Part shown: positions 1 to 64,000 of the stretch, in pieces
How positions within the stretch are numbered: position 1 is the stretch's first letter
Layout of the letters: each line of letters begins with the position of its first letter
NCBI GenBank assembly: GCA_003313425.1
Contig: NHZP01000040.1
Coordinates: 411,427 to 475,426 of the forward strand
Direction: 5' to 3'
Source of the DNA: Pseudopyrenochaeta lycopersici
Lineage: Eukaryota; Ascomycota; Dothideomycetes; Pleosporales; Pseudopyrenochaetaceae
Length of the DNA: 64,000 bases
Notes under the pieces: generated by a model
What the model was told of the DNA's origin: nothing
Databases searched by the model: none
The model's input: the letters and a program-made list of their open reading frames with translations, nothing else
Made by a program: the position numbers and the translations under genes

Positions 1-39
1 AATAGAAGTCTAGATTTTTATTTTTCCTAGTATTTTCAG

Positions 40-67
40 GTGGGCGGCTCGCTCGTGGAATACGTTA
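40..67. repeat. pogo-type terminal repeat relic
   Basis: The stretch ends GGCTCGCTCGTGGAATACGT followed by TA. It closely matches the right end of the complete Fot1/pogo element near 41.1 kb (GCTCGCTGATGGAATACGT then TA). No transposase is seen beside it, so it is probably the right-hand end of an element lying mostly outside the window, or a solo remnant. Confidence 0.45.
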
Positions 68-1990
68 GATTTTTAGATCTACCATAGTAGGCATGTGCTA
101 CGGAGGATTTTGATTAGGGGCTTCACTCTACTGGCCTTTGGCTACAAATTCATCTCCTTTGTTGCAATTTCTGTCAGTGCAGTCAATAGTTATAAAACTT
201 GTAGTGTGATGATAGTAATAGTGGCCAGATAGAACCAGCACCACACACTACTCAATACAACTGCCTGGATTTCAGGCAGGGGCTGCATAATCCCCATGTT
301 CCTCCTTAGGGTATTGGATTTGCTATTTTAAAATCCCCCATAGGTGGCTGAGCGTCTGTTAGCTGGGGCATTCGCATAGGTAGCGGCAACGGCTTCAAAA
401 GCTGTCTCCCTTCCCCTCCTTAGGGGGTGTTGGATTTGAGCATCTGCTGGCTGAGGCTTCAAACGGTGGTCTAGGGAAGACTCGAAGCCCACTAATAAAG
501 CGGCGGCATTTGGGATAGAAACAGTGGTATTCGGGAAGAACCAGTGGCATTTGGGGGTTTTTTTTTGAGCTGATGTCACGTGTGTGGTAGTGTACTCAAA
601 ACAGTGGTCGAAGTATACCAGAGGTTATCACAGAGATTGGGGGTGTCCACTTAATAACGCGCGTGATCTCGGTAAGTTAACAAATCGACCACCCATATAA
701 CTCGTAATTATTATGCCAAGCAGTGGTATGGCGGAAGTTTGCCGTTTTTGTTCCTCTGTCTGGACAGTGCCGTGGAGAGGTGTATCTGTCACGATTGCCC
801 TAAGGGCAGTATTAGCAACACCATTGTAATTAAGTCAGTAGACATGGATCGGGCCAGTTAGGGGCCGGCCCCCGTATGCCTTCTGTAGATGTACTTACAA
901 CCTGGACTACTCCATCAGAAGAAGACAACAAACATACAATTAAATCAATCGCAGAAATGTTACTGTAAGTCCAGGAAACAAGAACTGGTAAAGTTGAGCC
1001 TGTTACACGCTACTCATTTCATTACAAATAGTTCACGTGATAACGCTTAATCCCGCTTCTATCACGGTTAACAATGTCGAAGTAGACGTGCAACAGTGCC
1101 ACCATACGCGTTCTCAAGTTATCTTCATTCCTTTCTCTAACATATGTCTCTCTACTTAAGATAATAGAACTCAAAACACAGTCTAAAGTATGCCTTAATA
1201 TAGCGGTTAACTATTAGATTAGAGCACTTTATAAACCTGTTACAGTTAACTTAAGAGAGCCCTCTAAGCATATCTCGCGCATTTAGACACTAGGAAAGTC
1301 GCTAGAGCGACCCTGTAAAGAGATTTAAGTCACTGCCGAGCTAGCAGGCCTAGTAGTTAAGGGGGGCATCGCTGTTACTCTCTAACAGCCTCAGAACGAT
1401 TATCCCCCTGTAGTAGGCCGTGCTCAGCTCTCCTCTATATAGCTGGCTCTCCCAAAAGCCTCCTAGATAAAACAGTGGTCCATCTCATAGATCACCTGGG
1501 TAACTGTTGCCAAGCTCTCCCTTTTTCCTCCACACATTACAAGTGCGAATCCATCTCTAAGATGGATTCACTTGCCAGCAAATAACATGTCATGGGTTGA
1601 AGTAGGTAGTGGCCCTGTAATTTTGGGTCAGTGATTTTGACCAGGCTGAGCAGAGTATCATGCTGCGCATTTACGCAGATGTGGCTCAGAACAGCGATAC
1701 TGTTCACAAACAACAGGCTGAAGGTCTGCTCTGTCCTGAGTTTTGGGATAATCGATGTGTGGAGACTGCTGGACCTGCAACACTTCATATGCGGCCTTTG
1801 CACTCCCCTATTGTCGTTCCCGGTCAAGGTAGGAATATGATACCTCGTACAGGCTGTTCAATCACTTGCAAAGCAATGCTAAGGCATACATAGATTCTGA
1901 ACCAAGCAAGAATGAAGTCCTTTTTGTGAGTCGCGTAGTCTCAAATAGCGCCTGTAATTGCTCATCATCCAGATGCCGTAACTGCATTGG
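68..1990. other. no recognisable gene; left arm of an inverted repeat inside
   Basis: I see no gene that I can support. The part from about 430 to 640 is the left arm of an inverted repeat whose partner lies at about 4225-4370. The best-conserved core is about 40 bp around 565-604 (contains TGTGTGGTAGTGTACTC). A short reading frame on the - strand over the arm (579 down to 328) might be a transposase remnant but is not recognisable. The rest is of mixed composition with scattered stops. Confidence 0.5.
430..640 (+). repeat. left arm of CorA-flanking inverted repeat
   Basis: This pairs in inverted orientation with 4225-4370. The core TTTTGAGTACACTACCACAC appears reverse-complemented here and directly at 4267. 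Outside the core the arms keep patchy similarity, including TTTATTAGTRGGCTT. The right arm is AT-shifted, consistent with RIP-like decay. The arms may be two copies of one small element in opposite orientation, or the ends of one larger element. Confidence 0.55.
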
Positions 1991-2005
1991 GACTACGCCC
2001 ACCAG

Positions 2006-3950
2006 GTGGAACGTCGAAACAGATGCATTCAAATTGCTCAAGAGCGCAAGGCCATTGCCAGACCCTCTATTGACGTTCTGACACAGGACTCCGACCACTC
2101 CGCAGATGAAATCGGAAAGCTTGTCACCAGTGTGAAAAACGAGCAAGCGGACAATCCCGCCACTGTGCTGGCGCGGCATGAGCTGGAAATAAATCGTTAT
2201 CGTAGGATGCATACGATCAATGAGCTTATTCTGATGGACTACTTGAATGTTGCGTCGCCCATTCACCCTCGGCGTACACTGGATTATTCGCGCTACCCGA
2301 CCCTCGAGGGTGAGGATATTGACACTTGAGATAAAGACCAGGTTGTATACCGACACACGAAAACGCTTGGCCTCAAACCTCGATTGATGATGGTAGACCA
2401 GTTGTGGCTGTGGATCATCGACGAGAGTGAGTGCACTTTGGTATTCATAGCAGCATTAAACATTCGTATACTAATCTGCTATGTTTAGAAACAGCTGTGA
2501 CTACTTTCCCGTCATGGTGGAGGGACTCAAACGAGCCGGCATTCGACCGATCCGATGTCTCAGAGCGCATCGTGATGGACCTAACGTCCAACTCGACTAA
2601 GACCAAGACTACTTCCGAACTGGCTCATCTTATAGTCCGAAAATGTTCCAACACGTTCTTCCCCACTCCAAGCGAGGTGGAGCTGCATGGGTTCTTGGAT
2701 TTCATGGGTTTCTTTGAGATCACGATTGGCGATGTGGTACGCATTTATCCATTGACATTGTTGACACAACGGAGCACTAATCCATTCATGTGTAGAAAAT
2801 GAAGGAAACGAGAGCTTTCAACAGACTGTGGGCACACTCGAATAAAATGCAACATCTTCAGAGTGAAGCTGCATTTCTGAGAACAGGAGGTAAACCAGCG
2901 GAAGGGCCGGGTGAGAAGAAGCATGCCGATTTGAGCGATCAGCAGCTGGAACGCAGTATCCAAGCCGAAGTCAGCGCCCTGACCAATATGACGGAAGAAA
3001 CGAATTTGCTCAAGGAGATCAAAGATATCTTGGATGAACTGAATAGCATGCTGCTCATTTACAAGCAGCAAGAGCTGGTGGTACATTCGATGGGCGAAAA
3101 GGAAGATGTAGACTCGGAAGATGAGCCCGACAACTCCTTGCCGTCGTCAGACGCCATGTCGAGTTCTCGGATGCGGACTCGAGTGAGTTGCTCGCACACC
3201 CGGCTTATGCAAATCATTCGAGATCACAGACGGGACATTGAGCTGCTTGAAGCGGAAGCAAGCAAGACCCACGATGCGGTAGGCCTTTGAACGTCGTCAT
3301 CACTAATGCCACACTGACCAATGCGCTTTAGCTCTCCATGCTCCTGGACCTCAAGCAGGAACAAGCAAGCGTTCTCGAGGCAGATTACGCGCGTCAAGAA
3401 ACGGCAGAGACTACTTCGCAAGGTAAAACGCTGCTCGCCTTCGCGACGGTCACTATCATCTTTGTAGGTAGCACGGCTAAGGCGCCTAATGTATACATGG
3501 ACCAATGTCTGTGAATATGTTTACTGAAAAAAGCCAATAGTTACCACTATGGTTCATCGCGGGCATCTTTAGCATGAACACGCGAGAAATCAACGGGTAC
3601 GATAGACCCGTCTCACACGTTATGGTTATCATGAGTACGTTCAATAATCCTACCTAACTCGTGTGTCAATCGTCGGATATACTGAAAATACGGCGTCAGT
3701 ACCTACCACTGCTATCGTGCTCGCCGTCACCTTGCTTCTAGCATATGCAAATAACATTTGCTACGCGTTGCCTTTTGTTGGCAAGGATGGCGATCTTGCA
3801 CGTCGCCGCATGAGGGCTTTGCTTCAGGCGGTGATGGTGCCTCTGCTGCGGTGGATGCGTGTAGCAGGCAGCCATATTTCCGAAATGATTAGAAAGCTTT
3901 CGGTATGCTTTTCTGTGGTGATTGCAGCGCCATTTTGTACATGCCGGTGA
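2006..3950 (+). pseudogene. CorA-like Mg2+ transporter-family membrane protein, one in-frame stop
   Basis: The six inferred coding blocks join cleanly: up to 2426, then 2489-2736, 2796-3278, 3332-3463, 3541-3634 and 3700-3950, with GT-AG introns of 53-77 nt and branch-like CTAAT/CTAAC sites. The product has a long helical region with acidic stretches, then a hydrophobic segment reading LPLWFIAGIFSMNTREING, then a second membrane segment (VLAVTLLLAYANNI). The SMN triplet sits where CorA proteins carry GMN, and this divergence is common in the large fungal CorA-like family. A TGA at 2327-2329 interrupts the frame just before DKDQVVYRHTK. It fits a C-to-T change of an Arg codon. The N-terminus upstream of about 1995 meets stops and was not resolved. 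Likely a decayed gene; transport activity is not implied. Confidence 0.7.
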
Positions 3951-4494
3951 AGATTATTGCTGCATTTTTGAGGTCCGTTGGCTTGGGCACTTTAGTTAAT
4001 TTTTGGTCGTTAGGGCCTGGGATCCTAAGTGCGCGCCGTTGATTATATCGCAGGTGCTCGAGAAATGAGAAAAGTCAAATTTGTGTGGAGTATATTCATT
4101 TATCTTTAGATACGGCTCAAATGCCACTCGTCGTGGTCTCAAACTCGGTGCCGCGTCCATCTGATGGACAGGTATTTATTGCTTGTTAAATAACGTCTAG
4201 TCTTTCTAAACCCGCAAATTTCCGCTATACCACTACTTGGCGTAATAGTTTCCTATCTACTACTGTTTTGAGTACACTACCACACACGTGACGTTAGCTT
4301 TAAAAATATCCTAAATGCTACTATTTTATTAGTAGGCTTTACGCCTACTCTAGACGCTCTTAGGTAGTAGATAAAAGTAGTTTTATATAAAAAGAGAGTC
4401 TGTACTCATCTCAATCAGTTGTCCAGGCTATGATTTGTCAGCCAGTGGAAATCTTTATAGTGCACGGGGGCTTGTATACTCGGAGTGCATTCGC
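3951..4494. other. intergenic; right arm of inverted repeat
   Basis: This holds the right arm (about 4225-4370) of the inverted repeat whose left arm is at 430-640. Otherwise it is AT-rich DNA with no gene that I can support. Confidence 0.5.
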
Positions 4495-5148
4495 CTACGG
4501 ACCGCTCATATCGATCTGTGCCTGCTTCGACCGTTCGTACACCACCAACAACTGCCGACAAATCCTGTTCAATGTAGTTTCGCTCTTGTCTTTGAATCGT
4601 ACCAAGAAGGTAGCAAAAAGAGCCTCGAAAGAGTGAATAAACTTAAGATGGAACGGCGACCTGTTCTCCTCGAACCATTCAATAAGAATGACAGGTTTTC
4701 TTCGAAGTACCTGTGTTGGAACCTCTTGTTGCATACACACCAAGGTCTTCATCTCGACCAAATAGACCTCGAGACTCTTGTTTTGGGTGATGACCAGATG
4801 ACCCCTTCTACCTGACGGTGCATCCTTTGCTTGTTCGCCAAGGATATTTCGAGCGCTTGGAACATGGTATATTACAATTTCGGTGACAGGCCAGTACAAC
4901 TCACTCATGAGTGCTTTCATAAATCAAAAAGAGAAACATCGTGACACTTACAAGCTGGATGTTTTACGAATCTGGTCTAGTGGAGGCGGAATAGCTGCAG
5001 TAGCCTCACTGGCTGACGCAACTATCCCATGAACGTTATGAGTATCTCTTGTCTCTTTTGCCATGTCTTCTTGTGGTTGTGCGCTGGTCAAAACCTGACT
5101 CGCGAGGTCCTCGATTTTGGCGTTTGACCCTTCTGTAATTGGCGACAA
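4495..5148 (-). CDS. hypothetical protein, two exons
   Basis: The ATG is at 5148. The first exon runs to 4952 and is followed by GTAAGT. Using the AG that ends at 4911 joins the frame into SFELYWPVTEIVIYHVPS and on to a TAG at 4495, giving about 200 residues. The 3' splice choice is the one that keeps the frame open and removes an in-frame TAA. The second exon is rich in hydrophobic and basic residues (for example VILIEWFEENRSPFHLKF) without a clear membrane helix or motif known to me. It lies back to back with the CorA-like gene and tail to head with the SAT4 gene. Function unknown; it could also be a remnant. Confidence 0.4.
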
Positions 5149-5159
5149 GAACCAGTGTT

Positions 5160-5923
5160 GATAATCGCATCTAGTCTACAAGGCCGCAGCCTAGCACTCA
5201 TCAGCCACGGCTAGTTCTCATAGTTTTTAGTGATTTTATCTCCATCTCAGCCATTTTAACTAATCGCTGTTTTGGAAAATTATCTACGCGTGTAGAGTCC
5301 GATGACAACTGTTATCTAGAACGCGCTGCTCATTACCCACACTCAAAATGCTCGCACAGTACGCCAAACTGCTCATAGCGATTACAGTGAACTATTATTA
5401 TAGTTATAGTTTTTGAGAACTGCTGAAGCCCTCGTTCAAAACCGCCTAAATACTCGAGAAGTTCACTTACGCCACGCTGAGCGTTAGCAGCTCGCCATCT
5501 ACCTCACGATTGCCCTCGGCACTGCCTACGCTGCTCACCTCCTCGAAATCCTTCATGGACTATGCTAATAACGGCGCGACAATGGGACAATGGCTTCACC
5601 TTAGTTATGGCGCAAACCTGTCAGAGGTATTGAATAAAGAGCTGGGGTTGCAAATGGAAATGTGTTACGGCTGATTCTTGTGCTGCTGCTCATGTACCGT
5701 GCACAATCGGCCTCCGGTTTTTGCACGCTGCGGAATCTTGACCCCGCGTCGCCATACTGAGATTAACTGCAATAGATGACTATCGCAGGTTGCGTGTATG
5801 AAAATAGAATGGATCTTCAGCCTGGAACAGGAGACACAAATGAGCCAGAAGGACCTCAATAATCAACAATCAAGACAAAGTCCCGTACTATGGGAGTTCT
5901 CGAAGGCTGTATATGTAACGGCA
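5160..5923. other. intergenic, nothing recognised
   Basis: No coding block, RNA gene or repeat could be supported here. Short open stretches overlapping the end of the SAT4 gene on the opposite strand look like shadows. Confidence 0.5.
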
Positions 5924-7446
5924 TTACCGATTAGCGACGCTGTGATGTTGCACCTCGAGCTTCCTTTTCAAGATGATACCCTGCGAGTCTGTACCTCCAG
6001 TATCATGTCTGTTCCCTTCAATACTATCCAGCTCAACAGCCTCCGATTCGTTATCTGTAAGGTGTGCAAACGGATGTATGTCAGCGGTGACACGGAAACC
6101 CGATGGTTTAGAATAAGAACTTGAAGCAAGGTGGCTTGAGTGATTCAGCCCTAGCGGATGGCCCCAACTCTTGTCTATCCTTACCGAAGTGCCCCCAATG
6201 GTCACGATGTCACTATGGCCTGAGTGGCCAGACAAGTGTGATTTGGGGTCAACGTTGCCGTACATTATGAGGTTGAGGATAGGCTTTAGTGATGGCAGGC
6301 AGGCTGAGACAGACATCAGTAAGCTCCAATCTGGCAGGGTAGTTCATGACGTACCACATACAGTGGCTACATTGACTTCAATGCCAGTCCACATCATTTC
6401 ATCGCTCTCATTCCAAGTGACGTCAGGGGAGGTGAGATCGAGTGCAAGAACGAAAGTGAGCCGCACGACGGATACGACTGTGACGCTGTCATATATCCTG
6501 ATTAGCGTTGCTATTTCACACATCCAATATCTCTAAGTTAAGACTCACAAGATACCAATGATGAAAACGCTAGTAATGGCCACCTTCTGTGCCCGACGTA
6601 GTTGCAGCGTCCAGATATACGGCAGGGGCAGTAAGAGGATAAATACATCCGTGACAATATTTGGGATAGCATTTCCGTTAAAGAAATTGTGAACGTCGAC
6701 ACCACAAGTGTATTCAGATGCAGGCATGGGATTGACTGGATCAAATCTTTCCCAGAAGGCGGATATCGGCAGGCATTGAAATGTAGTCACTAAGATCTGC
6801 GATAGCGTTAGCGTGTCGCCCGCCTCTTTAAAGCGATCAGTATGGGAACGAACAACTGCGACTCCCCAAGCGCATACGACGCCGCACAAAATCCAAATGG
6901 CCAATCGGATCGTAGGCTTGGCACCGAAGATACGCCAATAGAAGGCGAGTATCGACCACTTGATAAAGACAAGGCTCAAAGTGTACGTGTACTCAGCCAC
7001 GAACAGACCCATGGCCCATACTTTCATTGCTGCAGGTGGGCCCACCCAAATGTGGCGACCAAACCCGTAGTCTACCACTGCAGGCGTTATGTGTCAGCTT
7101 AACGCAGTGAGAAGATGGAGGTCATAGCAACTCACTCCAACATGTGACATCGAACATGAAAGCGCCTGACCAGATCTTCCCATTTCGTCAGCATTTATTG
7201 CAACGATGGGCTGGCCCTCATTGGCCAGCAAAGGGAAGTGGGTGTTCAGGGGTGGTGTAATACCAAAGAGGTGACGATAAGCCAGTCGTCCAGCCATAAC
7301 CCATTCTTGGTGAGTCTTCGAGACAAAACACGTAAGCAAACAGCAATAACCCCTAGGACCCAAGTTGACGTGAAGCCCGCAATTACCTGTGCGACTTTAG
7401 TCTCCGTGAGGTCCGTTCCTGGTGAGGGTTCCCCAAGGAAAGCCAT
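5924..7446 (-). CDS. SAT4-type fungal rhodopsin-domain integral membrane protein
   Basis: The five exons are 7446-7264, 7175-7136, 7077-6549, 6497-6355 and 6303-5924. All introns are GT-AG (88, 58, 51 and 51 nt), and the coding length of 1275 nt divides by three, giving 424 residues. The start MAFLGEPSPG precedes a first membrane helix (TSTWVLGVIAVCLRVLSRR) and LDDWLIV. Then come several more helices and the family hallmark around FILLLPLPYIWTLQLRRAQK followed by AITSVFIIG. The last exon begins ACLPSLKPIL, as is usual in this family, and ends in a polar cytoplasmic tail. These proteins have about seven membrane spans. Some sit in secondary-metabolite clusters, but most have no proven role. 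No biosynthetic genes lie next to it here. It appears intact, unlike its neighbours. Confidence 0.8.
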
Positions 7447-9339
7447 GGGACTCCACAGCGTGGCCTTATCGTAGCCGAGATAGCTTCGATCAAGACAGCG
7501 AATATTTTGCGAATGTCCTCCAAGTTAGTCTGCAGGTCGTGAAATGAGACTCTCACAGCTTCACCACGCACCAGAAGGATCCAAACGAATTCTTGTACGA
7601 CCCGACAGATTCAGGTTTTACCAAAGAGCCATTGGTTTGCAACGAGTTTTTGGTTCGACGTTCGCTGGTCGGCTTATGTATGTTCATGAATTCGCATGAC
7701 TAGCGTTGTTGATTTTGTTCAACCCCTTATCTGGTGCAGCTGTTGATCAGCCACAAATGACTCCCCCGAATTGGACTGTCGTCCAGTTAGCCAAGGCGGG
7801 CCTGTTGATGTAAAACCAAAATTTAGTCAAGCAAACGCTGCTGCTTTAGTAGCACCTATTATAGCAAGCAACAATTACTCGTTTTTTGCTTACTGGGATA
7901 TCGAGGAAGATACTACCTCGGGTTCGCAAAAGCATGTGAGGCATTTAGCGTCCCGTTCCCGGTTCCTAGTGCAAATGTGCACTTGCGAGTCACGAGGAAC
8001 GGCACGCCGCCAGATGTGTCCCCAGTCCCTGCGGCCAGTCACCTTCAACGTCGCATTTTTCTCCGCTGAATGATCATCCAGAGAGATCGCGATCGATCAC
8101 CCCAGTCATTTCGGCTGTCTTGAACTTTCGAGGTTTCCAGAGAGTTCATATTGGCCTTGATCTTGACAGCCACTTGCGGAAGATCCCGGTTTTGGGATGG
8201 CTGGGGAATCTGGGGTGCATGACTTGGAATCACGCACCAACCCCAAATAGGCAGCATTACAATCTTTTCTGTAGTGCAACTTTATGAGAAGGGGCTGCAA
8301 ATCCACGTCGTCGATCTTGCTTCCATTGTCGAACGTGCTATGCCGAACTCTGAAGGCGTTGGCAAGTCCTACAGCACGGACAAATAGTGGTGTATATGCT
8401 TGCGGCGGTTGATGACCGCAGCTGGGACGGTCAGTATGCTCAAGAGTTAGTCATGGTGTGTTGTTAAAGGGTTCGGACGCTTTAGGTTGATTGCTGAAAA
8501 CAAGGCGCTCTCGGTAACTTCCTCCTCCCGCTTCCCCGGTTCGCCACTTCCCCGCTTTCCCTTTGCACCGCGTAGCAAATCGTGTTTGCGCAAAAAAGAA
8601 GGGTTTGGTTACAAACGGGAACACCCTGTAACAGGGCTAGGAGTTTTCCGAGGGTTGTTTTAACGAACTCGATAATCTTACTAAAAGCTTGTTTGTTTTA
8701 ACTTGCGGCTTTCGAGCTAAGAGTGACACTTGAGAGGCTTGCGGTCACCTGCTCCATGTTGTTCGCTAGGCCGCTCATTTGGTTCATAAGTAGAACCACC
8801 CTCTATTAACGCTGTTATGATTGAAGTGCTCTCTTCGAAACCTTTTAGCATAGGGGATTACTTACACAGTCTCGAGTTTGAGGTGTTCGTCAGTACACGG
8901 CAGTATCACTTGACGTGACACGTTTCCATTTACTGACACCGTCCAGTAATTGCGCGTCGGGCCATCGCCCCATGTTTGGAGAAAGACGTCGTTATACAGG
9001 TCGTCTGTCCTTGATTTAGAAGCTCGTTCGTGTAGATGGAATTTACCAAGGTAGCCGTCAACCGTTTCAAGCTAGGTGTATAGAATTCGCACTCGCGGCA
9101 AGCAAAGCCTTCATGTACGTGGAGCTCTGGATGGGTGCAGATCTGTGCAGACGAATGGGAATGCTGCTTGGGTTTCTGAATTTGTACGGGTGCTGACGCA
9201 GATATTGCGTGAGTCCCTTTCGAAGTTCCTTAGAAACGCCGTGCTTCTTATCGAGGTAGGTGGTGACCTAGGAATTTGTGGTGGCAAGGGCGTACCTGCA
9301 CTTGCGACAGATAGGAGCTCGACTTTCTTCATCTACGTA
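7447..9339. other. no supportable gene
   Basis: About 1.9 kb of mixed composition with only short open stretches on either strand, none showing a recognisable protein or convincing splice pattern. It ends at the pogo-like terminal motif at 9340. Confidence 0.5.
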
Positions 9340-9363
9340 ACGTGTTCCACCACCTGATGCACG
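9340..9363. repeat. pogo-like terminal motif
   Basis: TA followed by ACGTGTTCCACCACCTGATG. It resembles both the end at 9452 and the outer end of the foldback element at 11777. No partner end was identified with confidence. Confidence 0.4.
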
Positions 9364-9451
9364 TCCCTGTGAAGATCTTATGAGCTATTGGTGAGGATAA
9401 CTAATAAGACCGCAAGGTTAGTTCTCCAGGATAGGGTAAGAGACTTCTATA

Positions 9452-11200
9452 ACGTGTTCCACCAGTCAGTGGGCAACACCAGTCAGTGGGCCACCTCATC
9501 AACACCAACGCGCTTGCCCACACAACAACTCAAATGGCCACGCAACGACAGCCTCTAGTAGCTCAAAAGGAGGGCCGAGTCCTTCTTGCGTCTCAGGCAA
9601 TTAATTTGCAACAAATTAAAAGTATGCGCAGGGCTGCGCACCTGTTTAGTGTCCCTCAAACAACGCTGCAACAGCGCCTCAAAGGCTATCAGCCTCAACC
9701 TACTACTAACGCACGGAAACGTAAGCTAACGCCTACTAAGGAACAGAGCCTTGTTTAATAGATACTAGAGCTTAATTAACGAGGCTTTCCGCCTTATATT
9801 ATTAACGTACGTTAGATAGGAGACGCTCTTCTCGCTACACGAGGCTAGCAGCCTCCTCTACCTCCTCTTAGTAAAAACTAGGTCTCTTATTTTATTAGGG
9901 CTTAGTTAGAGCTTCAAATAAAGTAGAACTGTAAATTCTACTTACAGCACGTAAAATATAAGGATCCTATAAAGATAAACAGCTAGTATAGCCTTATAAG
10001 GGACATAATTTAGACGTATAAGGTATTAGACGAGGACATATATAACTTTAATAAGACTAGGTTTATAATAGGTATCGCCTTAACGTTAAAGGTTATTACT
10101 AGCTCTAATACTATTAGATAAGTAACTATTATATAGCCTAGTAACTATAACTAGATAATAATAATTAAGTATATAAGCGCTGTAGGCTTTATACTACCTC
10201 CCTTTATTATCCTTAAGGGTAAGGTCTACTAGGCGATATAGTATAGTCCTAAGCTTAAGCTGCCTAGTAACTAGAGTATTAGTATAAGTAATAACAGATA
10301 GATAACTAATAACCTTAGCCTTACCTAGTTAAAGTATTTTAACGTTCTTACAGCCTTACGTATAATTAGAAGCTATCGCCTTCTTATACTAGATAGCTAC
10401 AGCAGCTATATAATACTTACGTTTAATACTTACTGCGCAGAGAGGAATATTATTACCTTCTTATACCTCCTTATACGTCTTATAAGCTACAGCCTCTTAA
10501 TATTAATTACTTCTTACCTCTTAAGATAGCGTATAGATAAGTAATAGATAGGCTTACGTGCTAATAGGTATAGTTTATTAATAAGGATAAATTTCTCTAT
10601 ATATATCTATATATACGTATAACTATTTTCTTAGCCTTAAACATCCTTAGAGGCTTTTAAGCGACAGGCTTAGTCCTGTTTTATCCTAAACATGTCCTAT
10701 TAATATTAATAGTTATCTATATACTGTCTCCTCTATAGACAGTAGCTACAGCGAAGGCTATTTAGATAATAGAAACGCCTTATACTACTAATTAATTTAA
10801 TTAATAGGCCCGCCTTATATATAAGCTCCTTTAACGTTAATTATAGAGCCCCTTAAGCTAGGCCCTTACTTAGCTTATTAAAGGCTATTAACTAGCTATA
10901 AACTTAGCTATAATCTTAATAGAGGAAAATAGTGAACTTTATACCTTAAACACGCGTTTATAATATAGGAAGGATAAATAGTAATAGTATATTATAGCTA
11001 GAGGTGCCTTATAGGTTAAGGTAGGTTACGCGTTAGCTATAGCTACTAAAATAGCGTTAAACTTAAGGGTAGAGGAGGAGGCTTCTTAGCCTTAGTAATA
11101 AGCACTACTAACCTACACTAAATACAGAACTTAAGGTTATAATTAGACTTCGTGTAAATAAAGATAGAGAGTAATACTACTATATTTACTAGTAAACTTA
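9452..11200 (+). mobile_element. RIP-decayed Fot1/pogo transposon
   Basis: The left end is TA then ACGTGTTCCACCAGTCAGTG, with an inner direct repeat of CACCAGTCAGTGGGC, a typical arrangement of transposase-binding repeats. From 9534 the frame reads MATQRQPLVAQKEGRVLLAS through a helix-turn-helix (LFSVPQTTLQQRLKGY) to a stop at about 9758. After this the DNA is saturated with TA, TAG and TTA. Despite the stops, a pogo DDE core is still legible near 10385-10530 (LDSYSSY followed by CAERNIITFLYL, matching the DGHxSH block and the following strand). The right end is not clear; a degraded end may lie near 11170-11200. This transposase is surely dead. Confidence 0.7.
9534..9758 (+). pseudogene. pogo transposase N-terminal remnant (HTH)
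   Basis: This 74-codon open piece starts with ATG and carries the helix-turn-helix start of a Fot1/pogo transposase. The pattern (GRVLLASQAI..., MRRAAHLFSVPQTTLQQRL) parallels that of the better-preserved transposase at 39.3-41.0 kb (GRIDLALRAY..., WRAAAAFNVKHQRLSDRL), so they are distant relatives. It is the only stretch of this element that escaped heavy C-to-T/G-to-A change. Confidence 0.7.
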
Positions 11201-11776
11201 CCGCGTGGTTGTCGCATTATCGTGCGTTGAGATCCGCCTGTTTTGATAAGGTAGCCTACTAATATAAAGAATCTTAAAAGCTATTAGTAAGAATAACTAA
11301 TAAGATTATAAGGTTAGTTCTCTAGGATAAAGTAAGAGACTATATAGAAGAGGGTTTAATACTAAGATAGTAAGAGAGCGCTTCTATAAAGAGTACTAAG
11401 GGGTAAGAATAATTAGTATTACTAATACTATACTATAGAGTATAATATTAAGTTAAATATACTAAGCTATAAGGGCTTATTATAGTAATCTATATATATA
11501 ATACGCTTATTACGCTTACTATAAGTGCTACGAGCGCTTATCCTTAGCAGAGCGAGCGGTTACGTAACATATAAGAAGTAGAATACTAGCGCTTCCTAAC
11601 TAGTTATTAGTTCTTAAGGTATCCCCTCTTAACTAGGATTCTAGATCTTAATACTATCCTCTTCTTCCTTTAAGATTTATCTTAAATTACGTAATATCTA
11701 ACTAGATTAGTTTAAAGGCAGCGTACCTTGCGTCTATAGTAATATAAGATAAAATATTATCTAAGTCCTAGATTTA
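11201..11776. other. RIP-decayed relic, identity unknown
   Basis: A short unmutated patch near 11205-11255 is followed by TA-saturated DNA. About 60 bp at 11279-11337 repeats 9384-9441 in the same orientation (both contain ATAACTAATAAGA), with the later copy C-to-T/G-to-A changed. No protein could be read with confidence. Confidence 0.5.
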
Positions 11777-13106
11777 ACGTGCCGCTCCACCTGAGGAACG
11801 CTACCACCTGAGGCACGCGCTTAAGAAAAACTATACCCCCTCTAACTTTTTAATTACTATAGCTATTAATTTAAAACTTTAATATATTATTTTACTATTT
11901 ATAAGCTAAAAATAAAAAAAAAGAATTAAAAGTTTAAGCTTATAATTATAAAGTTATTTAATTTTTAACTTTTAGCTTAAAAAAGCTATTTATTTAAATA
12001 CGTTTATAAGTATTATAGATATATATATAAAATAAAAGAATTAGACTTATTATATACTATATAAGAGATTATTAAAGTTAAAGATCTTAAGAGTATAAGC
12101 TTATAAAGTTATAATAGTTTAAAATAACTTATTTTATAAAGATTTTAATAATAATAAAATAATATTATTAAACTTAATAATTTAAGTTTAAAGTATTAAA
12201 AGTTGATTATATATATTAATACTATAAATACATAGTATAAGATAATATTATTATAAATGATAGCTATTATTATATCTACTTTTATAATCCTTTTAGAGTA
12301 AAAGCTTATATTTAGAATATAATACTTATAGTATATAAAGAATACTAAAATTTACTTTTATATAATAACTTTTCTAAGTATATATACTATGTTATTATTA
12401 CTTTATAATAAAGTACTAAAAAATAGTATATAAAATTAAAGACTTTTTAAGATTAAAAGCTAAATATTATAATAATAAATATAAAACTTAATATATTAGT
12501 TTAATAAGAATATATCTATTATATATACACTTATAACTTAGTATTATAATATATTTTTATTAAAACATTACTAATTTTATATTTTCTAAGTATTTTCTTA
12601 ATTAATATTCATAATTATGGTTATTCTTTATAATAATATTATCTTATACTATATATTTATAGTATTAATATATATAATTAACTTTTAATACTTTAAACTT
12701 AAATTATTAAGTTTAATAATATTATTTTATTATTATTAAAATCTTTATTAAATAAGTTATTTTAAACTATTATAACTTTATAAGCTTATACTCTTAAGAT
12801 CCTTAACTTTAATAATCTCTTATATAGTATATAATAAGTCTAATTCTTTTATTTTATATATATATCTATAATACTTATAAAAGTATTTAAATAAATAGCT
12901 TTTTTAAGCTAAAAGTTAAAAATTAAATAACTTTATAAGTATAAGCTTAAACTTTTAATTCTTTTTTTTATTTTTAGCTTATAAATAGTAAAATAATATA
13001 TTAAAGTTTTAAATTAATAGCTATAGTAATTAAAAAGTTAGAGGGGGTGTAGTTTTTCTTAAGCGCGTGCCTCAGGTGGTAGCGTTCCTTAGGTAGGGCT
13101 GCACGT
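11777..13106. mobile_element. foldback (long inverted repeat) element, pogo-like ends
   Basis: A TA target duplication at 11775-11776 and 13107-13108 borders ends that begin ACGTGCCGCTCCACCTGAGG and close with the inverse GCTGCACGT. The two arms, roughly 11777-12262 and 12612-13106, are inverted copies of each other over about 490 bp with only occasional mismatches. A loop of about 350 bp separates them. Near each outer end, CCACCTGAGG is repeated at short distance, like the subterminal repeats of the pogo elements. There is no open frame. It is best read as a non-autonomous pogo-type element moved by a transposase made elsewhere. RNA read across it would fold into a long hairpin. Confidence 0.75.
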
Positions 13107-13108
13107 TA

Positions 13109-15767
13109 GTAGTAAGATAAGACTTACTTAAGAAACGTTCCTAAGTAGCCTACTCTTAAGAGGACTTACTATGCTAGCTAATTAGGTAACAGGAAGGAGT
13201 TAAAATAATAGTAACTTTACTTTTTATTATATTAACGAGCTTTAGTAAGGCTTTTAAGTAAAGTTAAGGAGGGAAAGATACTCTTTACTACTTAAACCTC
13301 TTCTAAATCTTAAGCCTATAGTTAATCTTATAAGGCCTAAGTTTCTCTTTCTTGCTTTCTATTACTATCTATTAAAACTTTCTAAAGTAGATATATAAGT
13401 ACCTATTAGGTATAAACTTTAAGCGATATTATAGCCGCCTTAGACACCTAAATAGCTTAGGAAGCGTCCGCCCCTACTATTAAACCTAAATCCTTAACTA
13501 ACTATAACTATAATTAAGCCTACACTAATAAAGATTATATAATTTACTAATAAAGAAGCTATTAAAGACTATAGAACTAGGCTTAAGCGTTATAGTAACG
13601 TTAAAGTTTCTTAGCACGCAGGGATTATAGTAAACGCTTAAGTTTAAAGCTTACTAAAAGTCTCGCCTATTAAATAGAAGAGTATAGTAGATAATTAGAT
13701 AGTAGCCTTAGTAACTTACTTTAATAAGACTTTAACCCTTATTATTATAACTAGAGAATTTCTAAAAGGAAGACTAAGCTTAATATTATAGTATAGAGGT
13801 ATTACTACTTTTAAGTAGTAATATCTTATACTTAAGGATATAGATACTTATAAAAAGAAGAAGAAAAAGGAGATAAAGAGCGTGTTTACCTATCTAGATA
13901 AATACTATTAGCACGTACTAAGATAAGTCCTTATTCTATATTCTATTTAAGTAGTATACTTATACTCTAGCGTAATAGTAGTCTAATAGTTATTATATAG
14001 GACTTTACTAAATAACTTTACTCCCTTCCTTAATATAGCTCTTTACTATTAATAATAATCTATAAAGAGGAGATAAGATAAATTTATTAATATTACTAAC
14101 TAAGAAGAAGTATATTAGTAGATAACTAATATACTTACTTAAATAAAGAAGTATTATAAGGATAGTAATACTAAGTTATAGGGTATTATTAATAAGTATA
14201 AGATACCTACTTCTAAGATTATAGCTAATAATATAGACATGCGCTCTAAAGAGAGGTACCTTAATTAGATATTTTAAATAGAGGTAATTAAATAGTATAG
14301 AAAGTAATTATATATAAGAATAAAGCTTCCTTTAAATATAACTATTCTGCCTAAGTAGCTATAAGAGAATTATTTTAGGTATTATAAGTAGACTAAGTTA
14401 CTTCTTCCTACTACTAGTAATAGTAAGAATAATTCTATAGCTAAGGCTAGCGTCTAGATAATAGCTTTAGTAATAACTATATCTAAACGTACTAGAAGCT
14501 AAAGCTCTACTACTTTATTAAATATTAGAGGGCGTATATAAGTTATTAAGCCTTCTAGTCTTAGTTACTAATATATAAGTAAAGAATTCAGAAGTAATAT
14601 CTAGAATAAGCTAGAGAAGCTAGGTAAGCCTTAAATAGATAGGCTGTCTATTATAGCTAAAAGTATTTAAGAAATCTAGCTAGAAGAATAATATTTAAAA
14701 GAGAATAGGCGTACTTAATAATAGGTTAAAGTAGTAGAGGCCCTTTAAGAGAAATTCTGTCTTAAGTAGCGTTAGAGATTTCCTTCTACGTAGCCTCTTA
14801 CTCTAGATAAGATTTACGTAAGAGACTTAGAGTTAGTAAGGTAGTTACGCGAAGAGTTAGAAATACTACTAGTAATACTTAATAATAGTATTAATATTTA
14901 AGACTTAATTAAAGAAGATATCTTACTTAAAACTAGTATTATAGTAAAATTACGTAAGAGATATAACTATATAAATAAATAGTCTACTCTAGTTAAGATA
15001 ACTACGTTACTTACGTCTAGGAAGTTAAATAATAGTAAGCGCGTCTAGCTAATTAATAGTTAGTATTAAGAGTATATAAATTTTAGTACTTTTAAGGATA
15101 GGTAAAGTAGTTAGGTATTTAACTATTATAAGGTGTACTAGTAATATTACTATTACGTAGCTAGTAAGATAGGCCTACTTACTTAAAGCCTTAGTATTTT
15201 AAACATAGTTTAGCTACTTAAGATACTATACTATTATTAGGATTAATAGAGTTAGCTTTAATTAGACCTAGTAACTTAAGTTTTATTCTTAGCCCTATTA
15301 TAAAGAGACTATACGTATTAAGACCTAAAGAGCTATTATTATCGCCTAGTAAAAGTTTAAGTCTAAATTAACTAGAATAAAGTTACTAAGGCTCTTAGTT
15401 AGGGAGTACATATTAATATATTTAAGGAGTATAGTAGTATTACCTATAATACCTTTAGCTAGATTTTTAAAGATCTTAAGCTAGTCTTAATCCTTAATTA
15501 AAGTTTTAATATATACCTCTACTATACGCAGCTAATTAATAGTAAGAGCAACCTTAGCTAGTATTAGGTAATATATTATTTATAAATATAGTAGCTTATA
15601 TAAGGTAATATTAAGTATTAGCTACTATATATAGTCTTATAAAAAGGGCCTAACCTAATTTCTTACCCTTACTATATAAAATACACTAAGCTTAGGGATA
15701 AGACTTACTTCTATTACGTTAACTTAAATATCTCTAAGGCTGTATACTTAGGCAGGGGCGTAGATAT
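13109..15767 (+). mobile_element. old Ty3/gypsy copy A, left part (RIP-decayed)
   Basis: This is colinear, in the opposite orientation, with 20310 down to about 17645 of the young element: the same blocks appear with scattered C-to-T and G-to-A differences. For example GTAAGATAAGACTTACTT here corresponds to GTAAGATGAGACCCGCTC there. It covers the extra (post-pol) frame, now full of stops. The left boundary is the foldback element; sequence left of that does not match the young element, so this copy is truncated. At 15767 it is broken by insertion of the young element and resumes at 28503. Confidence 0.8.
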
Positions 15768-16145
15768 TGTGGAGTTAACAAGGTGGTTCGGCACAATCCC
15801 GCAGTTCTGGTGTTGTGAATGAGAGGTAACGTTGGAATCAAACGTGCGTGAGTAACAGGAGCAGCCCTGCCTGTGCAGTCTGCCAGAAACGAAGGTAAGT
15901 ATGGAGCCTGATTAAAAGTAATAAACAAAATGGTCTGAAATCTCATTGAATTGACGTAGCTAATGCACTAGCTACTTCGCAAAATCTCAGTTTTGAAGTG
16001 AATTCTCGTGGTGTGTGGTGCATGGTGCATCACGTTTGGTGCATGACGTTGAGATCTCTCGCATCTCCAAGTCTTATCATCAAATCTCGCTGACAAAGGA
16101 AACCCATTATTACCTGATTGCCTAGGTACCCTGTGCAACGGCACA
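15768..16145 (-). repeat. 3' LTR of the young gypsy element
   Basis: 378 bp. On the element's sense strand it begins TGTGCCGTTGCACAGG and ends TTAACTCCACA, so it has TG...CA ends. It differs from the 5' LTR at three sites (about 16109, 16112 and 16124), each T here and C there. Confidence 0.9.
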
Positions 16146-16160
16146 AACCTCCCCTACTTT
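16146..16160 (-). other. polypurine tract
   Basis: On the sense (-) strand, AAAGTAGGGGAGGTT directly precedes the 3' LTR, as expected for the plus-strand primer of reverse transcription. Copy A keeps a near-identical tract before its LTR at 30045. Confidence 0.7.
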
Positions 16161-16524
16161 GAGCTTAGTCCTATTGAGCTTATAACTCCTACTTATCGTT
16201 CCTTCTCCTCGCAAGTAGAACTACCAGCAGGAGGAGAAGAGAACTGGGAAAAGGAAAGAAAGAAAGAAAGAAAGAAAGAAATTATTGCCCTACGAACAAA
16301 GGGAAGGCAGCATAGGCTGCATTTCTGTAAGAGGAGCAGTCCTCGTAATTATGTAGGTTCCTTTATGAACTCCCGCACTTTATCGTTAAATCTCCTAAAG
16401 ACAGTAGGAAAAACAAAAGAAAATGCGCCTTAACCTCACTGTTGAAGACGCTAGCAAGTATGCCATCGTCCTAGTATCCCTTAAACGACCTGGAGGCACT
16501 CAGCTAATCAGAGTCTGTTAAGCC

Positions 16525-19500
16525 TTACTTCTTCTTCTTAATCTCCTTAATCCTCTTGCTACGACGAGGAGTCTGCGACGGTGCATGCAGATTTGACGCG
16601 CTCATGTCAGGTTGCGCTTGCCCAGGACGAGAAGGCGCAGGAGGAGGTCCCATAGGTGACTGACCAGGCGAATACTGACCTAGCGCCTGTTGCTGCGATG
16701 ACGACCTTCGTGAACCAGCATGAGTTGAAGTCTGTGGAGACTCAGTTGCGCTTCGGATGGACAGGCGCCTCGGTTTCTCTTTCCTGTCCAGCATCCTAGC
16801 AGCCTTGCTATCAGGATTATTAGAAAGCTCCTTAAGAACCTTGTCTAGGGCAGTGCGTTGTTCAACCTGCCTATCGTGCTTCCACTACTTAGCTTCCTGA
16901 GCTGGATTTATACCTTTATTTGAGAAGAACGACCTATTAGGTACGCCGATGTCTTTGTCTTCCCTAAAAGCAAGCTTCTCATAATGCTGGCAGACAACCT
17001 AATGCTCTTTAATTATCTTTACCGTAGCCTTCCTAGTATCCTTGATAAATTGACGGATTAAACTAGGGTTAGGCTGATCCGTGAACAAGTTAGTCAGTTC
17101 CTCTAAAACTAGCAGAGAATCCCATCTTAGCTGGCAGTTTACAGCCTTAGCAATGTTTAACGAGTACACTGGTGTAATATCTCTAGGAAAGGCCCACTTG
17201 ACGCCGCCATAGTGATTTGAGTGTCCAGACGGTGACTTTGGCGCGGCAGTCAAGCTTTGAAAGGCAGCAGCGAGCTCTTGATAGGAGCCCATCTCAGGAA
17301 TCTCCATCGTAGTCATGTCCTCTTCCACCTTGACAAACTAAGGCAAGATAGTTCGTCGTTGCTTAGTTGCAGGCCTAGTAGATCCATGAGGCAGCCTAGG
17401 ATCAGAGATGCGGACGTGACCAGCCTTGCAAGGCTGACTGAACCATTCAACGTCAGGGAATTTCGCACTGCAACTCTCTGGCCAGTCCCTCTTATCGTCC
17501 TATCCCTTAATGTAACTAGTGGAGTTCTTAAGTCCTGAGTTTTCTCGCCAGTTCTGGTACTTGTGGATGATATTATAAAAGCCACGTAGTATCTGCGTGC
17601 AGTTGTCTTTGTCTTCATCGTTAAAAGAGACGCTTCCTTGGATAATGTCCACGCCTCTGCCTGAGTATACAGCCTCAGAGATGTTTAAGTTAACGTAACG
17701 GAAGTAAGTCCTATCCCCAGGCTTGGTGTATTTCGTGTAGTAAGGGTAGGAAATTAGGTTAGGCTCTTTTCGCAAGACTGCGTACAGTAGCCAGTATTTA
17801 ACGTCACCTCGCACAAGCTGCTGTATCAACGAATAATACATTACCCGACACCAGCTAAGGTTGCTTTTACTATCAATTAGCCGCGTGTGGTAGAGGTACA
17901 TGTCAAAACTTTGATCAAGGATTGAGACTAGCTCAGGATCCTCAAAAATCCAGCTGAAGGCGTCGTAGGTAATGCTGCCGTATTCCTTGAATGCTTTAAC
18001 ATATACTCCCTAATCAAGAGCCTTAGCAACTTCGTCCCAGTTAATTTGGACTTGAACTTTTGCCGGGCGATAACGATAGCTCTTCAGGTCTTGATGCGTA
18101 TAGTCTCCTCGAAACGGGGCTGAGAACAGAACTTGAGTTACTGGGTCCGATTGAAGCTGACCCTATCGATCCTGACGATGGTATAGTATCTTGAGCAGCT
18201 AAACTGTGTTTGAAATGCTGAGGCTTTGAGTAAGCAGGCCCATCTTGCCAGCCACGTAACAGTAATGTTGCCAGCACACCCTGCGATGGTCGAATACCTG
18301 ACTACCCTGCCTATCCTTGAGAGTGCTGAAATTCACACACTCTCGATACCAGGTATCAATCAGCTGGACGCGCTCACCATCATTCAACTTCCTAGACGTG
18401 AGCGACGCGGTCATCTTGACTAGAGCAGACTGTTTGTTTATACAGTTGCATCCCTTGCGCGATTTTACTGTGATGCTGGTTTCAAGCGAGATGTCTTCTT
18501 TAATTGAGTCTCGAACGTTAATACTGTTGTTAAGTGTTGCTAGCAGCATTTCTGACTCTTCGCGTAACTGCCTTACTGACTCTGAGTCTCTTACGCGAAT
18601 CTTATTTGGAGTGAGAGGCTGCGTAGAGGGAAATCTCTAACGCCGCCTAAGACGGAATTTCTCTTAAAGGGCCTCTACTGCCTTAACTTGTTGTTGAGTG
18701 CGCCTGTTTCCTCTTAAACGTCGTTCTTCTGGCTGGATTTCTTGAATGCTTTCAGCTGTAACAGACAGCCTGTCTGTTTAAGGCTCGCCTAGCTTCTCTA
18801 GCTCATTCTGGATGTCGCTTCTAAATTCTTTGCTTATGCGTCGATAACTAAGACTAGAAGGCTTAATGACTTGCGTGCGCCCTCTAATGTTTGATGAAGT
18901 GGCTGGGCTTTAGCTTCTAGCACGTTTAGAGGCAGTTATTGCTAAGGCTGTCGTCTAGACGCCAGCCTCAGTCGCAGAATCGTTCTTGCTATCGCTAGCA
19001 GCAGGAAGAAGCAACTTAGTCTGCTTATGATACCTGAAATAATTCTCCCGCAGCTACTTAGGTGGAATAGGCACATTCAGAGGAAGCTTTGTCCCTGCAT
19101 GTAATTACTTTCTATACTATTTAATTGCCTCTGTCTAGAATATCTAGTTAAGGTACCCTTGTCTAGAGCGCGTGTCTATATTGTTGGCTGTGATCTTGGA
19201 GGCAGGCATCTTGTGCTTGTTAACGATGCCGCGCAACTCGGCGTTGCTATCCTTATAATACTTCTTTATCTAAGCAGGCATGTTAGCTATCTGCTGACGT
19301 ACTTCTTCCTAGTTAGTGATGTTAACAAATCTATCCTGCCTCCTCCTCGCAGATTATCGTTGATAGTAAAGAGCTGTGTTAAGGAAGGGAGCGAGGTTGT
19401 CCAGCGAAGTCCTGCGCAGTAACTATTGGACTGCTGTCACGCTAGAGTGCAAGTACACCACCTGAACGGAATATGGAATGAGAACCTGCCTCAGTACATG

Positions 19501-20741
19501 CTGATGGTGTTCGTCCAGATAGGCAAACGCGCTCTTTGTCTCCTTTTTCCTCTTCTTCTTGTAAGTGTCTATGTCCTTAAGTATAGGATATTGCTGCTTA
19601 AAAGCAGCGATGCCTCCATACTGCGATATTAGGCTCGGTCTTCCTTTCAGAAATTCTCTAGTCGCGATAATAAGGGTTGAAGTCTTATTAAAGTAAGTCG
19701 CTAAGGCCACTATCTAATCATCTACTATACCCTTCTATTCAACAGGCGAGACTTGCAGCAAGCTTCGAACCTAAGTGTCTACTGTAATCCCTGCGTGCTA
19801 AGGGACTTTAACGTTACTATAACGCTTAAGCTCAGTTCCGTAGTCTTTAATAGCTTCTTTGCTAGTAAATCGCATGATCTCTGTCGGCGCAGGCTTAATT
19901 ATAGTTGTGGTTGGTTGAGGATTTGGGTTTAATAGTGGGAGTGGACGCTTCCCAGGCTGTTTGGGTGTCTGAGGCGGCTGTGACATCGCTTGAAGTTTGT
20001 ACCTGACAGGCACTCGTGTGTCTACCTCAGAAAGTTTCAATAGATAGTGACAGGAAGCAAGAAAGAGAAACTCAGGCCCTGTAGGATCAACCACAGGCTC
20101 GAGATTTGGAGGGGGTTCGAGCGGCGGAGGGTATCTTTCCCTCCCCAACTTTACTTGAAAGCCCCGCTAAGGCTCGACGACGTAGTAAAAGGTAAAGTTG
20201 CTATTATTTTAACTCCTTCCTGTTGCCTGATTAGCTGGCATAGCGGGTCCTCTTAAGAGTTGGCCACTTAGGAACGTTTCCTGAGCGGGTCTCATCTTAC
20301 TGCCAAACGCAGCTATAAACTCACCTTCACACTTAAAAATATTAATCATCTTATCTTCCACCTCCTTCAATTGATTCTGCATCTTCGAATTGTCGCTCCG
20401 TGATCTCGTGGTTGCGTTGCTGCTGTTGGCGCAGATATCAAGTTGTCCAGCCAATCAGATTTCAGCAGGTCTCGCTAAGCTCACCTGGCGATTGCTGATT
20501 GGCCAGATCCTTCAACACCCTGGTTTCTCCACCATTTTCGATCGCGCAACCAGGAGATCGACCTCCTAGCGGCTCTAAATGATATTTCGTTCAGTTTTAA
20601 CTCATTTTTATGTGTCTGGGAGGTTGCGCTGCGTGTGTGTGATGCTGAATATGTAAAAATATGCGAAAATTTAATAAAGGAAATACAGCCCCTCCCCTGC
20701 TTTAAGATAAAAGCCCGTCCCCTAGGCTTAAGCAAGCTCAT
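16525..20741 (-). pseudogene. extra post-pol reading frame of the gypsy element, unknown function
   Basis: About 4.2 kb between integrase and 3' LTR, in the same sense as gag-pol. Readable pieces include MALATYFNKTSTLIIATREF (19710 down), a central part (18549-18199, 17901-17500, 17328-16999) and a basic Pro/Ser/Gln-rich end finishing RRSKRIKEIKKKK (16525). Stops fall mostly where TGG or CAG would be expected, so the ancestor was probably one protein of more than 1,000 residues. No signal peptide, membrane anchor or coiled coil typical of an envelope protein is visible, and no catalytic motif is known to me. The same frame is kept in the decayed copy A, so it is a stable part of the family and not a chance passenger. 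The first piece (20741-20481) may be a separate leader. Confidence 0.6.
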
Positions 20742-20852
20742 CTTCTGAGTCAGAACTAATTTCTAAATTAGGTATTCGAACGTATTGTTGTCTCTTAGTC
20801 TCTGTTAAAGATCTTGGTATGATAATAGGATAGCTGCGCGCAGTTAGCTGTA

Positions 20853-23800
20853 TCATATCTTCAGATGAATCCAAGTCTGTAGGAGGATTATTCTCTTTCT
20901 CTTGTGACTGAATCGCGTCTTGGTCAGGATTTTTAATAACTGTAAACTTATCATCTTAAGAGTTATTAGATTAAGCAGGCGGTGGTGAAAAGTCGGCTTC
21001 AGCATCCCACAACGAAGGATCCCATAGTTTTGCACGACCTTAATGCTCCTAAGCGACCTTGCTTTCATCTCGAGGTACCCACAGTTTAAGTCTCTATCCT
21101 AGGGTAGTGTTTCTAAATCGCGTGCTGTCAAGGTCCATAAGTTAATAGTTACCTTTATCCTAGTTAGCATGAAAGACTTTGTATAGTCCCAGCCATCTGC
21201 TCGTAAGCTTCTTGTCTCTTAACATGTTAATGTCTCTAGCTGAGTCCCACATCAGTACGAAGTTATCGTCTTTAATTTCTTCTTAACGAATCTCCCTGTG
21301 ATTGTCCCAATATTCCTTCTTTTCGCGTCGTAGGCGCTCAGTTCTTAACACTGCGTCCTTAAGAAATTGATCTCTCAAATCTAGCTGCATAGCTCGCACT
21401 GCCAATAACTGGCCTCTTAATGTTACTTGTCTGAATGGCAATGTCTGCCATATTAGAAGAGCAAGCTTAATCAGAAGTACTGGATTCTGACTAGTGACTA
21501 ACTAATAAGGAGAATATCCAGTCTGACTCTAAGTAGAAATTCTGTCTGCCTACAATACCGTCGGAAGATTATTAACCTAAGGTCCAGGAAGCTTTGCCAG
21601 TGCGTTGTATATTAGCTTGTGACCACCCTTAATTTTTCCCATAGCCTAAGGGTTATATGCTAATACCTAGATCCTCCTAATACGATAAATCTTAGTAAGG
21701 GCTTTGACTACCTTTCTAAAATCAGGCCCGCCGTCCACAGTAAGCGTCCTTGTCATGCTCCAGCAACACAAGATTTCCTCATATAAAAACTTAGCGACAG
21801 TGGATGACTTGTTGTCAGCTATTGCTCGTGCCTCTGGCCATCTACTAAGGTATTCTCGTGCAATTATGATGAATTTCTTTCCTTAATAATGCGGCATGTA
21901 AACAACGTCCATAGTAACTCGTTCCCATAACGCGTGACAGTAGGTATTCGTCAGCATCTCTTGCTTGCGACTTAATGATCTTCGCTGGCACTGTTCGCAT
22001 GATGCAATCGTGCGTCGCACCTCCTCATGCATCCTTTCCCACCAGTATCGTTGAGCAAGCATTGAATAGACGCCGTTCACTCCTCTGTGACCAATCTGTT
22101 AATGTACTTCCCATATAGCTGCAGTCTTAAGATCAGGATTATCCACAACTCGACAAATAGCTATATTCCTTATAGACTTCCGGAACAGATAGCCTTCTCG
22201 CACAAAGAAATTCATCGCCCTCTTTTTCCATGCTTAAAGTTGTGCCCTCGTGAGGCCTTCAGGCTTCTTAAATCTTGTTAAGAACTAAGTAATCGCTTCT
22301 AACTTGTCTGAGTATTACTTATTCAGTACCCTACTCGTCTTAGCAGGCGAGGTAAACTTAAGGTTAGCGACCAGGTTTTTAATAAAATCTTCGAGGTCGT
22401 CTTCAGTCTTGTCTGGCTGTTCCTATCCTTCTAGCTTCGGATAACGTGACAACGCATTAGTAACAACATTCTTCTTTCCAGGAATATGCTTAATGTTAAA
22501 GTCCTAGGTAAGGATAGCTGCGAGCCACCTGTTTTAGACTGACCTAGGAACGTTAGGCGATAATCTATTAAGTTAATAAATGAGCGTCTACGCGTCCGTT
22601 TTAATAGTAAAATGTTATCTATATAGCTAGGTTCTGAATTTCTTTAGCGCCTATAATACCGCCTTACACTCAAGCTTTATTAAGTGCCAGAGGCTCTTAG
22701 CTTTTAACCATATTGTACTTTCAAATCGACACGGATGTCTTTTTCCGTCTGCTCTAATCTGTTCAAGAGACGCGCCTGCGCCTTCTTTGCTCGCGTCTAC
22801 TGCCATAAAAAGTATACCTCTATTCTTATAATTAGGACTCGCTAACGCTGGGGCTGAAGTAATGTATTGCTTTAAGGTACGCATAGCCTCTTATTGAGCC
22901 CCCTGCTATGTCTATTTAACGCCAGTCCTCATTAACTAGAACAGGGGCTTCGCGCGAATAGCAAAGCTAGGCACCCATATCCTGTAGTAGACATAGATAC
23001 CCATAAACGCCCTTACTTCTTTCACGTTTCTGCATTCTGGCTAATCCAGAATCTTAGCTACTTTCTGTCGATCTGGATATCTTCCTTGCGCAGTAACCTT
23101 ATATCCAACTACCCCTAATCTGGAGACTCCCTAATAACACTTCTTACCTGAAATTGTAGCTCTAGCTCTTTCTACGTCAGCCAGAGCCCTGTCTAGCTAC
23201 TGAATGTGTTCCAACACATATCTTCTTACTCCAGGAAATACTTCTTCTCCTCCATAGTTAGTTTTAGGACCGCCAGCAGTAATATCGTCTATAAAAGGAA
23301 TAGTATATAGCTAATAATCCTTTATAATCTTTATAACTACTTGCTAAAAGACCGCAACTGAGTTGGTCGCGCCTTGAACCATCGTACAGTATCGAAGCAA
23401 ACCAACTGGCGTATGAAAGGCAGTCATGTCTCTGCTGTCTAGATGAAGTGTGATCTGGTCATATCCTGAGAATAGATCCATAAGAGACAGAATACGACAT
23501 CTACTAAAACGCTCAGAGAATTCATCTGCTGTCGGAGGCAGATTAGCATCCCTAAGAGACACTGCGTTCATCTTAATTAACCTAAGTATCATCCGATAAC
23601 TCTTATCCTTCTTTTTGACCAGAAACCATAAGTTTCTGTACTGACTAGCGCATCTTTCCAGTACCCCTCTATTGAGTCTGTCATTAAACATTGTAACTAC
23701 CTCTTCCTCAACAGCTCGCGCTATTAGGAACGATTTTTCTTGCCAAGCTTTATGTTCAATAGTCCGTATCTTATATGGAGGACATACATCCTCAATAATT

Positions 23801-25763
23801 CGTCCTGTCTCAGAGAAAGTAAAAGCGATCGCGCCTTCTCTGTTCATTAACATTTCAATAAATAGCTGAACTTCCAATTTTGTTAACTCAGATCCAAACT
23901 TTTGTGAGGCTAGCCTTTCTGGTGTCAATCTTGTGCCCCGTAGGAATGCTGCATGTCTGCATTCAAAAAGGTGATCAAAAGGCCCTATATTAGGAGGTCT
24001 CAGACTTTTTCTTAAGAGTTGCAGTTTAACAGCATGTCGCTTCCAATCCTCACGCCTAAACTCCTTAATATCTGATGCCGCAGGAATATCCACAGGTCGC
24101 ACCTTGTCAGCTACCCTCTTATGCAGGGTATTAACCTGACTGCCTGTGTACTTCCTTCTCTTTTCCCATTGCGCCTGACGGTTAAGTTCATACATAACTA
24201 AAAAAGACTCTAATTCTCGCACTGCTAAAGGATCCTCAGAGGCTCTAACTCTATAGCTTATTACTTGCTTTGCCTATTCTTTAAATCGCTGCTTATTATT
24301 AGTCGTAAAAATAGGTGAAAATTCGCTAAATCCAACAGAAGCTTTCACAAACTCAGCCTCCTGAATATACTTAACCTGAGCATAAGATGAATAAGATTCT
24401 GAACTGAAACATCGTCCTAGGTATCTTCTACTCAAATCTAGACACTCCTCCCCAGAAAGGGTGTCTGCTACGTGTTTTCCTTATCTTCAGGAGTCGGTAC
24501 ATAGTTTCTTGGATGCAGCGGAGCAGGATCAGAGGCTATAAAGACGGCGTTCCTGTCTCTATTCTTAGAAATGATCCTGCACGTGATCCTTCCATATACG
24601 TTATACTGAATTAATAACCTTGCTGAAGCGCACTAAGGTCCACCCAAAATCGCTGATCTCGTCAGGTTTCGAACGATCCTGAAGTGACTAACAACAGTCA
24701 CCTCCCCTACTTTAACTGGGACACTCCACGCAGTTCCTATAAAAGGATCAGTGCTTCCATTCGCAGTAACCACTCCATCTTGATGCGAGCTACCTTGCTC
24801 ATAGTCTTCATATGTAAGCTTTAATGCCTTGGCCGCACTATATCTTAAAAGGTTCATCTGTGCGCCAGTGTTAATAAGACACTTCACTGCATGCCTATTG
24901 AATGAGGCCTAGCAGGTTAGAAGGTTATACTGCACGTAGGCTATGCCTATCTTCTTTCGAATTATTGTGGCTTCTTGTTCAGTAGGATTAACTGAAGCTT
25001 CATGCCAAGTGTTATATGTTCCTGGGGCTTTATGCCTAGTTTGTGCATTGAAAGTCCTAAATTGTATTGAGTTAAGCTCCAAATTCGGTCCTTTTTCGAG
25101 ACCAACCGTCTCTACTTGATTTGATTTAACCTTTTCTTCATCAGAAAAATGCCTCCGAACATCCCTAATGACATAGGCGGACGCGGGGTTGTGCGGGGTA
25201 AGGCACTGCAGTGTCAGCCAATCAGGTTCCAACAGGTCTCGCTTAGCTAACCTGGCGATTGCTGATTGGCTGGCCGGCCTAATACTTAATTCCACGGCGT
25301 TCACGCTGGCTAACGACGCGGCAGGCTCATTAATCGCTTTTAATATATTTCTAACTTGTTTTCGAAGCTGATGTTGGCTCATAAGGTCCCTAAAAGTTAC
25401 ACTACGCACCTCCTGACGCAGCATAGTGGTGGTGATACAGTTCGGATGCGGGCCTAGCAAATGACGGAGCTCCGTGTTAGTAAGGCTGTTATTCTGGTTC
25501 TTCTTTTTCTTGTTCTGACTAACAAATTTAGGCTCAGCTTTTAAATCCTGAAAGCTTCTATCGTCGTCTAGAGGCTGTATGAGAGAGAATGGCTTGTCAT
25601 GGGCTTGGCTGGCGAATGGAATCGGCTCCACTCGCTCAAATTCCTCAATATCTATTGGTTCGAATGCAGTGTTACCCCTTATAGCAGGCATACGATGGTC
25701 CTTGACTGTAACTCGCTTTGGTTGCTCAGAATGAGGAGGTTTGGCAGGAGCTTGCTTCTGCAC
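20853..25763 (-). pseudogene. pol: pol: protease, reverse transcriptase, RNase H, integrase (stop-ridden)
   Basis: Domains follow in Ty3/gypsy order. Linker and protease precursor lie at 25763-24909. The retropepsin-like part (24887-24633) reads LINTGAQMNLL, where the active-site Asp of DTGA is Asn. RT (24222 to about 23270) has LWFLVKKKDKSYRMI, the motif A block LMDLFSGYDQI, and FIDDI at about 23296-23281. RNase H has FMAVDASKEGAGASL (about 22800). The integrase zinc-binding region reads GHRGVNGVYSML...ASCEQCQ (22105-21970) and is followed by TMDVVYMPHY and TLTVDGGPDF (about 21755). Many TAG/TAA codons interrupt it, mostly at Trp or Gln positions. It cannot encode a working polyprotein as it stands. 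Confidence 0.85.
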
Positions 25764-25817
25764 TTTGCTCTGCCTGACTTTCTCAAGAACTGGATCTTTC
25801 CCGACATTCTGACGCGT

Positions 25818-26192
25818 TTAAGAGCGTGTTGCTGCATGAGTTGAGCCAGCATTCACTGCTCCTTCCTCAAAAGCATCAAGAATAATGTCCTGAGATGTGA
25901 CCTCATCGAGGGCAAAACACGCTTCAGTCGAGCCTCTTGGCAATATCCTGACGTTCTGAAAGTTCAGTAGGTCCTTAGCCGGGCTTATGGCTGTCCTGCC
26001 ATATCTATCTTCTGCAATCGTATTCGTATTAGGACTAACCACCTTCTGTTGCTGCACAGCTGGTAGTCTAAGCTTTCGATATTGAGCAGGCCTTAAGTCT
26101 ACTCCATCAAACTTCTCCGGACATACTGCCGACGCTGGCTGATCCAGGACATCGTTAGTAACTCCGTAATACTCCTGAATTTTCTGTTTCAA
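25818..26192 (-). pseudogene. gag-pol linker piece
   Basis: Open piece of 124 codons between the nucleocapsid and protease regions of the element, in the same sense. It reads PASAVCPEKFDGVDLRPAQY and is followed by polar, low-complexity sequence. No motif is recognised. It is separated from its neighbours by stops consistent with RIP. Confidence 0.5.
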
Positions 26193-26291
26193 CTAATGGA
26201 GCTGCAGCGTTCGGGGTGCAGTTCCTTGGATTTGCCCTAACCTCTTGTGCGAAGGACCAAAATAGTAAGTCTTATATCTAACTTCCCTGTT

Positions 26292-27530
26292 CTACTCAAA
26301 GCTAATCCAGCCAAGATGCAAAAGCAGCTGATATAGCTCACATTCTCTCGCAATGTGACCAGGGAGGTTGCACATATTACAAGTGTTTCGATATTCACGG
26401 CCTTGGATAGTGATCGCGCCTTGCTGAGGATTCAAGTTGCGAGGAGCCGTCGTCATGTACGAGCTATTATTCCTTTCCGATAGTGGCTGCTTGGCATTAT
26501 CTCTTGTGACGACTTGGCTGATGAAGTACGCGTACGTAGCTGGGTTCCTCAGAATCTGACTAAGCTTGGGATGAACCATCATCTCGTTAACCTCAGCTAG
26601 GCTAATCTTCCAGTCGCTGAGGGCTGAAATAAGGTCTTGAACCTCTGGATCTACACTGGGTAGAAGAGCAGGCCTAGCTTCCTCTTAAACCTTGCTTTTC
26701 TTATAGTCATCAACTGCATCTTTCAGCTGCTCAGCTGTTGATGTTTTCTTTTCTTAATCCAGGATCTGGTGGGCAAGCTTAGCCTCTCTTTCTGCATGGC
26801 CAGGGGATATCTGTTTCATCCCCTCTCTCTGGCGGTACACGCGCTTAAGATACGTGTAAATCTTCTTAATATTAAAACTCTCTAGCTTGTCTGGAATCGG
26901 CCCTTTATGCATGTGGATGAAGATCATGTCCTGGTCTTCTCTTGGAAGGCCTCTGGCGAAAAAGAAGCCAGCCTCTGTCCTATGTAGCTGGCCTGTCTTA
27001 ATGCAAGCGTCACTGTACGCTGCGAAGTTGGTTGAATACTCAGATAGTCCTGGGAATTTTCTTGACGTTTCAGAAACATAGGTCTCCAGGAACGCTCGGG
27101 TTCCCATGCGTTGAGCTACATCTTGATCGTGCCAATGCTCTTTCATTGCTTCTTGAAGCTTCTTCCAGTCTAGTACCCTGTATGGCCTCATTTTCTTAAT
27201 GAAGCTTCTGCACATAGTGTTACAGAAGTCTGGAAGGATTCTTATCTTTTGATAGTCGTCATAGCCGCCATTGTCTGCCTGGCGATTGAAGTCATCTAGG
27301 AACTCAGTGACGTCTTTTCCTGTAAATAGAAAGTCTTTCCTTGCCGGCCTCATAGGCACAAGTACTTTGCTGGTATCCATAGTATGTTTCTCAATGACCT
27401 TAATAGCCGGCGTAAGATCTGATCTGAATGACAGCGAATCTGGTGTTGATTCAGCCATGAGGATGGCTGAAGGCTGAATCCTGAATAGGCTGCTGCAGCC
27501 CTTCGGTATAACTAAATAAGGAGACTGCAA
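26292..27530 (-). pseudogene. gag: gag: capsid and CCHC nucleocapsid
   Basis: The capsid part runs from about 27458 (first ATG, MAESTPDSLSF) to 26754, where a TAA ends it. It has the gag core pattern (EFLDDFNRQADNGG, ILPDFCN, WHDQDVAQRMGTRAFLETYV). After a stop-ridden gap the nucleocapsid piece (26582-26292) has a zinc knuckle CNMCNLPGHIARECELY (C-x2-C-x4-H-x4-C). This order and spacing are those of a Ty3/gypsy gag. The best open region is the 5' half of gag; the knuckle is cut off from it by at least two stops. Confidence 0.8.
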
Positions 27531-27790
27531 CTACTAGGCAGTTCCTTACTAACGCTGATAATTAACTAAAATCTGATACTGTACTACTTCTAAATTATTT
27601 CTTAATCGTTCATAGCTGTTCTCGTTTCTGTTTTCTGTTATCTTATTCTTGTTCTTATTACTATTCTGTTACTAAGTTAGCTTCCGCTCATTATATAGGA
27701 AGTCTTAATTTGTCATAGCAAGATAACAAGGATACAGCCTTAACAGAGCTGGTCCCTGTCAACTCTTGGCTCTAAAAATGTAGAGGGGGT

Positions 27791-27950
27791 GGCCGCAACA
27801 GCGCCATCCCTCTCTAAGGTTCTGAAGGCTGGCCGCAACAGCGCCATCCCTCTCTAAGGTTCCGAAGGCTGGCCGCAACAGCGCCATCCCTCTTAAAGGT
27901 TCTGAAGGCTGGCCGCAACAGCGCCATCCCTCTTAAAGGTTTGTCAGGGT
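27791..27950 (-). repeat. four tandem 40-bp repeats in the retroelement leader
   Basis: The unit starts GGCCGCAACAGCGCCATCCC and repeats at 27791, 27831, 27871 and 27911 with only a few differences. It lies between the primer-binding site and gag, that is in the 5' untranslated leader, where packaging or translation signals of the element would sit. Confidence 0.85.
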
Positions 27951-28108
27951 TAAACAGACACCCAGCTCTTTCTAGGTAATCCTATGATCTCTGTATCGCA
28001 ATGTAGCGCTCTCATATTTGTGTTTTCGACGTTGACAGTTCAATGCCATGTAGGCTTTTTCTGCTCTTATTAGCCATAGCCTAACCAGAACAGACCGTTG
28101 TGCCCCTT

Positions 28109-28119
28109 GGGCTTCGCCA
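28109..28119 (-). other. primer-binding site
   Basis: On the sense strand, TGGCGAAGCCC begins five bases after the 5' LTR end. The leading TGG would pair with the CCA tail of a tRNA. Which tRNA is not determined here. Confidence 0.55.
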
Positions 28120-28124
28120 TTATT

Positions 28125-28502
28125 TGTGGAGTTAACAAGGTGGTTCGGCACAATCCCGCAGTTCTGGTGTTGTGAATGAGAGGTAACGTTGGAATCAAAC
28201 GTGCGTGAGTAACAGGAGCAGCCCTGCCTGTGCAGTCTGCCAGAAACGAAGGTAAGTATGGAGCCTGATTAAAAGTAATAAACAAAATGGTCTGAAATCT
28301 CATTGAATTGACGTAGCTAATGCACTAGCTACTTCGCAAAATCTCAGTTTTGAAGTGAATTCTCGTGGTGTGTGGTGCATGGTGCATCACGTTTGGTGCA
28401 TGACGTTGAGATCTCTCGCATCTCCAAGTCTTATCATCAAATCTCGCTGACAAAGGAAACCCATCATCACCTGATTGCCCAGGTACCCTGTGCAACGGCA
28501 CA
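28125..28502 (-). repeat. 5' LTR of the young gypsy element
   Basis: 378 bp, the partner of 15768-16145. It contains two near copies of a 21-bp unit around TTGGTGCATGACG and GGTGCATCACG; the LTR of copy A has only one. Confidence 0.9.
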
Positions 28503-30044
28503 ATATTATCTAAGGAAGCGTCTCTTTTAATAATAAAGATAAAGATAACTATACGTAGATACTACGTAGCTTTTATAATATTATCTATAAGTACTAGAAC
28601 TAGTAAGAAAACTTAAGACTTAAGAACTCTACTAGTTATATTAAGGGATAGGATAATAAGAGGGACTAGCTAGAGAGTTATAGTGCGAAATTCCCTAACG
28701 TTAAATAGCTTAGTTAGCCTTATAAGGCTACTTATATCTGTATCTCTAATCCTAGGCTACCTTATAGATCTACTAAGCCTGTAACTAAGTAAAAATAAAC
28801 TATCTTACTTTAGTTTATTAAGGTAGAAGAGGATATAACTATAATAGAGATTCCTAAGATAAGCTCTTATTAAGAGCTTACTACTACCTTTTAAAGCTTA
28901 ACTACTGCGCTAAAGTTACCTTTTAGATACTTAAATTACTATAGTAGCGTTAAGTAGGCCTTTTCTAGAGATATTATACTAGTATACTTATTAAATATTA
29001 CTAAGGCTATAAACTATTAGCTAAGATAGGACTCTCTACTAGTCTTAGAGGAACTAACTAACTTATTTATAGATTAGCTTAATTCTAGTTTAATCTATTA
29101 ATCTATTAAAGATACTAAGAAAGCTATAGTAAAGATAATTAAAGAGTATTAGGTTATCTACTAGTATTATAAGAAGCTTACTTTTAAGGAAGATAAAGAC
29201 CTTAGTGTACTTAATAGGTTATTCTTCTTAAATAAAGGTATAAATCTAGCTTAGGAAGCTAAGTAGTAGAAGTATAATAGGTAGGTTAAATAACGTACTG
29301 CCCTAGATAAGGTTCTTAAGAAGCTTTCTAATAATCCTAATAGTAAAGCTACTAGGATACTAGATAGGAAAGAGAAACTAAGGCGCTTATTAATCTAAAG
29401 CGTAACTAAGTCTTTATAGACTTTAACTTATACTAGTTTATAAAGGTTATTATTATAGTAGTAGGCGCTGCGTTAATATTCGCCTAGTTAGTTACCTATA
29501 GGACCTCCTCTCGCGTCTTCTTACTCTAGGTGAGCGTAACCTAACATAGGCGCGTTAAATCTATATATACTACCGTAGACTCCTTATTATAGTAAGAGGA
29601 TTAAGAAGATTAAGAAGAAGAAGTAAGGATAATTTAGCTATACTATTAAGAGCCTAACTAATTAGTAGTTACTAAGTATAACTTAATAGACTCTAATTAG
29701 CTAAGTATCTCTAGGTTATTTAAGAGATACTAGGATAATAGTATACTTACTTACGTCTTTAATAGTAAGGTTAAGGCGCGTTTTCTTTTATTTTTCCTAC
29801 TATCTTTAAGAGATTTAATAATAAAGTGTAAGAGTTTATAAAGGAACCTGCATAATTATAAGGACTGCTCCTCCTGCAGAAATACAGCTTATGCTGCCTT
29901 CTCTTTATTTGTAGGGTAATAATTTCTTTCTTTTTTCTTTTCCTAGTTCTCTTCTCCTCCTGCTAGTAGCTCTACTTATAAAGAGAAGGAATAATAAGTA
30001 GGAGTTGTAAGCTTAATAGGACTAAGCTTAAAGTAGGGGTAGTT
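28503..30044 (+). mobile_element. old gypsy copy A, right part (RIP-decayed)
   Basis: This continues copy A from 15767: ATATTATCTAAGGAAGCGTC here matches the inverse of 17628-17645 of the young element, and colinearity runs to the basic tail and polypurine tract. It is full of stops with TA-rich drift. Confidence 0.85.
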
Positions 30045-30401
30045 TGTGCTGTTACATAGGGTACCTAGGTAATTAGGTAATAATAGGTTTCCTTTGTTAG
30101 CGAAATTTAGTAATAAGACTTAGAGATGCGAGAGATCTTAACATCATGCACCACACACCACGATAATTTACTTCAAAACTGAGATTTTGCGAAGTAGCTA
30201 GTGCATTAGCTACGTCAATTCAATAAGATTTCAGACTATTTAGCTTATTACTTTTAATCAGGCTCTATGCTTCCCTTCGTTTCTGGCAGACTGCACAGGC
30301 AGGGCTGCTCCTGTTATTCACGCACATTTGATTCCAGCGTCACCTCTCATTCACAACACTAGAACTGCGGGATTGTGCCGAACCACCTTGTTAACTCCAC
30401 A
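30045..30401 (+). repeat. 3' LTR of copy A (357 bp)
   Basis: It begins TGTGCTGTTACATAGGG and ends TTAACTCCACA. It is the inverted counterpart of the young LTRs, 21 bp shorter because one internal repeat unit is missing, with scattered RIP-type changes. No second LTR of copy A is in the window. Confidence 0.85.
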
Positions 30402-31150
30402 ATAGGTAATTAGTTTAAATAAGAAAAAGAAAAAAGAAAGTAAAGTAATTTAATATAAGATATTAGAAGAAGGTAAAGAATTTAAAAAGAATAGAATAGT
30501 AAGAATAGTTTTAAAGTTTAAAAGAATAATTAAAGTAAGTAGTAAGTAGTTAAAGAGTAAGTAGTAAATAGTTTTATTAAAAAAAAAAGAAAGTAAAGTT
30601 ATAAAATATAGTATTAAGAGAGTAAGGTAGTAGAGATTTACTAACTACTTTTATAAGGATAAGAGTTAGGAGAGTAAAGTAATATAATAGAGTATAGAGA
30701 GAGAAAGATAGTAGAGATTTACTAACTACTTTTATAGAGGTAAGAGTTAGGAGAGTAAAGTAATATAATATAGTATAGAGAGAGAAAGAAAGTAGGGATT
30801 CGCTAACTACTTTTATAGAGGTAAGAGTTAAGAGAGTAAAGTAATATAATATAGTATAGAGAGAGAAAGATAGTAGGGATTTGCTAACTACTTTTATAGG
30901 AGTAAGAAAGAGGAGAGCAAAGCAATACAATAGAGTATTAAGTAAGAAAGATAGTAGAGATTTGCTAACTAGTTTTATAGGGTTATAAAAGAGGAGAGTA
31001 AAGTACTATAATAGAGTATAGTAGAGGAAAGATAGTAAGGATTCGCTAACTACTTTAAATAGGTTATAAAAGAGGAGAGTAAAGTAATATAATATTATAT
31101 AGGGAGAGAATAATAGTAGGGTTTCGCTAACCGCTTTAAATAGGAAAAAG
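30402..31150 (+). repeat. subtelomeric repeat block (TLH 3'-flank type)
   Basis: The first part (AGTTTAAATAAGAAAAAG and AAAGTAATTTAATATAAGAT) matches the DNA directly downstream of the two TLH copies at 46.6 and 52.6 kb. From about 30590 there are about six units of 80-90 bp, each with a variant of GATAGTAGGGATTTGCTAAC, which also occur at 54.2-54.6 kb. The + strand is purine-rich. I infer that this is the leftover 3' flank of another TLH unit into which copy A inserted. Confidence 0.7.
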
Positions 31151-31329
31151 AAAGAGGAGAGCGAAGCGATATAGTTATGCGTAAAAAGTGTTAGGTGTAG
31201 GGGTCCGTGCGAGGGGGACTTAGAGAAAATTAAAAGTCTGCGCGTAACACGTAGCAGACTATAAACACGCTATATAGGCAGCAAACTTACTAAATAAGAG
31301 AGATAGGGCGTAGTATAGGTAAATAGAAG

Positions 31330-31929
31330 GGTTACTGCGTACTATAGGCAGGTAGGGGAGGTTACGCGCAGTGTAGGTAGGCAGGAGAGGCAGCGCGCAG
31401 GCGCGCGCAGTGCAGGTAGAAGCAGTTGCGGGCAGTGTAGGCAGGCTAGAGAGGTCGCAGGGTCATGCAGATGGATAGAAGAGGGTGCAGGCAGTGTAGG
31501 TAGGCTAGAGAGACAGTAGGTAGGTAAGTAGTAAAGGCAGAGCATAGGGCAGGTGTTAGAAATAATTTAAATTAGGACTAGCGCTAAGAGGTAAGAGTAA
31601 GGGTAAGGGTAAGAGTAAGAGTAAGGAAGGGTTACTGCGTACTATAGGCAGGTAGGAGAGGTTACGCGCAGTGTAGGTAGGTAGGAGAGGCAGCGCGTAG
31701 GCGCGCGCAGGGCAGGCAGAAGTAGTTACAGATAGTATAGGCAGGCTAGAGAGGTTACAGGGCAGTGTAGATAGATAGAAGAGGGTGCGAGCAGTGTAGG
31801 CAGGCTAGAGAGACAGTAGGTAGGCAAGTAGTAAAGGCAGAGTATAGGGCAGGTGTTAGAAATAATTTAAATTTAGACTAGTAAGTGTAAGAAATAATTT
31901 AAATTAGGGCTAGCGCTAAAAGGTAAGAG
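31330..31929 (+). repeat. 300-bp tandem duplication
   Basis: GGTTACTGCGTACTATAGGC occurs at 31330 and exactly 300 bp later at 31630. The two units agree over most of their length, with G/A and C/T differences. They contain smaller GCAGTGTAGGTAGG repeats. A partial third copy of the tail follows to about 31945. Confidence 0.8.
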
Positions 31930-31945
31930 TAAGAGTAAGGGTAAC

Positions 31946-32214
31946 AGATTAATATAAAAGCTATTAACGTAGTTCTATACAGATACTAATTCTTAGGGCT
32001 TAAGGCTACTTAAAATAGTATTTTAAGGACCTTCTAGAGCTAAGTTAAATATAGTCTATAAAGTTTAGGAGAGGTCTTACGTAGTATAAGTAAGTAAGAG
32101 AGGAAGTATATAGCGCAGACCTTAGGTATTAGAAATAATCCTATTATAGACTAGCGCTAAAGGGTAAAAGTAAGAGTAAGGATAAGAGTTAAGGGTTTAT
32201 ATTATACTAATATA
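31946..32214. other. AT-rich decayed DNA
   Basis: Nothing beyond RIP-like TA-rich sequence and short AAGAGTAAGGGTAAG runs is visible. Confidence 0.5.
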
Positions 32215-32942
32215 CTTAGTAATATAGCTACTAAGGGTATCTTAGTTAAGAGTAGATAAGCTTAGCTAGAGAAAGTTAAGTATATAGGGAGATAGACAGG
32301 ACCTTTTTATAAGGTATTAAATTTACTAAGTATATCCTATATTATATTATTAAATCTTACTTTACTAGAGTTTTAACTAGTTATTTTATAGTTACTTATT
32401 TATCTTTATCTACCTTTATATACCTTTTATATCCTATAATCTTAACTTATATAAGATAGTTAGTTACTCCTAGTACGTATAAGGCTATAATTAAAAAGAA
32501 GAAGTTTACTAAGGCTACTATTTATATATAATATAAAGTTATATCTACTAGTATTTTAGGTTCTTAAGACTACTTAAAATAGTATATTATAAACTCTTAG
32601 TATATAAATTATATAAGATCTAGTATTATGTAGGAATAGAGGCTATAGCTAACTTCTCTTTTTTAATTATAGCCTTAAGTATAGTAGAAGTAACTAAGCC
32701 TCTTATATTAGTTAAGATAGTAAGATACAAAGGAGGGTAATAAGGTATGTAAAGGTAGATAGGTAATAATAAATTAAATAGTTAAAACTCTAGTAAAGTA
32801 AGACTTAATAGTACTGTGTAGGATATACTTAGTAGTTTTAATACCTTATAAGGAGGTCCTATCTATCTACCTTTATACTTAGATTTTCTAGCTAAGCTTA
32901 TCTAATTCTAGCTAAGATACCTTTAGTAACTAGGTTACTAAG
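32215..32942. repeat. second foldback: ~290-bp arms, ~145-bp loop
   Basis: The left arm, about 32215-32506, and right arm, about 32651-32942, are inverted relative to each other. TAGATAAGCTTAGCTAGA on the left matches the inverse of TCTAGCTAAGCTTATCTA on the right, and TTACTTTACTAGAGTTTTAA is shared. Identity is lower than in the 11.8-kb foldback and both arms are RIP-like. No pogo-type end is visible. Confidence 0.65.
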
Positions 32943-33035
32943 TATATTAGTATAGTATATAAAGTTACGTATATAGTATACTTAAGTAGTTTTATACTAT
33001 AAGGTATAGCGCGTTATTTATAAAAGTTATTAGGA

Positions 33036-34048
33036 TAGTCGCCAGACTGCTGGGTCAGGCCGGCACCGCGGGGGCCGCGGCCGATCCGCAGCTGCAACAT
33101 GTGCTGAAGAGGATCCGAGAGGGCATATGCGACCAGAACGACGTTAACCTCCTCAATAACACTTGCTATCGAGAGGGCGAGCGAGTCCCGTGGGAGTCCG
33201 GGATCACGGTGGTGACTCCTTTGAATCTGAACAGATGGCACCTTAACATAGAGGCGGTGCTGTCCTTTCAGAGACAACATGAGGTGCTGCTCCGGATCTT
33301 CATTTCTGAACACAAATGGAAGGGCGTCCAACCGACGGAAGAGGAAGCGCTAATAGTGTTGAGCTACGGTGATGACAGCAGCATACCTGTACCAGCCGTT
33401 TTCATGTTCGCAGCCGGCATGCCTGTGGTCGTGAACAAAAACACCCATTTAGGGCTGAAGGTCTCGAACGGTGCTGCCTACGCAGCAGTGGACGTGATTC
33501 TCGACAGGGCATACCCAGGCTACCCCATTTCCGAAAATACAATCATCCACTTCGGCCCGCCGGCAGCGATAGTTCTCGTGTCAGAATCGACGAAGGATCT
33601 CCACTTTGTCGGCATGCCGCCCGGTACCATCCTCATAACACCGCTCAGTGTAAAGCTGGAATGCCAGCGCAAAAGGCCATGGCAGAGAACCGACGTCATT
33701 TGTAGGGGGCTGCCATGCGCTGCCGCCTTCGCCTGCACAGACTATAAAGTGCAGGGCCGGACGCTTGATATCGTTGCGGTGGAGTTGCGGGGGACGAGGA
33801 CGATGAACGTAGAAGGGCGGGCGGTGCCTAGCCGCTGCGATCCTTAGAGTCTCTACGTGCAAGTATCACGGTGCAGGTCTCTAGATGGTATAATGCTGCT
33901 CTCAAAGGCGCGAGAAATGGATATCATAGGCAATACTGTTCCAGAGAATATGATAGAGGCGGAAACGAGGCTGGAAGAGCTCAGTGAAGCGACAATCAGG
34001 GAGGCGGAAACATGGAACTGGCATAGTCACAACCCGATAGACGCGTAG
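33036..34048 (+). pseudogene. PIF1-like DNA helicase, C-terminal fragment
   Basis: GC-richer coding DNA starts abruptly at about 33036 in AT-rich repeats, already inside the protein (VARLLGQAG...), so the 5' part is missing. The frame reads through LKVSNGAAY and PAAIVLV to AAFACTDYKVQGRTLDIVAVELRGTRT, the conserved C-terminal block of PIF1-like helicases (the usual KxQG). A TAG at 33845-33847 sits where this family has a Tyr (DPYSLYVQ-type). Past it the frame continues as SLYVQVSRCRSLDGIMLLSK to a stop at 34046-34048. Without the Walker motifs it cannot be a helicase. It may derive from a Helitron-type or subtelomeric PIF1 family. Confidence 0.75.
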
Positions 34049-34269
34049 GTATCAATGAAAGCGCATATACACAAGAACCGAGGTCATGAAACGCCATCAG
34101 AAAAATGCCGACGGGGCGGAGTAGCTATTCAAAGATGGAGAGGTGACCATGCCCAGAAAAAGCCGGGCTGATCTCTCACTCGTCAGTTCGCGCACGGCAT
34201 TCTCCGCGTGTGAGCCTAAGAGGAGAGGGTTGTTGAGCACGGGCCGATCACAGGGTGATCAGGTGCTGA
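34049..34269. other. spacer between PIF1 fragment and cassette
   Basis: About 220 bp without a gene. GATCACAGGGTGATCAGG near 34246-34263 may be the outer part of the left arm of the cassette, because related GATCAGTCACGAGGTGATCA occurs inverted beyond the right arm. Confidence 0.4.
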
Positions 34270-34392
34270 GTTGGAGCTCTTAAATTTCAGGTTTTTTTTG
34301 GTTTTTTTGGTTTTTTGTTTCAGAGTTCTGTGGGGTGTTTTCTCTCTTGCGCGCGGCCTGAGAGCCTCTCGTCTCTTCGTTCCTCAAGGCAT
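34270..34392 (+). repeat. left inverted arm of the chimeric-gene cassette
   Basis: A perfect 32-bp core at 34361-34392 (starts AGAGCCTCTCGTCTCTTCGT) is found inverted at 38105-38136. Outside the core, T/G-rich tracts and AGTTGG...TTTCAG patches also match in inverted order, giving arms of about 120-135 bp. The stop codon of the enclosed gene lies 18 bp inside this arm. Confidence 0.8.
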
Positions 34393-34410
34393 ATCGTAAA
34401 GCCAGGACCA

Positions 34411-37400
34411 TCATCCAGACTGCAATCGGACCTGAATCAATCCCACCGTGAGCGCTAGGAATGTACTTATATACGAAGCGACACCAAATGCGCCTTGCAA
34501 ATCATGTTCCAGCTTCCACCACGCCACCGCAAAAGTCACACTTCCCACCGTAAACAGCACAAATGCAAGTGTCAATATCCGTACCCAGTTCCAGCCCTCA
34601 ACGAACTGCACTCCCCAACCCGTACACATGCCCTGTTGCTTGCAGACAGCTAGTCGTTCCTCGATCTTCTTAGGAAATAGTGGAAGCAATACACCACGGT
34701 TGTTTTCGGCATGATCCGGGTGGTGGTACAGGTGTGTCATGTACTCCGTGCCGACAGGCGGGATATATTTAGCCGGAGTTGGCGTATAGACATACTTGTA
34801 CTCGCCAAGCTTGTCGTGGGGCGGGATGTCGTCGACCTTCTTAACATCAACGTACTCGAGTTTATGCATGACAAACTGCACAAATTGAATTCTTCGAAGG
34901 GCTCGCAGGTTGAAGTATTGTAGCCAGCACCAGCGGTTGACAGTGCGTTCACGACTGGCTCTCATTTGGTTGAAGACATCCTGGTCGGATTGGATGTGAC
35001 GGAGGTCAAGTGGGACGAAGCTATTCGCGTAGCGCCCGCGTTGAATCAAAAGATTGAGGTCAAATATCTCCTCGTCAGAGCTCGGGCTGGGCTTGGATCG
35101 GTCATCCGGTGCGTTCTGCGTCTCGTGAAACGGAAGAGAGCCGTGAGGTTCTATGTTCCGAATTCCTTGTCTTGGGTGTATAAGCTGCTGCAGATAACGG
35201 AGCATGCGTAAGTTTGATCCACCGCGAGCATTACCCGCTGTACCACTCTGCGTGCCAGCTTGGGAATACACTTGGTTGAGCGATGCTTGCAAGGCCGCAA
35301 TTCCGCCATGCTCTAGCTCTATGAAATCATCATATAAACGCTTTCCGCAGCGCTGCATCAACGTTAAGTATAATTCAACGGAAAGGGCTGGTTGGTTTGA
35401 GGAAGGAGGCTAAACTTACACATTTCCATCGAACCCGACGCTTTTTTGGATCCAGCTTTCGTTCACATCGCCTGTGAAGAAAATCCACTAGCGACTCATA
35501 CCACCGTCCTAAGTCCTCATATTTCAGTTTTCTTGCAGCATAAAAATGCAGCTTAAGGAAGCTAATGATTGCAAAGTAAGCGGTAAACAATACAGCTGAT
35601 TTTGCAATAGACGGAGCGGATAGATTCGCTGTGACTTCGCCAAGTATTAGATCAGGTTCGGGTTTAGTTTGGAGTCGAAGAATCTCAAGTTTTAGCTCTT
35701 GATTCTCTAGCTCCAGTGATTGGAGTCGGCTTTTGTCGGTGAGAGGGACCGCAGATCTCGAATCCAGGGGCCGACTATATTTAAACCCGGTAGTAGGAGA
35801 GATATTTACGTCCTCTAAAACTTGTTTTATCTCCGCTTTCATAGCTACTCCCTCAGGTGTAGAGCCAAGTGCAGAGAAGTCTTTGCCTCCGAGTTTTATT
35901 AAGGATGCCGTAATAGCGGCCTCGTACTCTTCGCCCACTCTAGCAACCCACAGTAGATCTCGGATCCAGCTGACTGTAGCATGAAGAATATCACCCTTGT
36001 TTGGTTTGAATTCTTCCTCAGATAAGTCTTTATCCTTGTTTGAAGAGAGTGTGGAGTGTGACTCTCGAAGCCGGTGGGCAGGTATGAGCTTAGCCATTTC
36101 TGCAATACGTTCATTAATATTATCTCGGCGTCGGCGCTCAACCAAGTTGTGGCTCTCTCTTCTTCTTCTCCTTTTAGCTTTCAATTGATCGTCCAGTTCA
36201 GTATCAGCAGAGCGTACTGCAATCTTGGAAGACCCCTCTATAGGTATTCCCAGCATCGAATGCGGAGCAGACGATCCCACGACGGTCGCCGAATTAGCAT
36301 TCCATTCTACCGAATGACCTGAACTTGGGCGTACATGGGGCTTATATCTATCAAAATAATGCTTCTCATTGTGCTGTGGTCGGTCTGGTATATTGATACC
36401 AACTTCTAAGGCTTCATCCCCAAACGGCAAAAGGGGAACTGGGAAAGCGCAGGCTTCGTTTGAACCAATGCAATTGGTGCACATGTCCCCTGGCTTCTGT
36501 GGCAATGGTGCCCGACATTCAAGGTTTTTCTTTTGACAACGTTCTTTATAGGAGCGTATTAGGTTAGCAAGGGGCATAGTAGAAAGATATTCCGTCAAGC
36601 AAGCCTTTTACATACCGCATGCGTTGTAAGTTCTATAACCAATATTGTCTTGTCTCCCTATCCCAAATCCCAAGAAGGGATTTTCGTCAATCTCTTGTGT
36701 AAGTAGATCGTCGTCGGTTACGAAAAGTTCGGGATATTTAGTGCTAGGTGGTGTTGTAGAGAACGGGTTATGAGATTGAAAATCTGTTTCTTGGAATGAA
36801 AGTGCATCGGCACTGGTAAACTGCAGGTTTTCACCATCTCTAGCCTCGATATCAGATGCATTTCCCATATCGTGACGGCCACTTGTGACATCTATGAATT
36901 GATTCCGTAATGAGAAAGGCGAAAGAGCCTGATCAGGATTGGAATGGCTGTCTTCTTTACGAGGAACTGGAGAATATGTAGCTAGAACATCCTGGTGCAC
37001 CACTTCAGAGCTTGAGTCATCATGCCCCTTTGCTGTTGAATCGGATAGAGGCCTCTTTACTGCGGACGATATGGAATGGTTCTCTTCTGGGACGGAGGTT
37101 ACGGACGTGTCTAGTAGGACTAAATTGGGCTTGCGGCTCTCTTTGGACCACATCGCAAATAGGTTGGCTAGATTATTATCATGTGCCTTGTCCCGGTACA
37201 GCATCTCTATCGTTTTGCGAAGGAATGCCTGTATACTTCGATCTTGGCAGCTCCGTAGGACGGATTGGATAGTAGAGACGAACTTGGAATCAATGTTGCG
37301 GGTGAACGTAGGACCCGGGTTGTCCGCCAGAATCCGAATGAGCACGATAGCATTGTATGGAACATTTGGACGTGCAACATTGTTCATGGACAAGTATTTG

Positions 37401-37822
37401 CGAATCTGCTCCGCTGCTATGGCAGCAGCGGTAGGTGATTCTTCAGCCCCTGCGACAATGATGGGGAGTTGGAGGACTTCGTTGCCTTGGCCATACTATT
37501 CACAGAGTCTGTTAGGTATGCGCTGCGGCGCTGCCAATGGTAGGATCGTGAATACTCACCGAATCGTCAGGACTCGGGGTCTCGCAGAAGAGTTTCTATC
37601 ACATTCATTATTAAGCCAAGTCGAAAATTGATGTTCGCAGGGTAAAAACATACTACGCTGCGCGCAACCTTTGCCTCTGGAGTATCGCCTTCGGGTAGCC
37701 CGTCCGTTCTGGTTGAACTAGAATGAGACTCAAGAGCTAGAATCATTAATATCGCGACTAAGCATTTCTAATTCGTTTGACTTACCGTTCTCCTTCAATA
37801 ACCTCGCAAAGCGCTTCATCAT
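34411..37822 (-). CDS. chimeric protein: VHS (LSB5-like) + Zn2Cys6 + bHLH + membrane domain
   Basis: The six exons are 37822-37786, 37736-37654, 37595-37560, 37495-36616, 36543-35420 and 35352-34411. All five introns (49, 58, 64, 72 and 67 nt) are GT-AG with branch-like sites (TGCTAAC in intron 4). The coding length of 3102 nt gives 1,033 residues. Residues about 1-150 match the VHS start of LSB5-type adaptors (ARSVKLFCE, YNAIVLIRILADNPGPTF). Intron 4 splits a perfect zinc cluster: C345-x2-C348-x6-C355-x11-C367-x2-C370-x6-C377. A bHLH follows at about 468-543 (RESHNLVERRRRDNINERI, then NKGDILHATVSWIRDL) with a leucine-rich coil. A hydrophobic stretch lies at about 658-679. Exon 6 completes WKCRCGKRLYDDFIEL, seen in a fungal family that ends with GWGVQFVEGWN and two membrane helices (about 975-1031). 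No stop separates the parts, and the bHLH exon has no convincing start of its own. Whether one transcript spans all six exons is inferred. Confidence 0.65.
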
Positions 37823-38104
37823 TGTGACGGCGCTACTTTAAACAGCGGGAGCGCTAACCCACAGTGTAACTCATAGATAGGCCAGAGAAGATTTAACTAT
37901 AGCTACCTAAGAAGAGGAGGAGAGAAGTAAGAGTCATATAAGGTATAACAGTATATTAGAGTTCCGCTTTTGAAAAGCGACAGAATTGCTCAGTACGGAG
38001 TTACACTCCTTATAGCGCCCTCAATCCATCCACGACCAAGTCGGCTGTGACGCACTGGGGGATAGGCTGCAAGGCTGACTTGTAGGCGCACAAGCCGAGG
38101 TCAC
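37823..38104. promoter_or_regulatory. presumed promoter of the chimeric gene
   Basis: About 280 bp between the ATG and the right inverted arm. No clear TATA or factor site is recognised. It contains GTATAACAGTATATTAGAG near 37940. Confidence 0.3.
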
Positions 38105-38240
38105 ATGCCTTGAGGAACGAAGAGACGAGAGGCTCTCTGGACGCGCGAGAAAAAAACCTCCCCCAAAAAACCTGAAACTAAAAAAAGCAAAAATTCCAAC
38201 CCAAAAAGGACAAAACTGAACCTTTAAATCACCTGACCAA
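38105..38240 (-). repeat. right inverted arm of the chimeric-gene cassette
   Basis: It carries the inverted 32-bp core (38105-38136) and further A/C-rich tracts matching the left arm in reverse complement. Weak similarity may continue to about 38345. Confidence 0.8.
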
Positions 38241-38322
38241 CTGCCAACAAAAAAACTTGAAACTTGAAAAACCTCAGAGTTTCAGACTTCAGACCTGAGG
38301 CACCTGACTGACTGATCACCTC

Positions 38323-38868
38323 GTGACTGATCATCACCTCGATGCTCGACTCTTCCCCTTCCCCGCAGTTTCCCGTGTCCGTCCCCGTGCCCGGCCCCTC
38401 CGTTCCCCGCCACCACAATTGTGGCTTTTCGTGGCTCTGATCTGTCCAATAGCAATGGTGATTGGCTCAATTGAAAATATGGCACAACTCGGCTGTTGGG
38501 ATTACATAAACAGACAGACCCTTGCTAGCGCCATCTTTATATGTAGTACTCAACCGACTAGATGTAAATGGACACCTTGGACAATAATGAAGACAATACC
38601 TATCATGTCGATAGTCTCCTCTCCTCATCGTGCCGAAGAGCCTATAAGTCCAACAATCTTCCCTGTTCACGTCGACCCCTGGATGACGCGCTGCAAGAAG
38701 ATGGCCGAAAGACAAAATACTCAATTTCAGCCCAACGCTACGTTCAATTGTACAGGCAGAATCGCCGGTTTTCTCAATCACCATATCATGGCCCACCCAC
38801 CACAACTCCCACAAGATTACGTCTTTATCGTCCCCGACTCCTGGTCTTTCCTAGAAAAATCATCATGA
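38323..38868 (+). pseudogene. possible conserved fungal hypothetical protein remnant
   Basis: An open stretch without a good start (the frame is open from a GTG; the first ATG is inside). The last 60 residues look protein-like: VDPWMTRCKKMAERQNTQF, NCTGRIAGFLNHHIM and QDYVFIVPDSWSFLEK. I have the impression of a short fungal family but cannot name it. It overlaps the outer part of the right cassette arm, so it may be cut at the 5' end by the cassette. Confidence 0.35.
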
Positions 38869-38938
38869 GACTCTCTATCGACATCACCTCCAACAGCTAC
38901 CTCAGCTAAGCGATCTTCCTCAGACCCTCGATCCAAAT

Positions 38939-39217
38939 ATGTCCGACATACACACATCACCACCGCCTAAACGCCCACACACGGACTATATCCTACAGAA
39001 ATCGGTTCACAAAGACTCTTCCCCAACCATTACCCTATATGAGCCCTCTACCACTCCATCTAGCACTCCAACTCATGCCGCAAATCTATTACGTACCAAA
39101 CCCATTAATCCTTCTGCCACAAATCTTGTCCCATATTCTGTCCTTCAAGCCCCTGTTCTCTCTACCGATGACACAAACAGACCGCATCGAAATCGTCAAC
39201 CCACTAAAAAGTTTTGA
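38939..39217 (+). CDS. short hypothetical open frame, doubtful
   Basis: 92 codons starting with ATG, rich in Pro, Thr and Ser (SPPPKRPHTDYILQKS; ends NRQPTKKF). No domain. It lies just left of the pogo element. It could be the end of a disrupted gene or chance. Confidence 0.25.
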   Translation: MSDIHTSPPPKRPHTDYILQKSVHKDSSPTITLYEPSTTPSSTPTHAANLLRTKPINPSATNLVPYSVLQAPVLSTDDTNRPHRNRQPTKKF

Positions 39218-39244
39218 CATCAACTGGTACAATACAATAGCTTA

Positions 39245-41093
39245 ACGTATTCCATCAGCGAGCCGGCCACATCACCGAGCCGGCCACTTTTGCTTGGCAC
39301 CGCCAACTTATGCTACGCATCTTCAATTTCATCGCTATCAAACAAAGGGCCTATATATGTTGTGCTCGTATCTGATTTAGAAGATATCTCTATATCTTTT
39401 CTGCACGTTCGCGCGTTGTGCCCAGTCCTGCCACAGTTCCCACAGCGCCGTATAGCTGGTTGGGCTCTTTCTTGATCACCACTACCACGAGCCTTCTTCG
39501 ACTGATTAGCAGCTATAGAAGCCTCAGCAGCTACCTGGGCTGCTGCCTCACCATACTCTATTGTACCACCTTGCTGGATCCGCTTCCGTTTACGCGATTT
39601 ACGCCTAGTCATTACTGCTAATTGCTCTTCAAGCTCAGCAATACGAGCAGCTTGAAGCGCGTTTTGGTGCAGCATCAGCTTACTACCTTTGATAAGCTGA
39701 GAGAAGCCAGCCTGGGCTGTAACAGGCGATCGAGTTATAGAGCTGCTTACGAGCTTTGACTGAGATCCAAACTCGTGTGTATTGCTTGGTGTCTTTGATT
39801 GCCATGGCGTGTCTTGTGGTGGGGGTGGAGGAGGGGTGCGCAGCCGTACTTCAAGGCGATCTAACACCACCTGCGCGTTGATAGGGACTAGTCCTGATGC
39901 CTCAAAGGCCTTTGACAGTTCTTGTCTGTAAACACGTCGAAAAACGCGTCTCTAAAGGCTGGTAAGAAGCCTTCCTTGTTAATATGGAAGACGCGCCGGC
40001 GTGCCAAGTCTCTGACGCCCTGGAAGTACTTGCGCTTCAACGGCGAGAAGCAGACCACATCAAGCGGCTGAAGGATGTGTGAAGCGTGGGCTGGCATACA
40101 GAGGGTGAGGATCCTGTGTTTAAGGCAGTAGTCCTTAAAATCCTGGTTGAGGTGGCTCTCATGGCCGTCCAAAATGAGCAGCCTATACACCCCCACCTGA
40201 CGCGCCTTTGTGTGCGCGTCAAAGTGCTTTAACCACTTCAGGCCAAGCACGTTATTTGTCCAGCCATTCTCAGAGACTGAGAGCTTCCAATTGCCTGGTA
40301 TATCTATCTCCTCGTACCACGCAGAGATGTGGACGCGTCCCTTGTAGATAATGAATGGCGGGATCGCGTACCCAGCAGCGCAGATGCTCTGGATAACGGT
40401 AACCCACTCGCGATCACCTGGCTGAACTAGCTCTGGCCGAGCACGTCTCTCTGAGCCTGTAACAACCTTCATTGATCCAATTACGCCCATCTGAAAGCCA
40501 GTCTCGTCAAAGTTGTGCACGTCGTTGTCGTGGACACCATACTTGGCCTTGGTGTCAGCTACTAGCTTAAACCACGCGCCAATTATCTCTGGGTCCTCCT
40601 GGAGTATTCTCTGCCTATCCTTTGCTCGATTGAAGGCCATTTTAAGCGCCTCTGAACGCGTTACAAAGCGCTCAGCCCAGCACTTGCCCACAGGCTTACC
40701 ACCACGTACACCCAGCAGTTTATCAGCCATATCTGCCACTTCACACAGTCGCGGCGCAAATCCTCGCGAGTCAAGGTTGAGGATATATTGGACGATCGTC
40801 TGCTCTTCAGTCGCTGTGAGCTTATGGCAGTTTGGTCGCGTTTGGGATCGAGAGGTGATTCCGTGGAGCCGATCAGAGAGCCGCTGGTGTTTAACGTTGA
40901 AGGCTGCAGCCGCGCGCCATAGGCTCTTAAATTGGCTAGAGGTATAGGCCCGAAGAGCAAGATCAATTCTGCCTTCTTCTTGAATGGCTATTGCGTTGTG
41001 TTGTTGAGACATTGCATGGTGATGAGGAAAAATGGGTGCGCCAAGCAAAAGTGGCCGGCTCGGTGATGTGGCCGGCTCGCTGATGGAATACGT
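39245..41093 (-). mobile_element. Fot1/pogo DNA transposon, 1,849 bp, perfect TIRs
   Basis: A TA duplication (39243-39244 and 41094-41095) borders inverted ends identical over at least 54 bp, starting ACGTATTCCATCAGCGAG. Each end holds two copies of CGAGCCGGCCAC, the usual place for transposase binding. The single gene on the - strand fills the element. The perfect ends suggest recent movement. Confidence 0.9.
39313..41012 (-). pseudogene. Fot1/pogo transposase with one frameshift and a zinc knuckle
   Basis: The ATG is at 41012 (MSQQHNAIAI). A helix-turn-helix and CENP-B-type region is followed by the DDE/D catalytic core: HNFDETGFQMG (first Asp), LLILDGHESHLN (second Asp) and HILQPLDVVCFSPLKRKY (third). 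At about 39930 the frame shifts and runs into a TAG at 39888. In the next frame the protein continues from the same point (SGLVPINAQVVLDRL) to a C-terminal Pro-rich stretch, a basic coil and a CCHC knuckle CGNCGRTGHNARTC, stopping at 39313. A single missing base explains it. All catalytic residues precede the break. Alternatives are a programmed frameshift or an assembly error. Confidence 0.85.
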
Positions 41094-41169
41094 TAGTAGT
41101 TTATATATTATTTATTCTATGCGTTGCAGTTTGGTAGAGTAGATCAATTGCTTAACTTGTGGGGCTACT

Positions 41170-41210
41170 GATCGGTTCGCTTGTTTGATCGGCTCGCTTG
41201 TGGAACACGT
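41170..41210. repeat. second pogo-type terminal repeat
   Basis: GATCGGTTCGCTTGTTTGATCGGCTCGCTTGTGGAACACGT followed by TA shows two GATCGGYTCGCTTGT units, like the subterminal repeats of the element that ends 77 bp to the left. This is the end of a different, mostly lost element. Confidence 0.5.
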
Positions 41211-41330
41211 TATACGTCCTATGGTTAGCCTGATGCAACGTAGATCCGATGACGGTGCGAATTTGGGTTTCCAGGTAGAAACCCCCTAATGGGCCGTGCC
41301 ACGTGAGTGCGGATCGGCCTTCGGCTCAGC

Positions 41331-41355
41331 TCAGCCCAGCTCAGCTCAGCTCAAC
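41331..41355 (+). repeat. CAGCT short tandem repeat
   Basis: About five copies of CAGCT/CAGCC in a row, in the region upstream of the NLR remnant. Confidence 0.6.
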
Positions 41356-41449
41356 CCTAGCCGCTGTGTGCTCTTTCTATAAGTGTATTATCGCATTCAC
41401 GATTTTTCATGAGCACAGTCCTAAGATGCGATGCCCGACAACACGCCGA

Positions 41450-42251
41450 CAGTCTCTACGGGCGCGAAAGAGTTCGGTGCGATTTCCGACAATCGCGGGG
41501 TCGTTACCGGTGATATATCGGGCACCGCGCAAGTAGTCGGTGGGCCCTGTCAACGCCTATGGCCCGTCTCATACTGACTTCTAGACAGGCACGCAGACAA
41601 ACAACATCTACTACCCAGGCAAGTCGCTGGTGGCGATTTTATGCAATGAATCGAGGCTGACGGTATCCGCTAGAACCTACAGGCTTCTACCGTAAAGCAA
41701 AGACTACAAGATTGCTTACACCAGAAGACCTCACCAGGAATTGCTTAACCGCACTATGGTAGACCAACCCATCGCTAACCAACCCTCTTGACAATCGCAA
41801 GAGCCTCATCTATAAGAAGGGACCAAGAGTCGGCAGTACTTGCGAATGGATCAGGCAGAACAAGACTTATGTCTCATGGCTTCGCTCTCCCTCGCAGCTG
41901 CTCTAGCTGTCTGGGGGCCCCGGCAAAGGCAAGACGATGCTCTCTATCTTCCTTGCCGAAGACCTCGAGCGGGTTGCAAGACAGTCGCAAGACGCAATAT
42001 TCATACAATATTTCTGCGACAACAAAGACGAGAAGCGAAACACAGCTGGTGCTATCCTTAGAGGACTTGTTTTTCAGCTTTTGCAAAAGCGCGAGAAGCT
42101 CATAAACTATATTCTCCGGATCTTCCAAATTCAGAAAGAAAAACTATTCGCCGACTCAGGCCTTATGAACACCCAGAACTATGCGGTCTCCCCCTTTTTT
42201 CTCTTGCCCCGTGCGTTCGCTAATCTTACGAAACAGAAGGAGAACACCTAG
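41450..42251 (+). pseudogene. NACHT-type NLR remnant
   Basis: The frame reads NPLDNRKSLIYKK, STCEWIRQNKTYVSWL, then a TAG where the family has Trp, then LSGGPGKGKTMLSIFLAEDL, a NACHT Walker A (GPGKGKT). It continues through FIQYFCDNKDEKRNTAGAI and ends at 42251 in unrelated residues. Walker B, the rest of NACHT and any repeat domain are missing. About 300 bp upstream another frame reads FGAISDNRGVVTGDISGTA, of the kind seen in the linker before NACHT in fungal NLRs. At least one frameshift separates the two. Fungal NLRs act in non-self recognition and cell death; this one is dead. Confidence 0.65.
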
Positions 42252-42327
42252 AAGAATGCGTCCGCCCCCTTTATTCTGCGACTAAACCTTTCTTAGCTAG
42301 TGCTCTAACCTAGATTAGCTAGTACCT

Positions 42328-42390
42328 ACGCGTAACGCGTTAGAGCATAAATCGCGTTCCTAGACGCGTAACTACGCGTTCTATATAATA
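42328..42390 (+). promoter_or_regulatory. four ACGCGT (MCB-like) sites and TATA in front of TLH1
   Basis: ACGCGT occurs at 42328, 42335, 42364 and 42374, followed by CTATATAATA at 42381-42390, about 60 bp before the ATG. ACGCGT is the MluI cell-cycle box bound by the Mbp1/Swi6-type factor of fungi. Binding here is inferred. Confidence 0.5.
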
Positions 42391-42446
42391 GAATAAATAA
42401 GAGTAAAAGCGAGAGGGAACAAAAGAGAGAAAAAGAAAGACTATCT

Positions 42447-45400
42447 ATGATGTTTACCTTTCTCCCATCCTACAGCGTCCTTGTCTGCCGCCAGCATACC
42501 TGCGCTCTCTACAGCCTCGATCAGCACCTAGAGCGCCAGCATAGTATGCCTGCAACGCAGCAGAGAGAGCTGCTTACAGCCTACCAAGGCCTTAACTTAA
42601 ACCCGCCAGCAGAGGTCCCTCTCCCTCAACTAAACAGCCCTCCTATCGCGGAGCTAGGTTCCCCTCAGGACGCATTTCTCTGCTGTAATTACGTCGCTAG
42701 CAGTAGCAGCAGCAGCAGTAGTAGTAGCACTACTACTAGCAAGCGCTGCGGCTTTCTAAGCACAAGCCGTAAGTGTATACAGAAACATATAAACTAGCAG
42801 CACGGTATAAAGCTTACACGCTAGTCCTCTACCTCTGCGACCTCGCACCAGGAGCACGCCACGCAGCTATGGAGGCCAGTTAAGGTGCAGACTTTTTTCC
42901 GCGAACGGCGCTACGTCCGGTACTTTGTAGTACAGGCCGAGCAGCAGACGCAGGAGCAGGAGCAGACGCAGGAGCAGGAGCAGACGCAGGAGCAGGAGCA
43001 GACGCAGGAGCAGGAGCAGACGCAGGAGCAGGAGCAGACGCAGGAGCAGGAGCAGACACAGGAGCAGGAGCAGGAGCAGACGCAGGATCAGACGCAGGAT
43101 CAGCCGCAGGATCAGCCGCAGCAACAGCAGAGAAAGCAGCCAGATTACCAGGAGACGCTTACTAGCTTAGTAGCTGAATGGACAGCTATTAAGCGTCAGG
43201 ACCAAGAAGCTATTAGCCAAATCGCTGAGGAGGTTTCTCTCTACGACCGCACTGGCTAGTTTAAGCGGACGCAATAGGAGCAGCACCTTAAGGCCTACCC
43301 AGACTGGAAGCGGCTCGCCTACGCTATACAGCTGCCAGGCGACGACGAGCCAGCACTACAGGGCGCGGTCCGCCGCGTTGAGGAGGTGGTAGAGCAGGCG
43401 GTTGAGGGACTCAGCTCGCTATCCCTTGAGACGCTACGCTGGCTACGCAGTGCAAGTCTACGGCGGTCTGATATACGCCCGCTAGGTCGTATGCAGAAGA
43501 CAGCAAGCCAACGTCGCGCGGCAAGGCTCTGGGCACGACTAATCTGCTACTGCCTGCGGCTGATTGCTTCTAAGGAGGAGGGGGAGGAGAGGGAGGAGGA
43601 GGCAGGCAGGGGACTGCAGCATATCGCCCGCCTATTCCCCTAGCACGGCGGGCAGAAGCAGGAAGCTGTGAAGCTCTGGAGGTTGCTGACAGGCAGCGAC
43701 CGCAGCAGTAATACAGGCGAACAGCAGAGAGCTGTCCTAAGTCTGTCTAAGGCGCTGTTCTGCCAGGAGATATACCACCAGCCTTTTAACAGCGGCCTAA
43801 TCCACTTCCTAGCTGCGCTAGGTATTAACCTAGATACAAACCAGCTACGCGACGCCTTACAGTTTGCTACTCTTCTTAGCTCCCTTATCTACTGCGTACG
43901 CGTGCTTGCTACTAAGGCCTTCCTCCCCTCTGCCCAGCGCACAGAGCAGGGTACTGCCGCGACGGCTGCTCTACTACAGCAGCGAGCGCGCTATCTTATT
44001 AATAGCTCGCATAGCCTAATAAACGTTATAATCAGCCTACTTGCCTACGCTAAGCATATCTCTCTACGTACGCCAGGCAGTATCGCAGGTAGCATGTAGT
44101 AGTCGCCTGACCGCCAGACGTTCTTCCTTAAAGGCCGGCCTATTAAGCTAGAGCGCTTTTGCGCTATAGCGCAGGGGATTGTAGCTAAGGCAGAGAAGGT
44201 TCTATAGGAGCAGCTACTCTGGATAGAGGAGGAGAGCCAGCGACGCTTTGTTAACCTAGCAGCAATCCAGGACGACGTGTCTATAGCAGAACGAGGCGCC
44301 TGCTTCCTATCGCCAGCTCAGCTTGACGAGGGCAGCAACTGGAGTCTCGCACGGCTAGCTAGCGTGCGAGCTGCACAGCGGCTATATAAGCAAGGAGAAG
44401 AACAGGAAGGCGATTAGGCTAAGGCGTCTCTGCAGTAGCATAAGAAAAGGGTACAGCAGTATCTACAGTGCGTAGGTCGCTTCCTAGAGCTGCTTTGCCT
44501 CGCAGTGTATATTACAGGCGGGCAGCCAGCGCGCGGGCCCAAGCTACTGTCCGTTCGGTGGCGTAATAGGGTACTCCAGGATCGTAACCTCTATATAATT
44601 AATAGGCAGGTAACGCTAGTAACCCGCTACTATAAGACACAGGCGCAGTAGGATCGACCTAAGGTAGTACCGCGGTTCCTGCCAGAGGCGGTAGGGCAGT
44701 TAATTGCTGCGTATCTACTCTACGTTCGGCCACTACAGGCTATACTACTCGCTAGTTAGGGCAAAGCTACGTCTGCCTCTAAGTGTGATTATCTCTAGAT
44801 AGACAAAAGTAAGCTCTGAGACACGGACAGGCTTACGCGTGCTCTAGCGCTAGAGTTAACTAAGCTACTAGGCGCGCGGCTGACAGTTCAGGAGTACCGG
44901 CACGCAGCTGTAGGTATTAGACGTAAGGTAGTAGGAGAGCGGTTCGCTGTAGGCTACTGCTAGGAGGAGAAGAAGCGGAAGCAGCGCGGTAGCTATCAAG
45001 GTTCGCGCCAGGCAGATAGTAGTAGTAATAGCGAGGAGGATAAGGAGGATCCGCTTAAGCTGCAGAGCGGGCGTAGGACAAGAGCAGGTATAGTAGCCTA
45101 TGCCGTGCAGGCTAATATAGTACAGGGGCTAAGCGTACGCTCAATTAACGTGTTCTGTACGTTAAGCCGTGCCTAGCAGGCCTTCCTTAGCTTCCCTCCG
45201 CAGGGAGAGGCGAGTAGGAAGAGGAAGCGGGATCAGAGTGGCCTAACTGATAGTGTTGAGCTGCGAGAGAGGCAGCAGAGGCAGCAGGCGCAGGAGGCAC
45301 AGCAAAGACAGCAGTGGGAGCAGTGGCAGCAGATGCAGCAGATGCAGCAAAGGCAGCAGTGGGAGCAGATGCAACAGATGCAACAGATGCAGCAGGTGCA

Positions 45401-46614
45401 GCAGAGGCATCAGTGGGAGCAGTGGCAGCAATGGCAGCGGATACAGCAGACGCTGCAAAGTCAGCTTTATAACCTATCGTAGCAGGGGCAGCAGTAGTAG
45501 TAGCAAGAGTAGTAGCAGATTAGGTAGCAGAGAAAATAGTAATAGAGGCAGCAGCAGCAGCAGCAGGAAGAGGCAGAGGCAGAGGCAGAGGCAGAGGCAG
45601 AGGCAGAGGCAGAGGCTGAGGCAGAGGCAGAGGCTGAGGCTGAGGAGCAGCAACCGATGAACGATAGCGAGGTGATAGACGCGTTTATCAGCACAGTAGG
45701 CTGGTCAAAGAGCAGTAATAAGTTAATATATAGACAGCAGGCGATTATCTTGCAGACAGCTACAGGCAAGAGCAGATACAGGAGTAGACGGCGCAGCAGA
45801 CGGCGCAGCAGAAGGCGCAGAGATAGCGTTCTGCGATAACTGTGAGGAGCAGGAGTATGGAGGGCAGAAACAGTGGCAGGACGAGGAGCAGGTACAGGCG
45901 AGGCAGGAGCAGGTAGTACGGGCGAAGCTCGATGAGCTATCGCAGACAACGTGTCCATACTGCTAGGGTATGTTGCATGAAGTATTCAGGAGGGAGGAGG
46001 GCAAGGTAGCAGTACAGCAGGAGGAAGAGGAGGAGGAGTATAAGGCAGGGCAGCAAGAGGAGGAAGAGGCGGAGCAACAGACTGAGTAGCAAGCTAAGCA
46101 GCAGGCCGAGCAGCAGGCCGAGCAGCAGGCTGAGCAGGAGCTTAAGCAGAGAGAGCGCGAGGCGGCAGTACATAGTCTGTAGCAGTATCCGCGGCTTGGG
46201 CAGGAGGGGTTGCAGGATATAGAGGAGCTGCGGAGCAGGGTAAAGTATAAAAAGGAGGTTTAAACGTGCTGGAAGTGTGGGATAATGGAGTATCTCTGCG
46301 GCAGAACGCAGGGTAGTAAGCAGAGTAGTAAGCAGAGTAGTAGGCAGGCAGATTGCGCATGGCCAAACGTAGCGATAGCAGTACTATATGGGCTACGAGC
46401 AGCAGCAGAGGCAAAAGCAAAGCTAGAGGTAGGTAGAGGAATTCAAGATAGTAGGCTTTAGGAGGTAGGATATCGAGGGCAGGTAGATAGTAAGGAGGAG
46501 CTAGGTAGATGGATAGGAGAGGTATATTAAGATAGGCGGATTTTTAAGCATATTACTAGTAAAGGAGTAGCTAGTATTATATATAGTATCTTAGAAGAGG
46601 AAAGAAGGAAATAG
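42447..46614 (+). pseudogene. TLH-like gene 1: recombinase-like part kept, helicase core missing
   Basis: The ATG at 42447 opens FLPSYSVLVCRQHTCALYSLDQHL, the same N-terminal Cys/His region (OrsD/DUF3505-like) as in TLH2. Matching blocks follow in order: KVQTFFRERRYVRYF, a Gln/Glu-rich repeat (TQEQEQ units, 42950-43085), a helical middle part, then ITGGQPARGPKLLSVRW, RYYKTQAQ and QEYRHAAVGI of the recombinase-like domain (44510-45130). From about 45250 it turns into a Gln-rich tract and passes directly to the EAEAEA-rich linker and Cys-rich tail found after the helicase in TLH2. The ~1.1-kb RecQ core is absent. More than ten TAG stops (mostly at Trp codons) and at least one frameshift near 45705 disrupt it. 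Confidence 0.75.
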
Positions 46615-46990
46615 ATATAGTTTATATAGTATTTATAAAAGAATAGTTAACTAGTTTAAATAAGAAAAAAGAAGAAGAAAGTAAAGTAATTTAATATAAG
46701 ATATTAGAAAGAGAGTAAATAATAGATAGCTGTATTTAATAAGAAAAAGAAGAAAGAGAGTAAAGTAATTTAATATAAGATATTAGAAAGAAAGTTAAGA
46801 ATCGCTAGCTACTTTAAATAATATATAGAATAGCTATAATTAGGTTAATTTTTAGAAAAGTTAAGTTTATATATAAGTTTTAGTAGAAAATACTATATAA
46901 ATAATAATAGTAAGAAGCTATTGTATATAAAACTATTCTAGAAATATAGTAGTCTAACTTTTATAGTAGTATAATAAAAAGTTATTCTAG
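46615..46990 (+). repeat. TLH 3'-flank repeat, copy 1
   Basis: AT-rich flank with AAAGTAATTTAATATAAGAT twice (about 46683 and 46766). Almost identical to 52636-52997, and its start is shared with 30402 onward. No gene. Confidence 0.75.
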
Positions 46991-47058
46991 CCATATGGAC
47001 GCGTGGAAGGATGCGACATGTCCCATTCTTCCGCAATCGCTGATTGGCTGCAGCGTTA

Positions 47059-47226
47059 GCGCTACCCCTTTCTTCTGCGATCGCGCTACCCCTTTCTTCC
47101 GCAATCGCGCTACCTCTTTCTTCTCTAATTACGCTACCTCTTTCTTCTATAATTACGCTACCTCTTTCTTCTATAATTGCGCAACCTCTTTCTTCTATAA
47201 TTGCGCAACCTCTTTCTTCTATAATT
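47059..47226 (+). repeat. seven 24-bp tandem repeats upstream of TLH2
   Basis: The unit is close to RCGCTACCTCTTTCTTCTATAATT, repeated seven times without gaps and ending 27 bp before the ATG at 47254. Units change gradually from GC-rich (left) to AT-rich (right). The position suggests the core promoter or transcript leader. Confidence 0.85.
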
Positions 47227-47253
47227 GCGCATTAGAGCGTAAAAGAGCGCGTA

Positions 47254-48362
47254 ATGCTTACCTATCATCCTACTTATCATGTCCTTATATGTAAAGAACA
47301 CCAGCAGGCTGTCTATAGCCTAGAGAAGCACCTGCAGCGCTACCACCAGCATCTCTCTATTGCGCAACGACGCGCGCTCCTTACAGCGTATCAAGGCCTA
47401 GCTGCTTCTAGTACGCACCCAACGCAGGTTGCCCTTCTACCGCTATATAGCGCGCCTATTGCTGAGCTAGGCGCTGCGCAAGATGCGTTGCTCTGCTGCT
47501 ACTGTAATAGTAACAGTAATAGTAATCGTAGCTGTAGCTTTATTAGTACTAGCCAGAAATGGATGCGGAAACATATTAATAAGCAGCACGGTATTAAGCT
47601 TACGCGCTGGTCGTCTACCTTATATCAGAAGCAGGCGACGCAGCTATGGAGGCCTGTTAAGGTACAGACCTTCTTCCGCGAGCGGCGCTACGTTCGCTAT
47701 TTTATTGTACAGGAGGAGGAGGAGGAGCAGGAGGAGGAGGAGGCAGCTGAGCAGCAGGCGCAGGCAGAACAGCAGCAGGCAGGGCAGCAGCAGGCAGGGC
47801 AGCAGCAGGCAGGGCAGCAGCAGGCAGGGCAGCAGCAGGCAGGGCAGCAGCAGCAGGCAGGGCGACAGCAGACAGAGCAGCAGCAGGCAGGGCAGCAGCA
47901 GGCAGGGCGACAGCAGACAGAGCAGCAACAGCAGCAGGAGGCGCTAGCTCATCTCACGTTAAGCTGGCAGGCCCTTAAGCGCGACGATAGCGAGGCTATG
48001 GATCGCATCGCAGAGGAGACGGCCGCCAAGGACCGTACAGGCTGGATCAAGAGGACGCGCTGGGAGGAGCACCTGCAGGCCTATCCTAACTGGAGGCTGC
48101 TAGCCCACGCGATCCGGCTGCCAGGCGACGACGAGCCTGCGCTGCAGCAGCTGGTAGCCGCAGTAGAGCAGCTGGTAGAGCAGGCGGTACAGGGCCTCAG
48201 CACGCTTGCGATTGATACGCTGCGCTGGCTGCGTAGTGCCAAGGCGCATGAGCCTGACGTACGGCTGCTGGCCAAGATGCAGAATAAGGAGAGCCAGCAG
48301 CGCGCGGCCAGGCTGTGGGCTCGTCTGCTCTGCTACTGCCTGCGCCTAGTCGCTATAGAGGA

Positions 48363-48395
<33 letters not shown>

Positions 48396-49045
48396 CAAGG
48401 CCGAGGCAGAGGCAGAGCACGGACTGCAGCATATCGCCCGCCTATTCCCCTGGCATAGTAGGCAGAGGCTAGCAGCTAGGAGGCTCTGGAAGCTTCTCTC
48501 GTACCACCAGGATAGCAGCGACAGCCAGGTAGCTCAAGATCAGCAGAAGTACGTGCTGCGCCTGTTTGAGGAGCTGATCTGCCAGGAGGTTGTCCACCAG
48601 CCGTTTAAGAGCGGCGTTATACACTTCCTTGCCGTGCTAGGTATCAATCCAGAGACGCTGCGGCTGCGTAGGGCAGCAGAGTATTCGACACTGCTTGGCT
48701 CGCTTGTGTACTGCGTGAGGGTAATAGCAGCTGAGGCCTTCCTGCCCTCCGCGCAGCGCAGTAATCAAGGCGCTACAGAGACGCTAGTACTACTACAGAA
48801 GCGAGCTAGGCACCTCGTAGACGGCTCGCACAGCCCAATGAGCACAATGCTAAGCCTGCTAGCATACGCTAAGTTTATCTCGCAACAGACGCCTGGCAGC
48901 ATTGCAGGTAGTATGTGGTGGTCAGCTAATCAGCAGACGTTCTTTATTAAGGGCCGTCCTGTTGTGCTAGCGCAGCTCTGCGCGATAGCGCAGGGTATTG
49001 TAGCAGAGGCTGCGCAGGTACTGTGGGAGCAGGTGCTCTGGGTAC

Positions 49046-49078
<33 letters not shown>

Positions 49079-49086
49079 AGAGGGCG

Positions 49087-49126
<40 letters not shown>

Positions 49127-52100
49127 CGGCTAGCAGCCCGCCACCTCTTAATCTCGCAGCAATCCAAGACGACGTGAGTATAGTACGGCGTGGGCTCTCG
49201 TTTCTCTCAGCAGCACGCCTGCAGGAGGGCGAGCAGTGGATGCTGCAGCAGCTGTCAACTACGCCAGCAGGCCAGCGCTTATATAAGCAGCAGAAGGGGG
49301 TAGCAAGCGAGCAGCAGGAGGACGCGCAGCAGCTAGTACAGTGGAACAGACGCAGGGTGCGGCAGCACCTACGCCAGATTAATCGCTTTCTTGACCTACT
49401 CTGCCTCGCGGTCCACATAACAGGCGGCCAGCCAGCGCGTAGGTCTGAGCTGCTCTCAGTTCGGTGGCGGAACGGGGTGCTTCAGGATCGCAACCTCTAC
49501 GTAATTGATGGGCAGGTAACGCTAGTAACGCGCTACCACAAGACGCAGGCGCAGTGGGATCAGCCTAAGGTAGTAGCGCGCTTCCTGCCAGAGGCAGTAG
49601 GGCAGCTAATTGCGGCGTACCTGCTCTACGCACGGCCACTGCGGGCGATGCTGCTCAGCGGGCTAGGGAAGCAGGCGTCAGCGCACACGACTGACTATCT
49701 CTGGGCTAATAAGCAGGGCCCGTGGGAGACAGATCAATTAACGCGTGTGATGGCGGCTGAGTCAGCAGCCTGGCTGGGCACGCGGTTGACGACGCAGGAC
49801 TACCGCCATACTGCTGTAGGGATTGGGAGGGAGGTAGTAGGCGAGCGGTTTGCTGCCAGCTATCGCGCAGAGCTAGCTCAAGGTAGGACAGCAGAGGAGG
49901 CAGAGGCAGGCAGCGAGGACGATAGCGAGGATCCGCTTGAGCTACAGAACGGGCGGACGACAGCGATTGGCATGGTAGCGTACGCTGTGCAGGCTGATCT
50001 GGTGCAGGGGCTCAGCGCGCGGTCAATTGACGTGTTCCGCACGCTGACCTGTACGTGGCACGCGTTTCTTGGCTTCGCAGAGGCAGGGGCAGGAGTAGGA
50101 GCAGGGGCAGGAGTAGGAGCAGGGGCAGGAGTAGGAGCAGGGGCAGGAGTAGGAGCAGGGGCAGGAGTAGGAGCAGGGGCAGGAGCAGGGGCAGAGAAAG
50201 AGAAGCAGCAGGAGAAGCAGGTATCAAAGCGGAAACAGGGGGGAGGCGTTACTGAGCAGGCGCAGGATAGTAGCGAGCACAGCCGCAGGCAGAAGAGGGC
50301 AAGGGTAGGTGAGGAGGGTACCGCGGCTGTAGCAGCAGTATCTGCTCAAGGCAAGGGCAACAAGGAGAGGAGGGGGCTCGAGGACGCTATTCGACAGGTG
50401 CTCTGTCTCTCAGCCAATCATCTAGTCAAGTACAAGTCAGCTACACAGGAAATCGCACTACAGGCTGTTGTACGAGGGCTTAGTCCGCTGGTAGTAGTAC
50501 TACCAACAGGCGGAGGTAAGACGCTACTCGCATTTGCTCCAGCAGTACTTGAGCAGCAGCAGGCAGAACAGAAGGCAGAGATAGGTAGTATTACGATCTT
50601 TGTCGTACCATATCGCGCACTAATCCAGGATATGCTCGTACGGCTTAGGCAGGCAGGTATTAAGGCAGCTGAGTGGAAGGCAGGGGTTGAGGGCGACTAT
50701 CAGAACCGCCGGACGCTAGCTACTATTATAGTAGTTAGCGCTGATCACGTAGGGAGTAGCAGCAGGCAGTTTCTCTCATACGCCAGCTTACTTGCACGGC
50801 AGGGAGTGCTACAGCGGGTAGTAGTTGATGAGTCGCATGTTGTTATCACAGCAGACTCGTGGCGGACAAAGCTGCAGAGGCTAAAGGATCTTCGGCTACT
50901 GCCGTGCCAGCAGGTACTACTTACAGCTACGTTACCGCCGTCGCAGGAGAGGCAGCTACAGGAGGTAATGCTAATGCGCGGAGCAACAATTATCCGCGCA
51001 GAGACAACGCAGCGACGTAGGACGCAGTACACAGTAGTTCGCTGCAGGCGTAAGGTAGAGCTACAAGATACAGCTGTAGAGCTCGCGCGCAGGCTGATGG
51101 ATGAGGCAAGGTTACTTAGTGGCGCGCAGGTAGCAGAGGTAGCAGTAGGACGAGAGGTAGCAAGAGCGAAAGGGGTCGTGTACTGTCGCAGCAAGGCGCT
51201 GTGTGAGCAGCTAGCAGGGCGGCTAGGCTGCGTAGCGTACCACGCAGGCATGCCCGGGCGCGCAGAGGTGCTAGAGAGGTAGAGGCAGTCAGGAGGGCTA
51301 ATCACGTGCACGTCAGCGCTCGGAGTAGGAGTGGATATCGCGCAGGTACTCTTCACGCTGCATGTAGAGAGGCCGTGGGGGATGGTTGATTTCGTGCAGG
51401 AGAGCGGGCGAGCGCGAGGGGCAGGCAAGGCAGTGATTCTAGTGGTGCAAGGACAGCAGTGGCAGAAAGCTGAGGGAGAGGCAGAGCTAGAGGCAGAGGC
51501 AGAGGCAGAGGCAGAGGCAGAGTCAGAGTCAGAGGCAGAGGCAGAGGCAGAGGCAGAGGAGCAGCAACCGATGAACGATAGCGACGTGATGGACGCGTTT
51601 ATCAGCACAGTAGGCTGTCGAAGAGCAGTGATGAGTCAGTATATGGACGGCAGGCGATTATCTTGCAGACAGCTACAGGCAAGAGCAGATACAGGAGTAG
51701 GCGGCGCAGCAGACAGGGCAGCAGAAGGCGCAGAGATAGCGTTCTGCGATAACTGTGAGGAGCAGGAGTATGGAGGGCAGAAACAGTGGCAGGACGAGGA
51801 GCAGGTACAGGCGAGGCAGGAGCAGGTAGTACGGGCGAAGCTCGATGAGCTATCGCAGACGACGTGTCCATACTGCTGGGGTATGTTGCATGAAGTATTC
51901 AGGAGGGAGGAGGGCAAGGTGGCAGTACAGCAGGAGGAAGAGGAGGAGGAGTATGAGGCAGGGCAGCAAGAGGAGGAAGAGGCGGAGCAACAGACTGAGC
52001 AGCAAGCTGAGCAGCAAGCTGAGCGGCAGGCCGAGCTGCAGACTGAGCAGCAGACTGAGCAGCAGACTGAGCAGCAGGCTGAGCAGCAGGCTGAGCAGCA

Positions 52101-52635
52101 GGCCAAGCAGCAGGCCGAGCAGCAGGCCAAGCAGCAGGCCGAGCAGGAGCTCGAGCAGAGAGAGCGCGAGGCGGCAGTACATAGTCTGTGGCAGTGTCCG
52201 CGGCTTGGGCAGGAGGGGTTGCAGGATATAGAGGAGCTGCGGAGCAGGGTAAGGTATAAAAAGGAGGTTCAAACGTGCTGGAAGTGTGGGATAATGGAGT
52301 ATCTCTGCGGCAGAACGCAGGGTAGTAAGCAGAGCAGCAAGCAGAGCAGTAAGCAGAGTAGTAGGCAGGCAGATTGCGCATGGCCGAACGTAGCGATAGC
52401 AGTACTATATGGGCTACAAGTAGCAGCAGAGGCAAAAGCAAAGCTAGAGGTAGGTAGAGGAATTCAAGATAGTAGGCTTTGGGAGGTAGGATATCGAGGG
52501 CAGGTAGATAGTAAGGAGGAGCTAGGTAGATGGATAGGAGAGGTATATCAAGATAAGCGGATTTTTAAGCATATTACTAGTAAAGGAGTAGCTAGTATTA
52601 TATATAGTATCTTAGAAGAGGAAAGAAAGAAATAG
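47254..52635 (+). pseudogene. TLH-like gene 2: OrsD-like + recombinase-like + RecQ helicase, one TAG
   Basis: One frame of 1,793 codons with a single stop, TAG at 51280-51282 (codon 1343), where EVLER-W-RQSGG is expected. Order: Cys/His N-terminus (CKEHQQAVYSLEKHL, CCYCN...RKHINKQHG); Gln/Ala/Gly repeats (QQAGQ, 47760-47935); helical middle; recombinase-like domain with R729 (TGGQPARRSELL), K763, Q848-x-x-R851-H852 and Y910; a GAGVGA repeat (50085-50190); RecQ core with LPTGGGKT (K1089), DESH (1192-1195) and, past the stop, SALGVGVDIA and QESGRARGAG; an EAE-rich linker; and a Cys-rich tail (CDNCEEQ, CPYCWGM, CWKCGIMEYLC). The stop removes motif VI and the tail. Motif VI is itself unusual (GRARG for GRAGR). 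Leucine uses CTN codons freely. Confidence 0.8.
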
Positions 52636-54600
52636 ATATAATTTATATAGTATTTATAAAAGAATAGTTAACTAGTTTAAATAAGAAAAAAGAAGAAGAA
52701 AGTAAAGTAATTTAATATAAGATATTAGAAAGAGAGTAAATAATAGATAGCTGTATTTAATAAGAAAAAGAAGAAAGAGAGTAAAGTAATTTAATATAAG
52801 ATATTAGAAAGAAAGTTAAGAATAGCTAGCTACTTTAAATAATATATAGAATAGCTATAATTAGGTTAATTTTTAGAAAAGTTAAGTTTATATATAGGTT
52901 TTAGTAGAAAATACTATATAAATAATAATAGTAAGAAGCTATAGTATATAAAACTATTCTAAAAATATAGTAGTATAACTTTTATAGTAGTATAATAAAA
53001 CGTTATTAGAATATAATAGTTAAAAGATAAAAAGAAAAGAAGAAGAAAAGTATTAGACTTAATAATTAATAATATTATAGTAAAGAATAGTTTTTAAAGT
53101 AGAGTAGATAAAATAGTAGTAAAGAAGAATATAGTAAGTAAAGTAGTAGTAAGTAAAGCAGAAGTAAGTAAAGTAGAAGATAAAATAGTAGTATATAAGA
53201 TAGTAGAAAGTAAGATAGTAGAAAATAAGATAGTAAGTCAAAGTATAGCTAAAGTAGTAGTAAGTAAAAGAGTAGATAATATAGTAGTAGGTAATATAGT
53301 AGATAAAGTAGTAGATAAGAAAGTAGTAGGTAAAGTAGTTCATAAGTAAGTAGGTAAAATAAACGTAGATAAAGTAGTAGTAAAAGAAGTAAAAGTAAAT
53401 AATAGGTTAGGAGTATTAATAGGAAAAAAGAAGAAAAAAGTAAAATAATTAAAATATAGTATAAGGACAAGTAAATAAGAAGTAATTATAATTAAAAGAA
53501 AGAGGTTAAAAAGAGTAAAGTAATAAAAGATAAGTTAAAAAGTGTAAAGTAATAAAATAGAGGTTAAAGAAGAATAGATAGTAAGTAAGTAGTATTACTT
53601 AGAAAAAAAAAGATAGTATAATAATATAAAAGAGTATAGTATGTAGAGTTATTATAAGTAATAGAGTAGATAGTATAGTAGAAGTAATATTATAAAAGTT
53701 CCGAATTTAAAAAGAATAAAATAGTAGGAATAGTTTTAAAGTTAATAAGAATAATTAAAGTAGGTAGTAAGTAGTTAAAGACTAAGTAGTAAATAGTTTT
53801 ATAAAAAAAACAAAAGTAAAGTAATATAATATAATAGAGAAGAATAGTAAGTTATAAGTAATAGAGTAGGTAGTATAGTAGAAGTAGTAAAATTAAGATT
53901 TAGAATTTTAAGAAAATAGGAAAGTAGAAATAGTTTTAAATTTATTAAGAAATATTATTTAAAGTTAGTATAAGTAGATAGTAGTACGTAGAAAGTAGGT
54001 TTATGTTATTAAGGTTAAAAAAAGGAAAGTAATAGAATATAGTATAATAGTAGAAAGATAGTAGGTATATAGTTTATAGTTTTAGTTAGTTAAAAAAGAG
54101 ATTAGTAATTTAATATAGTATAGAAGGAGATAGATAGTAGAGTTTTCGTAGGTAGTTTTATAGAGTTAAGAGTTAAGAAAACAAAGTAATAGTATAAAAG
54201 TAATAGTATAGAAGTAATAGTATAAAAGTAATAGTATAGAAGTAGATAAATAGTAAGGTTTTCGTAAGTAGTATTATAGAGAAAAGAAAAAGAAGAGTAA
54301 AGTAATTATATAAAGTATTAAGGGAGATAAATAGTAGAGATTTGGTATCTAGTTTTATAGGAGTAAGAAAGAAGAGAGTAAAGTAATATAATATAGTATA
54401 GAGAGAGAAAGATAGTAGGGATTCGCTAACCGGTTTTATAGAGGTAAGAAAGAGGAGAGTGAAGCGATAGGATATAGTATAGAGGGCGAAAGATAGTAGG
54501 GATTTGCTAACCGCTTCTATAAGAAAAAGAAAAATAAGAGCGAAGCGATAGGATATAGTATAGAGGGAGAAAGATAGTAGGGATTCGGTAACCGCTAACA
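52636..54600 (+). repeat. subtelomeric repeats after TLH2
   Basis: 52636-52997 repeats the 3' flank of TLH1. From 53040 to 53460 short AAGTAGTAG/GATAGTAG words dominate. 53700-53820 matches 30478-30600. From about 54180 units of 80-90 bp with GATAGTAGGGATTCGCTAAC match those at 30.6-31.1 kb. Apparent Tyr/Leu-rich open frames on the - strand are by-products of this composition. Confidence 0.75.
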
Positions 54601-55074
54601 GCAAAGACCGAAGGGATTAAGGTCGTTTTTGGGGTTAATCCCCTGAAAAACCCTAGCAGTTGGGGCCTTAATCCCTAAGGTCGATAATATCAATGGGATT
54701 AAGGTCTGAACTTGCGTGGATTGCGCTGCAACTTCACAGTCTAATGCATCTAACTCCGTTGCGTTGATTGAACCAACTTTCATGACGATTGGACAAGTAT
54801 GTCGTGAGATATTTAATGAAAAGTGTAATGGTTTTCGTGGTTGTTAGGGTAGGCCGTGCGCGTTTGAGTTGAGTAACAATGCCAAGATTAGGGTTTCGAG
54901 ACACCATACAAAGTGCCCGGGGGAGAGTCCGACAGCGTGATAGACAAGGCATCACAAAAAGAAAGTTCATTGAAGTACAGTAATTTCCGTTAGAACGACC
55001 GCGAGGATTGCAACCATATAAGGAAGAGAAAGGGCAATTTTATAGAGTATATATTGTCTATGTAGATTAATACA
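54601..55074 (+). promoter_or_regulatory. upstream region of TLH3
   Basis: GGGATTAAGGTC occurs twice (54613 and 54694) and its inverse TTAATCCCTAAGGTC once between them, so small inverted copies could bind a dimer. TATAGAGTATATATTG at 55041-55056 is TATA-like, about 20-35 bp before the ATG. The last CT dinucleotides of the window lie here (54777, 55058). Confidence 0.4.
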
Positions 55075-58000
55075 ATGGAGCAGTTTACCAGCATTTTTGA
55101 GTATTTGCCAGCACAGCGCATCGCCGTATGCAAGAGCCACCAACAGGGTGTTATTAAATCCCAGTTGAAGACCCATTTAGACACCAAGCATCAGGAATAT
55201 GTTCGCAGGACACGTTGGGAAATCGTCGAGGTAGTACAGGCAGAGGCATCATTGCAACAATGGGCCATGACCCAAGACGAGGTTGTTTACCCCAGCCCAG
55301 AGTCCAGCCCGTTGCCCCATTTGCCGGTGTACCACGACGGATTGCGTTGCCAGCAGTGCCCGTACGTTAATCGTAGCATCAAACGTATCCAAGAGCATTG
55401 TCGACAAGAGCATGGTTGGAAGGGGGACAGTCGGCCGAAGCCAGGGCGTCCGTCAGGCACGCGAACCATGTGGGCAACCGTGTCATGCCAAAAGTTCCAA
55501 AACACCAGTAAGATGGGCCGATTGTTTGAGGTCAGCGCAGCCACAGAGGCCCAGCACACAGGCGACGCGGACGTGGACGTAAGCCGGGCGATTGAGGAGT
55601 CGTTGGTCCAGGCCACAGCCCAGTTAGAGGAGTTGGAAGAGAAGAAGAATTCCACCATCCAAGCCAACGACGACCGGTACGATTTTAGCAAGTGGTTGGA
55701 TCGAGCGGGTTGGGCCCGACATTTGAAAGGGTTGAAGCGTGATTGGTTGTTAACAATGGCGACAAAGCCCACGACCAAGGAGCGCGCATTGTACGAGGTA
55801 TGTTGGGCAGCACGCATGGTCATGTGGCGGGCACAGCAGGCGTCCAAGGCAAGTGTGGTCGGGTTACCAGCCATGATGTACATCAATCGGCGAGAGTTTG
55901 GTGGCAAGGGCAACGAGAAGCCGTTCAATGCGCAGCAAACAGGAAAAACAATGGTCAGGTACAGCAATTGGTGGTTGGAGATTATTTCATACATTTGGCG
56001 GACCCACGAGTTGCCCGTTGTCAGCAGCCGCAACGACGACGTGGAGGTGGAAGGAAAGAGACCGCCGTATCACATCAGTGGCAGGCAGGATATGTGGTTG
56101 CAAAAGATCAAGATGATCGTAGGGCGGGACCAGGAGGAGGATTGGTTTGAGGAGATGGAGTCGGACGGCGAGGGCGACGAGGAGAGGTTGGACGAGACGC
56201 AGGAGGAGGAATTAGAGGGCCATGTGTTGCAGTTCATGTTAGCATTGTTGGACCATTTTTTGGGCGACAGTGAGTACACGAGCGCGTTGATCAGTGGTAT
56301 GGCCGTGTTGGGGATCAGCGCCGAGGACGGTTGGTTGAGCCCGTTGGTATACACGCCCAAGCAGGCCGCCATCGTCAACACATCACGCATGTTGGTGTTG
56401 TACAAGTCGACCCAGTTGCGGCAGCAAGAAGTAGGCAAGTTAATGGCCGAGGGTTGGGGAGCAGAAGATGCAAAAGCCATGGCACCAAGCCATTTCCATT
56501 TGGTGCAGGAGATGGCCCAGCGGTTTATGACGTTGACCGATTACAATGGCAAGCCAACGCCCATTGATTATATACAGCGGTTGAAGGCATTTGGATTCCA
56601 CATCCGGTACAACACGAACGCAGAGGGAGTGGTCGATTGGAACGGCGATACGTTGTTGTACCGTAACATCCGGTTCAGCATGCCGCAAATGCGGTCGATG
56701 ATCCACGGCACAATGGCCAGCACACGACAACAGATTGTAAGGGATTTAATGTTGTTGCAGATAGACGACGAGGGCGCGATAGCCAAAGACACAACGGCGT
56801 TGCCAGTCATCGATTGGGCAAGGTTGGTCGACAATGCAGCCGAGCAGCGGGTTGGGTGGAGTTTCATGGAAGACCCGCGCAACAAAAATGCCACAAGCGT
56901 AGATGATCCCAAGCAGTGGTTAGCGCAGCGGGTACAGAAGGAAAAGGCCATACAAAATAGTTTTATCGACGTTGAGGTGACACGGGCGGCGTTACCCAGA
57001 GGTGGAAGCGTGGTGTGGTTACGGGACCGCATACAGGCATACGGGCAAGCCATGAAAGAAGCCCGACACAAGTTGGCAGCGTTAGTCCATATGACAGGAG
57101 GTGCACCAGCGCGGGCGACGGAGTTGGTGACGGTCAAATACAAAAATAGCGCGAATGGTGACAGTCGAGGAATTTTTATCGAAGATGGGTTGGTAGTGTT
57201 TGTTACCAAATATCACAAGAATATCGGACAGTCAGGCAACGGTAAAGTAATCCACCGATATTTACCACGCGAAGTAGGCGAATTAGTCGTTTATTATTTG
57301 TGGTTCGCCAGCCCGTTTTGGCACCAGATCGAGGGGGCGGTTCGTGGCAAGGCGGTAGACACGAGCGCATATATGTGGGAGCCCCAGCCGGAGCAGGGTT
57401 GGCAGAAACCCGAGAGGAAAAGAAGACGCGGTGCCGAGAGCGTCCAGTGCCGCAGCAAGAGCGCAAAGAGAGACAGCAGATGCCGCAGCGTCGGTCGAGC
57501 GAGCCAGGATTCGTGGGAAGAGGGGGCCGAGTCGGGTGACGATACAGAGCAACCAGACGACCAGCAGCGCCCCATAGAGTTGTGGAACACCAACCGGGTC
57601 AAGCACGCGATGCAGAAAGCATCGTTGCCGCATATGGGTGTCAAGTTAAATGTGCAGGCGTGGAGACATGGCACCAAGGCGATGTACCGTCGATACATTC
57701 ACAACCGGGCCGCGGTCAAGGCATTTTTAGACGCCGACGAGGACAGTGACGGTTCAGAAAACGAAGATGAGTTTTTCGACATCCAGACAGGTCACGGCAG
57801 CCGCATGGCCGGCGGCATATACGGACGACCCGTCACGGAGGCCATGTTCAGCGTCGAGGCGAAGAGGGTCGGGTTACGTTTGGCCAGCATGGAGTGGCAT
57901 GCGTTTTTGCAGATTCCGTCCACCATGTCGATGAAACCGCGGAAAGGCACGCAGGCAGCAGCAGCCCGTAAAGAAGCAGTAGAGGAAGAATACCGTCGGT

Positions 58001-59880
58001 GGAAGATGATGCGGTTGGTGGACGTAGACGCCGAGTTGAAGAATTTGGTGGGGGACCAGGCCGAATTCCGCAGCGTCCAAAGGCCAGCCATCCAAGCGAT
58101 TATGCAGCACAAGAGCCCAGTAGTAGCCATCATGGGCACAGGGGCCGGCAAGAGCGTGTTGTTCATGTTGCCAGCGTCGGTGTCCACCGGGGTAACGATC
58201 GTGATTGTTCCGTTGGTTGCATTGCGGTTCGACATGAAAGAGCGGTGCGAGCAGTTGGGCATTGTCAGTGCAGAATGGAACAGTCGACGGCCGCACGAGT
58301 CCGCGCAAGTCATGTTTGTAACGCCCGAGGCAGCGGTGGGCGAGATGTTTGGCGATTACATCACCCGACAGCGGTTGATGGGACGTTTGGATCGGATTGT
58401 GGTGGACGAGTGTCATGCCGTATTAGATTCGTTGGACGGTTTCCGTAGCCGGATGTTGAAGTTAAGAAGTTTGGTTCGAGTGGAGACACAGATGGTGTAT
58501 TTAACGGCGACATTGCGGCCCAGCGAAGAGCAGCAGTTCATCGACGTGATGGGATTACCGTCCAAGAGGCAGTGCCAGTGGTTCCGCGGACAGACGACGC
58601 GTAAGAACATCCGATATCGAGTACATGCGTACGACACAGCCGACGAGCAGCAAGCAGTCCAGCATTTGGTGGAGGATTTGAAGAATAAGTACCCGTTGCC
58701 CGGCCAGGTTGTTGTGTATTGCGGTTTAGTGAAGCGAACAAAAGACATGGCCAAGAAGTTAGGGGCCGTTTGTTACCATCGGGAAGTTGGCAGTATCGAA
58801 GAGAAGAAGGAGATTGTCAAACAATTAACCAGTGGACAACAGCAGGTGTTCACAGCGACCAACGCGTTAGGGTTAGGGATCGATGCGCCGACGATCCGCG
58901 CGGTAGTTCACATAGGCACAATCCGCAAGATGCGGCATTACGCACAAGAAAGTGGCCGGGCAGGGCGTGATGGTAAGCCGAGTGAGGCAATCATCATGCG
59001 AGGGTATCGGAAAACACGACAAGGGAGGGTGTATGGTAAGTTTGGCAAGGACGTGGAGGCAGAGATGCAGGATTTGATTGCGGGAGAGGGGTGTATGCGG
59101 AAGGTGATTGACCAGGCGATGGATGGGGCGGATGGAGTGGATGGGGTGGACACGCGGTGGGAGTGCGAGGAGGATGAGGAGCGGTGTCAACGTTGCGCGA
59201 GGCCAGGGGTAGGGAGGGCGCAGGAAGAGGAGTGGGTGACAGCAGAAAAGATGGAGTTTGAGCAGCAGGGCAGGGGGCGGAAATGGTTGGCGGAGCAAGA
59301 GATGGAGCGGCAGTGCAGAGAAGCAGCAGAGGTGGAGGCATTGGTGGAGTTGATGGAGGAGTGGCGGGTAGGGTGTCAGTTGTGCCGGGCGTGGGGGGAA
59401 GATGGAAGGGGACATGAGTTGGAGGATTGCGTTCACGAGCAGGCGGAGAACGCGCGAGAAGGGTGCGAGAGGTTCCAGAAGGATTGGATTTATGTTAAGT
59501 TTTCATGTTGTTATGATTGTAAATTGCCGCAGGCGTTATGCAGGAGTTTTGAGATGGATATCATGGATGGGGGGTACAGAAAAAAGGCAGGGAGAAGATG
59601 TCAGTACGAGGGCGTGTTGATGAAGACATTGGTAGTGGCGTTAATGCGGGAGGTGTTTAAGGTTCCGGAGTTTTTTCACGGGGCGATAAAAGAGGATGGG
59701 GTTGCGGGGGGGTTGGGGTTTGAGGAGGACGAGGAGGACGAGGAGGACGAGGACGAGGTTGTTGGGGGGACATTCCGGGCGATCGTGCAATGGGGGAGCG
59801 GGAGGAAGCGATGGGGAGGGATTGAAGGGAACAAGTTGAGTTGGATTATTGGGAGGATTGTTGGGTGTTTGAAGGGTTAG
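55075..59880 (+). CDS. TLH-like gene 3: intact OrsD-like + recombinase-like + RecQ helicase
   Basis: 1,601 codons, no intron, no stop. Residues 1-130 hold a Cys/His region (CKSHQQGV, and CQQCPYVNRSIKRIQEHCRQ like a C2H2 finger). A helical middle part follows. The recombinase-like domain has R680 in TGGAPARATELVTVKY, K715 (TKYHK), Q861-x-x-R864-H865 (VQAWRHGTK), G906-H907 and Y916 (QTGHGSRMAGGIYGR), with the order and spacing of tyrosine recombinases. The RecQ-type core has MGTGAGKS (K1026), DECH (1111-1114), YLTATL, TNALGLGIDAP and QESGRAGRDG (1291-1300). The C-terminus is Cys-rich (CQRCARP, CQLCRAW, CCYDCKLPQALC), perhaps zinc-binding. All three TLH genes point to the telomere. It lacks any CT dinucleotide, so leucine is only TTG or TTA. 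The call as telomere-linked RecQ is firm; recombinase activity is inferred. Confidence 0.88.
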   Translation: MEQFTSIFEYLPAQRIAVCKSHQQGVIKSQLKTHLDTKHQEYVRRTRWEIVEVVQAEASLQQWAMTQDEVVYPSPESSPLPHLPVYHDGLRCQQCPYVNRSIKRIQEHCRQEHGWKGDSRPKPGRPSGTRTMWATVSCQKFQNTSKMGRLFEVSAATEAQHTGDADVDVSRAIEESLVQATAQLEELEEKKNSTIQANDDRYDFSKWLDRAGWARHLKGLKRDWLLTMATKPTTKERALYEVCWAARMVMWRAQQASKASVVGLPAMMYINRREFGGKGNEKPFNAQQTGKTMVRYSNWWLEIISYIWRTHELPVVSSRNDDVEVEGKRPPYHISGRQDMWLQKIKMIVGRDQEEDWFEEMESDGEGDEERLDETQEEELEGHVLQFMLALLDHFLGDSEYTSALISGMAVLGISAEDGWLSPLVYTPKQAAIVNTSRMLVLYKSTQLRQQEVGKLMAEGWGAEDAKAMAPSHFHLVQEMAQRFMTLTDYNGKPTPIDYIQRLKAFGFHIRYNTNAEGVVDWNGDTLLYRNIRFSMPQMRSMIHGTMASTRQQIVRDLMLLQIDDEGAIAKDTTALPVIDWARLVDNAAEQRVGWSFMEDPRNKNATSVDDPKQWLAQRVQKEKAIQNSFIDVEVTRAALPRGGSVVWLRDRIQAYGQAMKEARHKLAALVHMTGGAPARATELVTVKYKNSANGDSRGIFIEDGLVVFVTKYHKNIGQSGNGKVIHRYLPREVGELVVYYLWFASPFWHQIEGAVRGKAVDTSAYMWEPQPEQGWQKPERKRRRGAESVQCRSKSAKRDSRCRSVGRASQDSWEEGAESGDDTEQPDDQQRPIELWNTNRVKHAMQKASLPHMGVKLNVQAWRHGTKAMYRRYIHNRAAVKAFLDADEDSDGSENEDEFFDIQTGHGSRMAGGIYGRPVTEAMFSVEAKRVGLRLASMEWHAFLQIPSTMSMKPRKGTQAAAARKEAVEEEYRRWKMMRLVDVDAELKNLVGDQAEFRSVQRPAIQAIMQHKSPVVAIMGTGAGKSVLFMLPASVSTGVTIVIVPLVALRFDMKERCEQLGIVSAEWNSRRPHESAQVMFVTPEAAVGEMFGDYITRQRLMGRLDRIVVDECHAVLDSLDGFRSRMLKLRSLVRVETQMVYLTATLRPSEEQQFIDVMGLPSKRQCQWFRGQTTRKNIRYRVHAYDTADEQQAVQHLVEDLKNKYPLPGQVVVYCGLVKRTKDMAKKLGAVCYHREVGSIEEKKEIVKQLTSGQQQVFTATNALGLGIDAPTIRAVVHIGTIRKMRHYAQESGRAGRDGKPSEAIIMRGYRKTRQGRVYGKFGKDVEAEMQDLIAGEGCMRKVIDQAMDGADGVDGVDTRWECEEDEERCQRCARPGVGRAQEEEWVTAEKMEFEQQGRGRKWLAEQEMERQCREAAEVEALVELMEEWRVGCQLCRAWGEDGRGHELEDCVHEQAENAREGCERFQKDWIYVKFSCCYDCKLPQALCRSFEMDIMDGGYRKKAGRRCQYEGVLMKTLVVALMREVFKVPEFFHGAIKEDGVAGGLGFEEDEEDEEDEDEVVGGTFRAIVQWGSGRKRWGGIEGNKLSWIIGRIVGCLKG

Positions 59881-61000
59881 GGTCACGTGAGTGGCATGAG
59901 ACCCCAGTGGGATCCGGAGTGACATTTTCAAAACAGTACAGTATAACGTAATAGAGGCAGTAGCAGTACAGGGTTTGTAAGGGTGTAAGGAGTGTTTTTG
60001 ATAGTTATTTGATAAGAGTTGGGGTTAATGCCCGTACAATAATCCCAGGGAAGACGTAAACACCCGTACAAGAATTTGCAGGGGAGTAGAGGGAAGCCCG
60101 TACAAGGATTTAGGGGAGAAGGTAGATGTTCGTACAAGGATTGCAGAGAGAAGTGGGATGCCCGTATAAGAATTTACAGGAGAAGTTGGACGTCCGTACA
60201 AGGATTGTATGGAGTAGTTAAATAAGGGAGGGAGAGAGATTTGAAGAGTTGAATGAAGGGAGGGAAAGAGATTTAAAGGAGAGGAGGGGAATGCCCGTAT
60301 AAGAATCCCAGGGGAGAGGTAACCCGTCCGGTGCAGAACGCGGAGCGTAACAGAGGGATGGGGGTTTGGGCCCGTAAGGTGTCATAAGAAGAAAGGAGGG
60401 GAAAGAGGGAGAGAAGGGGTACCCGAACCCGAAGGGCAGAGGAAACCCGTAGGGTGTAATAGAAGGGGAGGCGTAAAAGGTAGGGTAAGTTCCGGCCCCA
60501 GCAGGGGCGGAAGTTACGGGCAACAAAGCGATATAAAAAACAGGGGTAAGTAAGGTAGGGTGGAGAGGGCAGCAAGGATGGAGGGCAAGAAAGGGTTGCA
60601 GAAGCAAGGTAAGAAGGTAGAGAGTGGGCGGACAGTAGGTAGACGTTAGGTGCAGGTAGGAGGAGTTCCGGCGCCGTCAGGGACAGAATTTGGGAGTAGT
60701 AAGGAATAGTAAAGTTCCGTTCGGGCCGGAACCGAAATCAGAAAGGTAGCCCCGACCCGTTCAGTAGTATGTTGTAGCCGTAGAGAAGAGGCCCGTAGAG
60801 AAGACGAACAAGGCAGGTAGCCGGTTAGTGTAAGAGGAAAGGAGAAGAAGAGGGGAAACCGTCCGGTGTAGGAGAAATGAAGGGTTAGGCGGTGAGCCCG
60901 TCCGTGCAGGAAAAGAAGCCGAACACAGCGGGTTGGTAAGGATATAAAGTAGAAAGAAGAGTTTGGATTATATTAGTAAAAGAAGGTTTAGGTTTTAAAG
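59881..61000 (+). repeat. degenerate CCCGTACAAG repeats
   Basis: GCCCGTACAAGGATTTAGGG-like words recur every 30-45 bp from 60030 to 60210, then thin out (CCCGTAAGG, CCCGTCCGG, CCCGTAGAG) to about 60900. Possibly an old minisatellite. No gene is seen. Confidence 0.6.
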
Positions 61001-62756
61001 TAAGGCAGATTAGGAAAAAGTATAATGTTTTAATAAAGTAGATTGCAGGGGAAGAAGGCGAAGAAATGAGGATTAGGGTTTTAGAGGTAAAGAGAAGGTT
61101 AGAGTGGTAGGAAAGAGGTAAAGGGGAATGTTAAAAGCGAAAAAAAGGGAGAAGAGAGTTGTAGAGAAGAGAAAAGGGCGGTGAGAGTTGGGAGGACAGG
61201 TAAAGATGAAGTTAAAAAAGTTGTGAAAGGGAGGTAAGTAGAGAAAACAGGAGAAGGTAGAGAGAGTAGAGAAAGTAGAGTAGGAGAAAAGAGAAGAAGA
61301 GAAAGAAGAGAAAAGAAGAGTAAGATAAGAGTAAAAATAGAAGAAGGAAAGGGTAAAGTGGTAAAACGAGTTAGTTTGGTAAGAAAAGAAGAAAGGCAAA
61401 AAGGGTAAGAGTAAGTAGAAGAAAAGAGTAGTTTAGTAGTTAAAAGAGGGTTATAAAGAAAGAAGAGAGTAAGGGAGAGGGAGAGGGTTAGAGTTGAAAG
61501 AAAGAGGTAAGGGGGAAGGTTAAAGAGAAGAAAAGAGAAGAAGAGGAGGAAAGAAAAGGTAGTAAGTGTTAGAAGAGGGGAAAGAGGTTGAGAGAGTGTA
61601 AGAGTAAGGGTTTGGAAGGTTAAAAGAGTTAGAGTTGTAGGAAAGGATAAGAAGGTAAGTTGAAAGAGAAAAAAGAGAAAAGAAAAAGAGTCGCAGGAAA
61701 GAGAAAAGAAGGTTAAAGTAGAGGGAAAAGGGAAGGTAAGAGTTAGAAGGAGAAGTAGAGAGAAAGTAAAAGAAGTTTAACAAGGGAGGTAAGTTGTAAA
61801 AAGGAGAGAGTAGAGAAAGTAGAGTAGAGAAGAAGAGAAGAGGAAGGAAAAAAGTAAGTAGAGAGTAGGTGCAAGTGTGAGAGAGAAAGTAAAGAAAAGT
61901 AGAGGGGTAAAGTTGTAAAAGTCGTAGAAAAAAGAGAAAAGAAGAGTAAGAGAAGAGTAAAAAAAGGAGAAGGAAAAAGAGGAAAGAGTAAAAGGATAAG
62001 TTTAGTAAGAAAAGAGTAAATAGAAGAAAAGAGGGTTATGGTTTGAGAAGAGAGTAAGGGAGAGGGAGAGGGTAAAAAAAGAGAGGGTTATGGTTTTGAG
62101 AGAAAGAGAGTAAGGTTTAGAGAGGGAAAAGTAGGGAAAAGTAGAGAGTAGGGGAAAAGGAGTAAGTTAAAGAGAGAAGGTAAAAAGAAGTGTATAGTAA
62201 AGTAAAGGAGAAAAGAGAGAAGAGTAAAAAAAAAGTAGAAATGGAGAAGGGTTAGTTTAAGAGAGAAAGAGTTTAAAAAGAGAAGAGAGTTTTGTTAGAT
62301 AGAAAAGGGAGAAGGAGGATAGAAGTAGGAGTAAAGGGTAGGAAAGAGAGGAGAAAGAAAGAGAGTAGAGGGTGAGGGAGAGTAAGAGTAAGGGTGAGGG
62401 AGAGTAATAGTGAGGGTGAGGGTGAGTAAGAGTGAGGGTGAGGGAGGGGGAGAGGGTTAGGGTTTTGGAAGAAGGAGAGGGTTAAGGTTTTGAGAGAAGT
62501 AAGGGAAAGGGGTTAGAGAGAGGGAGAGAGAAGTTAAATAGTAGAAAGAAGAGTAGAAAAAGGATGAGGAAAAAGTAAGGTGTTTAGAGAAAGTAAGGTA
62601 GTAAGGAAAGAGTAAAGAAAGAGAAGAAAAAGAAGGGTTAGTTTTTTAAGAAAGGAGGGAGAGAGTAGAAGTTGGGAGAGAGTAGAAGTTGGGAGAGAGT
62701 AGAAGTTGGGAGAGAGTAGAAGTTGGGAGAGTTGGGGTTGTAGAAGTAAAAGGCAG

Positions 62757-62790
<34 letters not shown>

Positions 62791-62817
62791 AAGAAGAAGA
62801 AGAAGAAGAAGAAGAAG

Positions 62818-62849
<32 letters not shown>

Positions 62850-64000
62850 GGAGAGAGTGTAAGGGAAGAGAGGTAAACAGGCGGAAAAGTAGAGGTTTTA
62901 AGAAGAGTAGGAAAAGAAAAGAGAGGTAGGAGTTAGGAGTAAAGAGTAGAGGAGAGAAAGTAGAAGTAAAGGGATGTAGGGGTTGAGAAGGGTTAGAGTA
63001 GTAAGAAAGGCAGGGAAAGAGTAAAAGGGGGAAGAAAGTGTAAGGGAGAGGGTTAGAGTTGTAGGAAAGGTTAAGGGGGTTAGTTAAAAAGAGAAAAGAA
63101 GGGTAAAAGTAGAGGAAAAAGGGAAGGTAATAGTTAGAAGAAGAGGTAGAGAAAAAGTAAAAGAAGTTTAGAAAGGAAGGTAGGTTGTAAAAAGAAGAGA
63201 GTAGAGAGTATGTAGAAGTGTGAAAAAAATAAGTTAAAGAAAAGTAGGAGGAAAAAAAAAGTAGAGAGGTAAAGTTGTAAAGGTAGTAGGAAAAAGAGTA
63301 AAAAGAAGAAAAGAAGAAAAGAGGAAAGTAAGTAAAAAAAAAGAAAAAAGTTGAGGAAGAGAAGAGGAGGTGGAAGAAAAGGGTTGTTAAGAAGTAAAAG
63401 GGAGAGTTAAAAAGGAAGAAAAGAGTAAGGAAGAGAGGGAGAGGTTAAAAGGAGTAAGAGTGTAGTAGAGTAAGAAAGGGAGGGTTAGGGTTGTAAGAGA
63501 AAGAGGAGGTTAGAGTTGTAAGAAGAGAGAAGTTTAAGTTTAAGGTAAAGGAAGGAGTTGTAGAGAAGAAGGAGAAGAATGGGAAGGAGAAGAAGGAGAG
63601 GGGGGAGGAAGGAGAAGAAAAGGGTAAAGAGTAGGAAAGAGAGGGTGAGCAAGTAAGGTAAGGTGTAAAGAGTTGGAAGTAGGGGTAAAGAAAAAGAGGG
63701 GAGGTAAAAGGTAAGAAAGAGAGGTAAAAGAGAGGGGGGGAGTTAGGTAGTAGAGGAGAGGAGTAAAAGAGAGAAAAGGGTAAAAAAAAGAAGGGGTTGT
63801 AGTAGAGTTAAAAGGGAGTTGAAGGTGTAGGAGAGGTAGGTGTGAAGTTAGAAGAGTAGTAAAGGGTTGAGAAAGAAGGTAGTGAGGGTGGGAGAAAGGA
63901 AAAGAGGGAGAGGGTTAGGGTTTTGGAGGAGGAGAGGGTTAGGGTTTTGGAGGAGGAAAGGGTTAGGGTTTTAAGAGAAAGAGAGTAGGGGAAAAAGAGA
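61001..64000 (+). repeat. purine-rich telomere-proximal DNA with TTAGGG-bearing units
   Basis: The + strand is almost only A, G and some T. It holds four 17-bp units (GGGAGAGAGTAGAAGTT, 62658-62725), an AAG run (62761-62847), GAGGGTGAGGG words at 62390-62450, and GAGAGGGTTAGGGTTTTGGA units at about 62450 and, three times, at 63909-63975. TTAGGG is the usual fungal telomere unit and is read here in the direction expected for a right-hand chromosome end. No true telomere array is present. Confidence 0.7.
62761..62847 (+). repeat. AAG trinucleotide run (29 units)
   Basis: An uninterrupted AAG/GAA microsatellite of about 87 bp. Purine-pyrimidine mirror sequence that could form triplex DNA. Confidence 0.9.

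Follow-up and report, generated by a model that had tools for sequence, protein, structure and literature searches.

A telomere-linked OrsD, tyrosine-recombinase-like and RecQ helicase module of Pseudopyrenochaeta lycopersici almost devoid of CT on its coding strand

The stretch of DNA analysed here (the window) comprises 64,000 nucleotides of Pseudopyrenochaeta lycopersici (assembly GCA_003313425.1, contig NHZP01000040.1, positions 411,427 to 475,426 of the forward strand), and its right end is the end of the contig, C40, on which no TTAGGG triplet was found. At this end lies one of many copies of a telomere-linked module whose gene, TLH-A, is intact; the features are as follows:

52600..54594, + strand: older spacer upstream of the module, AT-rich and C-poor, not CT-depleted for its C content
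54595..54755, + strand: 161-bp repeat at the left edge of the module, normal CT; also present at C15:31991-32151
54756..55074, + strand: 5' flank of the TLH-A gene, with two CT (54777, 55058)
55075..59880, + strand: TLH-A gene, intronless ORF, ATG at 55075, 1,601 residues, 0 CT
55093..55416, + strand: OrsD domain (PF12013), residues 7-114, E 8.8e-23
56626..57918, + strand: tyrosine-recombinase-like fold with R680, K715, R864, H907 and Y916
58057..59007, + strand: RecQ-type helicase core, residues 995-1311 (DEAD, Helicase_C; RecQ matches in PDB)
59881..61080, + strand: 3' noncoding flank, 151 C, 217 T, 0 CT
61081..64000, + strand: terminal spacer, almost C-free (16 C among 2920 bases), resembling degenerate telomeric repeat

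The TLH-A protein thus joins OrsD, a tyrosine-recombinase-like fold and a RecQ core. DEAD and Helicase_C score above the cut-off, and the top PDB sequence matches of residues 994-1311 are RecQ helicases; with this RecQ domain, its many copies and its place beside chromosome ends, TLH-A is a telomere-linked RecQ helicase. For residues 360-980 Pfam gave 0 matches, and with Foldseek alone no hit to the recombinase region reached an E below 0.001. R680, K715, R864, H907 and Y916, whose catalytic roles we presume from the Cre/XerD motifs, are conserved in all 28 aligned sequences as well as in the paralogs L026, L027 and L028, and at position 861 the residue is M, Q, L, S or I instead of H; the fold, taken with the R, K, R, H/W and Y residues, points to a putative tyrosine-recombinase enzyme.

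A search gave 33 matches, which we group as 28 loci (TLH-A at 23), and a separate match of 54595-54860 likewise gives 23 TLH-A loci, at 97-100%. Ten full-length copies on different contigs, the window's included, share ~100% protein identity, and all 1200 bases of the 3' flank are matched at 99-100% in 13 loci and at 96-98% in two, the rest being partial. Upstream, the C15 copy of the 161-bp repeat (89%) ends at 54755, and 53095-54594 matches the C17 and C62 ends at 89%, with 14 C and 4 CT in 53001-54000. Rfam gave 0 matches in 52000-64000, and the search for related loci in contigs of other genomes gave one bacterial helicase locus (26% identity) and 0 viral contigs. Related TLH proteins were found in Parastagonospora, Pyrenophora, Bipolaris and Paraphaeosphaeria. 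Of the 23 TLH-A loci, 12 are of known contig size, and 11 of these point to the nearer contig end (- strand at left ends, + strand at right ends), C92 being the exception; the prediction of the preliminary description that the strand of CT loss follows the chromosome end is borne out at these 11 of 12 assessable loci.

Between 54779 and 64000 there is a single CT, at 55058, where base composition (C 1173, T 1645, 9222 bases) predicts ~209. From 55059 onwards the remaining 8,942 bases of the contig have 0 CT, whereas the longest run without CT in the rest of the window is 566 bases. AG (1383, O/E 1.25), CC (282), CA (471), CG (419) and TC (171) persist, which confirms the near-total and specific absence over ~9.2 kb previously noted by eye. 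Measured against 300 shuffles per segment, the gene has 0 CT (shuffle mean 185, minimum 150), the 5' flank from 54779 to 55074 has 1 (mean 11, minimum 5), the 3' flank 0 (mean 27, minimum 15) and the terminal spacer 0 (mean 2.3, minimum 0). Because only 2.3 CT are expected in the spacer, their absence there is uninformative, and the informative stretch is 54779-61080, with ~220 CT expected; the claimed deficit of hundreds stands for this stretch, but should be reckoned without the final ~3 kb, which are poor in C. Recoded with the codon preferences of its closest paralog, the same protein would carry 178 +/- 8 CT (minimum 155, 1000 draws). Trinucleotides without CT occur at 0.70-1.33 of first-order expectation, and the rule is therefore the dinucleotide itself. 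The counts also bear out that the loss is one-stranded and found within codons, across codon borders and in noncoding DNA; codon choice alone is ruled out, since the borders and the noncoding flanks lack CT too. On the sense strand GTA[AT]G reaches 4.0 per kb (vs 1.1 in 34000-42000), AG is plentiful and CTRAY is absent, and the antisense strand has one AG in 6.3 kb.

The left boundary is sharp, with 13 CT starts in 54595-54777 and thereafter just 55058, and the edge at 54777 is common to the window and the C10, C44, C92, C23 and C83 copies. A transcription start at this edge was considered, but 54595-54755 was found to be a repeat present on C15 too, and the edge may instead be the start of the TLH-A sequence proper. 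The CT at 55058 recurs in both C10 copies and in those of C44, C92, C23, C83, C31, C69 and C106, and the C56 copy differs from the window at 54735, 54813 (CT present) and 55059 (no CT).

The ways in which coding sites escaped CT are visible against the paralogs. Two-fold codons of the window gene end in C at 0 of 46 sites before T vs 154 of 233 before other bases, and before T the paralogs have C at 25/31 (L026) and 23/33 (L027). The window gene has 0 NCT codons; where L026 has 25 aligned ones, it has NCG (9), NCC (7), NCA (2), NTT (2) or other codons (5), and NTT likewise replaces just 2 of 51 in L027. At four-fold GT, GG and CG codons with a paralog C before T (16 distinct sites, reduced from 21 comparisons with two references), the base is now G in 11, T in three and A in two, and 55 control sites before other bases kept C in 20 and have T in eight; a pure C-to-T process predicts ~8 T at the 16 sites instead of the 3 seen (binomial P 0.009). 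The 69 sites with CT in both paralogs have become TT (39), GT (11), AT (9), CA (5), CG (2), CC (1) or other (2), with CT at 0, and the other 15 dinucleotides are retained at 36-70%. Elsewhere in the comparison, CC became TC in 6/55, CA became TA in 3/70, TG became TA in 12/109, and CG became TG in 9/101 and CA in 12/101. Amino-acid scars are few (18 derived residues in 592 conserved columns, 2 of them of CT-to-TT type). Coding sites left CT by whichever synonymous routes were open, and the NCT and four-fold tests weaken TT, the main fate of CT, as a sign of C-to-T mutation. TT is in excess (O/E 1.67 in the gene, 1.58 in the 3' flank, 1.26 in the 5' flank and 1.51 in the L026 flank), the noncoding value of 1.58 speaking for a C-to-T process, and a mixture of deamination and repair outcomes is conceivable.

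The paralogous genes (47% and ~35% identical) have normal CT, including the TLH-B gene L028 (O/E 1.21), located 5.2 kb from the C38 contig end. A 3' flank family next to L026 is also nearly CT-free, the L026 flank containing the CCCGTAGAAG minisatellite, and the L026 gene itself retains CT. On either strand, RIP in this genome targets CA and CG, and it creates new CT; the RIPed copies L031 and L032 differ in appearance from TLH-A. Three diverged flank copies have 154 CT between them, of which 134 lie at CC sites of the L026 flank (116 of these before A or G), 1 at CT and 0 at TT, AT or GT; the ancestor was CT-free, and these RIPed copies retain new CT. RIP as the cause of the loss is rejected, in agreement with the preliminary description, because TLH-A keeps CA (O/E 1.56; TG 1.03), is depleted on one strand and has an intact ORF. 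L042 was dropped as a CT-normal noncoding control, its CTs looking largely RIP-made. None of the mutation processes or spelling rules tried explains the CT loss.

Our best guess, offered tentatively, is that a single-stranded form of the module reading towards the telomere, probably RNA, is under selection to avoid CU/CT. CT, or CU in RNA, would damage this form, most probably a TLH/TERRA-like transcript, or stop its spread, and copies acquiring CT would be lost or replaced by CT-free ones; the recognised signal could instead be AG on an antisense RNA, AG being the obligatory 3' splice signal. We know of no agent that recognises every CU or AG. Selection against CT, one of the two explanations first proposed, fits somewhat better than deamination by telomere position, although avoidance of branch sites alone cannot explain loss in every context. 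Against selection, lone CTs are tolerated (55058 in many copies, 54813 in C56), the TT excess is predicted by a C-to-T process too, and L026 lacks CT just in its 3' flank; it is also hard to picture selection able to hold a two-base rule in the noncoding DNA of a ~20-copy family.

The main rival, though a somewhat doubtful one, is a mutator specific for CT and for one strand, such as a cytosine deaminase or similar activity on the C of CT, either in a strand displaced by telomere-ward transcription (R-loop) or in another single-stranded intermediate of active copies. It would suit the strand tracking chromosome orientation, the 39 TT among 69 sites with the other dinucleotides kept, the TT excess in gene and flanks, and the sparing of silent RIPed copies, and uracil repair with translesion synthesis could yield T and G, with protein-level selection purging harmful outcomes. 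However, T is too rare at the four-fold sites and NTT at the NCT codons, many of the 39 TT had no alternative, TT being the sole synonymous exit from CT for Leu CTN and two-fold codons, C outside CT became T no oftener than G became A, and no responsible enzyme emerged from profile searches (PF00383, 10 matches; PF14437, 3; NAD1, 0, the last without a working control). The telomere-specific form proposed at the outset, deamination of the 3' G-strand following resection, is very improbable: it accords with the orientation of the loci and the C-free terminal spacers, but the latter look like degenerate TTAGGG and are no evidence of deamination, the edge at 54777 is sharp and shared, and CT is ordinary in the last 10 kb of nine ends that carry TTAGGG (C5, C17, C18, C50, C54, C62, C65, C77 and C83; same strand, CT near or above expectation, several sharing a repeat family and hence not independent), beyond the C10 TTAGGG repeats and in L028. 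Telomere distance as sole cause fails on these ends and L028, and a deaminase acting by telomere position is further disfavoured by RIP-made CT persisting in related flanks and by the few C-to-T changes at four-fold positions. A filter on DNA copying, in which end-to-end spread by the module's own recombinase/helicase or by break-induced replication passes through a single-stranded intermediate cut at CT, so that CT-free copies alone propagate, is unlikely; the near-identical copies on different contigs, the conserved recombinase residues and the CT of RIPed copies favour it, but many copies carry single CTs and CT is normal in paralogous modules whose proteins share this architecture. To our knowledge no nuclease of this kind is described. 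That no special process acted, the tract being low-complexity, telomere-derived, purine-rich DNA or an assembly error, would suit 61081-64000 and partly the minisatellite of the L026 flank, yet it can hardly be entertained for the gene and nonrepetitive flank, which are not of low complexity, lack ~220 CT, show the same absence on other contigs and have compensated codons.

In summary, a strict one-strand ban on a dinucleotide in coding and noncoding DNA goes beyond codon usage, RIP and base composition, and its enforcer has to read a pair of bases almost without fail, most simply in a single-stranded nucleic acid, and to act on the TLH-A module and not its paralogs. The wider reading, a near-absolute CT ban on a possibly mobile recombinase/RecQ module through a factor recognising CU in RNA or CT in single-stranded DNA, falls a little short of evenly balanced. 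The enforcer, once found, would be a new strand-specific mutator, a step of telomeric-RNA surveillance or a copying route of subtelomeric helicases. The extent of the CT-free DNA may delimit a telomere-ward unit of transcription or copying, and the tyrosine-recombinase-like fold hints at possible end-to-end spread.

Among the published titles found, none dealt with CT-free subtelomeres or a fungal recombinase-RecQ fusion, which does not show absence from print. In Ustilago maydis, TERRA and C-strand RNAs across the subtelomere junction have been reported (PMC9119445). A telomere-ward transcript of TLH-A, if made, would by analogy span the CT-free domain. No CU rule is known to us for TERRA. 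RIP shares with the present case the context-dependent loss of cytosine in repeated fungal DNA, CpA having held 240 of 242 mutations in one report (PMC10294615); TLH-A differs in that only CT is lost, on one strand and from intact genes. Cryptons and other tyrosine-recombinase elements resemble TLH-A in their eukaryotic tyrosine-recombinase fold and as repeated, candidate mobile modules, but in TLH-A the fold is fused to OrsD and RecQ. In gene content and position TLH-A resembles the TLH-type RecQ families described in Fusarium oxysporum and Mycosphaerella graminicola (PMC12857005, PMC4522978), also multicopy RecQ helicase genes adjoining chromosome ends; the parts of these accounts consulted mention no dinucleotide rule, and TLH-A differs in having no CT on its coding strand and in uniting OrsD and a tyrosine-recombinase-like fold in one protein.

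In the genome assembly (62.7 Mb, 188 contigs), of which the window forms the right end of contig NHZP01000040.1 (C40), a one-strand count finds a single CT (55058) from 54779 to the contig end against about 209 expected, in agreement with the preliminary description, which had seen one CT in about 9.2 kb where hundreds were expected; its remark that CC, CA, CG and TC persist is likewise confirmed by the dinucleotide count, and AG (1383) is also retained on the CT-free strand. The telomere-linked RecQ helicase (TLH) gene (55075–59880) of the subtelomeric module TLH-A contains no CT, against 185 expected by shuffling and 178 for the same protein in paralog codon usage. The proposed loss in noncoding DNA holds, by shuffling, for the 5′ flank (54779–55074; 1 CT versus 11 expected) and the 3′ flank (59881–61080; 0 versus 27), but not for the terminal 2.9 kb, where 16 of 2920 bases are C, merely 2.3 CT are expected and no special process is needed for their absence. 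In the terminal spacers compared, TT, TA, AG and GT are common, and AT and TG reach 0.14–0.31 and 0.14–0.47 of expectation; since these dinucleotides match TTAGGG with G/A drift, the spacers can be read as degenerate telomeric DNA. Almost C-free kilobases occur at window 61081–64000 and on C1, C10, C38 and C182, 66–99% alike between ends.

The 33 matches to the gene were grouped into 28 loci, 23 of TLH-A and five of other lineages, and a separate search with the left edge of TLH-A recovered those same 23. Protein identity is about 100% over the full length at ten TLH-A loci, including the window, the remainder being truncated, interrupted or affected by RIP. Gene DNA was read, whole or in part, at seven TLH-A loci (window, C28, C10 left, C106, C31, C69 and C83), 5′ flanks at a further five, C10 right, C44, C92, C23 and C56, and one spacer at C10 right; the remaining TLH-A loci were judged by match tables. 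Within the stretches read, indels are the sole differences between the window and the C31 and C69 copies; they are probably consensus errors at unpolished contig ends and not real frameshifts. Named relatives of the protein include those of Parastagonospora nodorum, Pyrenophora tritici-repentis, Bipolaris maydis and Paraphaeosphaeria sporulosa, all Pleosporales, and one region, across which there is no Pfam match, carries the following feature:

56626–57918, + strand: tyrosine-recombinase-like fold, TLH residues ~518–948, with R, K, R, H and Y conserved across all 28 sequences aligned

The near-absence of CT on the telomere-ward strand (the ban) is a property of the module and not of telomere distance, because its extent tracks the module edges. 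The left edge, from 54595, is common to all copies compared; a 161-bp repeat there (54595–54755), with GGGATTAAGG/CCTTAATCCC motifs, recurs alone and RIP-like at C15:31991–32151 (− strand), where the match stops at 54755, and the CT-free part therefore starts within about 22 bp of the first base of TLH-A sequence proper. In the C28 copy, homology ends inside the gene, at window position 59408, and the first CT lies 17 bases beyond. The 5′ flank is identical to that of the window in the C10, C44, C92, C23 and C83 copies (390 bases read at C83), and at C56 it shows three differences, with a CT at 54813 and none at 55058. The module is oriented toward the nearer contig end at 11 of the 12 TLH-A loci of known contig extent, the exception being C92. 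A telomere-linked loss, as previously suggested, was not borne out at chromosome ends: nine TTAGGG-bearing ends (C5, C17, C18, C50, C54, C62, C65, C77 and C83), which are not independent since several share one repeat family, have CT near or above expectation in the outer 10 kb of the same strand, and on C10 CT is ordinary past a short TTAGGG tract. At several ends, normal-CT sequence beyond or beside TTAGGG repeats (L036, from C10:1591660, and loci L009, L011, L014, L015, L017, L018 and L019) is placed as a telomere-inserted repeat would be; at L014 it holds one ORF of at least 250 aa (279 aa).

Among the paralogs, CT O/E is 1.00 in L026 (C28:43.7–48.6 kb, 47% identical) and 1.21–1.25 in the TLH-B genes (L027–L030, about 35% identical). 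The 3′ flank of L026, partly a C-rich minisatellite without CT, nevertheless has 1 CT in 1,643 bases versus 51 expected, and none occurs in its final 1,150 bases, most of them nonrepetitive, where 28 are expected. CT almost disappears immediately 3′ of a perfect 15-bp inverted repeat (hairpin) about 40 bases past the L026 stop (L026+L043, C28), a 12-bp version of which lies in a TLH-B flank (L042 505–531). Diverged copies of the L026 flank at C11, C50 and C1 (77–83%) have 154 CT in their aligned parts, 134 of them at CC of the L026 flank (116 before A or G), one at CT and none at TT, AT or GT; these copies are RIP products of a CT-free ancestor, so that the ban in the 3′ flank predates them, and RIPed copies do not follow it.

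RIP itself was rejected as the cause of the CT loss, since in this genome it hits CA and CG on both strands and creates CT, CCA and CCG both yielding new ones. Two RIPed copies, L031 and L032, carry 167 and 485 substitutions relative to the window, and with a single exception these are C-to-T or G-to-A, as the two-stranded action anticipated in the preliminary description implies; CG is hit besides CA, with 324 changes at CA/TG and 144 at CG in L032, while the C-to-T changes of three flank copies precede A 112 times and G 111 times. In an AT-rich block at window 10001–16000 (GC 12–31%), CA and TG are depleted and CT and AG are similar, as expected from both-strand RIP. Cytidine-deaminase families are present in the genome (10 and 3 matches), and nothing connects any of these matches to the CT-free tract.

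The 69 sites with CT in both L026 and L027 are, in the window, TT (39), GT (11), AT (9), CA (5), CG (2), CC (1), other (2) and never CT, whereas other dinucleotides common to both paralogs are kept at 36–70%. Much of the TT outcome is forced, because a Leu CTN codon has TTR as its one remaining Leu spelling, and two-fold codons, which in the window gene end in C in 0 of 46 cases before T versus 154 of 233 before other bases, allow only C to T. NCT codons were lost mostly via the third base, NTT being rare (2 of 25 and 2 of 51 aligned codons), and scars in the protein are few, two of its 18 derived residues being of the CT-to-TT type. A strand-specific mutator with mixed outcomes, somewhat doubtful in itself though nearly as likely as the favoured reading, would account for the TT excess of the noncoding flanks (O/E 1.26–1.58), which agrees with C-to-T, although TTAGGG-like motifs raise TT as well; a plain C-to-T process, however, predicts about 8 T at the 16 distinct four-fold GT, GG and CG codon sites where a paralog has C followed by T, and the window has G at 11, T at 3 and A at 2 (P 0.009).

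Tentatively favoured is a purifying filter acting on the module as a single strand that reads toward the telomere, probably as RNA, in which CT would not be tolerated. Speaking for it are the ways in which CT was escaped, the freedom of RIPed copies from the ban, the length of the rule, which is exactly two bases, and the agreement of strand and extent with a telomere-ward unit. One concrete version would be a telomere-ward RNA without CTRAY branch sites though rich in 5′- and 3′-splice-like motifs; the antisense of the CT-free module has one AG in 6.3 kb. The avoidance of CTRAY suggested earlier fits in that none occurs while splice-like motifs abound, but it would not demand the loss of CT in every context. 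Among the titles listed for open-licence papers, none concerned such a CT ban or a recombinase–RecQ fusion at fungal telomeres.
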